This document shows positions 1 to 60,000 of a stretch of DNA of 60,000 bases, piece after piece. Every line of letters begins with the position of its first letter. Within the stretch, counting starts at the first letter, position 1. The position numbers were made by a program, and so were the translations under genes. The notes beneath the pieces were generated by a model. It had not been told where the DNA came from, did not search any database, and saw nothing but the letters and a program-made list of their open reading frames with translations. The stretch covers positions 3,040,001-3,100,000 of the forward strand of contig OX442316.1 in NCBI GenBank assembly GCA_949358305.1. The letters run 5' to 3'. The DNA comes from Strigamia acuminata. Its lineage: Eukaryota > Arthropoda > Chilopoda > Geophilomorpha > Linotaeniidae.

Positions 1-1422
1 TTGTACAGAATGCTGCAATCCGGGTTTTTATCACGCTTATTTCTAATAAATAAGCCTGAAACCGCAGGTGAATGCTATAAAAAGACTTATATCGCGGCCG
101 AAAATTATCTAGGGTTAATTTTATGAAGAATAAAAGACACAGTTTTATTATTTCAAATGCACACTTTTTATTTATCAATTATACAATAAAAAACACTATT
201 AAAATACGAGAATATTGAGAATAAAAGCGACAAGTCGCGAAATAATGAGTGAAAGAACAATGGTAAGTCTCGTAACGAGTGTTACGAGACAAAAGCGTCA
301 AAATGGCGCTTTACAACTCAAGTTGTTGGGAAGACGGTTGCCTTCCTCGTAACTCACGAACGATGGTCCTTGGACGATGGGTCTCGTGAGCTCTTCTGCT
401 CGACGTACGACGGCTCGTAGGCGGTGGTTCACGCGGGCAGGCGTCCGGCTGGCGTTCGATGGCGGTGGCAAGTGTTCGCGCACTTGCGACGATGATGGTT
501 CACGTCACTCGGGAACTTCTACTTCTGTAGCTGAAATTAGCGGCGGCTAATTTAAGCTGGATTGCTGGCTTTGTAGGTTGGTGCACAAAGATAGCAGGCG
601 AAACTGGAATTCACACGGTCCTCTGTCAATACTTTTCTTTGGGAGCAAAAGCAGTGATGTTGAGGTTTGTGTGTATTATTTCAGAGTCCCGATTGAAGCT
701 AGGGCGCGAGCCCGGCACGCTTCAATATTGCGCAGATAATCTGCGCAATTAGCTAAAACTGGTGCAACAAAGGATTATTGCACCATAATGCCAATATTGC
801 ACCATAACTGCCAATTGCCGTTTTCACCCCAGACAACCTGAGGTGATATGGTGCCTAGGGAAGATTCCTTCCCTCGGTCACATGATCTGACTTGGCGTGT
901 GCCAAGTCAAATTAATTAGGAAATAATTAATATTTTACTTCCTAAGTGGTGAAACAATTCGAGATCACCACAAGAATAATAATAAGACTTACGACGCACA
1001 ATTTAGCTTATCTCGCGTAGGTTATTATTTATTGGTAATGTGTTAGGTTTAATGTTATATAATTGAGTAGAAACTTGAATATGGTTTAATTGGATCATCA
1101 TTGCATACATCTTCTTACATCGAGTAGCAACATCATAGGTGAAACAAAAGAAGTGGTGGCGCCAAAAAACAATTGCGCATCACCACGTGACATCTCAAAA
1201 AACTAACTAGCCTCAGTCGAGGTACATATCAAATACCGGTACACATTAATACAAATCATCACAACATTTATCTCATAATGGTCAGATAATACGATAATAT
1301 TATCTACCAAAGGTAGAATCGTCACAACTTTGCAAATATTTATTGTTATTCAATATGACGTAATCGTAAACTCTGCCATTAGATTTGATTCAATTATTAA
1401 ATGGAATGATTACGGTAAATAC

Positions 1423-2329
1423 CTTTTGTAAACTAAATTTACTTCTTACTACTTCGTCTGCGTTTGACGTTTTTGCTCCTTGAGATCCACCTGGAATAGT
1501 TGACAGATACTAAAAATTTAACGAGTTTTAAAGTTTGCAATTTGCTTTTGGCAGTATATAGTCAATATACTTACGACAAGTGTGCTTGGTTGACATAATT
1601 CCGGTCGATTAAACCACATTTTGAATTTGCCCAACATGTTTCGCCCCGAAACGTTTTCTAGAAAACATCAAATGATTCTGTAGTACAAGTTTGTTGCAGT
1701 TAACAGTACTTTGTATATCATAATTTACCAACTGTTATCACACTACAGGTTCCCCACATGGACAATTCATTCCTTACTGTAACTTTTGGTTTGTTTGTTG
1801 CTTTCTGCATTAGAACACTGCTTTTTTATAATTAAGTTGTGAAAATAAATGAAGTTTTTCTTACCGAGATAAATTCAGTTTTGTTTACTGCAGAAAAATC
1901 AATATTCCACAATGCAGACAAGTTGACATTTTCATTCCCAACTAACCCGAACAAAGTATTCGCGCACAGGCGTAGTTCTTCTTCTGAGATGTTTTTCCAT
2001 GCGTGTCGTACGTATGGGTTTTCAGTCGTGCATATTTTCAATGCTGGGAATGAAATCTCGATTTCGTCTTTCGTGTACGCGTCAGTAGCGATGGGTTTAG
2101 AAAAAAAATGCTTGATTTTCTGCCCGGTTTGATAGCAACAAATTGCGAGGCAGCTTGTTAAAAGTAGACACCAAACAAACTTGATTTTAGCGTTTTTTGT
2201 AGGATCAATTAACGTTTGTAATTCAGGAAATGATCCCTCGAACATCCAGAGACGTGGCATTTGTTGTTGTACTGTTTTCCGGATTTTATACTTAATCGCA
2301 GCATTCCTTCTATTCATTGCAATCCTCAT
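1423..2329 (-). CDS. 5' part of a second DEG/ENaC gene (partial, runs off left edge)
   Basis: Exons 2329-1865, 1804-1729, 1657-1575 and 1509-1423 encode 237 residues: the N-terminal tail, TM1, the FPALKIC motif and the first extracellular exons. They match the first four exons of the gene starting at 15678, offset by 13349 bases. I found only two differences in the coding exons, both silent (TTC/TTT for Phe, AAC/AAT for Asn). Introns are 58-71 bases. The last exon ends in phase 0 at a GT donor (1422-1421), so the gene should continue left of the window, probably with the same Cys-rich and TM2 exons. Its upstream region carries a minisatellite that the other copy lacks. Confidence 0.8.
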
Positions 2330-2443
2330 TGTGCAAATGCTAGAAATTTGAAATGTCTTGGTTAATAACGCCCAAAAGCTTCTGTTTGTTTGACGTTACT
2401 TGGGAGTTTATTTGTGTGTGAGACTCGTCAATGGAATAAATAA

Positions 2444-2729
2444 GGATGAACTAAACGTCAGGTGTCAGGCGTCAGGTGTCAGCTGTCAGGCCCCTATCTA
2501 TTCAGGACTAACCCTTAGGCGTCAGGCATCAGGCGTCTGATTCTCTTTTTTCACCAAAACTAAACGTCAGGTGTCAGGCGTCGGATGTCAGGTGTCAGGC
2601 CCCTGACTATCCTGGACTGTCAGGCGTTAGGTGTCAGGTGTCAGGCCTCTGACTATTCCGGACTGTCAGATGTCAGGTGTCAGGCATCTAAATCTCCATT
2701 GCCACCAAAACTAAACGTCAGGTGTCAGG
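2444..2729. repeat. GTCAGG minisatellite upstream of the left degenerin copy
   Basis: Degenerate array of GTCAGGTGTCAGG and GTCAGGCGTCAGG units, with spacers such as CCACCAAAACTAAAC. It is absent from the homologous site near 15795. It lies 115-400 bases upstream of the ATG at 2329, probably in the promoter or 5' UTR. Confidence 0.9.
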
Positions 2730-3035
2730 AAATTACATACTTGGCAGTGTAGCAAATTGATGGTTTGATCAAGTTTTCAGCCAATTACTGTATGTTCAAA
2801 TTAAATAATAAAAATATATATGCAATATTGATTAGAATGTTTATTTATAATTATTATTTCTTAAACTAAATGAATTTTTAATTTGTTGACTTTTTAGAGA
2901 CGACGATTTTTGTGGAAGCAAACCAGTTGAAATTATTATTTTAACTATTAGAAAAAATAGAAATTAAAAAATATATAGAAAATATATTTTTTTTCCTTAA
3001 TAACGGTTTGTTAGATAACGAAACAATAAAGAATT

Positions 3036-6000
3036 GCATTTCTGTTAGAGAATTGTAGCAGAGCACACTGGTTTTAGGGGTGTAGATTTTAGGCACAGGA
3101 GGTCTGTGATCTGACTCAGTTTTCTTTCCATCCTGAGGGCATCAGTGTGGGGCACAGTACATCCAAAGTGTACCTTAGTACCCGTACACGATACATTGCA
3201 TCGAAAGTACTGAGGAACTGGTACGTGATAATTTGGTTTGTTAGAATTGTACTGCGCTACGGTAACTTGAAGGACTATTTGGATCGATTTGAGGTAAAAT
3301 TTTAACCGATTTATTTTTTTTGTATAAAAGTTTTAACATTTGCATTTAACCATTGCGGAGTACATGAAGAGCGAGAAGTTCCTCAAGAATCCCATCAACA
3401 ACAAAATGGCAAAATTCGGCGCCGAATAATCGATTTTTTTAATTTGAATGATTAAATTTGAATTAATTTTGTATTTTAGGCACTGATTGTGACGTATTTT
3501 TGTTAGAAATTTGCAGAAATAAACATAATTTGAGTTAAAAGAAAATTATTATCGAGTAATGAATAATTCAGCAGTATTGGTGCTTGTTACTATCTCGGTC
3601 GCGAGGTGGCGCACACTACTATGTCCATTGTCTCCACGTTACGATAAATCGAAATGTTGCATTGATTTGGGCTCAGGTAAGGGTTAGTTCCACCTTGGAC
3701 GTCCTAGGTTCCACTCAGAAATGTAGGCTGTTTAGTAATTCAACAAAATGTATTTGTTTAAATAGAAATATATTAGTACAGCGGTGATATTTTAAAATTT
3801 AGTTTGGTTTTTTAGATTTAGAATGTTTAATAACCACAGACCTTAATCCACTAGAATGCGTACTGAGGGATTGTGGGTAAGAAGCTATGCTTACGGGTAG
3901 TGGCAACACTAAATTCTTTTTCACTTCAGGTCAATGTTATGGCTGCCTAAAATCAGCTTACGCACAAACATTCCGGACCATAGTTAGAAAATACTGTGTG
4001 GTATTGAATTGAATTGTGAGACATCTCAAACCCGATGTATGTATTTAAATAAAACTAATAAATAAAAAACTAGAAGAAACGAAAAATGAGGGGAAAATGA
4101 GAGAAAATCAAGAGAAACACGAAAAATAAGATTGAAATTGGTGGAGTAAGACGCAGAACAGGAAGTTGGAGAGCATTCATCCCAACATATATACATACAC
4201 ATTCCAGTAGTATTTAGGTCTGTGGTTTAACTTTTAATTTGATTTTTTAGTATGTTTAGATTTCTAATTTTAATATTCTTACTGCGAATATCTTTACGAT
4301 TTCCAGTCTTGTTCTTTAATTCTGATGTAGCTTTCCTTAACTGGGAAAACTCCTGTTGCTGCTTTGAAAATCCCTTGACTAAATCTATTGTAGACACCTG
4401 CCCTTCTAATAGACAAAGAACTTGCCTTTTTCATTGTATCAACTTAGTTCCCCAACATTAAACTAATTCTAAATATTCTTCCATTCCTTAAAAATTACCT
4501 TTAGTGTCAGTTTCATCTGTATTTTAGATTGTAATGGTTTTTCCCATTTGCTGTTATCACTTTACCTATTCTAGACCCAGTTCTATTCTTCTTGTATCTA
4601 TTGATCTGTGATGCTATTTCTGTCACCAACTAGACCAATGATGTCCAATGCATTATTCATATTTGACAAATACCATATTACCCCGCTTTAAGCCACATGC
4701 TGGTATAGTGTGAGTTTTACCGACATGCTGATAAGTCCCTTTTCGTGTAAGTGAGTACAAATTTTTTTCAATGAGAATTGAGCCAAAACAAGCATTAAAA
4801 GCATTTGTAAAATGTCCAAAATGTAGGAAATTGGCCTAAATTTCTATTAATTTTCTCAAATTTTAGTAATATTCATCAGAATATCAAGAAATCTCAAATT
4901 TCAGGCCCAAATTCCAACATAATTATTCTTCCGAGCTCTATTAAATGAAAAAAACAAAGAACCACGTTTGTCTTTGTACTGGCATGCCGGTATGAACTGG
5001 TTGACTTCAATTACAAAAACATGGTAAACCCATGTCCAACGCCATGTGGCTTAAAGTGGGGTAATGTGGTAAAGCCGTACCAGCAAATGGAAAAAAAAAC
5101 ATTATTACAATCTAAAATACAGATGAAATAGTGGAATGCATTTCATAATAAACCTTTAACAAAATGTATTGTACAATGCATTCTTAAGTGCATTGTGAAA
5201 CTTAATGCATTCAAAATACCTTATATACATTGCACTGGGTGTTCTAGTATTAGATCAACGTGTTGTGACAGTCTATTTAGTAGTGATCTCAAAATATCAC
5301 TAAAGGTTATCGTTTTATTTTGAAAGAAAGTTTTATTTATTTTAAAAAATATAGGCTACAGGAAATTTTCTCTAGGATATTTTAAGGAGTAAAAGTTGGT
5401 AAAAGTTGCATTTATGCTAGTACTGGTGCCAAGGGGGCTGCTATAGAGATCCAGTCAGCTAATTGCTTCACAGGAAATGCCATTTTCACAGGAAATGGAA
5501 AATAAGGAAAATCCTTACTATTTTGAGTAAGAAATATTATGTAATTCAAACAGAATTTAGCCCTTATAGGTTTTTGTGGGAATTGTGTAAAATTGAACAC
5601 AAGAAATGCTACTTCCTGCAGAGGAAGGAATTCTCCTCAGTCTGAACCAAACCTTTGCATTGAAAACACCACATGAAACTGTCTTTGAAAAACACCAAAC
5701 TTTATTGAAACAGTTAGTAGCAATGCTTGTTGTGTTGTGTAAGGTAAGTTTCTTTTGGGTTTTACTTTGGAATCAGTTTGAATTTTTTTTTCGAGGAAAT
5801 AATTTAAGTTTGACGCTTTTTATCTTTCAAGTGTAGTTTATTAGTGTGTCGCACAAATGTATGTACATTGATGTAATATTGACATTTAGTTGTGAACAAG
5901 AAATTGGCCAATAAAGGCAGTATTATTTTGCCTGAATAAATTACTCATAGTTAACTGATTGTGGTTTCAATTGAATAAAAATTGGTGTACAAATTTTAAG

Positions 6001-6066
6001 TATTTTAAGAACAACTTATATTAAAAAACACATCTGAATCTGAATGCAAGTTTAAGTCTGTGTAGT
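3036..6066. other. Intergenic stretch between the two degenerin genes
   Basis: No convincing gene. It is AT-rich and holds the fold-back element at 4511-5128. Short open frames here lack splice sites, motifs and homologous partners. The downstream end includes the probable 3' UTR of the fused degenerin. Confidence 0.6.
4511..5128. mobile_element. Nested inverted-repeat element
   Basis: Outer arms 4511-4553 and 5081-5128 are inverted copies (start TTTCATCTGTATTTTAGATT). Inside them, a second inverted pair begins TACCATATTACCCCGCTTTA at 4671 and ends at 5071. No transposase frame is visible, so it is non-autonomous. Confidence 0.75.
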
Positions 6067-9000
6067 TTATGGTTTTGGTTTTTGCTGCCACTCAAAAATC
6101 TTTTTTTCCATAATTCTTGCTGTACTCAATATTGACAGACCTAGTGATAAACTTAAAATGTTTCCGATGTCGCATATGAATGAGATAATGTCGTATTCAA
6201 GCCTGTCAATAAACATTTGAATTTTGCTCGTTTCAATGTAATGCCCCATTAAATTTATGTTTGGATTAGTGTTGAGTGTAGGGTAAGCCAAGCTCGAGTA
6301 CTTGGATTCTTTGCACGGAATATGACATTGGCATTCATCTTTTACATTTGTGTTGAGAAATATCTTTTTGTAGATAGAATCAGTTGTTTTCGCCGAGTGA
6401 GATGTTTTGCACATGGGATGCTGCAGTTGATCAATGTACGGTAAACTGGAGAGAGAAAATTAGCCACAGTCAATGTACAAGCTGGTTTAGGAACTTTCAT
6501 ATTTTAGCTTTGAGTGTAGATATGCATACAAATATATACGGTCCAGCCATGTTATAACGAATCACAATGGACCCAAATAATCGATTTATTATAACGAAAG
6601 TTATAACACAATTTTTTAACATGGGGTCCTATGAATCACTAACCAACCAAGCCATTTTTAACTATTCTTTATAACAAGAAATTTGTCATATCTCAGTTCG
6701 TTACAACGAGGTTTGACCGTAATACTCAATGATATGTAAGTAACTTACTTACTATATCATTGGTAATACTATACCGGCATGTTATTTTTTCATTCATTTT
6801 TTTGCGGTAACATTGTCCTTTGCAAATATAGAAATCGTTTGCCGGCATACATTTTCGGATCGGTGTATTTATGCGATCAAACTAAAAAGAATTTAAAAAA
6901 AAAAGAATTTTTAAGTTAATTTGTAGGAGTAATAAATACACAATAGTGGCTTTTAAAAAGTAGTGTTTTAAGTGTTTTTGTAGACTGAACCCTGTGGACT
7001 GGACCCCGTGGACTGGACCCTGTGGACTGGATGCATTCTCCCCCCCCCTTTACACGGTACTGCTTGTGGTACTGGGAATGGCATCACCATGCTGAAGCAG
7101 AGTATGGTAATCGTAGATACAACTCCTTGCCAAAAAAATGGCAAATCCTTATTTTAGAAACTTTTAATATTTGAAATTTCTCAGAAACTATTTCTCACAA
7201 GTAAAAATGGTTTTAGGAGGATTTAAAGGAATGTTAGAGCTATCATTTCGTTGAAAGTTTTATGGAAAAAAATGAATAGTTAAGAGAAAAAAATTAAAAA
7301 CTCCAAAAAGTGACAATTTACAATATTTCTCATAACTTGTAAACAGAATGAGATAAAATTAAAAACTAAACAGATTTGAGACCGTCTATATCCCAGAAAA
7401 CTTTTCTAAATTGGATGTATGGGTCTCCAAAGCCCTCAAAAAAAGGCGTAATGGAGCTATGTAAAGGGGTTGACAACAACTATTTTTCGAAAAATTGTGG
7501 CAAGCACAACTGTTGACGAATCAAAATGAAAATTTAGCATTGAAGCATTATTGTGTCGTACTTATAACATGTTATAGTTATGACTTGATTCGTCAACAGT
7601 TGTGCTGGCCACAATTTTTCGAAAAATAGTTGTTGTCAACCCCTTTACATAGCTCCATTACGCCTTTTTTTGAGGGCTTTGGAGACCCATACATCCAATT
7701 TAGAAAAGTTTCCTGGGATATAGACGGTCTCAAATCTGTTTAGTTTTTAATTTTATCTCATTCTGTTTACAAGTTATGAGAAATATTGTAAATTGTCACT
7801 TTTTGGAGTTTTTAATTTTTTTCTCTTTAACTACCGTATTTTACCGAATAAGAGTCGCCCTTGAATTGTAGTCGCCCTCGAATACGAGCCGCGACTAAGA
7901 GAGGCGACTTGAAATAAGAACTGCCCTCGAATAGTAGCCGCGGCTTATGTTACGTTCAATGAACGTAACATTGACATTGGCCGCTATTTGAAGTAAAAGC
8001 CGCCCCCGATTTGGAGCCGAGGCTCAAAGTGCCCGTTTTGAATAAGAGCCGCGGCTCTTATTTGGTAAAATACGGTATTCATTTTTTTCCATAAAACTTT
8101 TAACGAAATGATAGCTCTAACAATCCTTTAAATCCTCCTAAAACCATTTTTACTTGTGAGAAATAGTTTCTGAGAAATTTCAAATATTAAAAGTTTCAAA
8201 AATAGGGATACGCCATTTTTTGGCAAGGAGTTGTGTTTCTCACTTTTATCATACGATAGCTGACAAATGTTACATATCCTCTTTCCGTAGGTAGTATCTC
8301 CTTTGAAGTTAAATCCAAATCATGGTCGTCTCGAGTAGTTGTGAAAAACTTTGAGAATAAATGAAATTAATATGAAATAAAATTTCTGATTAAAGTGCTC
8401 TTTTACCTCATAGAAATGGCCACATAAAATGAGTGGAGCATTGTAGTACGAAGCCAAAAACATTGTGGCTAGACCATTGAATGGTACGTCATCTTTAGAA
8501 AGTCAAAACATTTTAATCAGATAATTGACAAATACAGAAATTGCTAGACACACCAATTAAGAATTGTGTACACATTCCACTTGTTGTATTTATTTTAGCC
8601 TTCGAATACTTTACCTGCAAAAAGATTACATTTATAATACAGTCATTATAATGAACCACACAACATTTATAATACAGTCAAACCGCGATATAACGAATTT
8701 TTGAAGGGAAACTTCTTTGGGTGCTAGAGATCGAAGTGATTCTGATACTGAATGTCACAAAAAGCAATACGGGAATAACTATTGACAATGTGTGTGCGTA
8801 GAAGTGTGCATGGTGGTGTGAATGTTAACCTGCCCAGTAGTGTGCGCAGTATCACATTTTTTGGGACATTACCATCCAAACCGTAAAGAACTGATGATAA
8901 AACAAACAAATGCGCACAGAAATAAATATAAAAAATTAAATTATAAAATTACAAATTTTATGTTTGATTTTAATTTTAAAGTTTAGTACTCATAAGCAGT

Positions 9001-12000
9001 TTCTTACGTAAGAAACCAGTCTGCCCACAGAAGTTTTGCCTACAGAAAAACTGGTACTCACAAATTTTATTCCAGTCTTGGAATGTCTGTGAGATATGTT
9101 CTGTGACATAAAAAATTAACTTTCTGGCATGTCGAGGCAACGGAAAGCTGATCTTCGTTTCCAGGCACAGAAAGTGTGGCACAGAAAGTAGCGATCGGTC
9201 TTGACAATTTGTGATCGGTCGTAATTTTTTTTAATCGGTTTCAAATATGGCAGCAATCAGTTCTGCCAACAAATGCAAACAACTGTATATTCTATTTATA
9301 CAAATAGATCATCAGTTTAGAAATAAAATTAAAAATTAAAAACAAGCTAGCAATTCTATTCATCCCAAGTCTGAAAGTAGCTGTAAAATCTTTTATTGCC
9401 ATCCATCTTGTTTATTTTTGTTTGGCCATTCACCATTTCTTTTCTCTTTCATAAGGCTGTGAGTACCATAAAAAGTGACAGACTGGCACATGTTCGGATA
9501 GGCTTTTCTGTCAAGTCTATACACACAGAAAAGTCTGTCGGCATACACTTCTGTTAGCAGATGATCTTATGAGTACTAAGCTTTAGACATGATTTTTTAA
9601 GATTTGAAGTTATGCTTCTATTGTGTGGTCGGATGCACTTATTTTTTTGTTATAATGGATACTTAAAAACACCGTAATAAAAAATTTTGACATAATGAAC
9701 TTTTATTATAACAAATCGATTTTTTTGGATTTCTTGCAATTCGTTATAACGAGACTCGACTGTATGACTATCCCATTACCAAACCCTGTGAGATTTCAGT
9801 TTCTGAAGTGTAAGACTTTTCCCATAGTTCTTCTATTGTGAGCTTTTCATTTTTTAGATCTAATAGACTCAATAGATGAATAGGACAATCAGTTTGACTG
9901 AGATTGTTTTCCTCAACATATATCTCCTCTAACGCCAAATCACCCACTACACAAGCTGTTATGTTCGGAAAGCTTACATTAGCTTCATCCAAGATTGCAA
10001 TGTTAATTCGTATGGGATATGCAATGTAAGTCATAAATTTGAAATAGATGATAACCGAAAATAGAGCGGTGCAACCGAGATAAACAACATTGAGCAATAT
10101 GTTTTGAATGTGGCTGTGAATTGGCTCGCTTTTTAGCAGGACAGATGAGAAATGGCTTTTCTTCTTTTGGAGGTAATGGCACACTTTGAGCTGAATTTTT
10201 CTATCTTTTGATGATGTTGCATTATGTTTTTGATAATTGATGATTAATGTTATCAAATCCAAAACAGCAGGTATTGACATTCCAAGGTAAAGACCAATAT
10301 TTCCAGCTGCATCAATGAGTAGATCGAGAAATCCATAAGCAAATCTTTCTTCAATAACATGAATGACGTTTGATGCTGCTTCACTTTGGCGTTCTACCAA
10401 TGGGGCATCTGATGTAGTAACTGTGTAGAATTTTAACTCTTCGTCTATTTGAGTGCACATTCTGCTACACGAGCAATTTAATTCTGTATTTATTCTAAGT
10501 AGTTTCTGAGAAATGTCCAGGTACAGCATCTCTGTTTCAAATGAACTATTGCACAAGTCGCCTGCTTTTCCACTCATAAATGGCAATCTGTAGTTATGAA
10601 TAAATGAAAAAGATTTTACCATGTATGGAAATAAATTGGTGGAATTTTCAAAAAGGTTTAAATTTATTCCCCTGAAAAGTAACTTTACACTCTAAAGATG
10701 TAAATTTACTCCCCTTTAGTAGCGTTATATCTTGATCTGTGGAAAAAATAATAATGTTTTAAGAGGAACACTATTTTTAATTTGCTGTACTTAAAGCCAC
10801 CATTTTCCTTTGTGCATGAGATCTTTTAGAAATTTATTTTAATTTTTGCCCACACTCAGATTTGAAACCAGTTCCCTTTATTTTGTAGGCCCAGCATCCG
10901 TTCCAGAATTAAGTAACTGATATCACATGATATAGGTAATTCATGCGCACATAACCACATGTTCAGTGGGTTTTACCACTGATGGCGCCTCATAATATAT
11001 AGCCTCATTGTATTCTGGGATGACACCAGGTAAAAACATGCTTATAATATTCGAAAAGCAATGCATGAAACATGATTGCTGTCATCCAATCAGCGCACAG
11101 AACAACGAATCAATAGGAAATAACACACGGATAAGTTTCCACGTTATTTTTGAGGATTTACGGTATCGACAATGTAACATCCAACCGCCGCAATGTTATA
11201 ACACGTCGAAAAAACGTACTGTACATAGCGGCATCGCATGAGATTACATATCTCGTATGTGATCCAATCAGCGATCAGTGTCATTAATCAGTGATAAATA
11301 ATACACGCGATATTCGTACACGCGATAGTACACGTCGCATGTAACGAAACGAATCCTGTTGCACGACACCTATATTTGTACACGTGACGTAGCGTGTACG
11401 AATTACGGCACAATTCGTTCCCGCGAAGTGAGATAGTATTCCTATACGCGACATATATATATCCCTTATAATATTTAAGCTTTGTATATTTTATAATAAA
11501 ACGCTTGTAATTATTCAACTGTACTTCTTGTTTTGTGTGTCCATATTTCCTACAGTAATCCGTGATTCATGCTTATATCTTACTTATTTAATATTGCTTT
11601 GTATCTACAAGTATAAGTCAGTAATTGCGTTCAAAAACTCTAAAACTCCTCGTTTCTGTCGTTTCGTGTCGATACGTGCGACGTTATTAATAGGAATGGT
11701 GTCAAACGTATCCACACGAAACAACAGAAACGAGGCGTTTTAGAGTTTTTGAATGCCCCAGTCCAGCTTGAAGCTCATCTGCAGAATGAGTATTTTCGGC
11801 TGGATCCACCAGGTAATGGATTTAGCCGAAAACATTCATTCTGCAGGTGAGCTTCAAGCTGGACTGGAATTTTTTTTATGTCCAAAGTGATCTCCCACCT
11901 GCAAGGTTGTTGACTGTAAAAATTTTCTAGGCATTTCTTGTGGCATTGGTTAAAATCCTTTTCGTCAATGCATGGATTAGACGAGGTATTCAAAAATATG

Positions 12001-15000
12001 AACTGAAAATTTATAAATGCATACAAAAATATGAAGACTTTGCGACGATTGTAAAACCGTATTAGGTTATAATCTGTTAATACATGGTGCTGTTAATAAA
12101 AAGCGTGTAGCTCAAATGAATCACAAGAATTATAATTAATTCTTTAGTACGTAAGTTATAAGTAAATATATTTTATTTACTAAGTTGCTCAGCATTTATT
12201 ATTAACTACAGTCAAAGCTGCGTAGCCCGGACATAGCACCGACCGGACAGCTGTGTGGACCGGACATTTTAGAGGTCCAGATTTGGTCCTAACCTATTCC
12301 CAGCAATACTAAATCCCCTCTTCCATCCGGACAGCCTTTTAGTCCGGACAACTTTCTGAGACCCGTCCTATGTCCGGGCTACGCAGCTTTGACTGTATAA
12401 TCGAATCAATATCATAATAATAACTACTAAATTACCGTATATCTTCCAATAGCGCCCCAGTGCGCTATTTGCCAAATTTTATTTTATCCCGCGCGCAATT
12501 GGAGGCCCGCGCGGTGTTAGAGGCCGCGGGTTATTTATACGTTCAGAAAACCCGGCATTGGCCAATTGGCCGATGCTGGGTTTTTTGAACATATTTGAAC
12601 GAAAAACAGCAAAAAAGTGGCACAAATGAAACGTTTTTTATACGTTTCGATAATTTTCGGCCGAAACGTATGCAAAACGTTTCGCCCCCGCGAGTTGTTG
12701 GAGGTCCGCGCTCTATTGACACCGCGGACTTTTCCTCCGCGCGTTGTTAGAGGTCCGCGGGCAAATGGAGACCCGCGGACAAATGGAAGATATACGGTAT
12801 ACTTACTTGATAAAAAGTACCAATTGGGTTCTTTTGGACCTAGTCTACTGCAAGGTCCGCACTAGCTAATCCCAATGTGACCTGTGAATCCATGGATTCT
12901 GATGTCCGATTGGCTACTCCTAATCTCTTTTGTATTCAAAAGCGATATAAACTCTCGATTTTCACCGGAGCTTCGCTTTTTGTTTGTTTGATCTATTCAT
13001 TAAGCCCTGACAGCTGACAGATTCTCTGTTGCTGTCAATACACCGCCTATAGACAGACTGATGCGGGAAGATAAATTCCGGTTCTTGATCACGCGATCAA
13101 ACCAACCATTATGGCTCTAAGGCGGATGGAGACCTTTCCGAATTCTTGCGCATTCATTGCCATGTAGCCAAGATTGGCCATGTAATGTTGTTGTGACAAT
13201 GCCGCGAAGCCAGCCCTATTTCTCGGCCCGCCCGGACACTCAACCAGTTGATGCTGCCCATTTACACGTGTTAGAACACCCAATACATGTACAGAAATAA
13301 ATCTATTCATGTGATATCGTCGTAAGTCTTATTATTATTCTGCACTGAATTGTACAGAATGCTGCAATCCGGGTTTTTATCACGCTTATTTCTAATAAAT
13401 AAGCCTGAAACCGCAGGTGAATGCTATAAAAAGACTTATATCGCGGCCGAAAATTATCTAGGGTTAATTTTATGAAGAATAAAAGACACAGTTTTATTAT
13501 TTCAAATGCACACTTTTTATTTATCAATTATACAATAAAAAACACTATTAAAATACGAGAATATTGAGAATAAAAGCGACAAGTCGCGAAATAATGAGTG
13601 AAAGAACAATGGTAAGTCTCGTAACGAGTGTTACGAGACAAAAGCGTCAAAATGGCGCTTTACAACTCAAGTTGTTGGGAAGACGGTTGCCTTCCTCGTA
13701 ACTCACGAACGATGGTCCTTGGACGATGGGTCTCGTGAGCTCTTCTGCTCGACGTACGACGGCTCGTAGGCGGTGGTTCACGCGGGCAGGCGTCCGGCTG
13801 GCGTTCGATGGCGGTGGCAAGTGTTCGCGCACTTGCGACGATGATGGTTCACGTCACTCGGGAACTTCTACTTCTGTAGCTGAAATTAGCGGCGGCTAAT
13901 TTAAGCTGGATTGCTGGCTTTGTAGGTTGGTGCACAAAGATAGCAGGCGAAACTGGAATTCACACGGTCCTCTGTCAATACTTTTCTTTGGGAGCAAAAG
14001 CAGTGATGTTGAGGTTTGTGTGTATTATTTCAGAGTCCCGATTGAAGCTAGGGCGCGAGCCCGGCACGCTTCAATATTGCGCAGATAATCTGCGCAATTA
14101 GCTAAAACTGGTGCAACAAAGGATTATTGCACCATAATGCCAATATTGCACCATAACTGCCAATTGCCGTTTTCACCCCAGACAACCTGAGGTGATATGG
14201 TGCCTAGGGAAGATTCCTTCCCTCGGTCACATGATCTGACTTGGCGTGTGCCAAGTCAAATTAATTAGGAAATAATTAATATTTTACTTCCTAAGTGGTG
14301 AAACAATTCGAGATCACCACAAGAATAATAATAAGACTTACGACGCACAATTTAGCTTATCTCGCGTAGGTTATTATTTATTGGTAATGTGTTAGGTTTA
14401 ATGTTATATAATTGAGTAGAAACTTGAATATGGTTTAATTGGATCATCATTGCATACATCTTCTTACATCGAGTAGCAACATCATAGGTGAAACAAAAGA
14501 AGTGGTGGCGCCAAAAAACAATTGCGCATCACCACGTGACATCTCAAAAAACTAACTAGCCTCAGTCGAGGTACATATCAAATACCGGTACACATTAATA
14601 CAAATCATCACAACATTTATCTCATAATGGTCAGATAATACGATAATATTATCTACCAAAGGTAGAATCGTCACAACTTTGCAAATATTTATTGTTATTC
14701 AATATGACGTAATCGTAAACTCTGCCATTAGATTTGATTCAATTATTAAATGGAATGATTACGGTAAATACCTTTTGTAAACTAAATTTACTTCTTACTA
14801 CTTCGTCTGCATTTGACGTTTTTGCTCCTTGAGATCCACCTGGAATAGTTGACAGATACTAAAAATTTAACGAGTTTTAAAGTTTGCAATTTGCTTTTGG
14901 CAGTATATAGTCAATATACTTACGACAAGTGTGCTTGGTTGACATAATTCCGGTCGATTAAACCACATTTTGAATTTGCCCAACATGTTTCGCCCCGAAA

Positions 15001-15678
15001 CGTTTTCTAGAAAACATCAAATGATTCTGTAGTACAAGTTTGTTGCAGTTAACAGTACTTTGTATATCATAATTTACCAACTGTTATCACACTACAGGTT
15101 CCCCACATGGACAATTCATTCCTTACTGTAACTTTTGGTTTGTTTGTTGCTTTCTGCATTAGAACACTGCTTTTTTATAATTAAGTTGTGAAAATAAATG
15201 AAGTTTTTCTTACCGAGATAAATTCAGTTTTGTTTACTGCAGAAAAATCAATATTCCACAATGCAGACAAGTTGACATTTTCATTCCCAACTAACCCAAA
15301 CAAAGTATTCGCGCACAGGCGTAGTTCTTCTTCTGAGATGTTTTTCCATGCGTGTCGTACGTATGGGTTTTCAGTCGTGCATATTTTCAATGCTGGGAAT
15401 GAAATCTCGATTTCGTCTTTCGTGTACGCGTCAGTAGCGATGGGTTTAGAAAAAAAATGCTTGATTTTCTGCCCGGTTTGATAGCAACAAATTGCGAGGC
15501 AGCTTGTTAAAAGTAGACACCAAACAAACTTGATTTTAGCGTTTTTTGTAGGATCAATTAACGTTTGTAATTCAGGAAATGATCCCTCGAACATCCAGAG
15601 ACGTGGCATTTGTTGTTGTACTGTTTTCCGGATTTTATACTTAATCGCAGCATTCCTTCTATTCATTGCAATCCTCAT
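6067..15678 (-). CDS. Fused double DEG/ENaC (pickpocket-like) channel subunit, 11 exons
   Basis: Exons in transcript order: 15678-15214, 15153-15078, 15006-14924, 14858-14772, 12002-11899, 10587-9780, 8614-8554, 8492-8407, 8348-8244, 6881-6775, 6445-6067. They total 2361 nt, 786 residues. Every junction has GT-AG and matching phase. Half 1: TM1 at about 49-67, FPALKIC after it, a Cys-rich exon with C..C spacing, TM2 at about 359-389 with the filter triplet GMS. A linker of about 47 residues follows without a stop. Half 2: TM1 at about 437-460, FPNITAC, a second Cys-rich exon (FDRINTPIRKC...), TM2 near 747-770 with GLS. DEG/ENaC subunits are normally single trimeric sodium-channel subunits of about 450-600 residues with two TMs; this one would have four. 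Neither half has the canonical N-terminal His-Gly. The second half has no Met before its TM1, so it cannot start alone. A TTTATT at 5837-5842 may be the poly(A) signal. Splicing is inferred, not observed. Confidence 0.85.
6539..6719. mobile_element. Short TIR element, pogo/Tigger-like ends
   Basis: Ends CGGTCCAGCCATGTTATAAC and GTTACAACGAGGTTTGACCG are imperfect inverted repeats, flanked by TA on both sides (6537-6538, 6720-6721). It sits in the 329-base intron before the last degenerin exon. No coding capacity. Confidence 0.7.
7119..8235. mobile_element. Large fold-back element in degenerin intron 9
   Basis: Two long arms (start ACAACTCCTTGCC, end its inverted copy) run from 7119 to about 7530 and from about 7570 to 8235 around a short centre near 7510-7590. 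The right arm is interrupted by a separate element (7834-8075). The outer right edge is 8 bases from the donor of exon 8348-8244. Confidence 0.85.
7834..8075. mobile_element. Nested MITE inside the fold-back arm
   Basis: Terminal inverted repeats begin CCGTATTTTACCGAATAAGA. TA is present at 7832-7833 and 8076-8077. The intact left arm reads straight across this site with a single TA, which gives an empty-site comparison. The interior is rich in CGCCC/GAGCCGCGG blocks. Confidence 0.85.
8675..9762. mobile_element. Non-autonomous pogo/Tigger-like element, 1.09 kb
   Basis: Left end CAGTCAAACCGCGATATAAC and right end GTTATAACGAGACTCGACTG are inverted repeats flanked by TA (8673-8674, 9763-9764). 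Removing it would leave degenerin intron 6 at about 75 bases, like the other small introns of this gene. No transposase frame. Confidence 0.8.
11063..11125. repeat. Dispersed repeat copy (related to 40711-40765)
   Basis: Shares a block beginning TGATTGCTGTCATCCAATCA and continuing through GCGCACAGAACA with the MITE at 40643-40816. It lies in degenerin intron 5 within a palindrome-rich stretch (10900-11250) that may be a larger diverged element. Confidence 0.6.
11627..11756. mobile_element. Short hairpin-forming MITE
   Basis: Inverted arms start GCGTTCAAAAACTCTAAAAC and end with the near-exact reverse complement at 11756, about 50 bases each. It is in degenerin intron 5. Confidence 0.7.
11758..11867. 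mobile_element. Palindrome of transposon fragments
   Basis: Two inverted copies of a sequence containing CATTCTGCAGGTGAGCTTCA meet near 11818. The same sequence occurs at 51456-51522, inside a transposon-like open frame. The palindrome starts about 32 bases downstream of the donor of the first Cys-rich exon (11899). Confidence 0.75.
12209..12395. mobile_element. MITE with CAGTCAAAGCTGCGTAGCCC termini
   Basis: Ends are inverted repeats of about 27 bases flanked by TA (12207-12208, 12396-12397), as in Tc1/mariner/pogo-type insertions. No open frame. Confidence 0.85.
12435..12797. mobile_element. GC-rich MITE with CCGTATATCTTCC termini
   Basis: Inverted termini flanked by TA (12433-12434, 12798-12799). 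The interior repeats GGAGGCCCGCG / GAGGTCCGCGG blocks. It resembles in design the nested element at 7834-8075 (CCGTAT ends, GC-rich core). Confidence 0.8.
13318..14347. mobile_element. 1.03-kb TIR element in degenerin intron 4
   Basis: A 24-base perfect inverted repeat starting CGTCGTAAGTCTTATTATTA (13318-13341) is matched at 14324-14347. The truncated copy at 1-998 is the same element in the left duplicate. No clear target duplication or transposase seen. Confidence 0.7.
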
Positions 15679-16107
15679 TGTGCAAATGCAAGAAATTTGA
15701 AATGTCTTGTTTAAAAACGTCCAAAAGCTTCTGTTTGTTTGATGTTACTTGGGAGTTTCTTTGCGTGTGTTGAGACACGTCAATGGAATAAATAATCTGA
15801 AAATTATATACTTGGCAGTGCACTTAATTGATGGTTTCATCCAGTTTTCAACCAATTACTGTATTTTCAAATTAAATAATAAAAAGATGTATGCAATATT
15901 GATCAGAATGTTTTATTTATAATTATTATTTCTTAAACCAAATGAATTTTTAATTTGTTGACTTTTTAGAGACAACGATTTTTGTGGAAGCAAACCAGTT
16001 GAAATTATTCTTTTAACTGTTAGAAAATATAGAAATTAAAAAATATATAGAAAATATATATTTTTTACTTAGTAACGGTTGGTTAGATAACGAAACAATA
16101 AAGAATT
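13350..16107. repeat. Right copy of the long direct duplication
   Basis: Direct counterpart of 1-3035. It covers the intron 4 transposon, exons 1-4 and the upstream region of the fused degenerin gene. It ends near the shared AAAGAAT at about 16107, after which a GTAC-rich sequence begins. Confidence 0.9.
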
Positions 16108-16108
16108 T

Positions 16109-16570
16109 GTACTGCGCTACCAGTACATGTTAAATTCAGTCAATAAGAATGTACCGCGCGCTAGTACGATACTGGCACAAGAGTCTCGTATGTTCTACCT
16201 TTTCCATTTTAAAAATTTTTATCAAAATAATTAAATAAAAAACAAATACATATTCAAATAAAATTAAGACACCAAAACATGAAATTCGTCTGCTTAGGCC
16301 CTAAACAGACGAATTTCACGTGTTTCGGTGTCTAATCTCACTGCATCATGGTTTAGTGAGATGTACCACGAGATGCACGGCAACACGGTACACGGAACTT
16401 TAGGATGCCCAAAGTACCGCGGTATAGGTACACGGTACTGTGGACCATTAAAAATAGTACCGCGTTACCAGTACACGGTACTTTGAGCCGACCAAAATGT
16501 AACGCAATACAAGCTGCGGTACAGTACCGTTGCCATGTATCGTGCCCAACATTGACAGTGGGCAAAGATG
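16109..16570. repeat. GTAC/CGGTAC-rich degenerate repeat region
   Basis: Many interspersed GTACCG, CGGTAC and GTACACGGTACT blocks form imperfect palindromes. A related stretch is at 3145-3265. It includes the hairpin 16267-16333. Confidence 0.55.
16267..16333. repeat. Long hairpin (about 26-bp stem, 13-nt loop)
   Basis: Arms start AGACACCAAAACATGAAATT and close with the near-exact reverse complement ending GTGTCT. Only a few stem mismatches. It could be a MITE core or a small hairpin RNA; nothing shows transcription. Confidence 0.7.
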
Positions 16571-17207
16571 TGACTTGACCAGATATTTTGCAGAACAGTG
16601 GAACGGCGGAACCTGGCAGAACCGATGAGTTTGTAGAAAACCCGGAATCACCAATGCTAAATCATACCTAAATCCTATCCCTTGACAACAATAATGCTAT
16701 ATCATAAACTAGACCTGTGTCTCTTGTGTATTTCGTGGTAAATTTTATCATGTGTGTTGCTTCCAGAGCCTCGTGGCCCTTTCCTGACCGCGTGGCGTCT
16801 GTCCGAACACTCACAATCAATTCTCGAACTGTTAGGTTATCATTCTTTTTTATTGCTTTGAATAGGCGCTTTTAGGATGTAGTGTTTACGAAGCCTGTAG
16901 GTGGCCATGTTTGTTATTGAAATGCAACAGGTGTGTTATGGTAGTTGAGTGGTGGCATCAGATAACTGATGAAGATGCAAAATAAGATATTTTACTAGAA
17001 CTTTTTTCTAGCATTTTTTGTAAATTTAGTGTTTTGTGAGGTGTCAGCCCATTTTCGATCATTCAAAAGATTAAAGGAATAAAAATATAGAAGATTTAAA
17101 AGATCAGACGGTTTATCGAAGCTACGAAGGCCCAGCATCTTTTTAAATATTTAAAATATATTTTTATTATTTTATTACAGATAAAAATTTGAAAAAAAAT
17201 AGGAATT

Positions 17208-19620
17208 TCAGTTTGTTTTTTTCTCCTTCAGATGTATTGGTAATTCATTTTCACTGTTGATTAAATCATAACTCAATCCTGTGATGATATCACTGCATTT
17301 GCTTTGGATGGCCACAACATCAGAATAGTTAACTTTACTCCTCCAAGCAAAAGCAGCCGCTTTAGAGTCCCTTTTGGTTGAATATGGCCCACCACTGGGC
17401 TCATTATGTTGCAAATGAGTGTGGCTTTTTAAATATCTCAGCACATTCCCATGAATATTCAACTGTAAAAATTTAAATAACTGTTTGACTTTTTCCTCCG
17501 GATAAAGCGAAACATCCTCATACCGAAGTAGGAGAATTCTGTTTGGATATTTCTGATTGATCAAGTTCATTGTGGCCAAGTCATGCCTCATAGCTGAACA
17601 AACCATGTCAGGATCTATGCAGGATTTAGTGTTTTGGCACCAATCAAGCTTCAAGCGAGAACTCAGGATTCCTCGTGGATCCCGGACTAAATAAATAATT
17701 TTCAAAGCCGGATACTGGTCAAATAGTTGCATAATGGGCTCCAGTGATATTCTGGTGACCTTCATCACTTGGAATGGAAATTCATTACACATAGCTTTCA
17801 CAAAGTTTGCATCAAAGCACAGTTTGGGCCACAAGCGGCAACTGGTCCACAGCCTGGTGTTGTGTTGCAGCAGGAATTGGTTGTCCACTTCTTTCACCCA
17901 TTTTAAGTAGTAGTCATTTTGAGGAGTGAAATTACAGCTGAATAAATCTGATAGTAGTCCAACAGCTTTCTTTTGCATGGTCTCATTGATGACATCACTG
18001 CCGCTGACTGAATGAAGCGGCTCAAAATGGTAGAAGGTTCCTGGATGTTGGTTGAGGATGTCTCCGACAAATGTCGATCCGCTTCGCCAATAAGTTAACA
18101 GCAGAACTTGTTTCTTCTTTAGGTTTAGTGGTGGCAATGAGCTTAGTCCACCAGATTTGCTTACATATTGGGTTAAGGAGTTGATGCCGAAGAGTTCTAT
18201 TTGTATTCGAAGCCGGGCTTTGTTTACGGCGTATTTCAGTGGATTGGCGAGGAATGATTGGACATTGGTGTTGACTGGAACAACTCCTGATATGGTGTAG
18301 GATGCTCTGGGTGGAAATTTTAGGGCTGAGTAGTTCCTGACTTTGGATTGGCTGCTGATTATTGAGGTTTTTTTAATTCTGGGTATGTCCACAATTGGTG
18401 CAGCAATGGGTATAGAGCTCACCATAAACTTTTTTGTGGACTTGTTTTGATTTTGCTCAAGATGAATCACCTTGATGAAAGAAAAGGAAATATTGTTTAG
18501 TATACAGGAATTGTAAGCTGCAGCCAGCTGTGAATGCATGATTTAATGTTTTGGTTCCAGTTTGTAAATTTCTTTTTTTTTTACTTCCTGATTATAATGC
18601 ATGCAGTGTTTGTTTTTGCAATTTGTATACAAACAAAGAAAAAGTGCAAACTGACTGCAAATTTTCACGGTTAATGAAAGTCAGAGGCCAAGGTCTTGGT
18701 TAACGCTAAAGCGGCTTTTGCTGATGATTTGTTAAACTTTGTAAAAATTTGTAAAAATTTGTAAAACTTTGTACAAATTTGTAAAACTTTGTACAAATTT
18801 GTAAAACTTTGTACAAATTTGTAAAACTTTGTACAAATTTGTAAAACTTTGTACAAATTTGTAAAACTTTGTACAAATTTGTAAAACTTTGTACAAATTT
18901 GTAAAACTTTGTAAAACTTTGTACAAATTTGTAAATATTTGTAAAACTTTGTTCAAATTTGTAAACATTTATAAAAATTCCTAAAAATTCCTAAAACTTT
19001 CTGAAACTTTGTACAAATTTGTACAAATTTGTAAAAATTGTAAAAATTTATGATTTTGATCTAAAATCTAGTTAGCGAAAGCGACAATTAGCTAAATAAG
19101 GCTATAATTTTGTTTAACATGTTCTTATCTTGCAAACCAGCAACCTAAGGAAGTAACCCAGCCTGCAATGCAGTAATTTCAATGCAAAATGCAATGGTGA
19201 CATCTGACATTCCAGATCCAAAAGTGTTTTGGACAAACAACTATTATTCCAACGGTAACCGAGCGTAGATAATTGCATATACGGTATTACCAACTGTCTG
19301 AGTTTGGACACAAGAAGAATGAATATGCACAACAGTTAACTCCTACGTGCAAGAGCAACCAAGCGAAAGCCGAAGTAAACAGCCGATGAATGGTTACCAC
19401 CTACGCTCTATAAAGTCATCATCAGAGCATAGATGATGACCATCAGTGGACTCCTATTTGTAATAAATGAAAATAAATGCAATGAAAATATTTTTATTTA
19501 TACCTGGGTGTCATAGGCATCCAGAGTTGAAGTTCCTGTGAAATTCTTTGAGGCATAGATGACCAGACATAAAATAATGACAAAAGAAAATGCAAAAAAC
19601 AATTTTCTCAACCGAAACAT
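17208..19620 (-). CDS. Golgi carbohydrate sulfotransferase (CHST1/3/5-like), two exons
   Basis: Transfers sulfate from PAPS to a glycan in the Golgi lumen (family knowledge). Exon 1 is 19620-19504 (39 codons) and starts MFRLRKLFFAF, giving a basic tail and a signal anchor at about residues 7-24, typical of type II Golgi enzymes. Its CAG|GTATAA donor is phase 0. Exon 2 is 18470-17208, after an acceptor ending CATCAAG. The product is 459 residues. The 5'-phosphosulfate loop is TYWRSGSTFVGD (Arg, Ser, Gly, Ser, Thr at about 168-172) and the 3'-phosphate motif is LVRDPRGILSSRL (about 300-312). An in-frame Met at 18539 would give a form without the anchor, but that segment looks intronic. The acceptor CAG near 19676 suggests a 5' UTR exon. 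A TTTATT at 17163-17168 may be the poly(A) signal. Acceptor sugar cannot be told. Confidence 0.9.
18727..19044. repeat. 20-bp tandem repeat in the sulfotransferase intron
   Basis: About 13-15 units of aaatttgtaaaactttgtac, each containing the palindrome TTTGTACAAA. Open frames across it are repeat artefacts. It lies in the single intron, about 250 bases from the exon 2 acceptor. Confidence 0.95.
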
Positions 19621-19699
19621 TTTCTCCCTGGCGTTTCCTGACCATTTGATACTTCCTCCAGTTGTGGATGAAAACTGTAAAAGATGAAAACATGAGTAA

Positions 19700-22540
19700 A
19701 ATAAAAATAAATATTAATTTTCCACCGCCTTAATTAGAGTTGACATGCTTTATTTTGAATGATTTAAAACATGCCAAGTGAATGACCCCTTTGGAAGATG
19801 AACTTAAGACATTTTAGAAGCCAGTTTTGTGTTTTGTGTTAAGAAATAATGAGATATACACTTTCTATATAGGTCAGAACGCATTGAAAGTGGTCAAACA
19901 TGTTGAATCCATGTAGAGTTTAATTTAAGGTGAAGGAATTTGTGTTCAAAATCTATTTAGCTCAGAAATTGGAGTTAGAAATGACTGAAAATGAACTAAA
20001 AGATGGGAAATTTGTGTTAAAAACCACTGTTGTGGGCATTTTCCTTTGAATACTTAAACATTTAGTGGAAAATTGATTACAATTCACTTACCAAGAGCAA
20101 TTTTGAGGATGTTTTAGGTGTTTGAGTGGACAGAAATGAACAAGCAACCACTGCTGCTTATTTTTTGTTGTATATATATCCTCCAAGGAGGCAGTGAAGG
20201 AACTGGTTTCTGGAAATAGCCTCAGGCATGAGTTTTAAAAAAATTGCTGACCTTTCTTCATGGAATGGCTGGAAACATTTCATTTGCAGATAGGTGGTAA
20301 TTTTAGATGCATTTTTGTTTTTTCTGGTCAGGTGTGGAAGGATTGTTGTGGTTCCATGAAAAAGTCTTAGGGAACCTTGAAAAAAAAGGAAATGATGTGG
20401 AAATTGTTTGGGTTAAGTGGTTTTTGTCATAAACCCTGCCTGAGGGTGTGAAGAAGTGACCATGAAAAGAATTTAGGTTAAAATGTATTTATTTGTGAGT
20501 CATTTTTATTGGTGAATTTGTTGCTCATAGGGATAACATGGGGGATTATTATTGGTTTTTAATTGTGCAGGGAAATGCTGATCTTGAGTAAAGAAAGGGT
20601 TGGTAATTAAGGAACTGGGTCTGGCCAGTTGGGGGAATTATCATGGAGGTTAAGGGTCAAGAAACTTTGACAGGAAGTTTTTTTTTTTTGTAATTTTTGT
20701 TTATTTTTCTCATTTTTGTAATTTTTGTTATTTTTCTGATATTTGTAATTTTTTCTGAATTTTGTTAGGAATTTTGAAAATTTAACAGTTTATTTGTTTT
20801 TTTTTGTAGTGTGGGCACTAGATGGTCAATTTGAAGCAATTGACCTTGATTTTGAGGTGGAAAATAATGGAAATGTATTGTGACATAATGTTACATGAAT
20901 TCTGGTTGATTATTAATTTATTATCATGGTTTTTACACCTTTTTACACTTCAATCAGGTCATTGGTAGTTGGTGTCAGTTTTGAGTTGTGTTATCTCAAT
21001 GGTTAACAGATTAAAGCTCAATTGGTTTTTTTTTTTTTAATTTTAAAAAAATGCTGATGTTCAAAGGACAAAACCGAAACCTTAGAGAAAAGGAGATATT
21101 TGTAATTTCTTTGTTTTGTAGCCTCGCCATAGAGAAAAATCTTTACTTTGGGCTACAAATCCCCATAATTTGGCTTTTTTTAATCATAATTTTCATCCTC
21201 ATCGCGCTGTAACCTCATTTTGAAAGGACAAATCGTGAATAACGAAACCGAAAGTTTCACAACCACCCACAAGTCAAGGAAAGAAGAATAGAAAAATAAA
21301 TTAAAAGCCAAAACAAAAAAATTAACGAAAAAAAAAATAAAATTAATAAATAAAATCCAGTCCACGATTTCAATTTTCCCACCAAAATGATCCAACGACG
21401 CGAGCAAACACGAAAATATGATTTTTTGTATAAATCCCTGGTGACGAAATCACGAAGTTATCGAACCAAAAATCCGAGAAACCGCGCGGCACAGTGCTGA
21501 CACCTACGGACAAAATCATCAACACTTAAAAACTCCAAACAAAACAATTTAAATCGACTAAAATTAAAAAGAAAACTCGAAAACGAGTCAAAATCAAATT
21601 TAAAAAAAATTAAAAAAATTAATCTGTATTTATTTATTCGTCGTTCAGCAAACACGCTAATCAAGGTCACAGAGTGTCGTCCTCTATCTACCACTTCAAA
21701 AAAGACGATATCGACGAAAATTTTTTTTAAAACAAACATCGTTGAACAAATATTTTTTATTGATAACCCGATTTAACCAGTTACCGCACAACACCTTTCG
21801 AACAAAAGAAGAAAAAAAACGTGGAAAAATACAAATTCAAAACACAAGTTCAGTGCTCCCAACATCGGTGCCGGACGGTCGGCAACATGGGCGGATCGCT
21901 CGACGTATCAGAATCTGGCGGCAGGAGCCAAACCGATGCCACAGATAGAAAACAAAAACTCACTTTCGCGCATCGCATCTGCGCAGCCCCATTCCCCACT
22001 GTTTGTCATTATCCAACCAAATCTGTGAATGAACTTGGAGTCGCCACGGCGCGGAGACAAAAGAGGGAGGGTGGGGAACACCGGGCACACTTGGCGCCGA
22101 GTGGCGCCTCCATTGGGGACTCCGAGGCGGCCCAGTGGAATGAGACCAGCCACGCGCATGCGCAGTTATCACTTCACGGTATTTCGAGGCTTCTCGCTTC
22201 TCGTAATACCGTTTATTCGGTTTGGTGGGGCCCCGTGGGGCTCTGTGGGACCCTTTTGAGTGACAAATAATATAAAATCAAATCAAATCGAATAATTTTG
22301 TTGAAAAAAAAATTTAAAAAAAGATTTTATTGTTCGGAATTATCTTGAGAATTGTTCTAATTTTTCTGCGATTGAAGCGTCATAAGATACGCCCTGCACG
22401 GCGCCGGCTGGTAATCAATTGCCTCGTCTATCCAGCGAACTATTTTTTCGTTTTATTATTGAAAAAATAAAGAATGAAAAATGAAAATAATTTCGAAAAC
22501 GTTTCTTTTGTTGTGTTTTTTATTCCGGACAATATTTAAA
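19700..22540. other. Intergenic stretch between sulfotransferase and inhibitory Smad
   Basis: Divergent spacing between two genes transcribed away from each other. No gene seen. It is AT-rich to 21880, then more GC-rich (21880-22260), with two GGCGCC sites around 22095 and no motif-bearing frame. Confidence 0.55.
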
Positions 22541-23166
22541 ACTTGGGAATGTAATCATAGCGGTAATTCGATTTGTTATTTGCGCAACAATCACCGAAGA
22601 CATGGGGCGCGCCAAAAAGTCTAGACGAATCACGTGCCCGCGCGCCGACCAATGAGAAGCCGGCGTGGAGAATACAGCGACGAGTCAATAACAAGACACA
22701 GGGGGTTGTGGGCGCCAAGGAGGCCACCGCCATAGTGGAGTCGAGGAATTTGCACGCTGAAGACGCCATTCCCCATCGTGCACCGAAACATCGAGAACGC
22801 GAAGGTTCCACGAAGTAACGCGAACGGCACAAAACACGCAAAACTCGACTTGTCTTTATTGTTTTTCTATCCACTCCCGTGTGGCGCTGCCACCCTAGCG
22901 GCGACGGAGTACAACATGTCGCGGCGGCCCAAGAAAAGGTGAAAAATCGTCGAGAAATCGCAGAAAAATCGTGAAAAAACGTGAAAAGACGAATGTTTCG
23001 ACTCTTCTGAGTGCTCGGAAGTGTTCTCGCGGTCGGCGGACGAGTGTTGTGTGGTATTAGTCAAGTTTTAACTGTGTTTATCGTGGGAAAATCGATTTTG
23101 AATGAGCTCGGATTGGCGGTGCGGGAGGCTGAGAAACAGCCTGTGCGCACACTATGCTTCCCGTTC
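22541..23166 (+). promoter_or_regulatory. Probable promoter and 5' UTR of the inhibitory Smad
   Basis: GC-rich, CpG-containing region directly upstream of the ATG at 23167. It holds an AscI-like GGCGCGCC at about 22606, a forward CCAAT at about 22650, GGCGCCAAGGAGGCC at 22711-22725, and three short upstream ORFs: 22916-22942 (8 residues), 22993-23010 (5 residues) and 23102-23197 (31 residues, overlapping the main start out of frame). The start site of transcription is not visible from sequence, so whether all uORFs are in the mRNA is unknown. Confidence 0.5.
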
Positions 23167-25564
23167 ATGTTTCGCACTAAGCGGACCGCACTGGTGAAAC
23201 GGCTGTCGAAACACCAGCTCGAACTCGGCACCGGCGATCATGAAACCGGGGGTGCGGTGGAGAAAAACGGCGAGGGAATGGTGAAAAGTGCGGCCAACTT
23301 GATGCTGAAGAAACTGAACGTGCGCCAGCTCGAGTTGCTCGTGCAGAGCGTCGAGAGCAAAGGCGGGGACACGAGCGCGGGCTGTCTGCTGCTGGACAAG
23401 GGGGACGTGCGGGTCGGATGCAGGACACTGCCGCCGCACTTTCTCTGCTGCTTGCTGCTCAGGTGGCCCGATTTGAAGCAGCCGTTCGAACTCAAGCGGC
23501 TCGCGTCGTGCGCGGCCAATCACGACGATCCTGTGTATATTTGTTGTAATCCGTATCATTGGAGTCGGATGTGTAAACCAGGTTAGTGAAATTTGTTTGT
23601 TTGGGGGTTTTTTTGGGGTTTTTTGGGTTTTTTTCGTGGGAATTTGATTTATTTGGGTGTTTATTCGTAGGGCGGTGAAATCGGGTTTTAGTGTTTTCTC
23701 GTGTTTTGGAAACGTTAAATTTGTGTTTATTTTCGTGTTTAGGGATTTATTTGATGTTTGTAAGGTGGATGTTTGGTGTTTTTGGGGGTTTGTTTGGGTT
23801 TTTGGTGGTTTTAGGTCGGTTATTGACGTTTTAATTTTTTTTTTGATTTTTTTCGTGTTGAGTCGGGTTTTGGTGTTTTCTCGAATTTTGGAAACGTTAA
23901 AATAGTTTTTATTTTAATATTTACGAATTGGTTTGGTGTTTTTAAGGTTAATGTTTGATGGTTTTGGGTGTTTGTTGAATGTTTTGATGGTTTTAAGTCG
24001 GTTATAAACGTTTAAAGTTAAAAAAAAAAATTATTTTACATGTTAATCTATGGCGGTTAGGGTTAGGTGTTTTAATTCGTTTAAAAATCGAAATATTCAT
24101 GATTCTAATTTAAAAAATGTTGATTTTTGGGACGGAATAATGTTTCTTTTCGTAAAAATTAATTATATTTTATGTTTATGCGTGTTTTTTAATTATTTTT
24201 CCGTCTTTTTTTAGAAACCCCACCACCACCTTATAGCAGGTTCGCTTTAGAACGGTTTAAACCAGAGGGTAAGTAGGTCAATTTTTGACCAATTTTGATT
24301 AAAATTTACATTTTTTAAAATTCCCACTCGTATATATTTATATAATAAATGAATAAACACACGTCCCGACCTTAATCTTTGAATTCGTTTCACATTTCAC
24401 TTAATATCACTTTACTCATCCACTTTTATCAACTCCTTCTTATCGACCCAACTTTTATTGAATTAGAAAATTAAAAAAAAAATAATAATAATTTTGTATA
24501 AAAAAAATTAAAAAATTTCTAAAATTTCTAAAATTTTTCCAAACAGACCGGGCACCGAGCGAACCAGTTTCGTTGGAAACAGGAGGCACCAACCAGTACG
24601 GGTCTTTGAGCAGTCAGCAAACAGGTAAATAAAATAAAAATAATAATTTCACCTTTTCTGCACACAACTGGTTTGACTTTTGAAATAAAAAGTCAACAAA
24701 AACATTCGTTAAATAGAAAAAAAAATTAAATGAAGTTAAAAATCAAGTAAAAATAATGGAAATAATGGCATCCATCCACAACAGCATTGACCCAGTGTGT
24801 TTGACCCAACTCTCACCTGAACCAACTAAGCAATGGCGGAGCCAGGGTTGCTCAAGTCATGAGGAATTAATCAGATTTCAATACAAAGGACGTTTCAATG
24901 CCACTCGGTACAAATGTGATAATGTTTGAGGTCAAGAAATACGAACCGCAAATATTATCACATTAACCTCCTCCGGGGGCCCCCAGTGCCTCTTTTTGCT
25001 AAAACTTACATTAAAGGCTTCTACTAAGGTTTAGACACTATGTTGGAATATGATTCTTACGATCAGTTAGGGGAACTGATCGTAAGAATCATATTAGGGT
25101 CATAACCGTGAGTAAAAATCGTAAGTAGTGATTTTTAGGCCTACTTCTAATGAATTTGGTTAGTTTTTCGCTATTGATTCGGCGTTTGATTTCATTGCGA
25201 GGAGGGATAAATGGAAACACGTGATAAAAGCATGCAACATGTAGCAGTTGCAAGTCTCTTAATGGTTATCAAGAGAGGTCTCGCAAGGCCCCACCTCTTT
25301 AAGCATGCATTATGGCTTGTTAGAGCGGCCTGGTGAGGGTTTTCGCTCGAGTTTTGCGCCAGATATTAATTGTGCGAATGAGGAATAAATGTGCAGGAAA
25401 GTTGGCAAGATTTTGCCGGTGTAATTGGAATTGAATTAGCCGGCTTTATGTGGAAATTATTGGAGGTAAAAAAGTGGTCAATGACTTGTTGTTAGTAATG
25501 ATCTATTTTTATCTCTGGTTGTGACAAGGACGCGTTGGGTGAGGGTGAGGGTGGGGTGGGGTGG

Positions 25565-25600
<36 letters not shown>

Positions 25601-28600
25601 ATAAGGATTGGTTAGTAGGGTGTAGGGTCCCTTGTGGGGGGCCATTTACCTCCCCTCAGACTGACTTTTAGTCGTTGTCTTTTGATTTTCTGGTGGTGTC
25701 GCCAGTCTGTCCAGGGCTCTATATTCTGGCACCCCTCGCCCTCCCACACAAAACTTTGACCTTTGACCTGTGATTTGAGATTGGTGGTGATTTGGAGTGG
25801 TTTTGGGGATGGAAATGGAGGTTTTGGATGTGAAATGGGTTTGTTTTTTGGTTAAAAGTGCGGGTTTGGGTGTAAAAATGCAGTTTTGGTTAGAATTGTT
25901 TTGATTTTTTGGTTAAAAATGGTAATTTGGGTTTAAAATAATTTATTTTTTGCTTAAAAATGGTAATTTTGGTTTAAATTATTTATTTTTTGCTTAAAAA
26001 TGGTGATTTGGTCTAAAATGATTTATTTTTTGCCTAAAAATTTGGTTTTGAGACTAAAATTATTGTACTTTTTGATTAAAAATGTGGTTTTGGGCCTAAA
26101 ATTGCATAAATTTGCTTTTAAGTGGTGAACTGGGTCTAAAATGATTTAATGTTTGATTAAAATTTAGTTTTGGGCCTAGAATGATTTTATTTTGATTAAT
26201 AATGCAGTTTTTGGCCTAAAATTAAAAAAAATTCAATTTTATGCCTGAATTATTGCATTTTGTGACTAAGAAATCCATTTTGTGACTAAAAAATCCATTT
26301 TGTGACTAAAAAATCCATTTTGAGACTAAAAAATCCATTTTGTGACTAAAAAATCCATTTTGAGACTAAAAAATCCATTTTTTTGTCTAAAAATTAGAGT
26401 TTTGCAAGTATAAATGCAGTTTTCTGCCTAAAAAATTAGAGTTTTGCAAGTATAAATGCAGTTTTGTGCCTAAAAAATCCATTTTGTGACTAATAAATCC
26501 ATTTTGTGACTAAAAAATCCATTTTGTGACTAAAAAAAATCCATTTTGTGGCTAAAAAATGTATTTTGTGATTAAAAAATCCATTTTTTGTCTAAAAATT
26601 AGAGTTTTACAAGAATAAATGCAGTTTTGTGCCTAAAAAATATTTGTTTTGCCTAAATTAGTGCCAGAAATGACGGATTTGTGCCGGTTTCGGGCTTAAA
26701 AATTGCTTTTTTGTGTCCAGAATTGAATTGTGCGATTGTTATTGATGGCGTGTTTGTTTGTTAATTGCTGATTCCACTCGCATGGAAACCTTGAACATTG
26801 TGTCAACTAGTAAAAGTGAAACGTGTCACATCACTGCTTGACCCATTTGGTACTGCAGGCTTCTCTTTATGTTCGATATAAATTGACACGTTGCCAATAG
26901 CAACAACTGGTCCATGCACGTCACTCACCATCAGCTCGCAATTGGATGCAGAACACACCTTGGCAATATTTCTTCTCCCATCACCCATCTACCGCGTTTT
27001 ACAAATAGATATTCATGCACACAGCTGGTTTGTTTTTCTAACCCATTCCACATTCCACAGCGAATTAACACACATGTTTAAATGCGCTGCTTTTAATAGC
27101 GAGCGCTGCTATTCTATTGCGCTTTTACCATTTTTGCTTTAATTAAATATGAAATTGGATGGAGATTTTTTTTTTTGGTTTATTTTTAGTCTGAAAATGG
27201 TATTTTTGCATCTAAAATGGACATTAAAGGGGATAAAATTGAATTTTTGGCTAAAAAATGCAATGAAACGGTTTTAAAATTAATTTTGTTGTTTATTTTG
27301 AGTCTAAACTGCGTATTTAGGGGTCTAAAATGCGTATTTAGGGTCTAAAATGCGTATTTAGGGGTCTAAAATTGGATTTTTTGGTTAAAATATCATTAAA
27401 TTGATTTGAAATAAATTTATTTTTGTTTTTGGGTCTAAAATGGACATTTGTGCGTGTAAAATTGGATTTTTGGTCTAAAAAGTTGTATTGGGGCACAAAT
27501 AATTACATTTTTGGGTTTACAAAGTATAATTTTGAGCCTATGAATTTGATTTGAGTGCATAAAATTACATTTTGAGGCTGAAAACTACATTTTTGAGTTT
27601 TAAAGTTAGATTTTTGTGTTTCTTATATGTACCTTTCTGACTAAAAATGAATGATTGTGCATGTAAGGGATATTTTGTTGTCTAAATATAGCATTCTTTA
27701 CCTAAAAAATTGCTTTTTTATGCCTAAAATTAGATTTTCTGCAAAAATGGTGCCTAAATATTACATTTTATCTAAAAAAAACTTTTTATTGCTTGAAAAT
27801 TACACTTTCTGAACAAGTGTGCATATAATGTCTAAAAAAAATGTTTCCGCCATAATTGTGCCTGAAAATGATAGATTGCTACCTAAAAAGGATGTTTTAC
27901 TGCCTATAAATGCATTTTTGAGCCTAAAAAGGATATTTTGTTGCTTAAAAATCCATTTTATGCTCAAAATGTTTATTTTAGGGACTAAAAATGATATTTT
28001 GTTGCCTCTACAATGCCTAAAATGGGCAAGTTGTGCCTAAAAAAGCATTTGTTTACTTAAAATCGAATTTCCTATTTGGCCATTGCACAATTTTCCACCC
28101 ACTTAATATTTTTATCCCCTTTTAACAATCGCCAAACAAAAGACAAAACTGTTGATAGTCTCATCTGTTGCTGTATCAACAGGTGTCATTTGGCGCCACG
28201 AAAATGTTTTCCACATTGTGACGCACACACAAACCGGAAGTTTCGAGACAGGTGACTGACTGAGCATGAATCCTCACCAATCACTCACCCAATCCCCCCC
28301 CCACAATCTCCTCCCACTCAATCTCTCATTCCCAGACCCAAACAAACAACAACAAAAGCAAACAAACTCAACCAAACACAACAATTTCCATTTCCCAAAT
28401 CCCCAAAAAGGTCAAGGAACTCGGTGGTCAGTGGGATATAAATGTGGGGGCAGCTGGGGGGGGGGGAACCATGCAAATGACCCAATGATAGTTGGCTGCT
28501 TAATGATATGTTGTGATAGGCATTTTTCTCTCTACATCACAAGGGGCTCCTGCCAGGGTGAGCCAGCTCCATTTTGGGCTCAGGGGGAGCTGGGTTTGTC

Positions 28601-31600
28601 TGTTTTGGTGCCTCCAAGTGAGGAATAGACTCAGGCAACCAATCACTCAAAAGATGGATGGTGAAAGGGGGGAAATGGGGGCTGGAGAGTGGAAAGGGGG
28701 AGGGAAATGAAATGTATGTGGTTTGTTTTTTGTTTTTTTTTGTTTTTGGGATTTTTTTGCTTTTGATTCTTATCATTTTCTATGGAATTTGTGTTTTTTT
28801 TCAATGGGGGGATGGGTGGGGGGGTTGTGGAAGGGTTTTTTGAAATTTTTGCTTGGGTTTGCAGTTTTGAAGGTGGGAAAAATGGACTCCCCCTTCGTCT
28901 TGTCGATGCGGAGATGGATGTCGGTTGGCGCCAACTCATAAATTATGCGCCTGCCAGGAACAAGTACTCTGCTCTGACCAGGCGCGTCTAAACGCCGGCG
29001 TCCCCTTTTCCTCTCTCTCTCTCTCTCTCTCTCTCCCTGGCGGCTTCAGATTTATGCGCTTGTGAGCTCCTGCTGGTGAATGGCAGGCAGCCGGTAAACA
29101 AGGGGTGAATCTACACTTCCTTCGGAGAAATGTAAAAAATAAAACGAGGGTTTATTTTGTTAACTGTTTCGGCGAGAGTCGTTATTTGGAAGTGTGTGTT
29201 TACCAAACTGCAGATCGAATATTGCATTACATGTACGAACTAACCTACGGGCGATCTATCGCAAAAAAAAAATACGACAAGTTGTGTTTTAAATGCGATT
29301 TGTTCGAAAGGCCGAGATCCGGCGTTTATCGACGATTTGCCGGAAGATCTGAAATTTATGCGAGTTAATACGCTGTCCATCAGAATGCCTGAAAGTACAC
29401 GGGTTTTAAGGCCGACTGTTTGTACTCCAGGGTGGATGTTATTAGGTGGAACGTGGCTCTTGCATTTCTCGCCCGATAAATCAATAAGACGGCACTAGGA
29501 CGGTGGAGTCGTGATGTGGATTAGGCCTAATGCAGCTGCCAAAGAGTGACACCAACAGAAGCTTGTCTCTATGGCGACCAGATTATCACTCCGGGAGAAG
29601 ACAGACAGAGTGCCACTGCACTGTCATCCCTCCGGTTGAAATTCCCAATTGAAATATGTTTGGAAACTCCATTTACAAATCCTCGGCGCATACTTTTTCC
29701 TTACTTCTGTCAAAAGAAAGGAAGAAATATCGATCGGAAACTACAACTTTTATTCTAAACATTTTCCGGTGCGGGTTCTTCGGTTGCAAAGCAGAAGACA
29801 CGAGTGTTGGACTTTTAAAGTAGCATCATGACAAGAAAAGCAGCTGTGCCTCGGCTATTAGTTTCGCCTTAACAGTTCCCAAGCTGGCTTAGTTAATTGC
29901 TACATGGCCCTAGCCGTCCACACTCATTCTCGGTCCAGTGGAGCCTATAAAACCCTGCCAACATCCATTTGCAAAGTGCAAAGTGATTCTTCTGCATCAG
30001 CACTTTAATTTTTTCAGCCAAGTTCCTGTTGGAACTGTAAAAGTTTGAGAGATTTGTTTGCTGAAGGGCCGTAGTTTAATAATCCGTCAGGGAAAATTGG
30101 TTTCAACGAGGAAATTGTTCGCGAACATTGGTGGGTAGAATTGACAAGCATCAGCTGTCAACTCTTAAGTTACATAATGCGGTTGAGGCGGATTGGTTGT
30201 CTGTGATTTGAATAGAGTCCTTGGTAGCACACAATGCTTGTACATCTGTCGGGGGAACAACAGGCTTGCGGTTCGATTCCGGTTCCCGAAGATTCTGTTT
30301 CGACGGTGAAGTTTTCGTTGATTTGAGTAAAAAAATTAATTTCTGACAATTGGTAAGATAAGGTTAGGTTAGGTTAGGTTAGGTTAGCCCTGGTCTGGTT
30401 TGACCTATGGGTGATCCATAGATGTTAGCGTAGAAGCGGAAAAGGTATAACTAAATTGAGATTTTGTGCATCTCTTTTCGTTGTTAATTAATTTCCTATT
30501 TATAAGCCGAAGGAGCCGTTTCCAATAACTCTGAGTGGTCCTTAAAGAGGTCCTTGGTCACTGCAGTCTTCTCCATCGCTAATGCAACATGATGCTAAAG
30601 TGATGGCGAGCAAACTGATTTCTTAAAGAGGACCTGGAGGTTAGGTATTTCGATAACGGTGTAGTGTATGAAGGGATAGTGGTCTCACTCCATTCCATTA
30701 GCAGTATCTGTTGGATTATGCGATTGGTTTTGCTTTTATCGAAGGATATCTGAAGGTGTGAGAACCGAGACTTGTGAAGACGAAGCAACTAATGAGTTTA
30801 TTTCGGGCTGGATAATTTTAAGGAAGGATTGGGCAAACTACAAGTGCAAAGTATTCATTATTCGATATTATAACAATGAGGCGATATTAATCGATATTGC
30901 TAGCGATATAATTTGAAAATTGCATTTAAGCAAGTTACCGGTAAACGAAAAAGTCGGTAAATTTGCAATCCCTTTACCTGTCGGTGAGGACCGGATGGGC
31001 AAATGGGTCAATTTGCCCGAGCCCAGTGACATTTCGCTAAAAAACACTCTAAATGCAAAAATGGCGTCAATAAATTTGACATTTACAAGAATTGACCAAT
31101 GAATTTCTTGCCGTTTGATTTGAATAATCTGCGGCCGGGGAATTGTGCCTTTCCCCGAAAACCTCTTTGCTAGTAAATTTGTTTACGAGCGCGTTTATAG
31201 AAAGACGACGTGGCATCACCTGCATAAGAAAAAATGTGTTGAGTGCGCCATCATGTAAAGTCCACGTCGGAGCGCTCTTTTTTATTTCGCTCGTTGGGCG
31301 AGGATAAAAGAGAGACTTGTGCTCCCAGTCTGCTCTTATCAGCAGGAGACAAGGACTTTGTACAGAGCTGTTTATCTAGATAGGATGAAGGCTGTGAAAA
31401 ACTCACGTTAAAACTTTTATGTGGCCATGAAGGGTTAAATTACTTCTGGGAATAAAATGAGTTGATGAACACTAAGAAAAATGGCCGTTGTGCTTCGGCT
31501 AAGGTGGAAATCAATTCTGCGTTCGGGTGTTTGGGAGACCTGTGCGGTTATTGCCCAATGCGAATACGGATGCGATATGGCCGCCATATAAGCGATATAT

Positions 31601-34600
31601 ATTGATCCGTTATTCTGCATCGTTGGAAGATCGATTTGAAGGACCGTATGTTGTTACGAACGTTCGACGTTATGTCGCATCGTTGGAAGATCGATTTGAA
31701 GGGCCGTACATGCTGTTATTATTTTAAGTTTTCTTTATTGATGAATTATGCATTATTAAATCAGACTTGACTTGGTTTTCACTGAATGCAGTCCTGTTTC
31801 TTGTCTCTCTTCCCCTGGCACCTGAACCTTAGCTTCTAGAGCCCCTATGGCTAGTTAAGATAGCAATCCTCCTGTACGTCGTTACGAAAGTTCGACGTTA
31901 TGTCGCTTTTGTGCTTGCGATGTGTTGTTTGCGATGTCGTAGTTTTAACTTCGCACGGGCTTAGTGTTCGGTAAATTGTAAACGAGAAGAGAAATGCAAA
32001 AGCGGAAAAAAAGCATAAGAAAAAGAAAATTTAAAAGCTAAATTTCAGGGTCATCCAAAGGCAACCCCAGACATACCTAACATGCCATTCTCTCCCTCCA
32101 CCCTGACAGGCAAAATTACCTGAATTTGCCATCAGAAGAAGACAACATCAGCCAGCCCAAAATTCTCATTTTATTCAATTGCAATTGGAAGAAATGAGAT
32201 TTGCAAGCATAACACAAAGATTTTACAAGGATGTGGTCATTCAGACGTGGAGTGGCCTCTATTGTACTCTCGACACGGGTCTTGGAGCTCGGGGTTCCTT
32301 ATTCCATTGTGCCACTCCATCAAAGAGAACTGGTCCAATGAATAGCCACGAGTGAGTTGACGCCGCCATCTTTAAAAACGAGTACATTCCCCTTTACCGG
32401 CAGCGGATCTATAGTTTCGCGCAGTTATTACAGCTAAAGGGGCCCCCGCATGCCATTAAATTAAACATAGTGTTATAGCTTCCTTCCAGGGCCGGATTAA
32501 ACTTTTTTAGGGCCCGAGGGATATTTTTTTCCGGGCCCTTATACCATAAATTAGGCTTGCGTAGTTATTTTTTTGACCTAAAAGTGAATTTTTGGCTTCG
32601 AACAGTTGGTGCAGTTTTGACATCAACTTGGCGTTACTTACAAACCGCAAGTTCTATGTGTCTGAATTCGTATATGGTTAAATTTTTGGCCTAAAATTGA
32701 ATTTTTGGCCTAAAATTGAATTTTTGGCCTAAAATTGAATTTTTGGCCTAAAATTGAATTTTTGGCCTAAAATTGAATTTTTGGCCTAAAATTGAATTTT
32801 TGGCCTAAAATTGAATTTTTGGCCTAAAATTGAATTTTTGGCCTAAAATTGAATTTTTGGACCTAAAATTGATTATTTGGCCTAAAATTGAACTTTTTCG
32901 TCTAAAATTTAATTTTTACGCCTAAAATTGGATTTTTTTTTGCCTAGAATTGAATTTTTTTGCCTAAAATTGAATTTTTTTTGCCTAAAATTTAATTTTT
33001 TTGCCTAAAATTGATTTTTTGGCCTAAAATTAAATTTTTGGCCTAAAATTGAATTTTTCGCCTAAAATTGAATTTTTCGCCTAAAATTGAATTTTTCGCC
33101 TAAAATTGAATTTTTCGCCTAAAATTGAATTTTTCGCCTAAAATTGAATTTTTCGCCTAAAATTGAATTTTTGGCTTATAATTTAATTTTTGACCTATTG
33201 GGGCTAAAATTAAATTTTTGGCCAAAAATTTATAAGGGCACTCGGAGGCCCCGACTCTCTCATTACTCGGCTCGGTCCGCGCACCTGTGATTTAGGCGTC
33301 AGAGACCTCTCACTCGCCGCGGTGGGCGGAGACCGGGCGGAGGTTGTTTTTTTTCTTCTATTTTTTTAATAGACCGGCTATGTGAGGTTGGTCTGGATGG
33401 AACGGGCGGCCTTGGGAGCCATGTCGGCAGCTTTAAAAATTAATTTGCACCGAGTTGTGCCGCTTAAAGTAGCAGAAACATATAAAAGGAGAATTAGCAT
33501 TTGGATACATTTTGCTGCATTCGGAGCGTTGTTTTAGGTGATTAAATTGAAAGTGTGAAAGGGAATGGAGAGAGTTTTCATTTTGGTTGTTTAGGGCTGG
33601 TTTTAATTCATTTTTTCGTCGGTGGCGCCACTATTTTGTGTGTGGCGGTTGTAGGAACTAGGTAGAGCGGTGTGGGGTGATAGAAATTGGAATGAAAATG
33701 GAAATTTTGAGATTTTGGAATGTGAAAGAAAAGTGTTAGGTTGGCATTACTCATGGATGGGGCCTGACAGGCTTCATTCTCTCCTGTGCATTTGCCTTGG
33801 GAGAAAGGAAGGGGGACAGTGGAAACTGGAAGGGGGACAGTGGAAACTGGAAGGGGAAGGGAGGAAGAGTCCAAACTCCTGGAGAGATCAATCGATCTCG
33901 GCCTAATTCAGTGGAGAGAGAAAAACCAGACACTTGAAAAACCACAAAATAATTTTTTTGTTTACACAAAATTTTGGAATAAAAGCCGGGGCTGGGCTGG
34001 GGGCCCATGATTTGAGGGGTTCTTGAGGGCATGTGTCGAAAAAAATATTTTTAATTAGTTTTTGCATAATAGCATGTAGGGGCTCATTGGTTGTTGTTTG
34101 GGGTGCTGTGATCAAAGGGGCCCCAAAGAAAAATACAAAGTTAATCTTTAGATTTGTGTCGATGTGATGAGTTTGACATCTATGTATGCAGGGGCAGATT
34201 ATGGTTTTTTGGGGGCCTAGACAAATTTTTTCAGACCGGTAAGGCAATAATTAAACTGTATGATTATTTTTTGGCCTAAAATTGAATTGTTTTGGTATAT
34301 TCATCAATGTTTGGCCTAAAATTGGATTTTTTTTTGCCTAAAATTGAATTTTTTTTTACCTAAAATTGATTTTTTTTGCCTAAAATTGAATTTTTTTTGC
34401 CTAAAATTGAATTTTTTTTGCCTAAAATTGACTAAAATTGAATTTTGTTTGCCTAAAATTGAATTTTTTTTGCCTAAAGTTGAATTTTTTCGCCTAAAAT
34501 TTAATTTTTACGTTTTAAATTTAATTTTTACGCCTAAAATTTAATTTTTACGCCTAAAATTTAATTTTTTTGTGCCTAAAATTGAATTTGTTTGCCTAAA

Positions 34601-37600
34601 ATTGAATTTTGTTTGCCTAAAGTTGAATTTTTTTTGCCTAAAGTTGAATTTTTTCGCCTAAAATTTAATTTTTACGTTTTAAATTTAATTTTTACGTTTT
34701 AAATTTAATTTTTACGCCTAAAATTTAATTTTTTTGCCTAAAATTGAATTTTTTCCTTCTAAAATTTAATTTTTTCGTTTAAAATTAAATTTTTTCCCTC
34801 TAAAATTTAATTTTTTCCCTCTAAAATTTAATTTTTTCGTCTAAAATTAAATTTTTTTCCTCTAAAATTGAATTTTTTCGTCTAAAATTAAATTTTTTCC
34901 CTCTAAAATTGAATTTTTTCGTCTAAAATTGAATTTTTTCAATTAAAATTTGATTTTTTTTACTAAAAAAAGTGGCTTTAGACATTTATAATTTTTTATA
35001 TGCCATAATCCACCCCTGTATGTATGGAATTGAATAGTTCTGATTATGCACAACAGTAATAAGAATGCATACACTTTTGCACACTTTCTAGGAGTCCCAT
35101 ATTTCTTATGGATTGGGGCCCACAAAACCAAGAACCAACATTTAATGGATTATTTATGGGAGTCGCGGCTTCTTCGTTTTATGTGTTTGGGTTTTGGGAA
35201 ATGGCTGACCAGTGGTCAGTTTTGACCACTCTAGATCCATCGATTCCGATTCATTGAAGATGTGAGTTGAGACGCTGCTGGAATGAACCCCAGGAGAGTG
35301 GGAGGAGGTAAAAGGTGGGGGGGGGGATGAAGGCGGCGGTGTCTTGTCCGTTAACCAATCATTCCGCGTGGTTGGTGGTTAGCTATGTGGTTTTTCGGCC
35401 TCGCACGTCTTCATGACCGCAAACATTTATGTGGCGGGGAAGGAGAAATTCTCCATTGATGGTCTCCGCTTACGAGAAAAATGGGCCGCTTTAACGGGAA
35501 TATACACGCCTACATCATCACCCGCTTCTCGATGAGGGTTTGTCCACTTGGAGAACACTCGAGTCTTTCATGCATCTTGTCAATGAAAGGTCAGAAAACG
35601 CCACCTTGGCGTCTTTCATTAAGGACCTTAGACTGGAAATTCAAATCTCGTCTTCCCTTACTCTCCCCTTGTGCTATTTATAAATGGGTTGGCTCTTAAA
35701 GGAAGTGCATGATCTTATGTCGGGGAAAAATGCGGGTTTTTTGTGTGCGGGGAAGTCTTTTTTAACGTTTTCAAGGGAAAATTGCGACAACTCAATGCAG
35801 GATTTACCGTAAAGCTTAATTTGTAGTCGTTATTAGAGAGTTTGCGGGATGCATTTTTCCCTTACAGTTAAAGACTATACGGTATAAAAATAGTGTAAGG
35901 GAAAAATAATAAATTAAGTTTTTGCGGGCTGCACTTTTCCCTTATCACTACACTATTTCAGCCAACTACTGACAGTTAGTAATTTTGGGCCTAAAAATTT
36001 AATTTGGGGGCGTAAATATGCAAATTTCTACATAAAATTCCATTATTATGCCTAAAGTATGGTTTTGGGCCTAAAATTCAATTTTGGGCCTCACTTATCA
36101 TTCAATCTACGTACCTATGACTGATGTGTTTGATCGGGACAACAAAATAATCGCCATTTGCAATGGGCGGAGGTAACAATATAGTGTTCTCAATTCTGAT
36201 TGGCTGTGCTATATTTTAATTTAGTGTTGAAAACGATACACTAAAGATTTTTCCCTTACGATATGGCACTAAAATAGTGTAGCGTGGCACAAAATAAGGG
36301 AAAAATGCATCCCGCAAACTCTCTAATATGTTTACCTTACACTAAAATAGTGTAAAAAATGTCATAATTGTAAGGGAAAAGTACCTGCCGCAAACTGCGT
36401 AAGAGCTATTACCGTAAGAGCTATGTACAGGGTGTTTACGTTAAAGTGTTGCAGGCAAATTAGGGAAGAACGAAGGATGATGGAGGAATAATAAGGTCAG
36501 ATGGACGTTTGAGTTGAAAATGTGCCGTTTTTTTGTGCAGACGCCACATGGCGTCGCCGGGGCCCCCACGAGTGCATTGAATACTAGAGTGCGGGGGCGA
36601 AGAATGAAGAAAGGTGGTGGGGGGTGCGATACGAACTCATGTCGCCAGCAGCACGCGCACAATCACAGATGAGGCCCCAGTCTGCTTCTTTATCCGGGAG
36701 ATGACAAACGGAGCGCAAACAAAAGCGCTGGTGGCGCCGTCTGTCTGGCGGAGTTGTGTGCCTCAGTCAAGTGTTTCATTCCACCCTCTTCCTTTCTTTT
36801 GGATTAGATGATTATGTGGTGAGGAAATGTTTTCCACGCTGGGTAATTTTGACATTTGTTATAATCTGGGAGGAAAAAATGGCGGTTATTAAGTTTTCGT
36901 CTGATTAATAACATTTGGGCTTGATGGGATTAGAATGTAAATTTTGGGGAAGGGATTTTAATTGGGTAAATGGTCGGTTCTTTCGTGTTTCGAAGGACCG
37001 ATAGCGAACAAGTGCTGTGAGGGAAAGTTGCAAAGAAAAAAGAGATTTGGATTTGAACTGTCGGCGGCAAAACTGATTAGTGAGCGGAGTGCAATTCCCA
37101 CGCCGCATCTTCTTCTTCTTCGTATGGAGGAATGAATAATTTGATGTCTGTGGGCCACCCCAAGGCTAGAATTTGCACAAACAAACGTGGTAAATTAATT
37201 CCTACTAAAGTCAAACAAAAATGCAAGACAAACTTGGCAGCTATCGACAACTTTTTTCAGATAATTAAAAAAAATTGGTATAAATTTGGTATCCATGATA
37301 ACTTCTTTTCGGTAACTTGTCATTAGGCGCGTTCAATTTCAAATCGATTCTCTCGATTATCTCGATTTTCCTTGGCGGAAATGATGCAAAACGCGTCATA
37401 TTTTTTAGAATAGGATTTTCGAAAAACCGAATCTCGTAATCTACTTGTGGGGTGGATTCTTTGGATTTCGACTCGATTTCAACACGTTTTTCTGTCGGCC
37501 ATTTTGAAATTGAATAGATCGGTGGTGTAAGTCAGAACTGCGCACACTCAAGATTTACTTCGAACGAGTTGAATTTAACTTGTGGAATTGTACGCGCCTA

Positions 37601-39684
37601 TTGTAACTAAAAGTTTATTGGGGGAAAACGCTCAAGTCAATGGGAGCCAAGCTTCCAGGGCTCCTCTTGAATGTGGAAAGAGTATATGATTATTATCTAA
37701 GTTCTGACTACGTATGTGAAATTTGACGTTGTGGATTATGCGTGGTTTTGGATTTAATTTTAATTTGTTTGTTTGTTCAACAGGTGTGAATGAGTACGAT
37801 GGACCAAGCCGTGTTTGCTGGTGCAGTTTGGCGTATTGGGAACTGTGCGCTCGGGTTGGACGTAAGTTTCCAGTGTCCAAATCGGTAGTGAACGTCTTCG
37901 GAGATATGCCGCATGGTGATGGACTAAGTTTGGGGACTTTGGCAACCCAAAACGAGGCTGAATGTGATGTAGTCGAGCGTACCAGAGCTAAAATTGGATT
38001 TGGACTAAGTCTCAGCCGAGAAGAAGATGGTGTTTGGCTGTACAATCGTGGTGAATTTGCTGTCTTTGTCAACTCGCCAACATTGACGGGACCTAATAGG
38101 ACAACAACCATCGTCTACAAGGTAAATTATCATTATTCACATTTCCTGATAAAATTAGCAACTGCTGTTGAATTGCTTGTCGCAAGCTCTGTGGCTTTTG
38201 GAATTTGGTGAAGATAGGAATTCAAATTCCACCGTTTGGGTTCGTTAAATCCTGCTCGATACCCAATAGCGAGAGCAAGTTGACCTCGAAACCACAAAAA
38301 AATACTTTTAAAGGGACAGTCTGGCTCTATATGTTTAATACTCCGTATTTTAAAATGAACGTTATTAGTTTTTATAAATTACATTTGTCGTAAAGTTTTC
38401 TTCATTTATTAACAAAATTTCTGGGGGTGTAGTCCAGAAAAAACTACAGCGAATGATGATGCAGATAAGATGCTCTTCTGTTTTGTTCTTCTATTTTTGT
38501 GATATTTCTCCCAGTTGAAAACACTGCTTTATTCTCGTTGGGTGCCTGTGAGGGTCTAGGATAAATAAATGACTCACATCCCAGTCGGATGACTGTCATG
38601 TCGGCCTACATTAAAATTTTGAACCGGGATAGTTTTTTCCGTTGATCCCCATTTTGAACCAGGAAACTTTCCCCTGCCAAGAGGCATTTTGAACCAGGAA
38701 ACTTTCCCCTGCCAAGAGGCATTTTGAACCAGGAAACTTTTCCCTGCCAAGAGGCATTTTGAACCAGGAAAATTTTCCCTGCCAAGAGGCATTTTGAACC
38801 AGGAAACTTTTTCCTGCCAAGAGGCATTTTGAACCAGGAAAGTTTTCCCTCCCTAGAGGCATTTTTAACCAGGAAACTTTTCCCTGCCAAGAAGCATTTT
38901 GAACCAGGAAACTTTTCCCTGCCAAGAGGCATTTTGACCCAGGAAACTTTTCCCTGCCAAAAGGCATTTTGAACCAAGAAACTTTTCCCTGCCAATGGGC
39001 ATTTTGAACCAGGAAAGTTTTCCCTCTCTAGAGGCATTTTTAACCAGGAAACTTTTCCCTCCCAAGAGGCATTTTGAACCTGGATACTTTTCCCTCCCAA
39101 GAGGCATTTTTAACTGGTGAATTTCCCGGTGGCCCATCCCTGGCCCACCGTATCCTGTCCCTGTGGCCCGACCCATCCAGATTTCCCAGTACAAAATTTG
39201 TACCCAGTCCAGCCCTGCTTCCAGGAGGCATTTTCAACCAAAGCAATTTCCCTGCCAACCAGGAAAAGCTAAGACGTCGGTTTTTCAGACCTCGGACCAA
39301 GAAAACAAAATTTCTTTTACAAATATTTTGCGCCTCCGCTAATAACTTTTTCCCGAGGCTTCGCAAAACATCCATCCGGCCCGCCTATCGATAGGCATTT
39401 TGAAGCCGGATGGTTTTCCCGGTGAATCAGCATTTTGAACCAAAGCCTTTATATTAAATCATTGCAAATTTTCTTTGTAGGTGCAACCTGGTTACTCGAT
39501 CAAGATCTTCGACTACGCCAAGTCGGCCTGCTACCAGGCACTGCAAAACCCCGAACAATTAGACGGGCCTATTGACCACAACTCTGTTCGAATCAGCTTC
39601 GTCAAAGGCTGGGGTCCCAAGTATTCTCGCCAGGTGATTACCTCATGCCCCTGTTGGCTCGAAGTTCTTCTGGTGCCAAGATGA
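23167..39684 (+). CDS. Inhibitory Smad (SMAD6/7, Dad class), five coding exons
   Basis: Exons 23167-23581, 24215-24268, 24547-24624, 37784-38121, 39481-39684; phases 1,1,1,0; 362 residues. It starts MFRTKR, the conserved I-Smad start, and this is the first in-frame ATG. Exon 1 holds an MH1-like domain ending [17 protein letters not shown]. Exon 2 gives ETPPPPYSR, a PY motif used by I-Smads to recruit WW-domain ubiquitin ligases of the Smurf type. Exons 4-5 hold the MH2 domain ([19 protein letters not shown], then GWGPKYSRQ and [15 protein letters not shown] at the C terminus). The receptor-phosphorylated SSxS tail is absent, as expected for an inhibitor of TGF-beta/BMP signalling at receptors in the cytoplasm. 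Intron 3 is 13.2 kb and splits linker from MH2. AATAAA at 39728-39733 follows the stop by 44 bases. SMAD6 and SMAD7 are not distinguishable here. Confidence 0.95.
25048..25094. repeat. Perfect 21-bp inverted repeat with 5-nt loop
   Basis: Left arm starts ATATGATTCTTACGATCAGT; the loop is AGGGG; the right arm is its exact complement. It is in I-Smad intron 3, within a region (24840-25330) that may be a diverged transposable element. Confidence 0.85.
25567..25599. repeat. Poly(T) tract
   Basis: An uninterrupted run of about 33 T bases, after a GGGTGAGG/GGGTGGGG purine-rich stretch. It could mark the tail of a retroposed element on the minus strand, but no element was recognised next to it. Confidence 0.9.
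25850..26680. repeat. Tandem repeats of about 20 bp (gactaaaaaatccattttgt)
   Basis: Degenerate on the left, becoming regular around 26260-26580, interleaved with a longer unit containing TTAGAGTTTTGCAAGTATAA. In I-Smad intron 3. Confidence 0.9.
27170..28060. repeat. Degenerate 20-30 bp repeats with CTAAAA/TTTTG core
   Basis: Diverged relatives of the array at 25850-26680, including three near-perfect GGGTCTAAAATGCGTATTTA units at 27320-27370. In I-Smad intron 3. Confidence 0.75.
29011..29035. repeat. (CT)n microsatellite
   Basis: About 12 uninterrupted CT dinucleotides flanked by CCCCTTTTC and CCCTGGCGG. Confidence 0.9.
30225..30298 (+). other. tRNA-like / SINE head remnant (B box)
   Basis: Contains GGTTCGATTCC, a perfect RNA polymerase III B box, preceded by TTGGTAGCACAC, a weak A box. 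The T-stem pairs only about 3 bp, so this is not a functional tRNA. It is more likely a tRNA-derived SINE fragment, or chance. Confidence 0.3.
30359..30387. repeat. Short interstitial telomere-type repeat (TTAGG)n
   Basis: About five units of AGGTT, equal to TTAGG in register. TTAGG is the usual arthropod telomere motif, which supports the arthropod assignment. Confidence 0.85.
31614..31712. repeat. Tandem duplication of about 62 bp
   Basis: The block GCATCGTTGGAAGATCGATT with flanking sequence appears at about 31618 and 31678, with few differences. A related ACGTTATGTCG block recurs near 31897. Confidence 0.8.
32680..33240. repeat. 19-bp tandem repeat (tttttggcctaaaattgaa)
   Basis: About 28 units. 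The first ten or more are nearly identical, then variants with TTTTCGCC follow. In I-Smad intron 3. Confidence 0.95.
33241..34261. other. Intron 3 spacer between the two 19-bp arrays
   Basis: No gene. It has a GGCGCC at about 33625, a TATAAAAGG at 33481 and a short tandem GGGGGACAGTGGAAACTGGAA duplicate near 33812. Confidence 0.5.
34262..34975. repeat. 19-21 bp tandem repeat (ttttttgcctaaaattgaat)
   Basis: Same family as 32680-33240 but more diverged, with TTACG, TTTCG and TTCCCTC variants in blocks. About 35 units. Confidence 0.95.
35833..36326. mobile_element. TIR element in I-Smad intron 3
   Basis: Inverted ends beginning TTAGAGAGTTTGCGGGATGC, about 31 bp, flanked by TA (35831-35832, 36327-36328). 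Internal partial copies of the ends (TTTGCGGGCTGCACTTTTCC near 35921) suggest nesting or subterminal repeats. No transposase. Confidence 0.85.
36329..37783. other. Last part of I-Smad intron 3
   Basis: No gene seen. GGCGCC at about 36734 is followed at once by GTCTGTCTGG. The acceptor before MH2 is TTTGTTCAACAG at 37772-37783. Confidence 0.5.
38640..39250. repeat. 35-bp tandem repeat in I-Smad intron 4
   Basis: About 14 units with the blocks CAGGAAACTTTTCCCTGCCA and AGAGGCATTTTGAAC. Because 35 is not a multiple of 3, it is open in all three minus frames; those frames are artefacts. It lies between the two MH2 exons. A single diverged unit is also at 59588-59632. Confidence 0.95.
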
Positions 39685-39727
39685 CGTCAATTTGCATCGC
39701 ACCCACGCAAAAGGAAAATGGCAAAAG

Positions 39728-39733
39728 AATAAA
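39728..39733 (+). terminator. Poly(A) signal of the inhibitory Smad
   Basis: AATAAA, 44 bases after the stop codon. Confidence 0.6.
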
Positions 39734-40642
39734 ATATAAACACTTTGACTGTAAATGAACTCGGCCACCTCATGGACCAAGTATAAAGAAAAGAAGCAAA
39801 ACATGTGTGTGCCTTGTGTCCACTGTTACATCCTTCCTTCCAACAATTGCCATGTATGGGAGGAAAGCGGTGTGTTCCCAGAGCAGCTCTCTTGTCTCTT
39901 TTTAACCCCTTCCTCTAGACCCCCCCTTTAGAGTGACCCATTATTTTATATATACATATTACAAAGAACCAATTGTAAATAATTGCCATGTTTTCTACTC
40001 ATCTAATGAATTCTAATAATTTATAAAGAAAAAAGGATAAAAATACAAAACAGTGCAAAAGACTGAATTGAACAAATGTTTTCGGTGTTTATTTGTATAG
40101 AAACAGAAAAAGAAAAAGAAAATTGACCTTTTTGTCACCACTTTTCTCCTGGTGCTATGGCAACCAAGTACCCCCTTTGATTCCCATAAGTCAGTGACTG
40201 TTGTTTTCCGTTTTTCTCTCAAAATGACTTGAGAAGTCTCACAATGGTCAGTGAGGGTGCAATCTTTTATAAAGGTTGCTTCTCTTAGTGCCTTTTAGGA
40301 AGAAAAAGATGGAAAAAAAGAGAAATAAAGACCATTTTTATCTTTCATCAGAGAAAAGAACAAGAATTGATTGTCAAACTAAATTGCAGGTGCAAACTGC
40401 TGGGTGGATACATCAACGGTTGCTAAGGGAGACCTGGCAATGATCTCTTTAATAGAGGTAAGAAGATGTTGGGGAGATGAGTTGACAGCGGCTTCAAGAG
40501 AATCCGGGTGGCCAATGAGATGCGTTCTCTCAAGCGGCAAAGCTAGGAGATGGAAAATACTTCAACGGAAACTCAAAGATGATTGGTTCAATGTCAGCGT
40601 CATGTCATTTTGGCCTCCTGGACTTAAGATTATTTCAAATTA

Positions 40643-40816
40643 TCGTATTACCTCGCTTTAAGGAAGGCAAAAATTCACTTACGAAAGTCGCTAAAATGCC
40701 GGTAAAAATGTGATTGCTGTCATCTAATCAGCGCACAGAACAGCGAATCAATAAGAAATAACACTAATATGTTATCCTTGGTTCGGTCATGCCGCTTAAA
40801 CTGGGGTAATACGTTA
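40643..40816. mobile_element. MITE with CGTATTACC termini
   Basis: Left end CGTATTACCTCGCTTTAAG and right end CTTAAACTGGGGTAATACG are inverted repeats. Its interior matches the dispersed repeat at 11063-11125, and its ends resemble the inner element at 4671-5071. Confidence 0.7.
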
Positions 40817-41276
40817 AGTACGAGGCATACTGTATTTCTTCGATTAAGAGTGGTGGTGTATCGGGCCTACGGCTTCAGACTGCGCTGTTGAAAGGGAATA
40901 AAGCTAATTATAATAATAATTTCAAATTGCACCGCAAAGCTTGCAAGAGTTAGGTGTCTGTGCTTTTATAAGATTGCACCTCTTAATCTAAGGCAACTCT
41001 ATCGAAGAAATACGGTATTTGCTTGTATATGAGATATTGGGTTTCAAATGTGTTTAGGAAACTACACATAAACCTGTTGTTCCTGTTGCAACAGTACCTT
41101 TTATCAGACAAGGATGACAAAAGCGAAAGAGGTTTTCGGACAAACATTGGTTTATTCCATACGCTTTGTCTTGAAGAGCCTTGACAGTTCTAGATGAAGG
41201 ATAAAGTCTAGTGGACTAGGTATTTTCCTAGTGCATTCTGTATTTGCAGATTTCCAATACATTTTACGAGACAATA

Positions 41277-41622
41277 AGGTTTCAAAAATGATGCGCTGAA
41301 GGCACTGAAGTGATTATGACGATTATTCTGCTGAAGTGATTATCATGTGACCTGTGTTGGCCAATCACATGAATAATCGCTTCAACGCTTCAGCGTTTAC
41401 GTATAATCGTCTGAAAAGGAGTCGTTAGTGCTGAAGAATGCTTAAACCAAGAAAAAGAGAGTTTGTTCTAAATTATTAAATTAATAAAAATAAAATAGAA
41501 TAGAAGTCATGTGACATGCAAAATAATCACTTGGACCTGGCATGGGTGCTCAATAATGCAGTGATTGTGATTTTTGGAACAATTATTTCAGTGCCTTCAG
41601 CGTGTCATTTATGAAACCTTAA
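41277..41622. mobile_element. MITE with TAAGGTTTCA termini
   Basis: Arms TAAGGTTTCAAAAATGATGC and the inverted counterpart ending TGAAACCTTA, about 36 bp with few mismatches. Internal shorter inverted repeats around 41318-41415. Confidence 0.8.
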
Positions 41623-41689
41623 TGTGTCCAGATTGCCACGAGTTTAACAAAACAGTGGGTGTGTTCTAAAAGGGGGTATGACAATTGGA

Positions 41690-42640
41690 AATTCAAGTGA
41701 TAATCATTTTGGGATTCAAAGAAAGATTCAAATTTGTGAGAAAGATTAAGGCAATTGTCATAAAATTGAGCAAAATCTTTAAAGAAATTACCTTGAAATT
41801 CTGAAATCTTCAAATTCATAGCAAATCCTTTGAATCTTTTAGTAAATCTTCAGAATCTGTAAAATTCCCAAAATCTTTGGAAATTCATGAAATCTTATAA
41901 ATTGTCTTGCAAATTGTAGAAAGATCTGGCAAAATCTGGAAAGAAATCCACCTGAAATCTTTAATGAAATCCTAAGAAATCTTTAATGAAATCCTAAGAA
42001 ATCTTCAATGGGGGGGAAATCCTAAGAAATCTTCAATGGGGGGGAAATCCTAAGAAATCTTTAACAAAATCCTAAGAAATCTTTAATGGAAATTTTGAGA
42101 AATTCTGAAAAATCTTGAAATATTTAATTAAATCCATCAGAAATTCACTCAAAATCCTGAAATCTTTGAAATGCACCTGAAGTTTTCAGAAATCCTGAAA
42201 ACTATAAAGAAATCCACTTGACATCGTGAAATCATTAAAGAAATCCATCTGAAACCCTGAGAAATTCTGAAATCTTTTAAGGAATTTACTTCTCAACTGA
42301 ATAATCTTGAAATGTTTAGAGAAATTAACTTGAAATCCTGAGTAATCTTTAAAGAAATTCACTTAAAACCCTGAAATCTTCAAAGAAATTCACTTAAAAT
42401 TCTGAAATCTTTAAAGAAATTCACTTAAAATCCTGAAATCTTTAAAGAAATTCACTTAAAATCCTGAAATCTTTAAAGAAATTCACTTAAAATCCTGAAA
42501 TCTTTAAAGAAATTCACCTGAAATTCTCCTGAATTCTCCTGAAATCTTTAATGAAGTCCTTAGAAATCCTGAAATCTTTAGCAAATCTTCAAAATCTTTC
42601 AAACATCAGAAATCCATGAAAACCTTAAAATCTCCGAGAT
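41690..42640. repeat. 31-bp tandem repeat region
   Basis: Blocks of GAAATCTTTAAAGAAATTCA plus CTTAAAATCCT; nearly perfect units at 42350-42500, degenerate on both sides. Also a duplicated CCTAAGAAATCTTCAATGGG block near 42010. Confidence 0.9.
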
Positions 42641-42668
42641 TTACCCAGATTTCAAAATCTCCGTTTTG

Positions 42669-42822
42669 TGACACGAAACGGCTAAAATCATTATGTCACA
42701 CTAAACTCAAATTATAGCCAAGCCTTGATTAGTAGCCTGGCTTTGATTAGTAACCTAACGTTGATTAGTCGGACTACGGCGCTATTCAATCTCGTGTTAG
42801 CGATTTTAGTCGTTTCGTGTTA
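42669..42822. mobile_element. Short TIR element (GACACGAAACGGCTAAAATC)
   Basis: Inverted ends about 20 bp with one or two mismatches; followed by an A-rich tract (42822-42850). Confidence 0.65.
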
Positions 42823-43000
42823 AAAAAAAAAAAAAAGAAAAAAAAAGAAAACTCGTTTTAGGACTTGTCCCAACATTTCGGTTGAAAAAAAAAGTTTGGC
42901 AACTTTTGAAGCGTAAAATTTTTTTCTCGAATTCGAAATGGAAACTCAGTGACCCAAATATAATACAGTACACAAACATTCAATCATAAAAGTACGGAAG

Positions 43001-44073
43001 CCAAGTGAAACGTCTCGCCGCTAAAGTGTTTACGGCGGCCAAGGCGGAGGGATGCGGGGGCGGGTGGCGCCAACTCGCGGTTGGAGACGCGGATGCGGCG
43101 CCTCTGACGCCACCCAAGATGATTTTGGGAGGCTGAGTCTGCGCCAGCCGCCAGACGTCGCCTTCCCGTCCCGTCTACTGCCGCCGCCCGAATCACTTTT
43201 GTCCAACGTCCAAACCGATAGGCGCAGGAAGGAACCCAACGACTTATTTTTATTTTTTCTTTTAAATAAAATTTTTTTTTTTTTTTAAATATGAAAAATA
43301 AAAACAGACTCGACTTTGTTTTTACGATCCAAAACGACTCTCAGCGGTGTTTCCGGGAACTATTTTCGGCAAAAATGCGAAGAATTCGAAGTGTGATTTT
43401 TGCTGGAGTATCGTCCTGTTGGGAGATTTTTTTTGTGTTGGTTAATGCGGGTTAATGAGATTTGGTTGGTAAAATCAGGTAGATCAGTGACCTTTTTTAG
43501 GATGGAATGATAGGGGTAGGAGTTGTCTGTGCCCTGTCCTCTCTCAATCAATACCAGGAAAAGAAACAGGCCTCGGGTCTCAGTGGCGCCATTCTACTTG
43601 TAGAAGTGGAACGTTGTTAGGCCTAATTTTATGCGTGACGTCATCCGCTCTTTACAACTCCACAAGTGGGTGGCACGGCTCGTGGAGAGTCCGTGGAACT
43701 CGTTGGGTCACTGAGAACATTTCAAAATTAAAATTTACTTGAAATAAATTTAAAAAAATAAAAAATAAATAAAGATTTTTAAAAAATATTCGGCGGAGGA
43801 TTTTTTTTATTTTATTATTTTTCAAAAATGGCCGCCGCGGCGAGTCGGTGCGCGCCGCAGCAAATAAAAATAAAAATTAATAATTAATAAAGTTTTTTCA
43901 TATAAAAATTAAATATTAATTTTTTCAAATAATTTTATATACAATTTTATAATTTTCTATGTTATTTCTTGGCGATATTCAACAGGTGATTCGGATTTTG
44001 TGCAATTTCTCGGCAATTTCGAATTCAAGGTCGACTGATGTAACGTTTTCATTTCATAACATCGAGAACGGCT

Positions 44074-44108
<35 letters not shown>

Positions 44109-46224
44109 TTTTCGGGATCACGTTGGGTTTGATGAAGGAAGCGGACAATCAGTTGCGCACCTGCCTCCCACCTGAGTGGTCGCCATCTCCCGCCAGACCG
44201 GCGCCGCTTCGCACGCGTGCACTCCTTCAATGGCAGAGACAACACCACCAGCTGACAAGCTGGCCAGGTGAGAAAAGGTAAAAGGACCCATCTCATTGGC
44301 CGTGCAGCATTTTTTCCCCACCATCATTTATTTTTTTTTTTATCGGACAAGATGAAAATAAACACAAAATTGCGATTACGTATCCGGTTCTGGTGGCCTC
44401 TCTGGCGCCAAACTCAATGACTCGCCGCAAGGGCGGATGCAAAGAGAGAAAGGGGATTTTTAGACCGTTTTAGACGATTTTAGACCGTTTAAGCCTTCAT
44501 TTTTACATTAAAAATTTGATTGCGGGATTTTAAAATTTGGGTTTTTCATTTTGTGGTTGGGAATTGGAAACACTAAGTACTGAAATGTGGAAAATAAAGT
44601 TTTTATTTGTTTTATTTTGTTGGGTTGTGGAAGATTTGGATTTAAATGGATTTAAAATTTTAAATGGGTTAAAATTTTTGTTAATTTTAATTAAATTTGA
44701 AGGTTTATAAGCGGGGTTTTTGTTTTAGGGTTATTAGTCCGCCTTTTAGAGCGACCCGGCTAGTAACGCCATCTATGTGTATGGAAAGTAAATGAATGTG
44801 GGCTACAAGCTGCGACATGCTCGATGTTTAATTTTTGATTTGATGCAAGCATTAGCTGGCATTTATAAAACCTGGATTGTTGTTTGTCTCGTAAGTAATT
44901 TTGGGATTTTTATTATACATTTATTGCTTGATTTTATCCTGTATTTTGGTTTTTTTTTTTACAGAAAATAAATTCCAAAATAATTTAGAATTTTTTCATG
45001 GAGTGTGAGTATTATTTTATATAAATAAAAAGTATGATTTTTGACTAATTCTATATTTTTATTTACATATGTAGACCTGTCCCGACTGAAATATATTGCT
45101 TGAAAAGTTTATTGAAGATTAAGATATCCAGGAAAACAAACAGAAAACAATTATTCCAGTCAATAAACTTCAATTGATTACAAATATAATTTTTATTTTT
45201 AATCTTCAAAAGGCATGGAGCTTCGAGAAATGCAACAGAACAACCAATACGTCATAGCTGTAAATACAGCAAACCGAACCTATTTGTAACATTCGCGTGT
45301 AATCCCGGCGTTAAACAGAATATTTACCCAAATCAAGCGGCCATAGACAGACTCGATCTCAACTCAAACGTGCAGAATTAATAGACGACTTTATAAATCG
45401 TCTCGTTTTTGGTTTTGTTGGTGCTTTCGTGTATGTAATCGAGTTTCAGAACCCGCACCCGCACACTTTAATTAGTTTGAAACCGGAGGACAAACTTCAC
45501 TCGAGTTATATTAATTTTGGTTGTAATGGATGTCAACTCTGTGCTCTCGCTAAACCTGAGAAAATCCTCGAGTGTCCTCGACTTGTCTAAATTGTTTGTT
45601 TTATTAGCAGTGTTGTATCGAACGAAGTTCACGTTCACCATGTTTGATGATGAAAACGTTGCAAAAATGTTAGTTTTAATGTTTAGATGACGTTTTCATC
45701 ATCAAAACATTCATTTCTAATCACTTTTTACAACAAAAACAGCCATGAAAGCGATGAAAACGACCGCTTTACTATCTGAAATCTGAAATCCACAAAATGT
45801 AACAAAACATTTCAATTTCTAAAATAAAATCTGAAAAATGAACGTGAACTTTTGATTCAACTTCATGAACTTGAACTTAGTTCACTTTGAAAAAAATTTT
45901 AGTGAACGCTAACGCAAACACGGTCATGAACGTGAACTTGAACGCATTCACAATTTAGTGAACGAGATACAACACTATTTACTAGTTACCACCTAATAAT
46001 TCGATTTACTAATCAGGAAACCTTGAAATTCCCCCCATCTGGTCCCTTTCCTGATATATTTCACATAGACTGCCATCAAAACATCTCAATTACAACGAAA
46101 AACTTTCTACACTTCCTCGTTATCATCTACAATTTACTCCCAGCCATTGCATGCCAACAGACAATTATAAGTATAATATTGACACACAGACACAATAAAC
46201 CAAACTCAATTCTTTTCTTCCCAG
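43001..46224. other. Upstream region of the Methuselah-like gene
   Basis: Two GC-rich patches (43020-43240 and 44130-44290) may be promoters or non-coding first exons, but no coding exon could be joined by phase. It holds a (TTTA)n tract (44073-44112), GGCGCC at 43069, 43586 and 44404, and a TIR element at 45609-45976. The missing N-terminal exon of the receptor should lie here. Confidence 0.45.
45609..45976. mobile_element. TIR element with AGTGTTGTATC termini
   Basis: Ends AGTGTTGTATCGAACGAAG and the inverted GAACGAGATACAACACT; the interior repeats GTTCACGTTCA / GAACGTGAACTT blocks. No transposase frame. No clear target duplication. Confidence 0.7.
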
Positions 46225-49200
46225 CTTTCTTGGACAGTGAACATGAAATGTGGCAACATCACTCTCCACCGGCGCGAATACACTCTCCGAAGAGACACTC
46301 TGGTCACAATCTACTCCCAAACCACCTACAACCCAACCAATTACACAATTTTACCTTCCGGATACGCGGAGTTGTGCTTCGACTACAAAAAATCCTTCCT
46401 GCAATGCCAAAAATGGCGACTAGACCCCGGCGAATACTTCGTCAACTCGTCCCGCAGTTTGATCTACAAAGCCGCGAATTCCAGCTACGAAATAGGAAAC
46501 TACCAACTAAACTCCGATAATTCCAGCAATGTGTGCGTGCCGGACAAACTACTGCCGATCGGTCAAATAGAATGGATTTTTATATCCGCGTGGACGTCAT
46601 CGATATTCGCTTTACTCATAGCGCTGTATTTGAACGTTCCGTGCAAGAGGGCGACCAAGCGTAGATATGACTTCCGACCGATGTATTGCCACATGATTTC
46701 GTTTGTGTTTAGTTATGTGTTCCAGATACTTTTCCAGTTGACTTATTATGCGAGTTGGGGTCGGGTGTGGCAGATATTTGTGGAGTATGGAGCGACTTTT
46801 ACGGATTGTTCGACTTTTTGTTGGCTGAGTGTTGTGGGGTTCGATACGTATTTGGCTTTTCATCCGCGGAAGTTGAAGGCGGATTTGACTTGTTCGAGTA
46901 GAGAGTTTTGCGCGCGGTCGCTGTATGCGTGGGGTGTGCCGTTCGTTTTGGTGACTTTGGCGGTTGTTGTTGAGCGGTTGGCGGTTGTTGGGGGGTATCC
47001 GCATTTTGGGATGTCGTTGCAGGGATTGCAGGCGAATGTTTTGAATAATGTGTTGGTGTTTGGCTCGCAGGTGTTGACTTTGGTGGTGCAGTTTGGGTTT
47101 TGTATTGCGACTTTGGTTAATATTCGACGGGGGTTGGCGGTGGTTTCTTCGCGGACGATCGTTCAGAAGAGGAAACTGTAAGTGATTGTGAGGTTAATGT
47201 TGGATTTTTGTTTGTGAAAATTGAGTTTTTAGACGAAGAAGTTTTTTTTAGGCTGAAAAGTTTAATTTTTAGGCTGTAAAGTTTAATTTTTAGGCTAAAA
47301 AGTTTAATTTTTAGGCTGAAAAGTTTAGTTTTTAGGCTGAAAAGTTTAGTTTTTAGGCTGAAAAGTTTAGTTTTTAGGCTGAAAAGTTTAGTTTTTAGGC
47401 TGAAAAGTTTAGTTTTTAGGCTGAAAAGTTTAGTTTTTAGGCTGAAAAGTTTAGTTTTTAGGCTGAAAAGTTTAGTTTTTAGGCTGAAAAGTTTAGTTTT
47501 TAGGCTGAAAAGTTTATTTTTACATGCAAAAGTTCATTCTCACATGCAAATCTTCATTCTTACATGCAAAAGTTCATTTTTACATCCAAAAGTTCATTTT
47601 TACATGCAAAAGTTCATTTTTACATGCAAAAGTTCATTTTTACATGCAAAAGTTCATTTTTACATGCAAAAGTTCATTTTTACATGCAAAAGTTCATTTT
47701 TACATGCAAAAGTTCATTTTTACATGCAAAAGTTCATTTTTACATGCAAAAGTTCATTTTTACATGCAAAAGTTCATTGTTTACATGTAAAAGTTCATTC
47801 TTACATGCAAAAGTTGATTTTACATGCAAAAGTTTATTTTTACACGCAAAAGTTCATTTTTACATGCAAATGTTCATTTTTACATGCAAAAGTTCATTTT
47901 TACATGCAAAAGTTCATTTTTACATGCAAAAGTTCATTTTTACATGCAAAAGTTCATTTTTACATCCAAAAGTTCATTTTTACATGCAAAAGTTCATTTT
48001 TACATGCAAAAGTTCATTGTTTACATGTAAAAGTTCATTTTTACATGCAAAAGTTCATTTTACATGCAAAAGTTCATTTTTACATGCAAAAGTTCATTTT
48101 TACATGCAAAAGTTCATTTTTACATGCAAAAGTTCATTTTTACACGCAAAAGTTCATTGTTTACATGCAAAAGTTCATTTTTACATGCAAAAGTTCATTG
48201 TTTACATGTAAAAGTTCATTTTTACATGCAAAAGTTCATTTTACATGCAAAAGTTCATTTTTACACGCAAAAGTTCATTTTTACATGCAAAAGTTTATTT
48301 TACATGCAAAAGTTCATTTTTACACGCAAAGGTTCATTGTTTACATGCAAAAGTTCATTTTTAAATGCAAAAGTTCATTTTTACATGCAAAAGTTCATTT
48401 TTACATGCAAAAGTTCATTTTTACATGCAAAAGTTCATTTTTACACGCAAAAGTTCATTGTTTACATGCAAAAGTTCATTTTTACATGCAAAAGTTCATT
48501 GTTTACATGTAAAAGTTCATTTTTACATGCAAAAGTTCATTTTACATGCAAAAGTTCATTTTTACACGCAAAAGTTCATTTTTACATGCAAAAGTTTATT
48601 TTACATGCAAAAGTTCATTTTTACACGCAAAGGTTCATTGTTTACATGCAAAAGTTCATTTTTAAATGCAAAAGTTCATTTTTACATGCAAAAGTTTATT
48701 TTTACATTGTGGTGACTCGGTAGTCATCAGAGTGAAACTAAAAATAAGAATATGTCACGTGCATAATTTTACCGTCCATTTTAATTTTTGAACTTTCCCC
48801 AATTTTCTTTAATAATTCTACTAATTTTTATTTTACTTATCTTCATTAAATTTTGCGCATAGTTACACTATACTTCATCTTTTTGTTTTGCCCCACCCCT
48901 GACCACAGTTGATATGGCTTGTCAATCATGTGATCAGAGGTGACTTCTGGGCTACACAACTTTACAAGATCACTTATGTCTTAATTGTCGACCAAAGACT
49001 AGTCTCCTTTAGACATTAAGTTAGATCGTCACTCTTCTACTATGTGCAACACAGAACCTTGTTTAACACCAAGTCGGCTGAGGTGGATTTCATCACTGAT
49101 TTAAGCCTCTGTCCTTTCCTTGCGATTTTCATCTAACTTATAAGCTAATTGATTCGTTCCATTGCCAACTATTTTAGCCATGCTCAGTGAGTATCCTCCA

Positions 49201-52200
49201 TCCATTTTGAAGTTGAAATATGAGTTATCCATTTCTTTTTAAACTACTTAACCCTGAGTAATTTAGGAGTCTTGCGAATATAAATAGTTATTGTCTGAAA
49301 ACGAGCTGGGACTTCCAACCGCCCAACATTCGAGTCGAACGGCAGCCAATTAAGGATTTCCCAAGAGCCTGGACCCAAGCGCTAACAATTCTACCAACAT
49401 AGGATTTCGTGACAAATATTTATTGGAAATATATATTTTATTTTTATCAGAATTATTTCTGTTTATTATTTTTTATTTTGTCCAAAAAAGTTGGTTCTCA
49501 CGAACAATTAGGTCATTGTCAGGGCAACAGGCTTACAAGCCCTATGTCTCAACAGGATGCATATCCTGTCTGAGATTGAGAAGGCAGACCAATACCAAAT
49601 CATTGCCATAAACAGTCACAAAAGTTATCTTCTGAAACTAAACCAATTTCTTGATGTAACTTGTGATTTATGCCATTATTTGGACTCCTTTGACAGGCAG
49701 TGAAAGCTTTATTGCAACAAACTGCATTTGTTGTGAGATTTTATCTTTGCTCTGTCAAAACTGAATTCAGCTGAGACCACCGGTTATAGTCATTTTAACG
49801 ACGCTCATTTTAGCGATTTTTACCAAAAAAGTCCCATTTTAGCGATCACGTTTTAGTGACACGATTTACCGCGACAAGCCGGCTCAAAAAAGTGGTTTGC
49901 ATCAAAAAACCAGCAAGGTTAGGTTCGCGGGGGGGGTCAAGGGGGGGCGCAGCCCTCCCTTGTTAGCCCTTCTTAGGAATTAGTGTTAGTATTAGTGCCG
50001 TTTTGTGTCGCTAAAATGACACGTTCGCTAAAATGGTGTGTCGCTAAAATGAAATCGCTAAAATGAAATCGCTAAAATGTAGTACATCCGAGACCACAGC
50101 CTAGCCTTGAGCTTGCCAAGAGCCAGTGAAAAGAAGCCAAAGTCGACATCATCGCAGCCTATGGAGCTCATCGTGCCGCCCAAGCCGAAAAAGGTCCCGA
50201 ATTGCCTGAAGTCGCCATGTTGTCAGTTCAGCATAAGGAATTTTTCTGACCGCAGAAGACGGCATTCTTAAAGTAGACCCACAAGAAACACATATTTATG
50301 TACAGAAGCTGGAAAAAATCATTAGCGACACGTACCAGCATGTTGATTTGAGAAAAGGGGTGCAAAGCCACAAGCTCAATACAAAATTGGAAAATTTTCG
50401 AGTAAACAATCTAGTATGGAGAGAAAATCACACACTCTTCAAAGCATCTGAAGGAATTTCTGCAAATATAGCAGACAAACGGACGGTCCCTACGTCATAA
50501 TACAAACGCATCAAGGCTTCAAGGGGGAGCAGCGAAATTAAAAGATTAAAAGATAACAAAATTTTTAAATCCATCCCTACTTCGGAATTATTACCCTATT
50601 TCCCAGAATTCAACCAAGAAATCTGGTTAGAAGGTCAAACAGAAGGCAATGTAGATGCCGAAGTAAATAATACATTACTAGACGACATTACAATGTCAGC
50701 ACAATCGCAAGAAGAATATTCACCACAGGAACAGACACCTGAAAATCTAACTTTGAACACAACACCGGAAAAATCAATCATAGAAATTCCAATTGTCGTA
50801 ATTCCAGATCAAACTCCACTTCCTTTTCCAAAAAATGAAATTGTAGAAATTGACAAACAAGTGGATGCATTTTCAAAAAAGGGGAGAAAGGTGGTGAAAA
50901 AGAAAAAGCGAAAAAAGAAATATAAAAATTTATTCGCAAATTCGCAAATCCAAAAAATACAAGTGAGAAGAAATCTGCCTCAAAATACACTTTGAGAGAC
51001 GGAAAAAAAATAAACCGACCAGATCGACTTTAAACAATAATGGTGACGTTACACTCACTGATGTGATATGAAGATGATTGCGTGACATCATTAAAATGTC
51101 AATTTGGGATGTACTTCATTTTAGCGATTCTATTTTAGCGATTTCATTTTAGCGATTCTATTTTAGCGATTTCATTTTAGCGACACACCATTTTAGCGAA
51201 CATGTCATTTTAGCGACACAAAAACCTAGGTTTAATTTCTAAGAAGGGCTAACAAGGGGGGACTGCGCCCCTCCTTGACCTCCCGCGAACCTAACCTTAC
51301 TGGTTTTTTGATGAAAATCACTTTTTTGAGCCGGCTTGTCGCTAAAATGACATATTCGCTAAAATGGGACTTTTTGGGTAAAAATCGCTAAAATGAGCAT
51401 CGCTAAAATGACTATAACCGGCAACTTATCAGTGAGTTTTTGCACTACCTGGTGGATACAGCCGAAACGCTCATTCTGCAGGTGAGCTTCAAGCTGGACT
51501 GGGATGATTTTTATGTCCTACATAGGCTGTACTTGAAATTCTCCATAAGTTCGCAATCGTTGTTAATCCTGAACATGGATGAATACCAAAAGGCCCATCA
51601 ATTAAAGGAAGCCATCAACGATTGGCGTCGAAAAGCGGAAGAATTCAAACGACAGACCCTACACGAACAAACGGACAAGTGGCTCAAGAGATTTCAGCGG
51701 TGATGATACCGGCACCACAAAGATTACAAGTACTTTTTCCTGGCGATTTTCCTTCGGATGAGGCGGCATTTATAGCAGCAAGCCTTTTGTAGACAACACC
51801 TATGGGCATTCCGCTTCTAGAGAATTGGAAGACCATTTTATATGATCTTGTCCAACTGATAGGAGAACTAGTGAGAAAGGCTCTCTCTCACAAACGGAGA
51901 AACAGCAGACCCATGTATGATACAACTCAACTCCGTGGGGAATGGAACCAACGTCTAACAGAGCTGAAATGCGGAGAAAAAATGTCAAAATAAAAATTAA
52001 TTTCTCAAAATTATTCCTGGGCAAAAAACTTTTATTTTCCAATTAAAGGGCCCGATGCCCCATAGGACCTCTTCTCCTACAACAACTGTGAGAACCTATA
52101 AATCCACTTCAGGGATCCCTGCCTAATCTGCAGTCCCTACTTACACATTCAGGCCGCCTGCTGGTCGGCCGCCATTAATACCGTGGTCGCTGAAACCCAT

Positions 52201-52894
52201 GTTTTAGATTTCTACTAGCTGTTCCCAGCTTCTTTTGGGGGATGGGAGAGTTATTCTAACTCATTTGTTTCAATGTTTTATGCAAGTTTTGATTAAATTT
52301 CTAAATTTGTAAAACCGTGGTGTTGGTTGAGGATCTTTGGGGCTCCTGTCTAAACTTTGCTTATACCTAACCCTGCCGAGACCTGTGGGGCCTCTGCCTA
52401 GACCTTTGGGGCCCCTGCCTAGAACTTTGCGGTTCCTGCTAAGACCTGACCCTGCCTTGACCTTCAGGGCCCATGTCTGGACCTTTAGAGCCCCTGCCTG
52501 TACCTTTGGGGCCCCTGCTTAGACCTAACCCTGCCTTAACCTTTGGAACCCCTGCTTAGACCTTCAGGGGCCTGTACGTTGAGGGGCCCCCATAGCATCA
52601 CCACTTGGGTACAATTAAATTGTGGATTTTTTTCAAATATTTGTGAATGTTGTATTAATTTTGTTTGTTTGTTTCAGCTTAAAGATTTTCCTCAAACTGG
52701 TGGTGGTGATGAGTTTCACGAGTATTTCAGCGCTGATAGGATACGCCATGTATTTCTTAACCAAATCGCCATTGTCGTTCTTTTTCCCAACAGGAATTGC
52801 ACTTCAGGGAGTCTTTCTGTTTCTCATACACGGATTAGGCCCGCTGAAGAAAAGAATACTGAAATTATTTCTATCCAGGCTTGTAATTACTTAA
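46225..52894 (+). CDS. Methuselah-like class B GPCR (5' end missing)
   Basis: Exon 46225-47177 follows the acceptor TTTTCTTCCCAG and ends at GTAAGT in phase 2; exon 52678-52894 follows TTTGTTTCAG, and the split Leu codon restores the frame through to the stop. 389 residues are visible. The N-terminal part is a Cys-containing ectodomain end with N-x-S/T sites (NIT, NYT, NSS). Seven hydrophobic segments follow: five in the first exon (WIFISAWTSSIFALLIALY; YCHMISFVFSYVFQILF; FCWLSVVGFDTYLAF; YAWGVPFVLVTLAVVV; VFGSQVLTLVVQFGF) and two in the second. FCWLSVVGFDTYLAF and YAWGVPF match the Methuselah family pattern in TM3/TM4. Methuselah receptors are arthropod-expanded class B GPCRs linked to stress and lifespan; the ligand here is unknown. 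No start codon or signal peptide exon could be assigned; a hydrophobic stretch at 46113-46160 lacks an ATG. AATAAA at 53007-53012. Confidence 0.85.
47222..47520. repeat. 21-bp tandem repeat (aggctgaaaagtttagttttt)
   Basis: About 14 units, highly uniform on the right. It starts about 45 bases after the Methuselah-like exon donor and merges directly into the next array. Confidence 0.95.
47521..48706. repeat. 20-bp tandem repeat (tttttacatgcaaaagttca) with higher-order unit
   Basis: About 59 units. Variant units (TTGTTTACATG, TACACG, a 1-base-shorter TTTTACATG) recur in a fixed order: the block beginning at 48156 repeats at 48457, a 301-bp higher-order period. Long open frames over it are repeat artefacts. 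Confidence 0.97.
49320..49402 (-). mobile_element. Possible tRNA-derived SINE head
   Basis: On the minus strand an A box TGGTAGAATTG, fitting TRGYNNARNNG exactly, is followed 45 bases later by GTTCGACTC, the core of a B box. The arms do not fold as a clean cloverleaf. A tRNA-derived SINE is the best reading. Confidence 0.4.
49781..50089. mobile_element. 309-bp MITE with 8-bp target duplication (hAT-like)
   Basis: Flanked by GAGACCAC at 49773-49780 and 50090-50097. Contains many CATTTTAGCGA / TCGCTAAAATG subterminal repeats. An 8-bp duplication is typical of hAT elements. It is inserted in a retroelement remnant. Confidence 0.85.
50098..51035 (+). pseudogene. Retrotransposon pol 3' remnant, frameshifted
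   Basis: Interrupted frames resemble the end of an LTR-retrotransposon integrase: a VWRENHTLFKASEG segment (about 50412-50460), a GPYVIIQTHQGFKG segment in another frame (about 50487-50530), a Lys-rich tail (50890-50930), and YTLRDGKKINRPDRL then stop at about 50980-51033, the type of ending seen in such Pol proteins. The superfamily (Gypsy or BEL) is not decidable. An intact frame of 100 residues (50693-50995) sits within it. Confidence 0.5.
51107..51420. mobile_element. Second copy of the same MITE, inverted
   Basis: Reverse-orientation relative of 49781-50089 (GGATGTAC at the left, CTATAACCG at the right), several mismatches. No exact target duplication seen. Together the two form a 1.64-kb interval with 310-bp inverted ends. 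Confidence 0.85.
51440..51992 (+). pseudogene. Unidentified transposon-type frame(s)
   Basis: Two adjacent frames, 51440-51703 (87 residues, helical and charged at the end) and about 51800-51993, separated by stops. The beginning (51456-51522) matches the palindromic fragments at 11758-11867, so this is repeated DNA. No family recognised. It lies in the Methuselah-like intron. Confidence 0.45.
52335..52590. repeat. Degenerate GGGGCCCCTGCCTAGACCTT repeats
   Basis: About eight imperfect units of 20-35 bases just upstream of the last Methuselah-like exon. Confidence 0.8.
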
Positions 52895-53564
52895 TTGAAT
52901 TAAAAACGATTGTTTTGTTGTTTTTTTGTAAATTACTAAATTGCAACTTGAGTTGATTTTGCTTTTTGGCACAAAATGGAGGAATGAAATGGGATTTCTG
53001 ACGAAGAATAAAAATGCACAAAGCAGTTTGTGCCATAAATTTTTTGTTATTGCAGACAATTGGGTTGGGTTTGGTGTCTGGTTACCAGTTATTTGCTCTC
53101 ATCTATCAAGTTTATTGGTCAATAATTCTGATTTATTTCTTATTCAATTGAGCGAGGAGGAAAAAAAAGTTTCGTCGCAGTGTTTATTTATTTTTTGAAC
53201 ACAGGTGATGTATTTTTGAGTGAGGAATTTAACTGATTTTTTAATTGGGAGTGGAAATATGTTGGATTTAAACGTTGATGTTCAGCTGGAAGAAAAATGG
53301 CTGCCATCAAGCAAGTAGTCATTCAATTTAAACACTAAAATATCTCATAAAATCATGTTTAAACACTAATGTATCTCACAGAATCAGATTTAAACACATA
53401 AATGTCACAAAATTACATTTTAACAGTAGCTGCGTACAAAAACTTAAATATTTTGTGTTTTACTTCAATTTTAAAACAAAAGTGACATCATTTCCTGTTT
53501 AAAACCACGTTAGAACTTAAAATACAGGGAAACTAAAATTCTTATTTTAATTTTTGAATGCAGC

Positions 53565-53860
53565 TACTGAAATATGTCATAAAATTACATTTAAATACTG
53601 AAATATGTCATAAAATTACATTTAAATACTGAAATATGTCATAAAATTACATTTAAATACTGAAATGTCATAAAATTACATTTAAATACTGAAATATGTC
53701 ATAAAATTACATTTAAATACTGAAATATGTCATAAAATTACATTTAAATACTGAAAAATGTCACAAAATTACATTTAAATACTGAAAAATGTCACAAAAT
53801 TACATTTAAATACTGAAAAATGTCACAAAATTACATTTAAACAGTGAAATATGTCAAGAA
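53565..53860. repeat. 31-bp tandem repeat (ataaaattacatttaaatac + tgaaatatgtc)
   Basis: About nine or ten units between the two GPCR genes; the left part carries TGAAATATGTC, the right part TGAAAAATGTC. One unit lacks two bases (TGAAATGTC, about 53660). Confidence 0.95.
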
Positions 53861-53929
53861 GTCACAGTCTAACACATGTGTAGGATACTTTAGTGTTTAA
53901 ATGTGGTTTTGCATACACTAAATTATCCC

Positions 53930-54090
53930 AAGAAACCACATTTAAAAACTAAAATATTCCGAGAAATCACATTTAAACACTAAAATATCCCCAGTAATCA
54001 CATTTAAACACTAAAATATCCCCAGTAATCACATTTAAACACTAAAATATCCCCAGTAATCACATTTAAACACTAAAATATCCCAATCAC
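53930..54090. repeat. 31-bp tandem repeat (acatttaaacactaaaatat + ccccagtaatc)
   Basis: About five units, sharing ACATTTAAA and the 31-bp period with the array at 53565-53860, so probably the same origin. A poly(A) run follows near 54115-54137. Confidence 0.9.
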
Positions 54091-54540
54091 ATATTTCACT
54101 AACGTAAAATATGTAAAAAAAAAAAAAAAAAAAAAAAATTACTAAAACACACAAAATATGTCCAATTTAATTTATTATTGGTACTGAAAAACATCGGAAA
54201 CGCCTCACTTCAATACACACAACAACAACCTGAAAGAAATATGCTCACTACGCATTTACTGCAGTAAAGCAAACGGGCAGCAATACAACACCAAACCAAA
54301 TTAAACAACCTTCCCAAATTATCAGAGCATGATGAGAAAGGTCCCGCTCTCACTGCCTTCAATGCTTCAACTCCCTTGAAAACATAACGCAAGTAACGCC
54401 CCGTGTCTAAATTGCAGTCACATGACATTTATTTACCTGTGCACTCGATACAGAACAGTTTACAGCTTGGTATGACAACTCCAGCTGCTGAAACGTAAAT
54501 GCTAAATCCACTCAACGCCAACATTTTCGTTCCAGGTGCC

Positions 54541-56169
54541 ATGGGGGCTATCGTAGTCGGCACCAGCATCGTCCGCCTCGTTCTCATCGCATTTTTATTC
54601 GCCATCAACTGCACCTGTTTATTCAAGCTGATCAACGAGGGACAATTCAAGCCAGGAATTAATTACGTTCTACACGTTTTGATTTTTGCGTCTAATTTGT
54701 GCTATTTGTGCACGTGGTTACCGTTCGTGCTCTACGGACTCCTCAATGGTTCGACGGTTTTCATCACGTACAGTAACTATTGTTTTATTCAAAATTCGAC
54801 GGCTAATAACGTTGGGTTTCTGTTTCTGGCTATGTTGTTGGTGTGTGCGGTGGAGAAAGTGAGGATTGACGTGTTGAAATCGAGGGATTTGAGGGTTTTG
54901 CACGTCTTGGTCGCCATTGTTGCAATATGGCTGCTGCCGCAAGTTCTGTGGAGTTTTTACGGGCGCGGGACTGATGGAGACGACGTGCTTTTCAAGTTTA
55001 TTGAGGATTTTGGACCGGTGGGAGAGGCGGGGAATTCGAGTTCGGTTCGGTATAAGGTTGGGTTTATGGTGTGCGAGGCGGCGTTGAGTGTGGCCGCTGG
55101 ACGGAGACTTTTGGAGAAGTATTTGTTGGTTATTTTGCCGGTCGCGTTTGGTGTAACCTGTTGTTTGATGGTGCTGTGGATGCACAGATGCTTAAGCCGG
55201 TGCTGGAAGGTGGAGTCGCAGCTGTGTTTGTCTAATTTTGCAGGTGAGTGACTGTTTAATTTGATGTTTTATTATTTGGTTTTGAATGTTTTGGAAAAAT
55301 GGTTTTAAAATGCTTTTAAAAGGGGGGAAATGACATGAAACTAGGAAAATCTGCATTTTCAGCATTTAGGAATGCAGAAAATGGCAGAAAATGGAAAAAA
55401 AAACTGTTAAATCCGCATTATCAAGATTTAAAAATGCAGAAAATGCAGAAAATTAGGTAACTCTGCATTTTCAACATTTTAAAAATGCAGAAAATGACAG
55501 AAAAATTGCTAATCTGCATTTTAACATTTAAACAAATGCAGAAAATTGCAAAAAGTGGCTATAAAATGGAGAAAATCAGCTAACTTTGCATTTTTTAAAT
55601 TAAAAATGGAGAAAAAAATGACACAAATAGGCCTAGAAATCCCTTAAAAATAAAAATAAAACAACTCAATTGATAAAGAAGTCAAAATAAATCAAAAAAG
55701 AGACTATAGCAAAAATTAGCGAACATCCGGGAAACGTATTGTCATTTTATGTCCTCAAAAATATGACAAGATAAAAGTTGAAAAACAAATTTACTTCCTC
55801 GATATCATCAATTCCGTTGCACTGTGGGTAAATTGTTTTATTCTGCTCGTTGTAGGTGGTGAGAAAAGCGGTTGGCAGATGGCAGTAGTTGACCTTGTCC
55901 TCTACGCCAATTTAGCGTGGCAAGCGGTCATCCGTCCGTTAATGTTAGCGGAAACGTTGAAACGCATGTGCGACTCCTCGCACTACATCAGCTTCCTCGA
56001 CGTCGGAAGTCACCTAATTCTCACAATCTCGGCCGTTTTTGCGCCCACGAGTTGCCCAAACACCTGGATCGCTTTCCGCCATGCTTCGCCTTCGGTTTCG
56101 GTCCTCGAAAATCAAACGCCGAAGCAAGAAAAAACCACCCCGACGAATTTCCGCACAAAACTCGTGTGA
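54541..56169 (+). CDS. Divergent seven-helix receptor-like protein, family unknown
   Basis: Exon 1 54536-55243 (acceptor CGTTCCAG, donor GTGAGT, phase 1) and exon 2 55856-56169 (acceptor GTTGTAG). From the ATG at 54541 it gives 338 residues; an in-frame ATG at 54499 would add 14 if the acceptor is not used. Seven hydrophobic segments: TSIVRLVLIAFLFAINCTC, YVLHVLIFASNLCYLCTWL, VGFLFLAMLLVCAVEKVRI, VLHVLVAIVAIWLLPQVLW, YLLVILPVAFGVTCCLMVL, LVLYANLAWQAVIRPLML and HLILTISAVFAPTSCPNTW. VEKVRI after TM3 may stand for a DRY-type motif; NPxxY is absent in TM7. N-glycosylation sites NGS and NSS. TM1 follows the ATG at once, so an extracellular N-terminal exon may lie upstream. Transcribed in the same direction as the Methuselah-like gene. 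AATAAA at 56218-56223. Confidence 0.7.
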
Positions 56170-56223
56170 AAAATACAAATGTACACGTTTTTACGTATTT
56201 TTAAATTCGTTTTCATCAATAAA

Positions 56224-57285
56224 ATTAAACGAAACGATTAATTTGTTTGCTTATTTGCTTCGATCGATCGTCGCTGCATGGCGCCACCGCATCAGCAGCG
56301 GCGTGCATCCGTGCGAGCAACACGTTTACGTGTCAATGTCAATTTCTCTCTCGCTTTCCATGTCAAAGAGCAGGCCAAAGTGAGTCTGCTATCAAGGTTT
56401 GGATAATTACACATTTATCGCCCGATATGTTATCGATTTTTACACGCAGTCCGCACCACGTGCTCATTATGTAACGACCACGATCGAAGTTTCAGTTTTT
56501 CTTGGCGCCAACTCAAAGCACTGGACACGTGAACCATCACGCACATTCGAGGTAAAGTAAATCGTTGTAAATTCATTTATTTCGTCTCAATTCCGCCACC
56601 AAACGTCGAATAAAGCGGCCCAAACAATGGCGCTGTCTAGACAATGGCGCTCTAATCAACAATGGTCAAGTTCCAACAACGGCGGGATGCAAGGACAAAG
56701 AATGGAATATTTTTAAAAGAAAGAAAAAAAAACGAACGAGGAAATTAATTATTATAATTTTCCTTCAGATGTTGCATCAAATGACCTTCGGAAACCACTT
56801 TGTTTATTTTTGTTTTTATTTTTAAAAATAAAAGAAAATAAATTCAATTAAATTCTTTGTTTGGTTTTTGATAAATTCGAATTTTTTTTGATGAGATAGT
56901 GTGAGTTTTTGTAAACAAGGGTTGAAATACTTGGAATTATTGACATATCAAGTTGTTAATTTGAACTTGGGATTAGTTATGTCAGGTTTGAGTTGCAGCC
57001 ACTCGAGGGAGTGGAAGAAAAAGGGTGTTTGATGAGCTGAGGCAAATATTTGTTGTCTGGTCTGCACACAGCTGAAATGGAATGGTTTTTTCCCTAACAG
57101 TTATCACAATCAGTGATCAATTGATGTGTTCATTGCATTGATTCTGGCTGAAGGTAAGCTCTATATGTTACCATGGGGGCTCTGTTGTCATGGTAATGGC
57201 AGGTGGTGGATCTAGGAAGAATGTGGGATCAAAAATGATCATTTTTTTAATTTTTAATTTCTCATTTTTGATTTTTTTTTTTTAG
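56224..57285. other. Intergenic/5' region
   Basis: No gene. GGCGCC sites at about 56281 and 56508. 56600-56700 has three ACAATGGCG-type blocks. It probably contains the promoter and non-coding exon of the next gene. Confidence 0.45.
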
Positions 57286-57286
57286 G

Positions 57287-57919
57287 ATGTCTTATAAAAA
57301 TAATCATTTCCACCAACAAAGCATGGAGAAGTCACTAAATGATGGGAACAAACTGGAAACTGAACTTTTGCTAAGGACTAATCCATATCAACACCCGACT
57401 GCCTTTCATCATCACCAGCACAAATCTAATAAACAAGATAGCCGCATTCCAGGACTCAGAGGTGAATATATTATCTAGAATTGGTTAGGATTTCGTAAAC
57501 CGTCCCTAGGCTGCCCTGGTGAAGACCAACTGTCTCGGCATTCGTTGTGCGCGAATAAAATATAAGTATAATAATTAATTACATTTTAAACGTTCAAAAC
57601 ACTACTTAAATTCCCTTTTTCCTCACTGTATTTACTCCATTGGAGTGTTTGAAATTAAATAAATAAATAAATAAATAAATAATTATACGGAACGACGTAT
57701 GTTGGTTACGATTTCGTAAACCGTCCCTAGGCTTGCCCTGGTGAAGACCATCCATCGTAATAAAATGTAGTAAATAATTAATTATACTTATGTCGTAGAA
57801 GTAACGTGTAATGGAATACGACAAAATAGAAAACTCGTGTCATTCGAATCGAAATTCGATGACCGGTTTCAAATCGCTATATATTTGACACCGAAATCCT
57901 GACAAAATATTTAAAAATT

Positions 57920-57954
<35 letters not shown>

Positions 57955-58116
57955 TTTTTTTTTAGATTCCAATAATTCTGAAAATCATCACTTGATCGAC
58001 TCTCGGCCGGTCAAACTGAGTCCCAGTTGGGAAGATAAGAACCTGACTTCGGACGAGCTCAACTTTAAGAACCTTGCGTTAGACGAAATGATTATAGATA
58101 CGCCACCTAGAGATCG
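57287..58116 (+). CDS. N-terminal exons (form 1) of an unidentified gene continuing right
   Basis: Exon 57286-57461 has an acceptor (T-tract then TTTAG) just before ATG at 57287, so a non-coding exon lies upstream; it ends in phase 1 at GTGAAT. Exon 57966-58116 (acceptor TTTTTTTAG) continues the frame and ends in phase 2 at GTGAGA. It encodes 108 complete residues plus part of one: hydrophilic, His/Asn-rich (HHHQHK), then DTPPRDR at the end. No domain; it looks like a disordered cytosolic N terminus, as in many transporters and channels, but the family is not identifiable. Confidence 0.6.
57485..57780. repeat. Pair of related repeats in the 57462-57965 intron
   Basis: TTTCGTAAACCGTCCCTAGG followed by CTGCCCTGGTGAAGACCA occurs at about 57490 and 57713, each followed by an AATAAAAT and TAATTAATTA. 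The unit is about 222 bp. An AAAT microsatellite (57655-57681) lies between them. Confidence 0.8.
57917..57956. repeat. (TTTA)n microsatellite
   Basis: About 9-10 TTTA units ending at the polypyrimidine tract of the acceptor at 57965. Confidence 0.9.
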
Positions 58117-59107
58117 GTGAGATTACGATGTTTATTTAACCCAGGTTGAATTAAACGATAGAGAGCGCTTTGATTCCACTCAAATGGTTGAAACGGGGGT
58201 CATTGGTTAGCGTTGTCAGTGCCGAGTAGCGATATGCTGCAAATTGCAAAGCGCAGTTTCATTAAAACGTGATTGTGAGGAAAAAAAGAGGGAGAAAATG
58301 ATTATTTTATAGACCATTTGGGTTTAATAAGGTTATTTTTAGCTGGTGACTTCATTTTAACCATTTTTCATGGTCTGGCGTCACGCAATGCGATTGAAAC
58401 ATTAAGTACCCTTTGAAAAAAAATGAAGGACGAAGTGCTTGACGTGTCGGGCGAATTTCCCCCCGCTCTTCACCGCGGCGAAAATAGAAATGTGTCACGA
58501 AAACTAGTCTAGAACTCGTGCACGCGAAATCGTCCGTTCTGGTGGCGCCGCCTGGTGAGAAAAGGCGGAACGAAAGCAACAATTTCTCTGAAAACATGGT
58601 CGAACGTATTGAATTTAATCGAGTTCTCTTTTCTGGATTTTTCGGCCTTTTTCCTCCATTCTCGATAATTTGACGAGTTGAGAGAGATTCAGAGGTAACC
58701 AACAACACTCGGGCCGCTAAAATACACAAAAGGAAGCACGAATGACGTCATGGAACCGTCCATTCACACTCGGGGAAGCCAGAGGATCCCTCCATAAGCC
58801 CAAGATGAGGATGATGATCTCTTTTCGTTGAGGCACAGCCAAAACAACAGCGCTGTACTCGCCTCTGCATCCGCACTTCCTCGCCCGGAACACATAGAAA
58901 TCTCAAGTTTATCATTGACTAAGGACCACACAGTGAATTTGGGACGTTGAAGCCAATCGAGAAGGAGTAATTAACAATATATATGGGATTTTTAGAGCAT
59001 GGGGATGTGCTACAGGGCTCAAACACCCACAAGAATCAGAGATAACCAATGGGATCGAGTTGTGAATGTGGTTTGAAAATGTCTTAAGCTGCTTGTGAGA
59101 CTTCTTG

Positions 59108-59352
59108 ATGGCTAACAAGACCTCAGCAGCATCTCAGTCTGGGTCTGGACACTCAACAACACCCCTGCTGCAAGAAAGCAGAGCTCCTCTCGCTGTCATC
59201 GAAGAATTCACGGATCTAAACGGAGGAGATGCACCGACTCCGCCGCCGAGGACTAAGAATGGAACGACGTCGCCGCATGGGCCCTACGAGCTCATGGTTC
59301 CTCAGGAAGACGAACCGTTAACGTATAGGTTGAAGAAACCGCCGCCTGACAG
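59108..59352 (+). CDS. Alternative N-terminal exon (form 2) of the same gene
   Basis: ATG at 59108, 81 codons plus two bases, donor GTAAGG, phase 2. The product is Ser/Thr/Pro-rich (HSTTPLLQESRAPL, TPPPRTKNG) and ends KKPPPDR, closely like the PPRDR ending of form 1. Same end phase as form 1, so both can splice to one downstream exon outside the window. Its own promoter would be in 58120-59107. No domain recognised. Confidence 0.6.
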
Positions 59353-60000
59353 GTAAGGAGCGGCGGGATTGAGGTTTGACGCTACGAAGCTCTAAATTTT
59401 GTTCTTGATTAATGAAAACGTTCTTGGCAAATGCTTTCGCAGTAGTTCGATGGAGAGAAGTTTGTTGGATGTGAAACGCTGTTTGACGGGATAAATAAAG
59501 GCAACGTCTGCTGCCTGGGGAAAATAACACCCAACTTGTTCTAAATGTGTTTCTAAGCAGAAAATGGGACGCAGGATACTTTTACCTATCAATAGGCGTT
59601 TTGAACCGAAGCATTTTCTCCTGTCGATAGACGCTCCCTTTTTATTAAGTAATAGGATTGGAGCGTTTCGAGGTTTGTCGATTTAAAAGAAAATTGATTT
59701 TTCTCGTTGGGAGCGAACAGTCCGTTGAAATTTCAATTCTCTTAAATCGGGAAGACCGGAGAGCTCGGCAGGAAAGCAAAATTTCCTCGTAATGGCATCT
59801 TTAGATTTTTTTTTCTTGATTCTGTGTTATGCAATTCACCACAGATCTTTTCCTGTCTCCACTCCCACAGACATTCACTGAATAAAACAAATTCTTTGAT
59901 TTAATTAGAAAATTGCATCAAAGTTTTCAACTGCATGAGCGGAGTGTTTATTATATGTTTGATGTTAATTACTTTTCCTGGTGGGGAAATGAATTAAATA

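What the first reader, a model, noticed from the sequence alone, without database searches (positions are those of the whole stretch)
6067..15678. One gene encodes two full DEG/ENaC subunits fused head to tail
Exon 10587-9780 holds, in one uninterrupted frame, the end of ectodomain 1, TM2 with filter GMS, a 47-residue linker, then a second N-terminal region, TM1 and FPNITAC. Downstream exons complete a second ectodomain and TM2 with GLS. The second half has no Met before its TM1, so it cannot be a separate gene with this start. DEG/ENaC channels are trimers of two-TM subunits; a covalent tandem dimer would force new stoichiometry (for example two fused chains giving six subunit halves or an unused half).
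Basis: partly seen in the sequence, partly recalled or inferred. Interest (0 to 1): 0.92.

Follow-up and report, generated by a model that had tools for sequence, protein, structure and literature searches.

The report
Two-in-one sodium channel gene family
One exon of this animal gene joins, without a stop, the end of one DEG/ENaC ion-channel subunit to the start of a second, and at least 404 intact exons of this kind lie in the same genome (likely a centipede's), so a channel normally built from three separate pieces would here be built, at least in part, from pre-joined pairs.

Summary
An 11-exon minus-strand model (15678-6067), all ten introns GT-AG, gives 774 residues with four hydrophobic peaks; each half alone matches the DEG/ENaC profile PF00858. 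Six genome searches list at least 404 distinct stop-free exons with the same TM2-linker-TM1 junction; sampled members are as little as 18% identical to the window's. Of 150 second-half TM2 exons found separately, 109 lie within 5 kb downstream of a listed fusion exon, 11 on the wrong side. The window gene's halves share five intron phases, four at identical aligned positions: a six-exon subunit gene was likely duplicated in tandem and fused. Trees allow one fusion and reject two separate-origin groupings. Over 22 pairs, dN/dS in the fusion exon is 0.44-0.59, linker included, though the window's own pair is near 0.84. Nearest solved structures are centipede trimers. Not shown: transcription, sensory role, spread to other species, and how pre-joined pairs enter a trimer. 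The paper searches made listed no four-TM DEG/ENaC.

The parts
15214..15678 (-). exon 1: start codon, N terminus, TM1 of half 1 (about 15540-15484), FPALKIC
   Evidence: model; PF00858 match of half 1
15127..15166 (-). exon 2: 40-nt micro-exon, phase 0 in, phase 1 out
   Evidence: needed for the frame; conserved in the fourth tandem copy
14924..15006 (-). exon 3, ectodomain 1
   Evidence: 3 of 4 differences from the fourth copy fall at third positions of this frame
14772..14858 (-). exon 4, ectodomain 1
11899..12002 (-). exon 5, ectodomain 1 (NPCIDEKDFNQCHKKC)
9780..10587 (-). exon 6, the fusion exon: end of ectodomain 1, TM2 with GMS, linker, second TM1, FPNITAC
   Evidence: one open frame; one of at least 404 intact exons of this kind
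10275..10283 (-). selectivity-filter-like GMS of half 1
   Evidence: sequence
10101..10238 (-). linker between the hydrophobic peaks of TM2 and the second TM1, 46 residues, no Met, lysine-rich
10044..10100 (-). second TM1 (residues 423-441)
   Evidence: hydrophobic peak
9951..9971 (-). post-TM1 motif FPNITAC of half 2
   Evidence: sequence
8554..8614 (-). exon 7, ectodomain 2
8407..8492 (-). exon 8, ectodomain 2
8244..8348 (-). exon 9, ectodomain 2
6775..6881 (-). exon 10, ectodomain 2
6067..6445 (-). exon 11: end of ectodomain 2, TM2 of half 2 with GLS (6141-6133), stop codon
   Evidence: PF00858 match of half 2
6160..6162 (-). Asn744, in place of the glycine that is invariant in the aligned first halves (DxGG motif before the filter)
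   Evidence: position corresponds to Gly375 of PDPNaC1
1..2443 (-). 5' part of the next tandem copy of the same gene (99.5% identical to 13350-15795)

Best explanation
The gene joins two DEG/ENaC subunits into one predicted four-TM chain, and this chain likely supplies two neighbouring subunits of a three-subunit sensory cation channel, the third place being filled, I would predict, by a separate single-subunit DEG/ENaC. Shown by sequence: the fusion exon, the homology of both halves, the repeated intron pattern, the size of the family, dN/dS below 1 in the fusion exon of close pairs, and a consistent difference between halves at the pore mouth in the seven second halves read. Inferred: that the gene is transcribed and spliced as modelled; that both termini and the linker lie in the cytosol, as two TM helices per half require; that the two halves line one pore; that the third subunit comes from one of the conventional single-subunit genes also present in the genome; and that the family serves chemical, pH or temperature sensing. 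Rough odds: architecture as described 0.93, sensory role 0.6, two-plus-one assembly 0.4.
For: Fusion exon and full model. Each half matches PF00858 separately (6.3e-12 and 3e-13) and the whole at 2.5e-23. At least 404 distinct intact fusion exons. Second-half TM2 exons within 5 kb downstream of a listed fusion exon in 109 of 150 hits, against 11 of 150 on the wrong side. Same five intron phases (0,1,0,0,2) in both halves, four of five at the same alignment column. TM2 tree: five of six second halves form a 100/98 clade; holding all six together is not rejected (p 0.26), nor is one clade of first halves (p 0.34); grouping first with second halves by subfamily, as separate fusions would predict, is rejected in both cases tested (p 0.027 and 0.0004; groups named after the tree was seen). 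TM1 tree: one clade of second halves (p 0.53) and one of first halves (p 0.42) are not rejected. dN/dS over 22 disjoint close pairs, fusion exon only: half-1 part 0.56, linker 0.59, half-2 part 0.44; pooled over 345 overlapping pairs 0.55, 0.71, 0.45. The second glycine of the DxGG motif is invariant in 26 of 26 aligned first halves (there the motif may read DAAG) and present in 9 of 9 conventional TM2 exons, but Asn (5) or Ser (2) in 7 of 7 second halves read; the matching residue of centipede PDPNaC1, Gly375, is the narrower of its two reported closed-pore constrictions. Non-equivalent pore mouths fit two different positions in one hetero-trimer. Conventional-looking subunit genes exist beside the family (L002, L005, L007, L008). 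The nearest solved relatives are centipede sensory trimers.
Against: No transcript, protein or assembly data were available, and no other species could be searched with success. Nothing here tests stoichiometry; a dimer does not divide evenly into a trimer, and arrangements with two or three tandem chains fit the sequence as well. The pore-mouth difference would also be expected if each half formed its own pore. Between the window gene and its fourth copy dN/dS is near 0.84 (my arithmetic), so this subfamily is little constrained or diversifying. Of nine genes with several kb downstream in hand, the second-half TM2 exon was whole in five; in L046 its frame breaks just before the filter; in L057, L059 and L085 it was not found in the fetched 4.5 kb. 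For the L059 subfamily it was then read in another member; for the L085 subfamily, the largest list, it was not shown. Of 150 second-half exons 20 had no listed fusion exon within 20 kb. In the TM2 tree two first halves (L058, L063) fall in a group with conventional and second-half rows (81/77), and deep nodes of both trees are weak. The single-sequence fold of the fusion exon was useless (mean pLDDT 38.9). A sensory role rests on analogy.
Confidence: 0.62

Rival explanations
1. Three tandem chains build two linked trimers, one of first halves and one of second halves, a double-barrelled six-subunit complex.
For: The linker, 27-56 residues by my cut in 65 measured sequences, could span between neighbouring pores; both kinds of half keep a GxS filter where read whole but differ consistently at the pore mouth, as two specialised homotrimers would. 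PDPNaC1, a near relative, is a homotrimer.
Against: No known DEG/ENaC forms paired pores (recalled). Nothing in the sequence demands it.
Confidence: 0.22
2. Two tandem chains make one trimer and one of the four halves is left out of the pore.
For: It needs no partner gene; four halves are enough for three places.
Against: A regularly unused half should evolve more freely, but the half-1 and half-2 parts of the fusion exon show dN/dS of 0.56 and 0.44; this is weak evidence, since either half could be used in turn and only parts of each half were measured.
Confidence: 0.15
3. The chain is cut in the linker, or the second half is also made on its own by internal initiation, so that ordinary two-TM subunits assemble.
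For: The linkers are lysine and arginine rich (net positive in 64 of 65), which proteases could use; 29 of 65 linkers hold a Met.
Against: The spacing across the junction varies little (91-120 residues) and dN/dS of the linker is below 1; 36 of 65 linkers, the window's included, hold no Met; no NPGP skipping motif in the 65 measured exons.
Confidence: 0.13
4. Artefact: assembly error, pseudogene or chance joining of neighbouring genes.
For: The window gene sits in a recent tandem array with near-identical copies, where assembly is hard; some family members do carry stops (23 of 427 rows that span the query).
Against: At least 404 intact exons on 11 contigs, deep divergence, matching intron phases and dN/dS below 1. 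In conventional arrays of the same genome (L007, L008) TM2 ends in a stop and the next TM1 lies in a separate frame about 390 and 920 bases away.
Confidence: 0.02

Closest known systems
BRTNaC1, broad-range thermal receptor 1 of centipede (PDB 8ymr and others)
   Same: Best solved match of half 2 (1.4e-11) and second of the whole protein (2.8e-13): same ectodomain end, TM2 and filter region.
   Different: 431 residues, one subunit per chain, trimeric; the window protein has two such units in 774 residues.
PDPNaC1, proton-dissociation sodium channel of Scolopendra antenna (PDB 9jf7)
   Same: Best solved match of the whole protein (4.4e-16), through half 1; DxGG and GxS positions align.
   Different: 421 residues, two TM helices per subunit, homotrimer.
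Insect pickpocket and mite ENaC families
   Same: Arthropod DEG/ENaC families with shown or suggested chemosensory roles (passages of PMC7738191).
   Different: Fruit fly has 31 members (start of abstract of PMC12304301 in a listing). I saw no mention of fused subunits; I did not read the papers on the mite expansion.
Engineered concatemers of channels; K2P and two-pore channels
   Same: Subunits joined in tandem in one chain (recalled).
   Different: Concatemers are laboratory products; K2P and TPC are natural but build a four-fold pore, in which pairs divide evenly (recalled).

Membership tests
DEG/ENaC superfamily (PF00858), by homology of each half | Match to the ASC profile above the curated cut-off | tested here: met
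   whole 83.3 bits, half 1 45.7, half 2 50.1, cut-off 23.6
DEG/ENaC superfamily (PF00858), by homology of each half | Two TM helices around one large cysteine-rich ectodomain, per unit | tested here: met
   hydrophobic peaks at residues 47, 358, 423, 736; invariant cysteines in 26 aligned fusion exons. TM helices are predicted from hydropathy only.
DEG/ENaC superfamily (PF00858), by homology of each half | G-x-S filter in TM2 (motif recalled; the Gly-Ala-Ser tract is named in PMC12714832) | tested here: met
   GMS and GLS in the window gene; GxS in the 65 of 71 first halves that my motif search could measure, a search that itself asks for a similar pattern
DEG/ENaC superfamily (PF00858), by homology of each half | Cation channel, usually amiloride sensitive | not testable with these tools
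   no expression or recording possible
Conventional DEG/ENaC subunit | One subunit with two TM helices per polypeptide | tested here: not met
   two units and four hydrophobic peaks in one spliced frame; the junction itself in one unspliced exon
Conventional DEG/ENaC subunit | Assembly as a trimer of separate chains | not testable with these tools
   no structure of the assembly; single-exon fold failed

The most novel reading that the evidence does not exclude
A whole receptor superfamily, with over 400 intact fusion exons in one likely centipede genome, is built from natural covalent DEG/ENaC dimers: a trimeric channel fold that evolution has made to work from pairs, with two non-equivalent halves fixed in order and a third place open to a shared partner or to a second pore, and it is a main chemosensory repertoire of an arthropod line without insect-type odorant receptors.
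Probability: 0.4. Interest if true: 0.95.

Novelty: new variant of a known kind. Interest (0 to 1): 0.86.

Why it matters
DEG/ENaC channels are known as trimers of separate two-TM chains. A natural tandem dimer, kept over deep divergence and multiplied to hundreds of genes, would mean that a three-fold channel can be built from two-unit chains, and asks how: a partner subunit, an idle half, or paired pores. It fixes subunit order by genetics, so gating and selectivity of each position could be tested one at a time. It may also be a large, overlooked sensory receptor family: the Strigamia centipede genome paper reports 'sodium transport' among functions enriched in lineage-specific duplicates, and no insect olfactory receptor family (PMC4244043).

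Tried and rejected
My first ten-exon draft broke the frame; a 40-nt micro-exon at 15166-15127 restored it and is conserved in the fourth copy. Protein database searches for relatives elsewhere found nothing: fusion exon alone, none of 455 candidates at E 0.001; 26-sequence alignment, none of 2452 at E 0.01; the database may hold few animal proteins, so spread beyond this genome is untested. Single-sequence AlphaFold of the fusion exon gave mean pLDDT 38.9 and was not used. Independent fusions in each subfamily: rejected in the two groups tested. Mere head-to-tail neighbours: the conventional arrays L007 and L008 show stops and separate frames instead. Paper searches were seen as listings; of PMC7738191, PMC12714832, PMC12804983 and PMC4244043 I saw passages, and of the last also section 9. 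The library lacks most subscription papers, and a paper on mite chemoreceptor families that I tried by DOI is not held.

What the counts leave out: the 404 takes, for six queries, only rows at or above a subfamily identity threshold that I set after seeing the lists (47, 47, 44, 34, 33, 44%), spanning 80% of the query and without a stop; 466 rows were entered, 427 spanned enough, 404 had no stop. The L085 list was full at 139 rows, all above its threshold, and loci outside the six lists (such as L045, L050, L058, L063, L072, L082, L083, L086, L087, L092) were not counted, so it is a lower bound; some tandem copies are near identical. In one search, 71 of 73 stretches gave an open exon and 65 of those 71 could be measured by motif. 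The trees used 26 of the 38 fusion exons then in hand (A1; its 26 include the window's), plus six second halves and nine conventional TM2 exons, or eight first-half and eight conventional TM1 exons. In one search I added 30 fusion-exon places from outside the 404; direction was judged by the strand of the second-half exon, and the strand of the fusion exon was not checked in that script. Of the 14 Pfam hits fetched, most for their long frames, seven were fusion exons (L067-L073) and seven were not.
Full report
WHAT IS THERE. The minus strand of 15678-6067 encodes, in 11 exons, a predicted 774-residue protein. My first ten-exon draft broke the frame in the first ectodomain; a 40-nt micro-exon, 15166-15127, restores it, and it is conserved in a neighbouring copy. 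All ten introns then have a GT donor and an AG acceptor. The protein has four hydrophobic peaks, at residues 47, 358, 423 and 736. Exon 10587-9780 runs open from the end of the first ectodomain through TM2 (GMS), a 46-residue linker without Met, a second TM1 and FPNITAC. The last exon ends with TM2 (GLS) and a stop. Pfam ASC (PF00858) matches the whole at 2.5e-23, half 1 at 6.3e-12 and half 2 at 3e-13.

THE LOCAL ARRAY. Window 1-2443 is a 99.5% copy of 13350-15795. Along the chromosome, three copies of the gene, the window's included, lie about 13.35 kb apart with identical fusion exons, and an older fourth copy has eight of the ten draft exons, those within the DNA in hand, at 84-98% DNA identity. 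In exon 3, 3 of 4 differences from the fourth copy fall at third codon positions of the frame used in the final model.

THE FAMILY. A search of the window's own 237.5-Mb assembly with the fusion exon gave 143 matches. Five more queries, from other subfamilies, gave 137-147 matches each. Counting only rows of each query's own subfamily that span 80% of the query and have no stop, 404 distinct places on 11 contigs remain, with none shared between the six lists. This is a lower bound: one list was full, and loci outside the six lists were not counted. Of 73 stretches collected, 71 have an open fusion exon. In the 65 that my motif search could measure, the distance from the GxS filter to the FPxxxC motif after the second TM1 is 91-120 residues, the linker carries net positive charge in 64, 36 linkers have no Met, and no exon has an NPGP motif. 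Identity of 25 diverse members to the window's exon goes down to 18%.

THE SECOND HALF IS THERE TOO. A separate query, the last exon of one distant gene (L044), gave 150 matches. Of these, 81 lie within 3 kb, 109 within 5 kb and 118 within 10 kb downstream of a listed fusion exon; on the wrong side the numbers are 0, 11 and 47, as neighbours in arrays would give. Twenty had no listed fusion exon within 20 kb. Of nine genes with several kb downstream in hand, the second-half TM2 exon is whole in five (window, L044, L045, L061 in L098, L068 in L100); in L046 the frame breaks just before the filter and the filter lies in another frame, so that copy may be damaged or have an extra intron; in three (L057, L059, L085) it was not found in the fetched 4.5 kb, one of which (L059, in L102) holds a copia-type frame there. 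For the L059 subfamily it was then read in another member, L106. For the L057 subfamily two matches (C3:11279359, C1:23796759) lie 2.3 and 4.0 kb from listed fusion exons, by place only. For the L085 subfamily it remains unshown.

CONTRAST WITH ORDINARY GENES. The same genome has conventional-looking subunits. In tandem arrays at L007 and L008 the TM2 frame ends in a stop and the next TM1 lies in its own frame about 390 and 920 bases on. So the fusion exon is not just two neighbours in a row.

ORIGIN. The two halves align at 21% identity (6e-7). Their five introns have the same phases, 0,1,0,0,2; four sit in the same alignment column and one is two columns off. The simplest account is a tandem duplication of a six-exon subunit gene, followed by loss of the stop and of the DNA between the last exon of the first unit and the first exon of the second. 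In the TM2 tree (41 rows) five of six second halves form a clade with 100/98 support and the sixth is a long branch; two first halves (L058, L063) fall with conventional and second-half rows (81/77). In the TM1 tree (42 rows) seven of eight first halves group at 88/79, and the eighth (L057) is a long branch placed elsewhere. One clade of second halves and one of first halves are not rejected in either tree (p 0.26, 0.34, 0.53, 0.42), while grouping halves by subfamily is rejected in both cases tested on the TM2 tree (p 0.027, 0.0004). The groups were named after the tree was seen. This fits one fusion before the expansion; it does not prove one.

SELECTION AND THE PORE. Over 22 disjoint close pairs, dN/dS in the fusion exon is 0.56 for the half-1 part, 0.59 for the linker and 0.44 for the half-2 part; pooled over 345 overlapping pairs it is 0.55, 0.71 and 0.45. 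That is fast evolution with constraint, the linker too, without a significance test. The window gene against its fourth copy is near 0.84 (my arithmetic from the counts). The second glycine of the DxGG motif before the filter is invariant in 26 of 26 aligned first halves and present in 9 of 9 conventional TM2 exons (sequences); in second halves it is Asn in five and Ser in two of seven. By alignment it matches Gly375 of the centipede channel PDPNaC1, the narrower of the two reported closed-pore constrictions, next to Ser376 (proton block) and three before Gly378 (selectivity) (passages of PMC12714832). So the halves are not equivalent at the gate, in the genes read.

WHAT ANIMAL. The assembly carries no name. 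The mitochondrial COX1 reads through in the invertebrate code. The best solved relatives of both halves are BRTNaC1 and PDPNaC1 of centipedes. A centipede or other myriapod is likely, not shown.

HOW IT LIKELY WORKS. Two TM helices per half put both ends and the linker in the cytosol, where conventional termini lie, so the fusion needs no change of topology. DEG/ENaC pores take three subunits. The reading that I favour is that one tandem chain fills two neighbouring places with non-equivalent halves and a single-subunit protein fills the third, like a shared co-receptor. Paired trimers, an idle half, or cutting in the linker remain open. Large, fast-evolving tandem arrays resemble chemoreceptor families; related centipede channels sense heat and acid in the antenna; ENaCs are discussed as chemoreceptors of insects and mites; and the Strigamia paper lists sodium transport among functions enriched in lineage-specific duplicates, while the insect olfactory receptor family is absent there. 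These are analogies.

NOVELTY. The paper searches listed no four-TM or tandem DEG/ENaC, in a library that lacks most subscription journals. Automatic protein databases may hold double-ASC predictions; that was not tested. It is a new architecture of a known channel family, on an unusual scale.

Noticed in passing
window 17211-18542 (-): Open 444-residue frame matching sulfotransferase profiles (PF00685 1.8e-15, PF13469 3e-13), next to the channel gene.
   Followed up: partly
window 7133-8221: Two pairs of near-perfect inverted repeats (arms 243 nt at 99% and 146 nt at 96%) in the intron between exons 9 and 10, probably a foldback element.
   Followed up: no
window 46183-47178 (+) and 54499-55248 (+): Long open frames with several hydrophobic-looking stretches and no Pfam match at E 0.01.
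   Followed up: no
window 1-2443 and G000:C4:3.007-3.056 Mb: Recent tandem array: three copies about 13.35 kb apart with identical fusion exons and an older fourth copy.
   Followed up: yes
window 18.7, 32.6-35, 38.6-39.1, 47.2-48.7 and 53.5-54 kb: Long minisatellite arrays with units of about 10, 19-21, 35, 20-21 and 31 bases; some give long repetitive open frames that are unlikely to be genes.
   Followed up: no
L007, L008 (G000:C4:7.37 Mb): Separate tandem arrays of conventional-looking single-subunit DEG/ENaC genes.
   Followed up: partly
L102 (G000:C1:5941000-5945500): A long open copia-type retrotransposon frame lies downstream of a fusion exon, between it and a Pfam-matched exon at C1:5938190-5938519, which would make a long intron.
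   Followed up: no
L046 (G000:C8:14527000-14535000): The second-half TM2 exon of this fused gene is interrupted just before the filter; the filter lies in a separate frame downstream.
   Followed up: no
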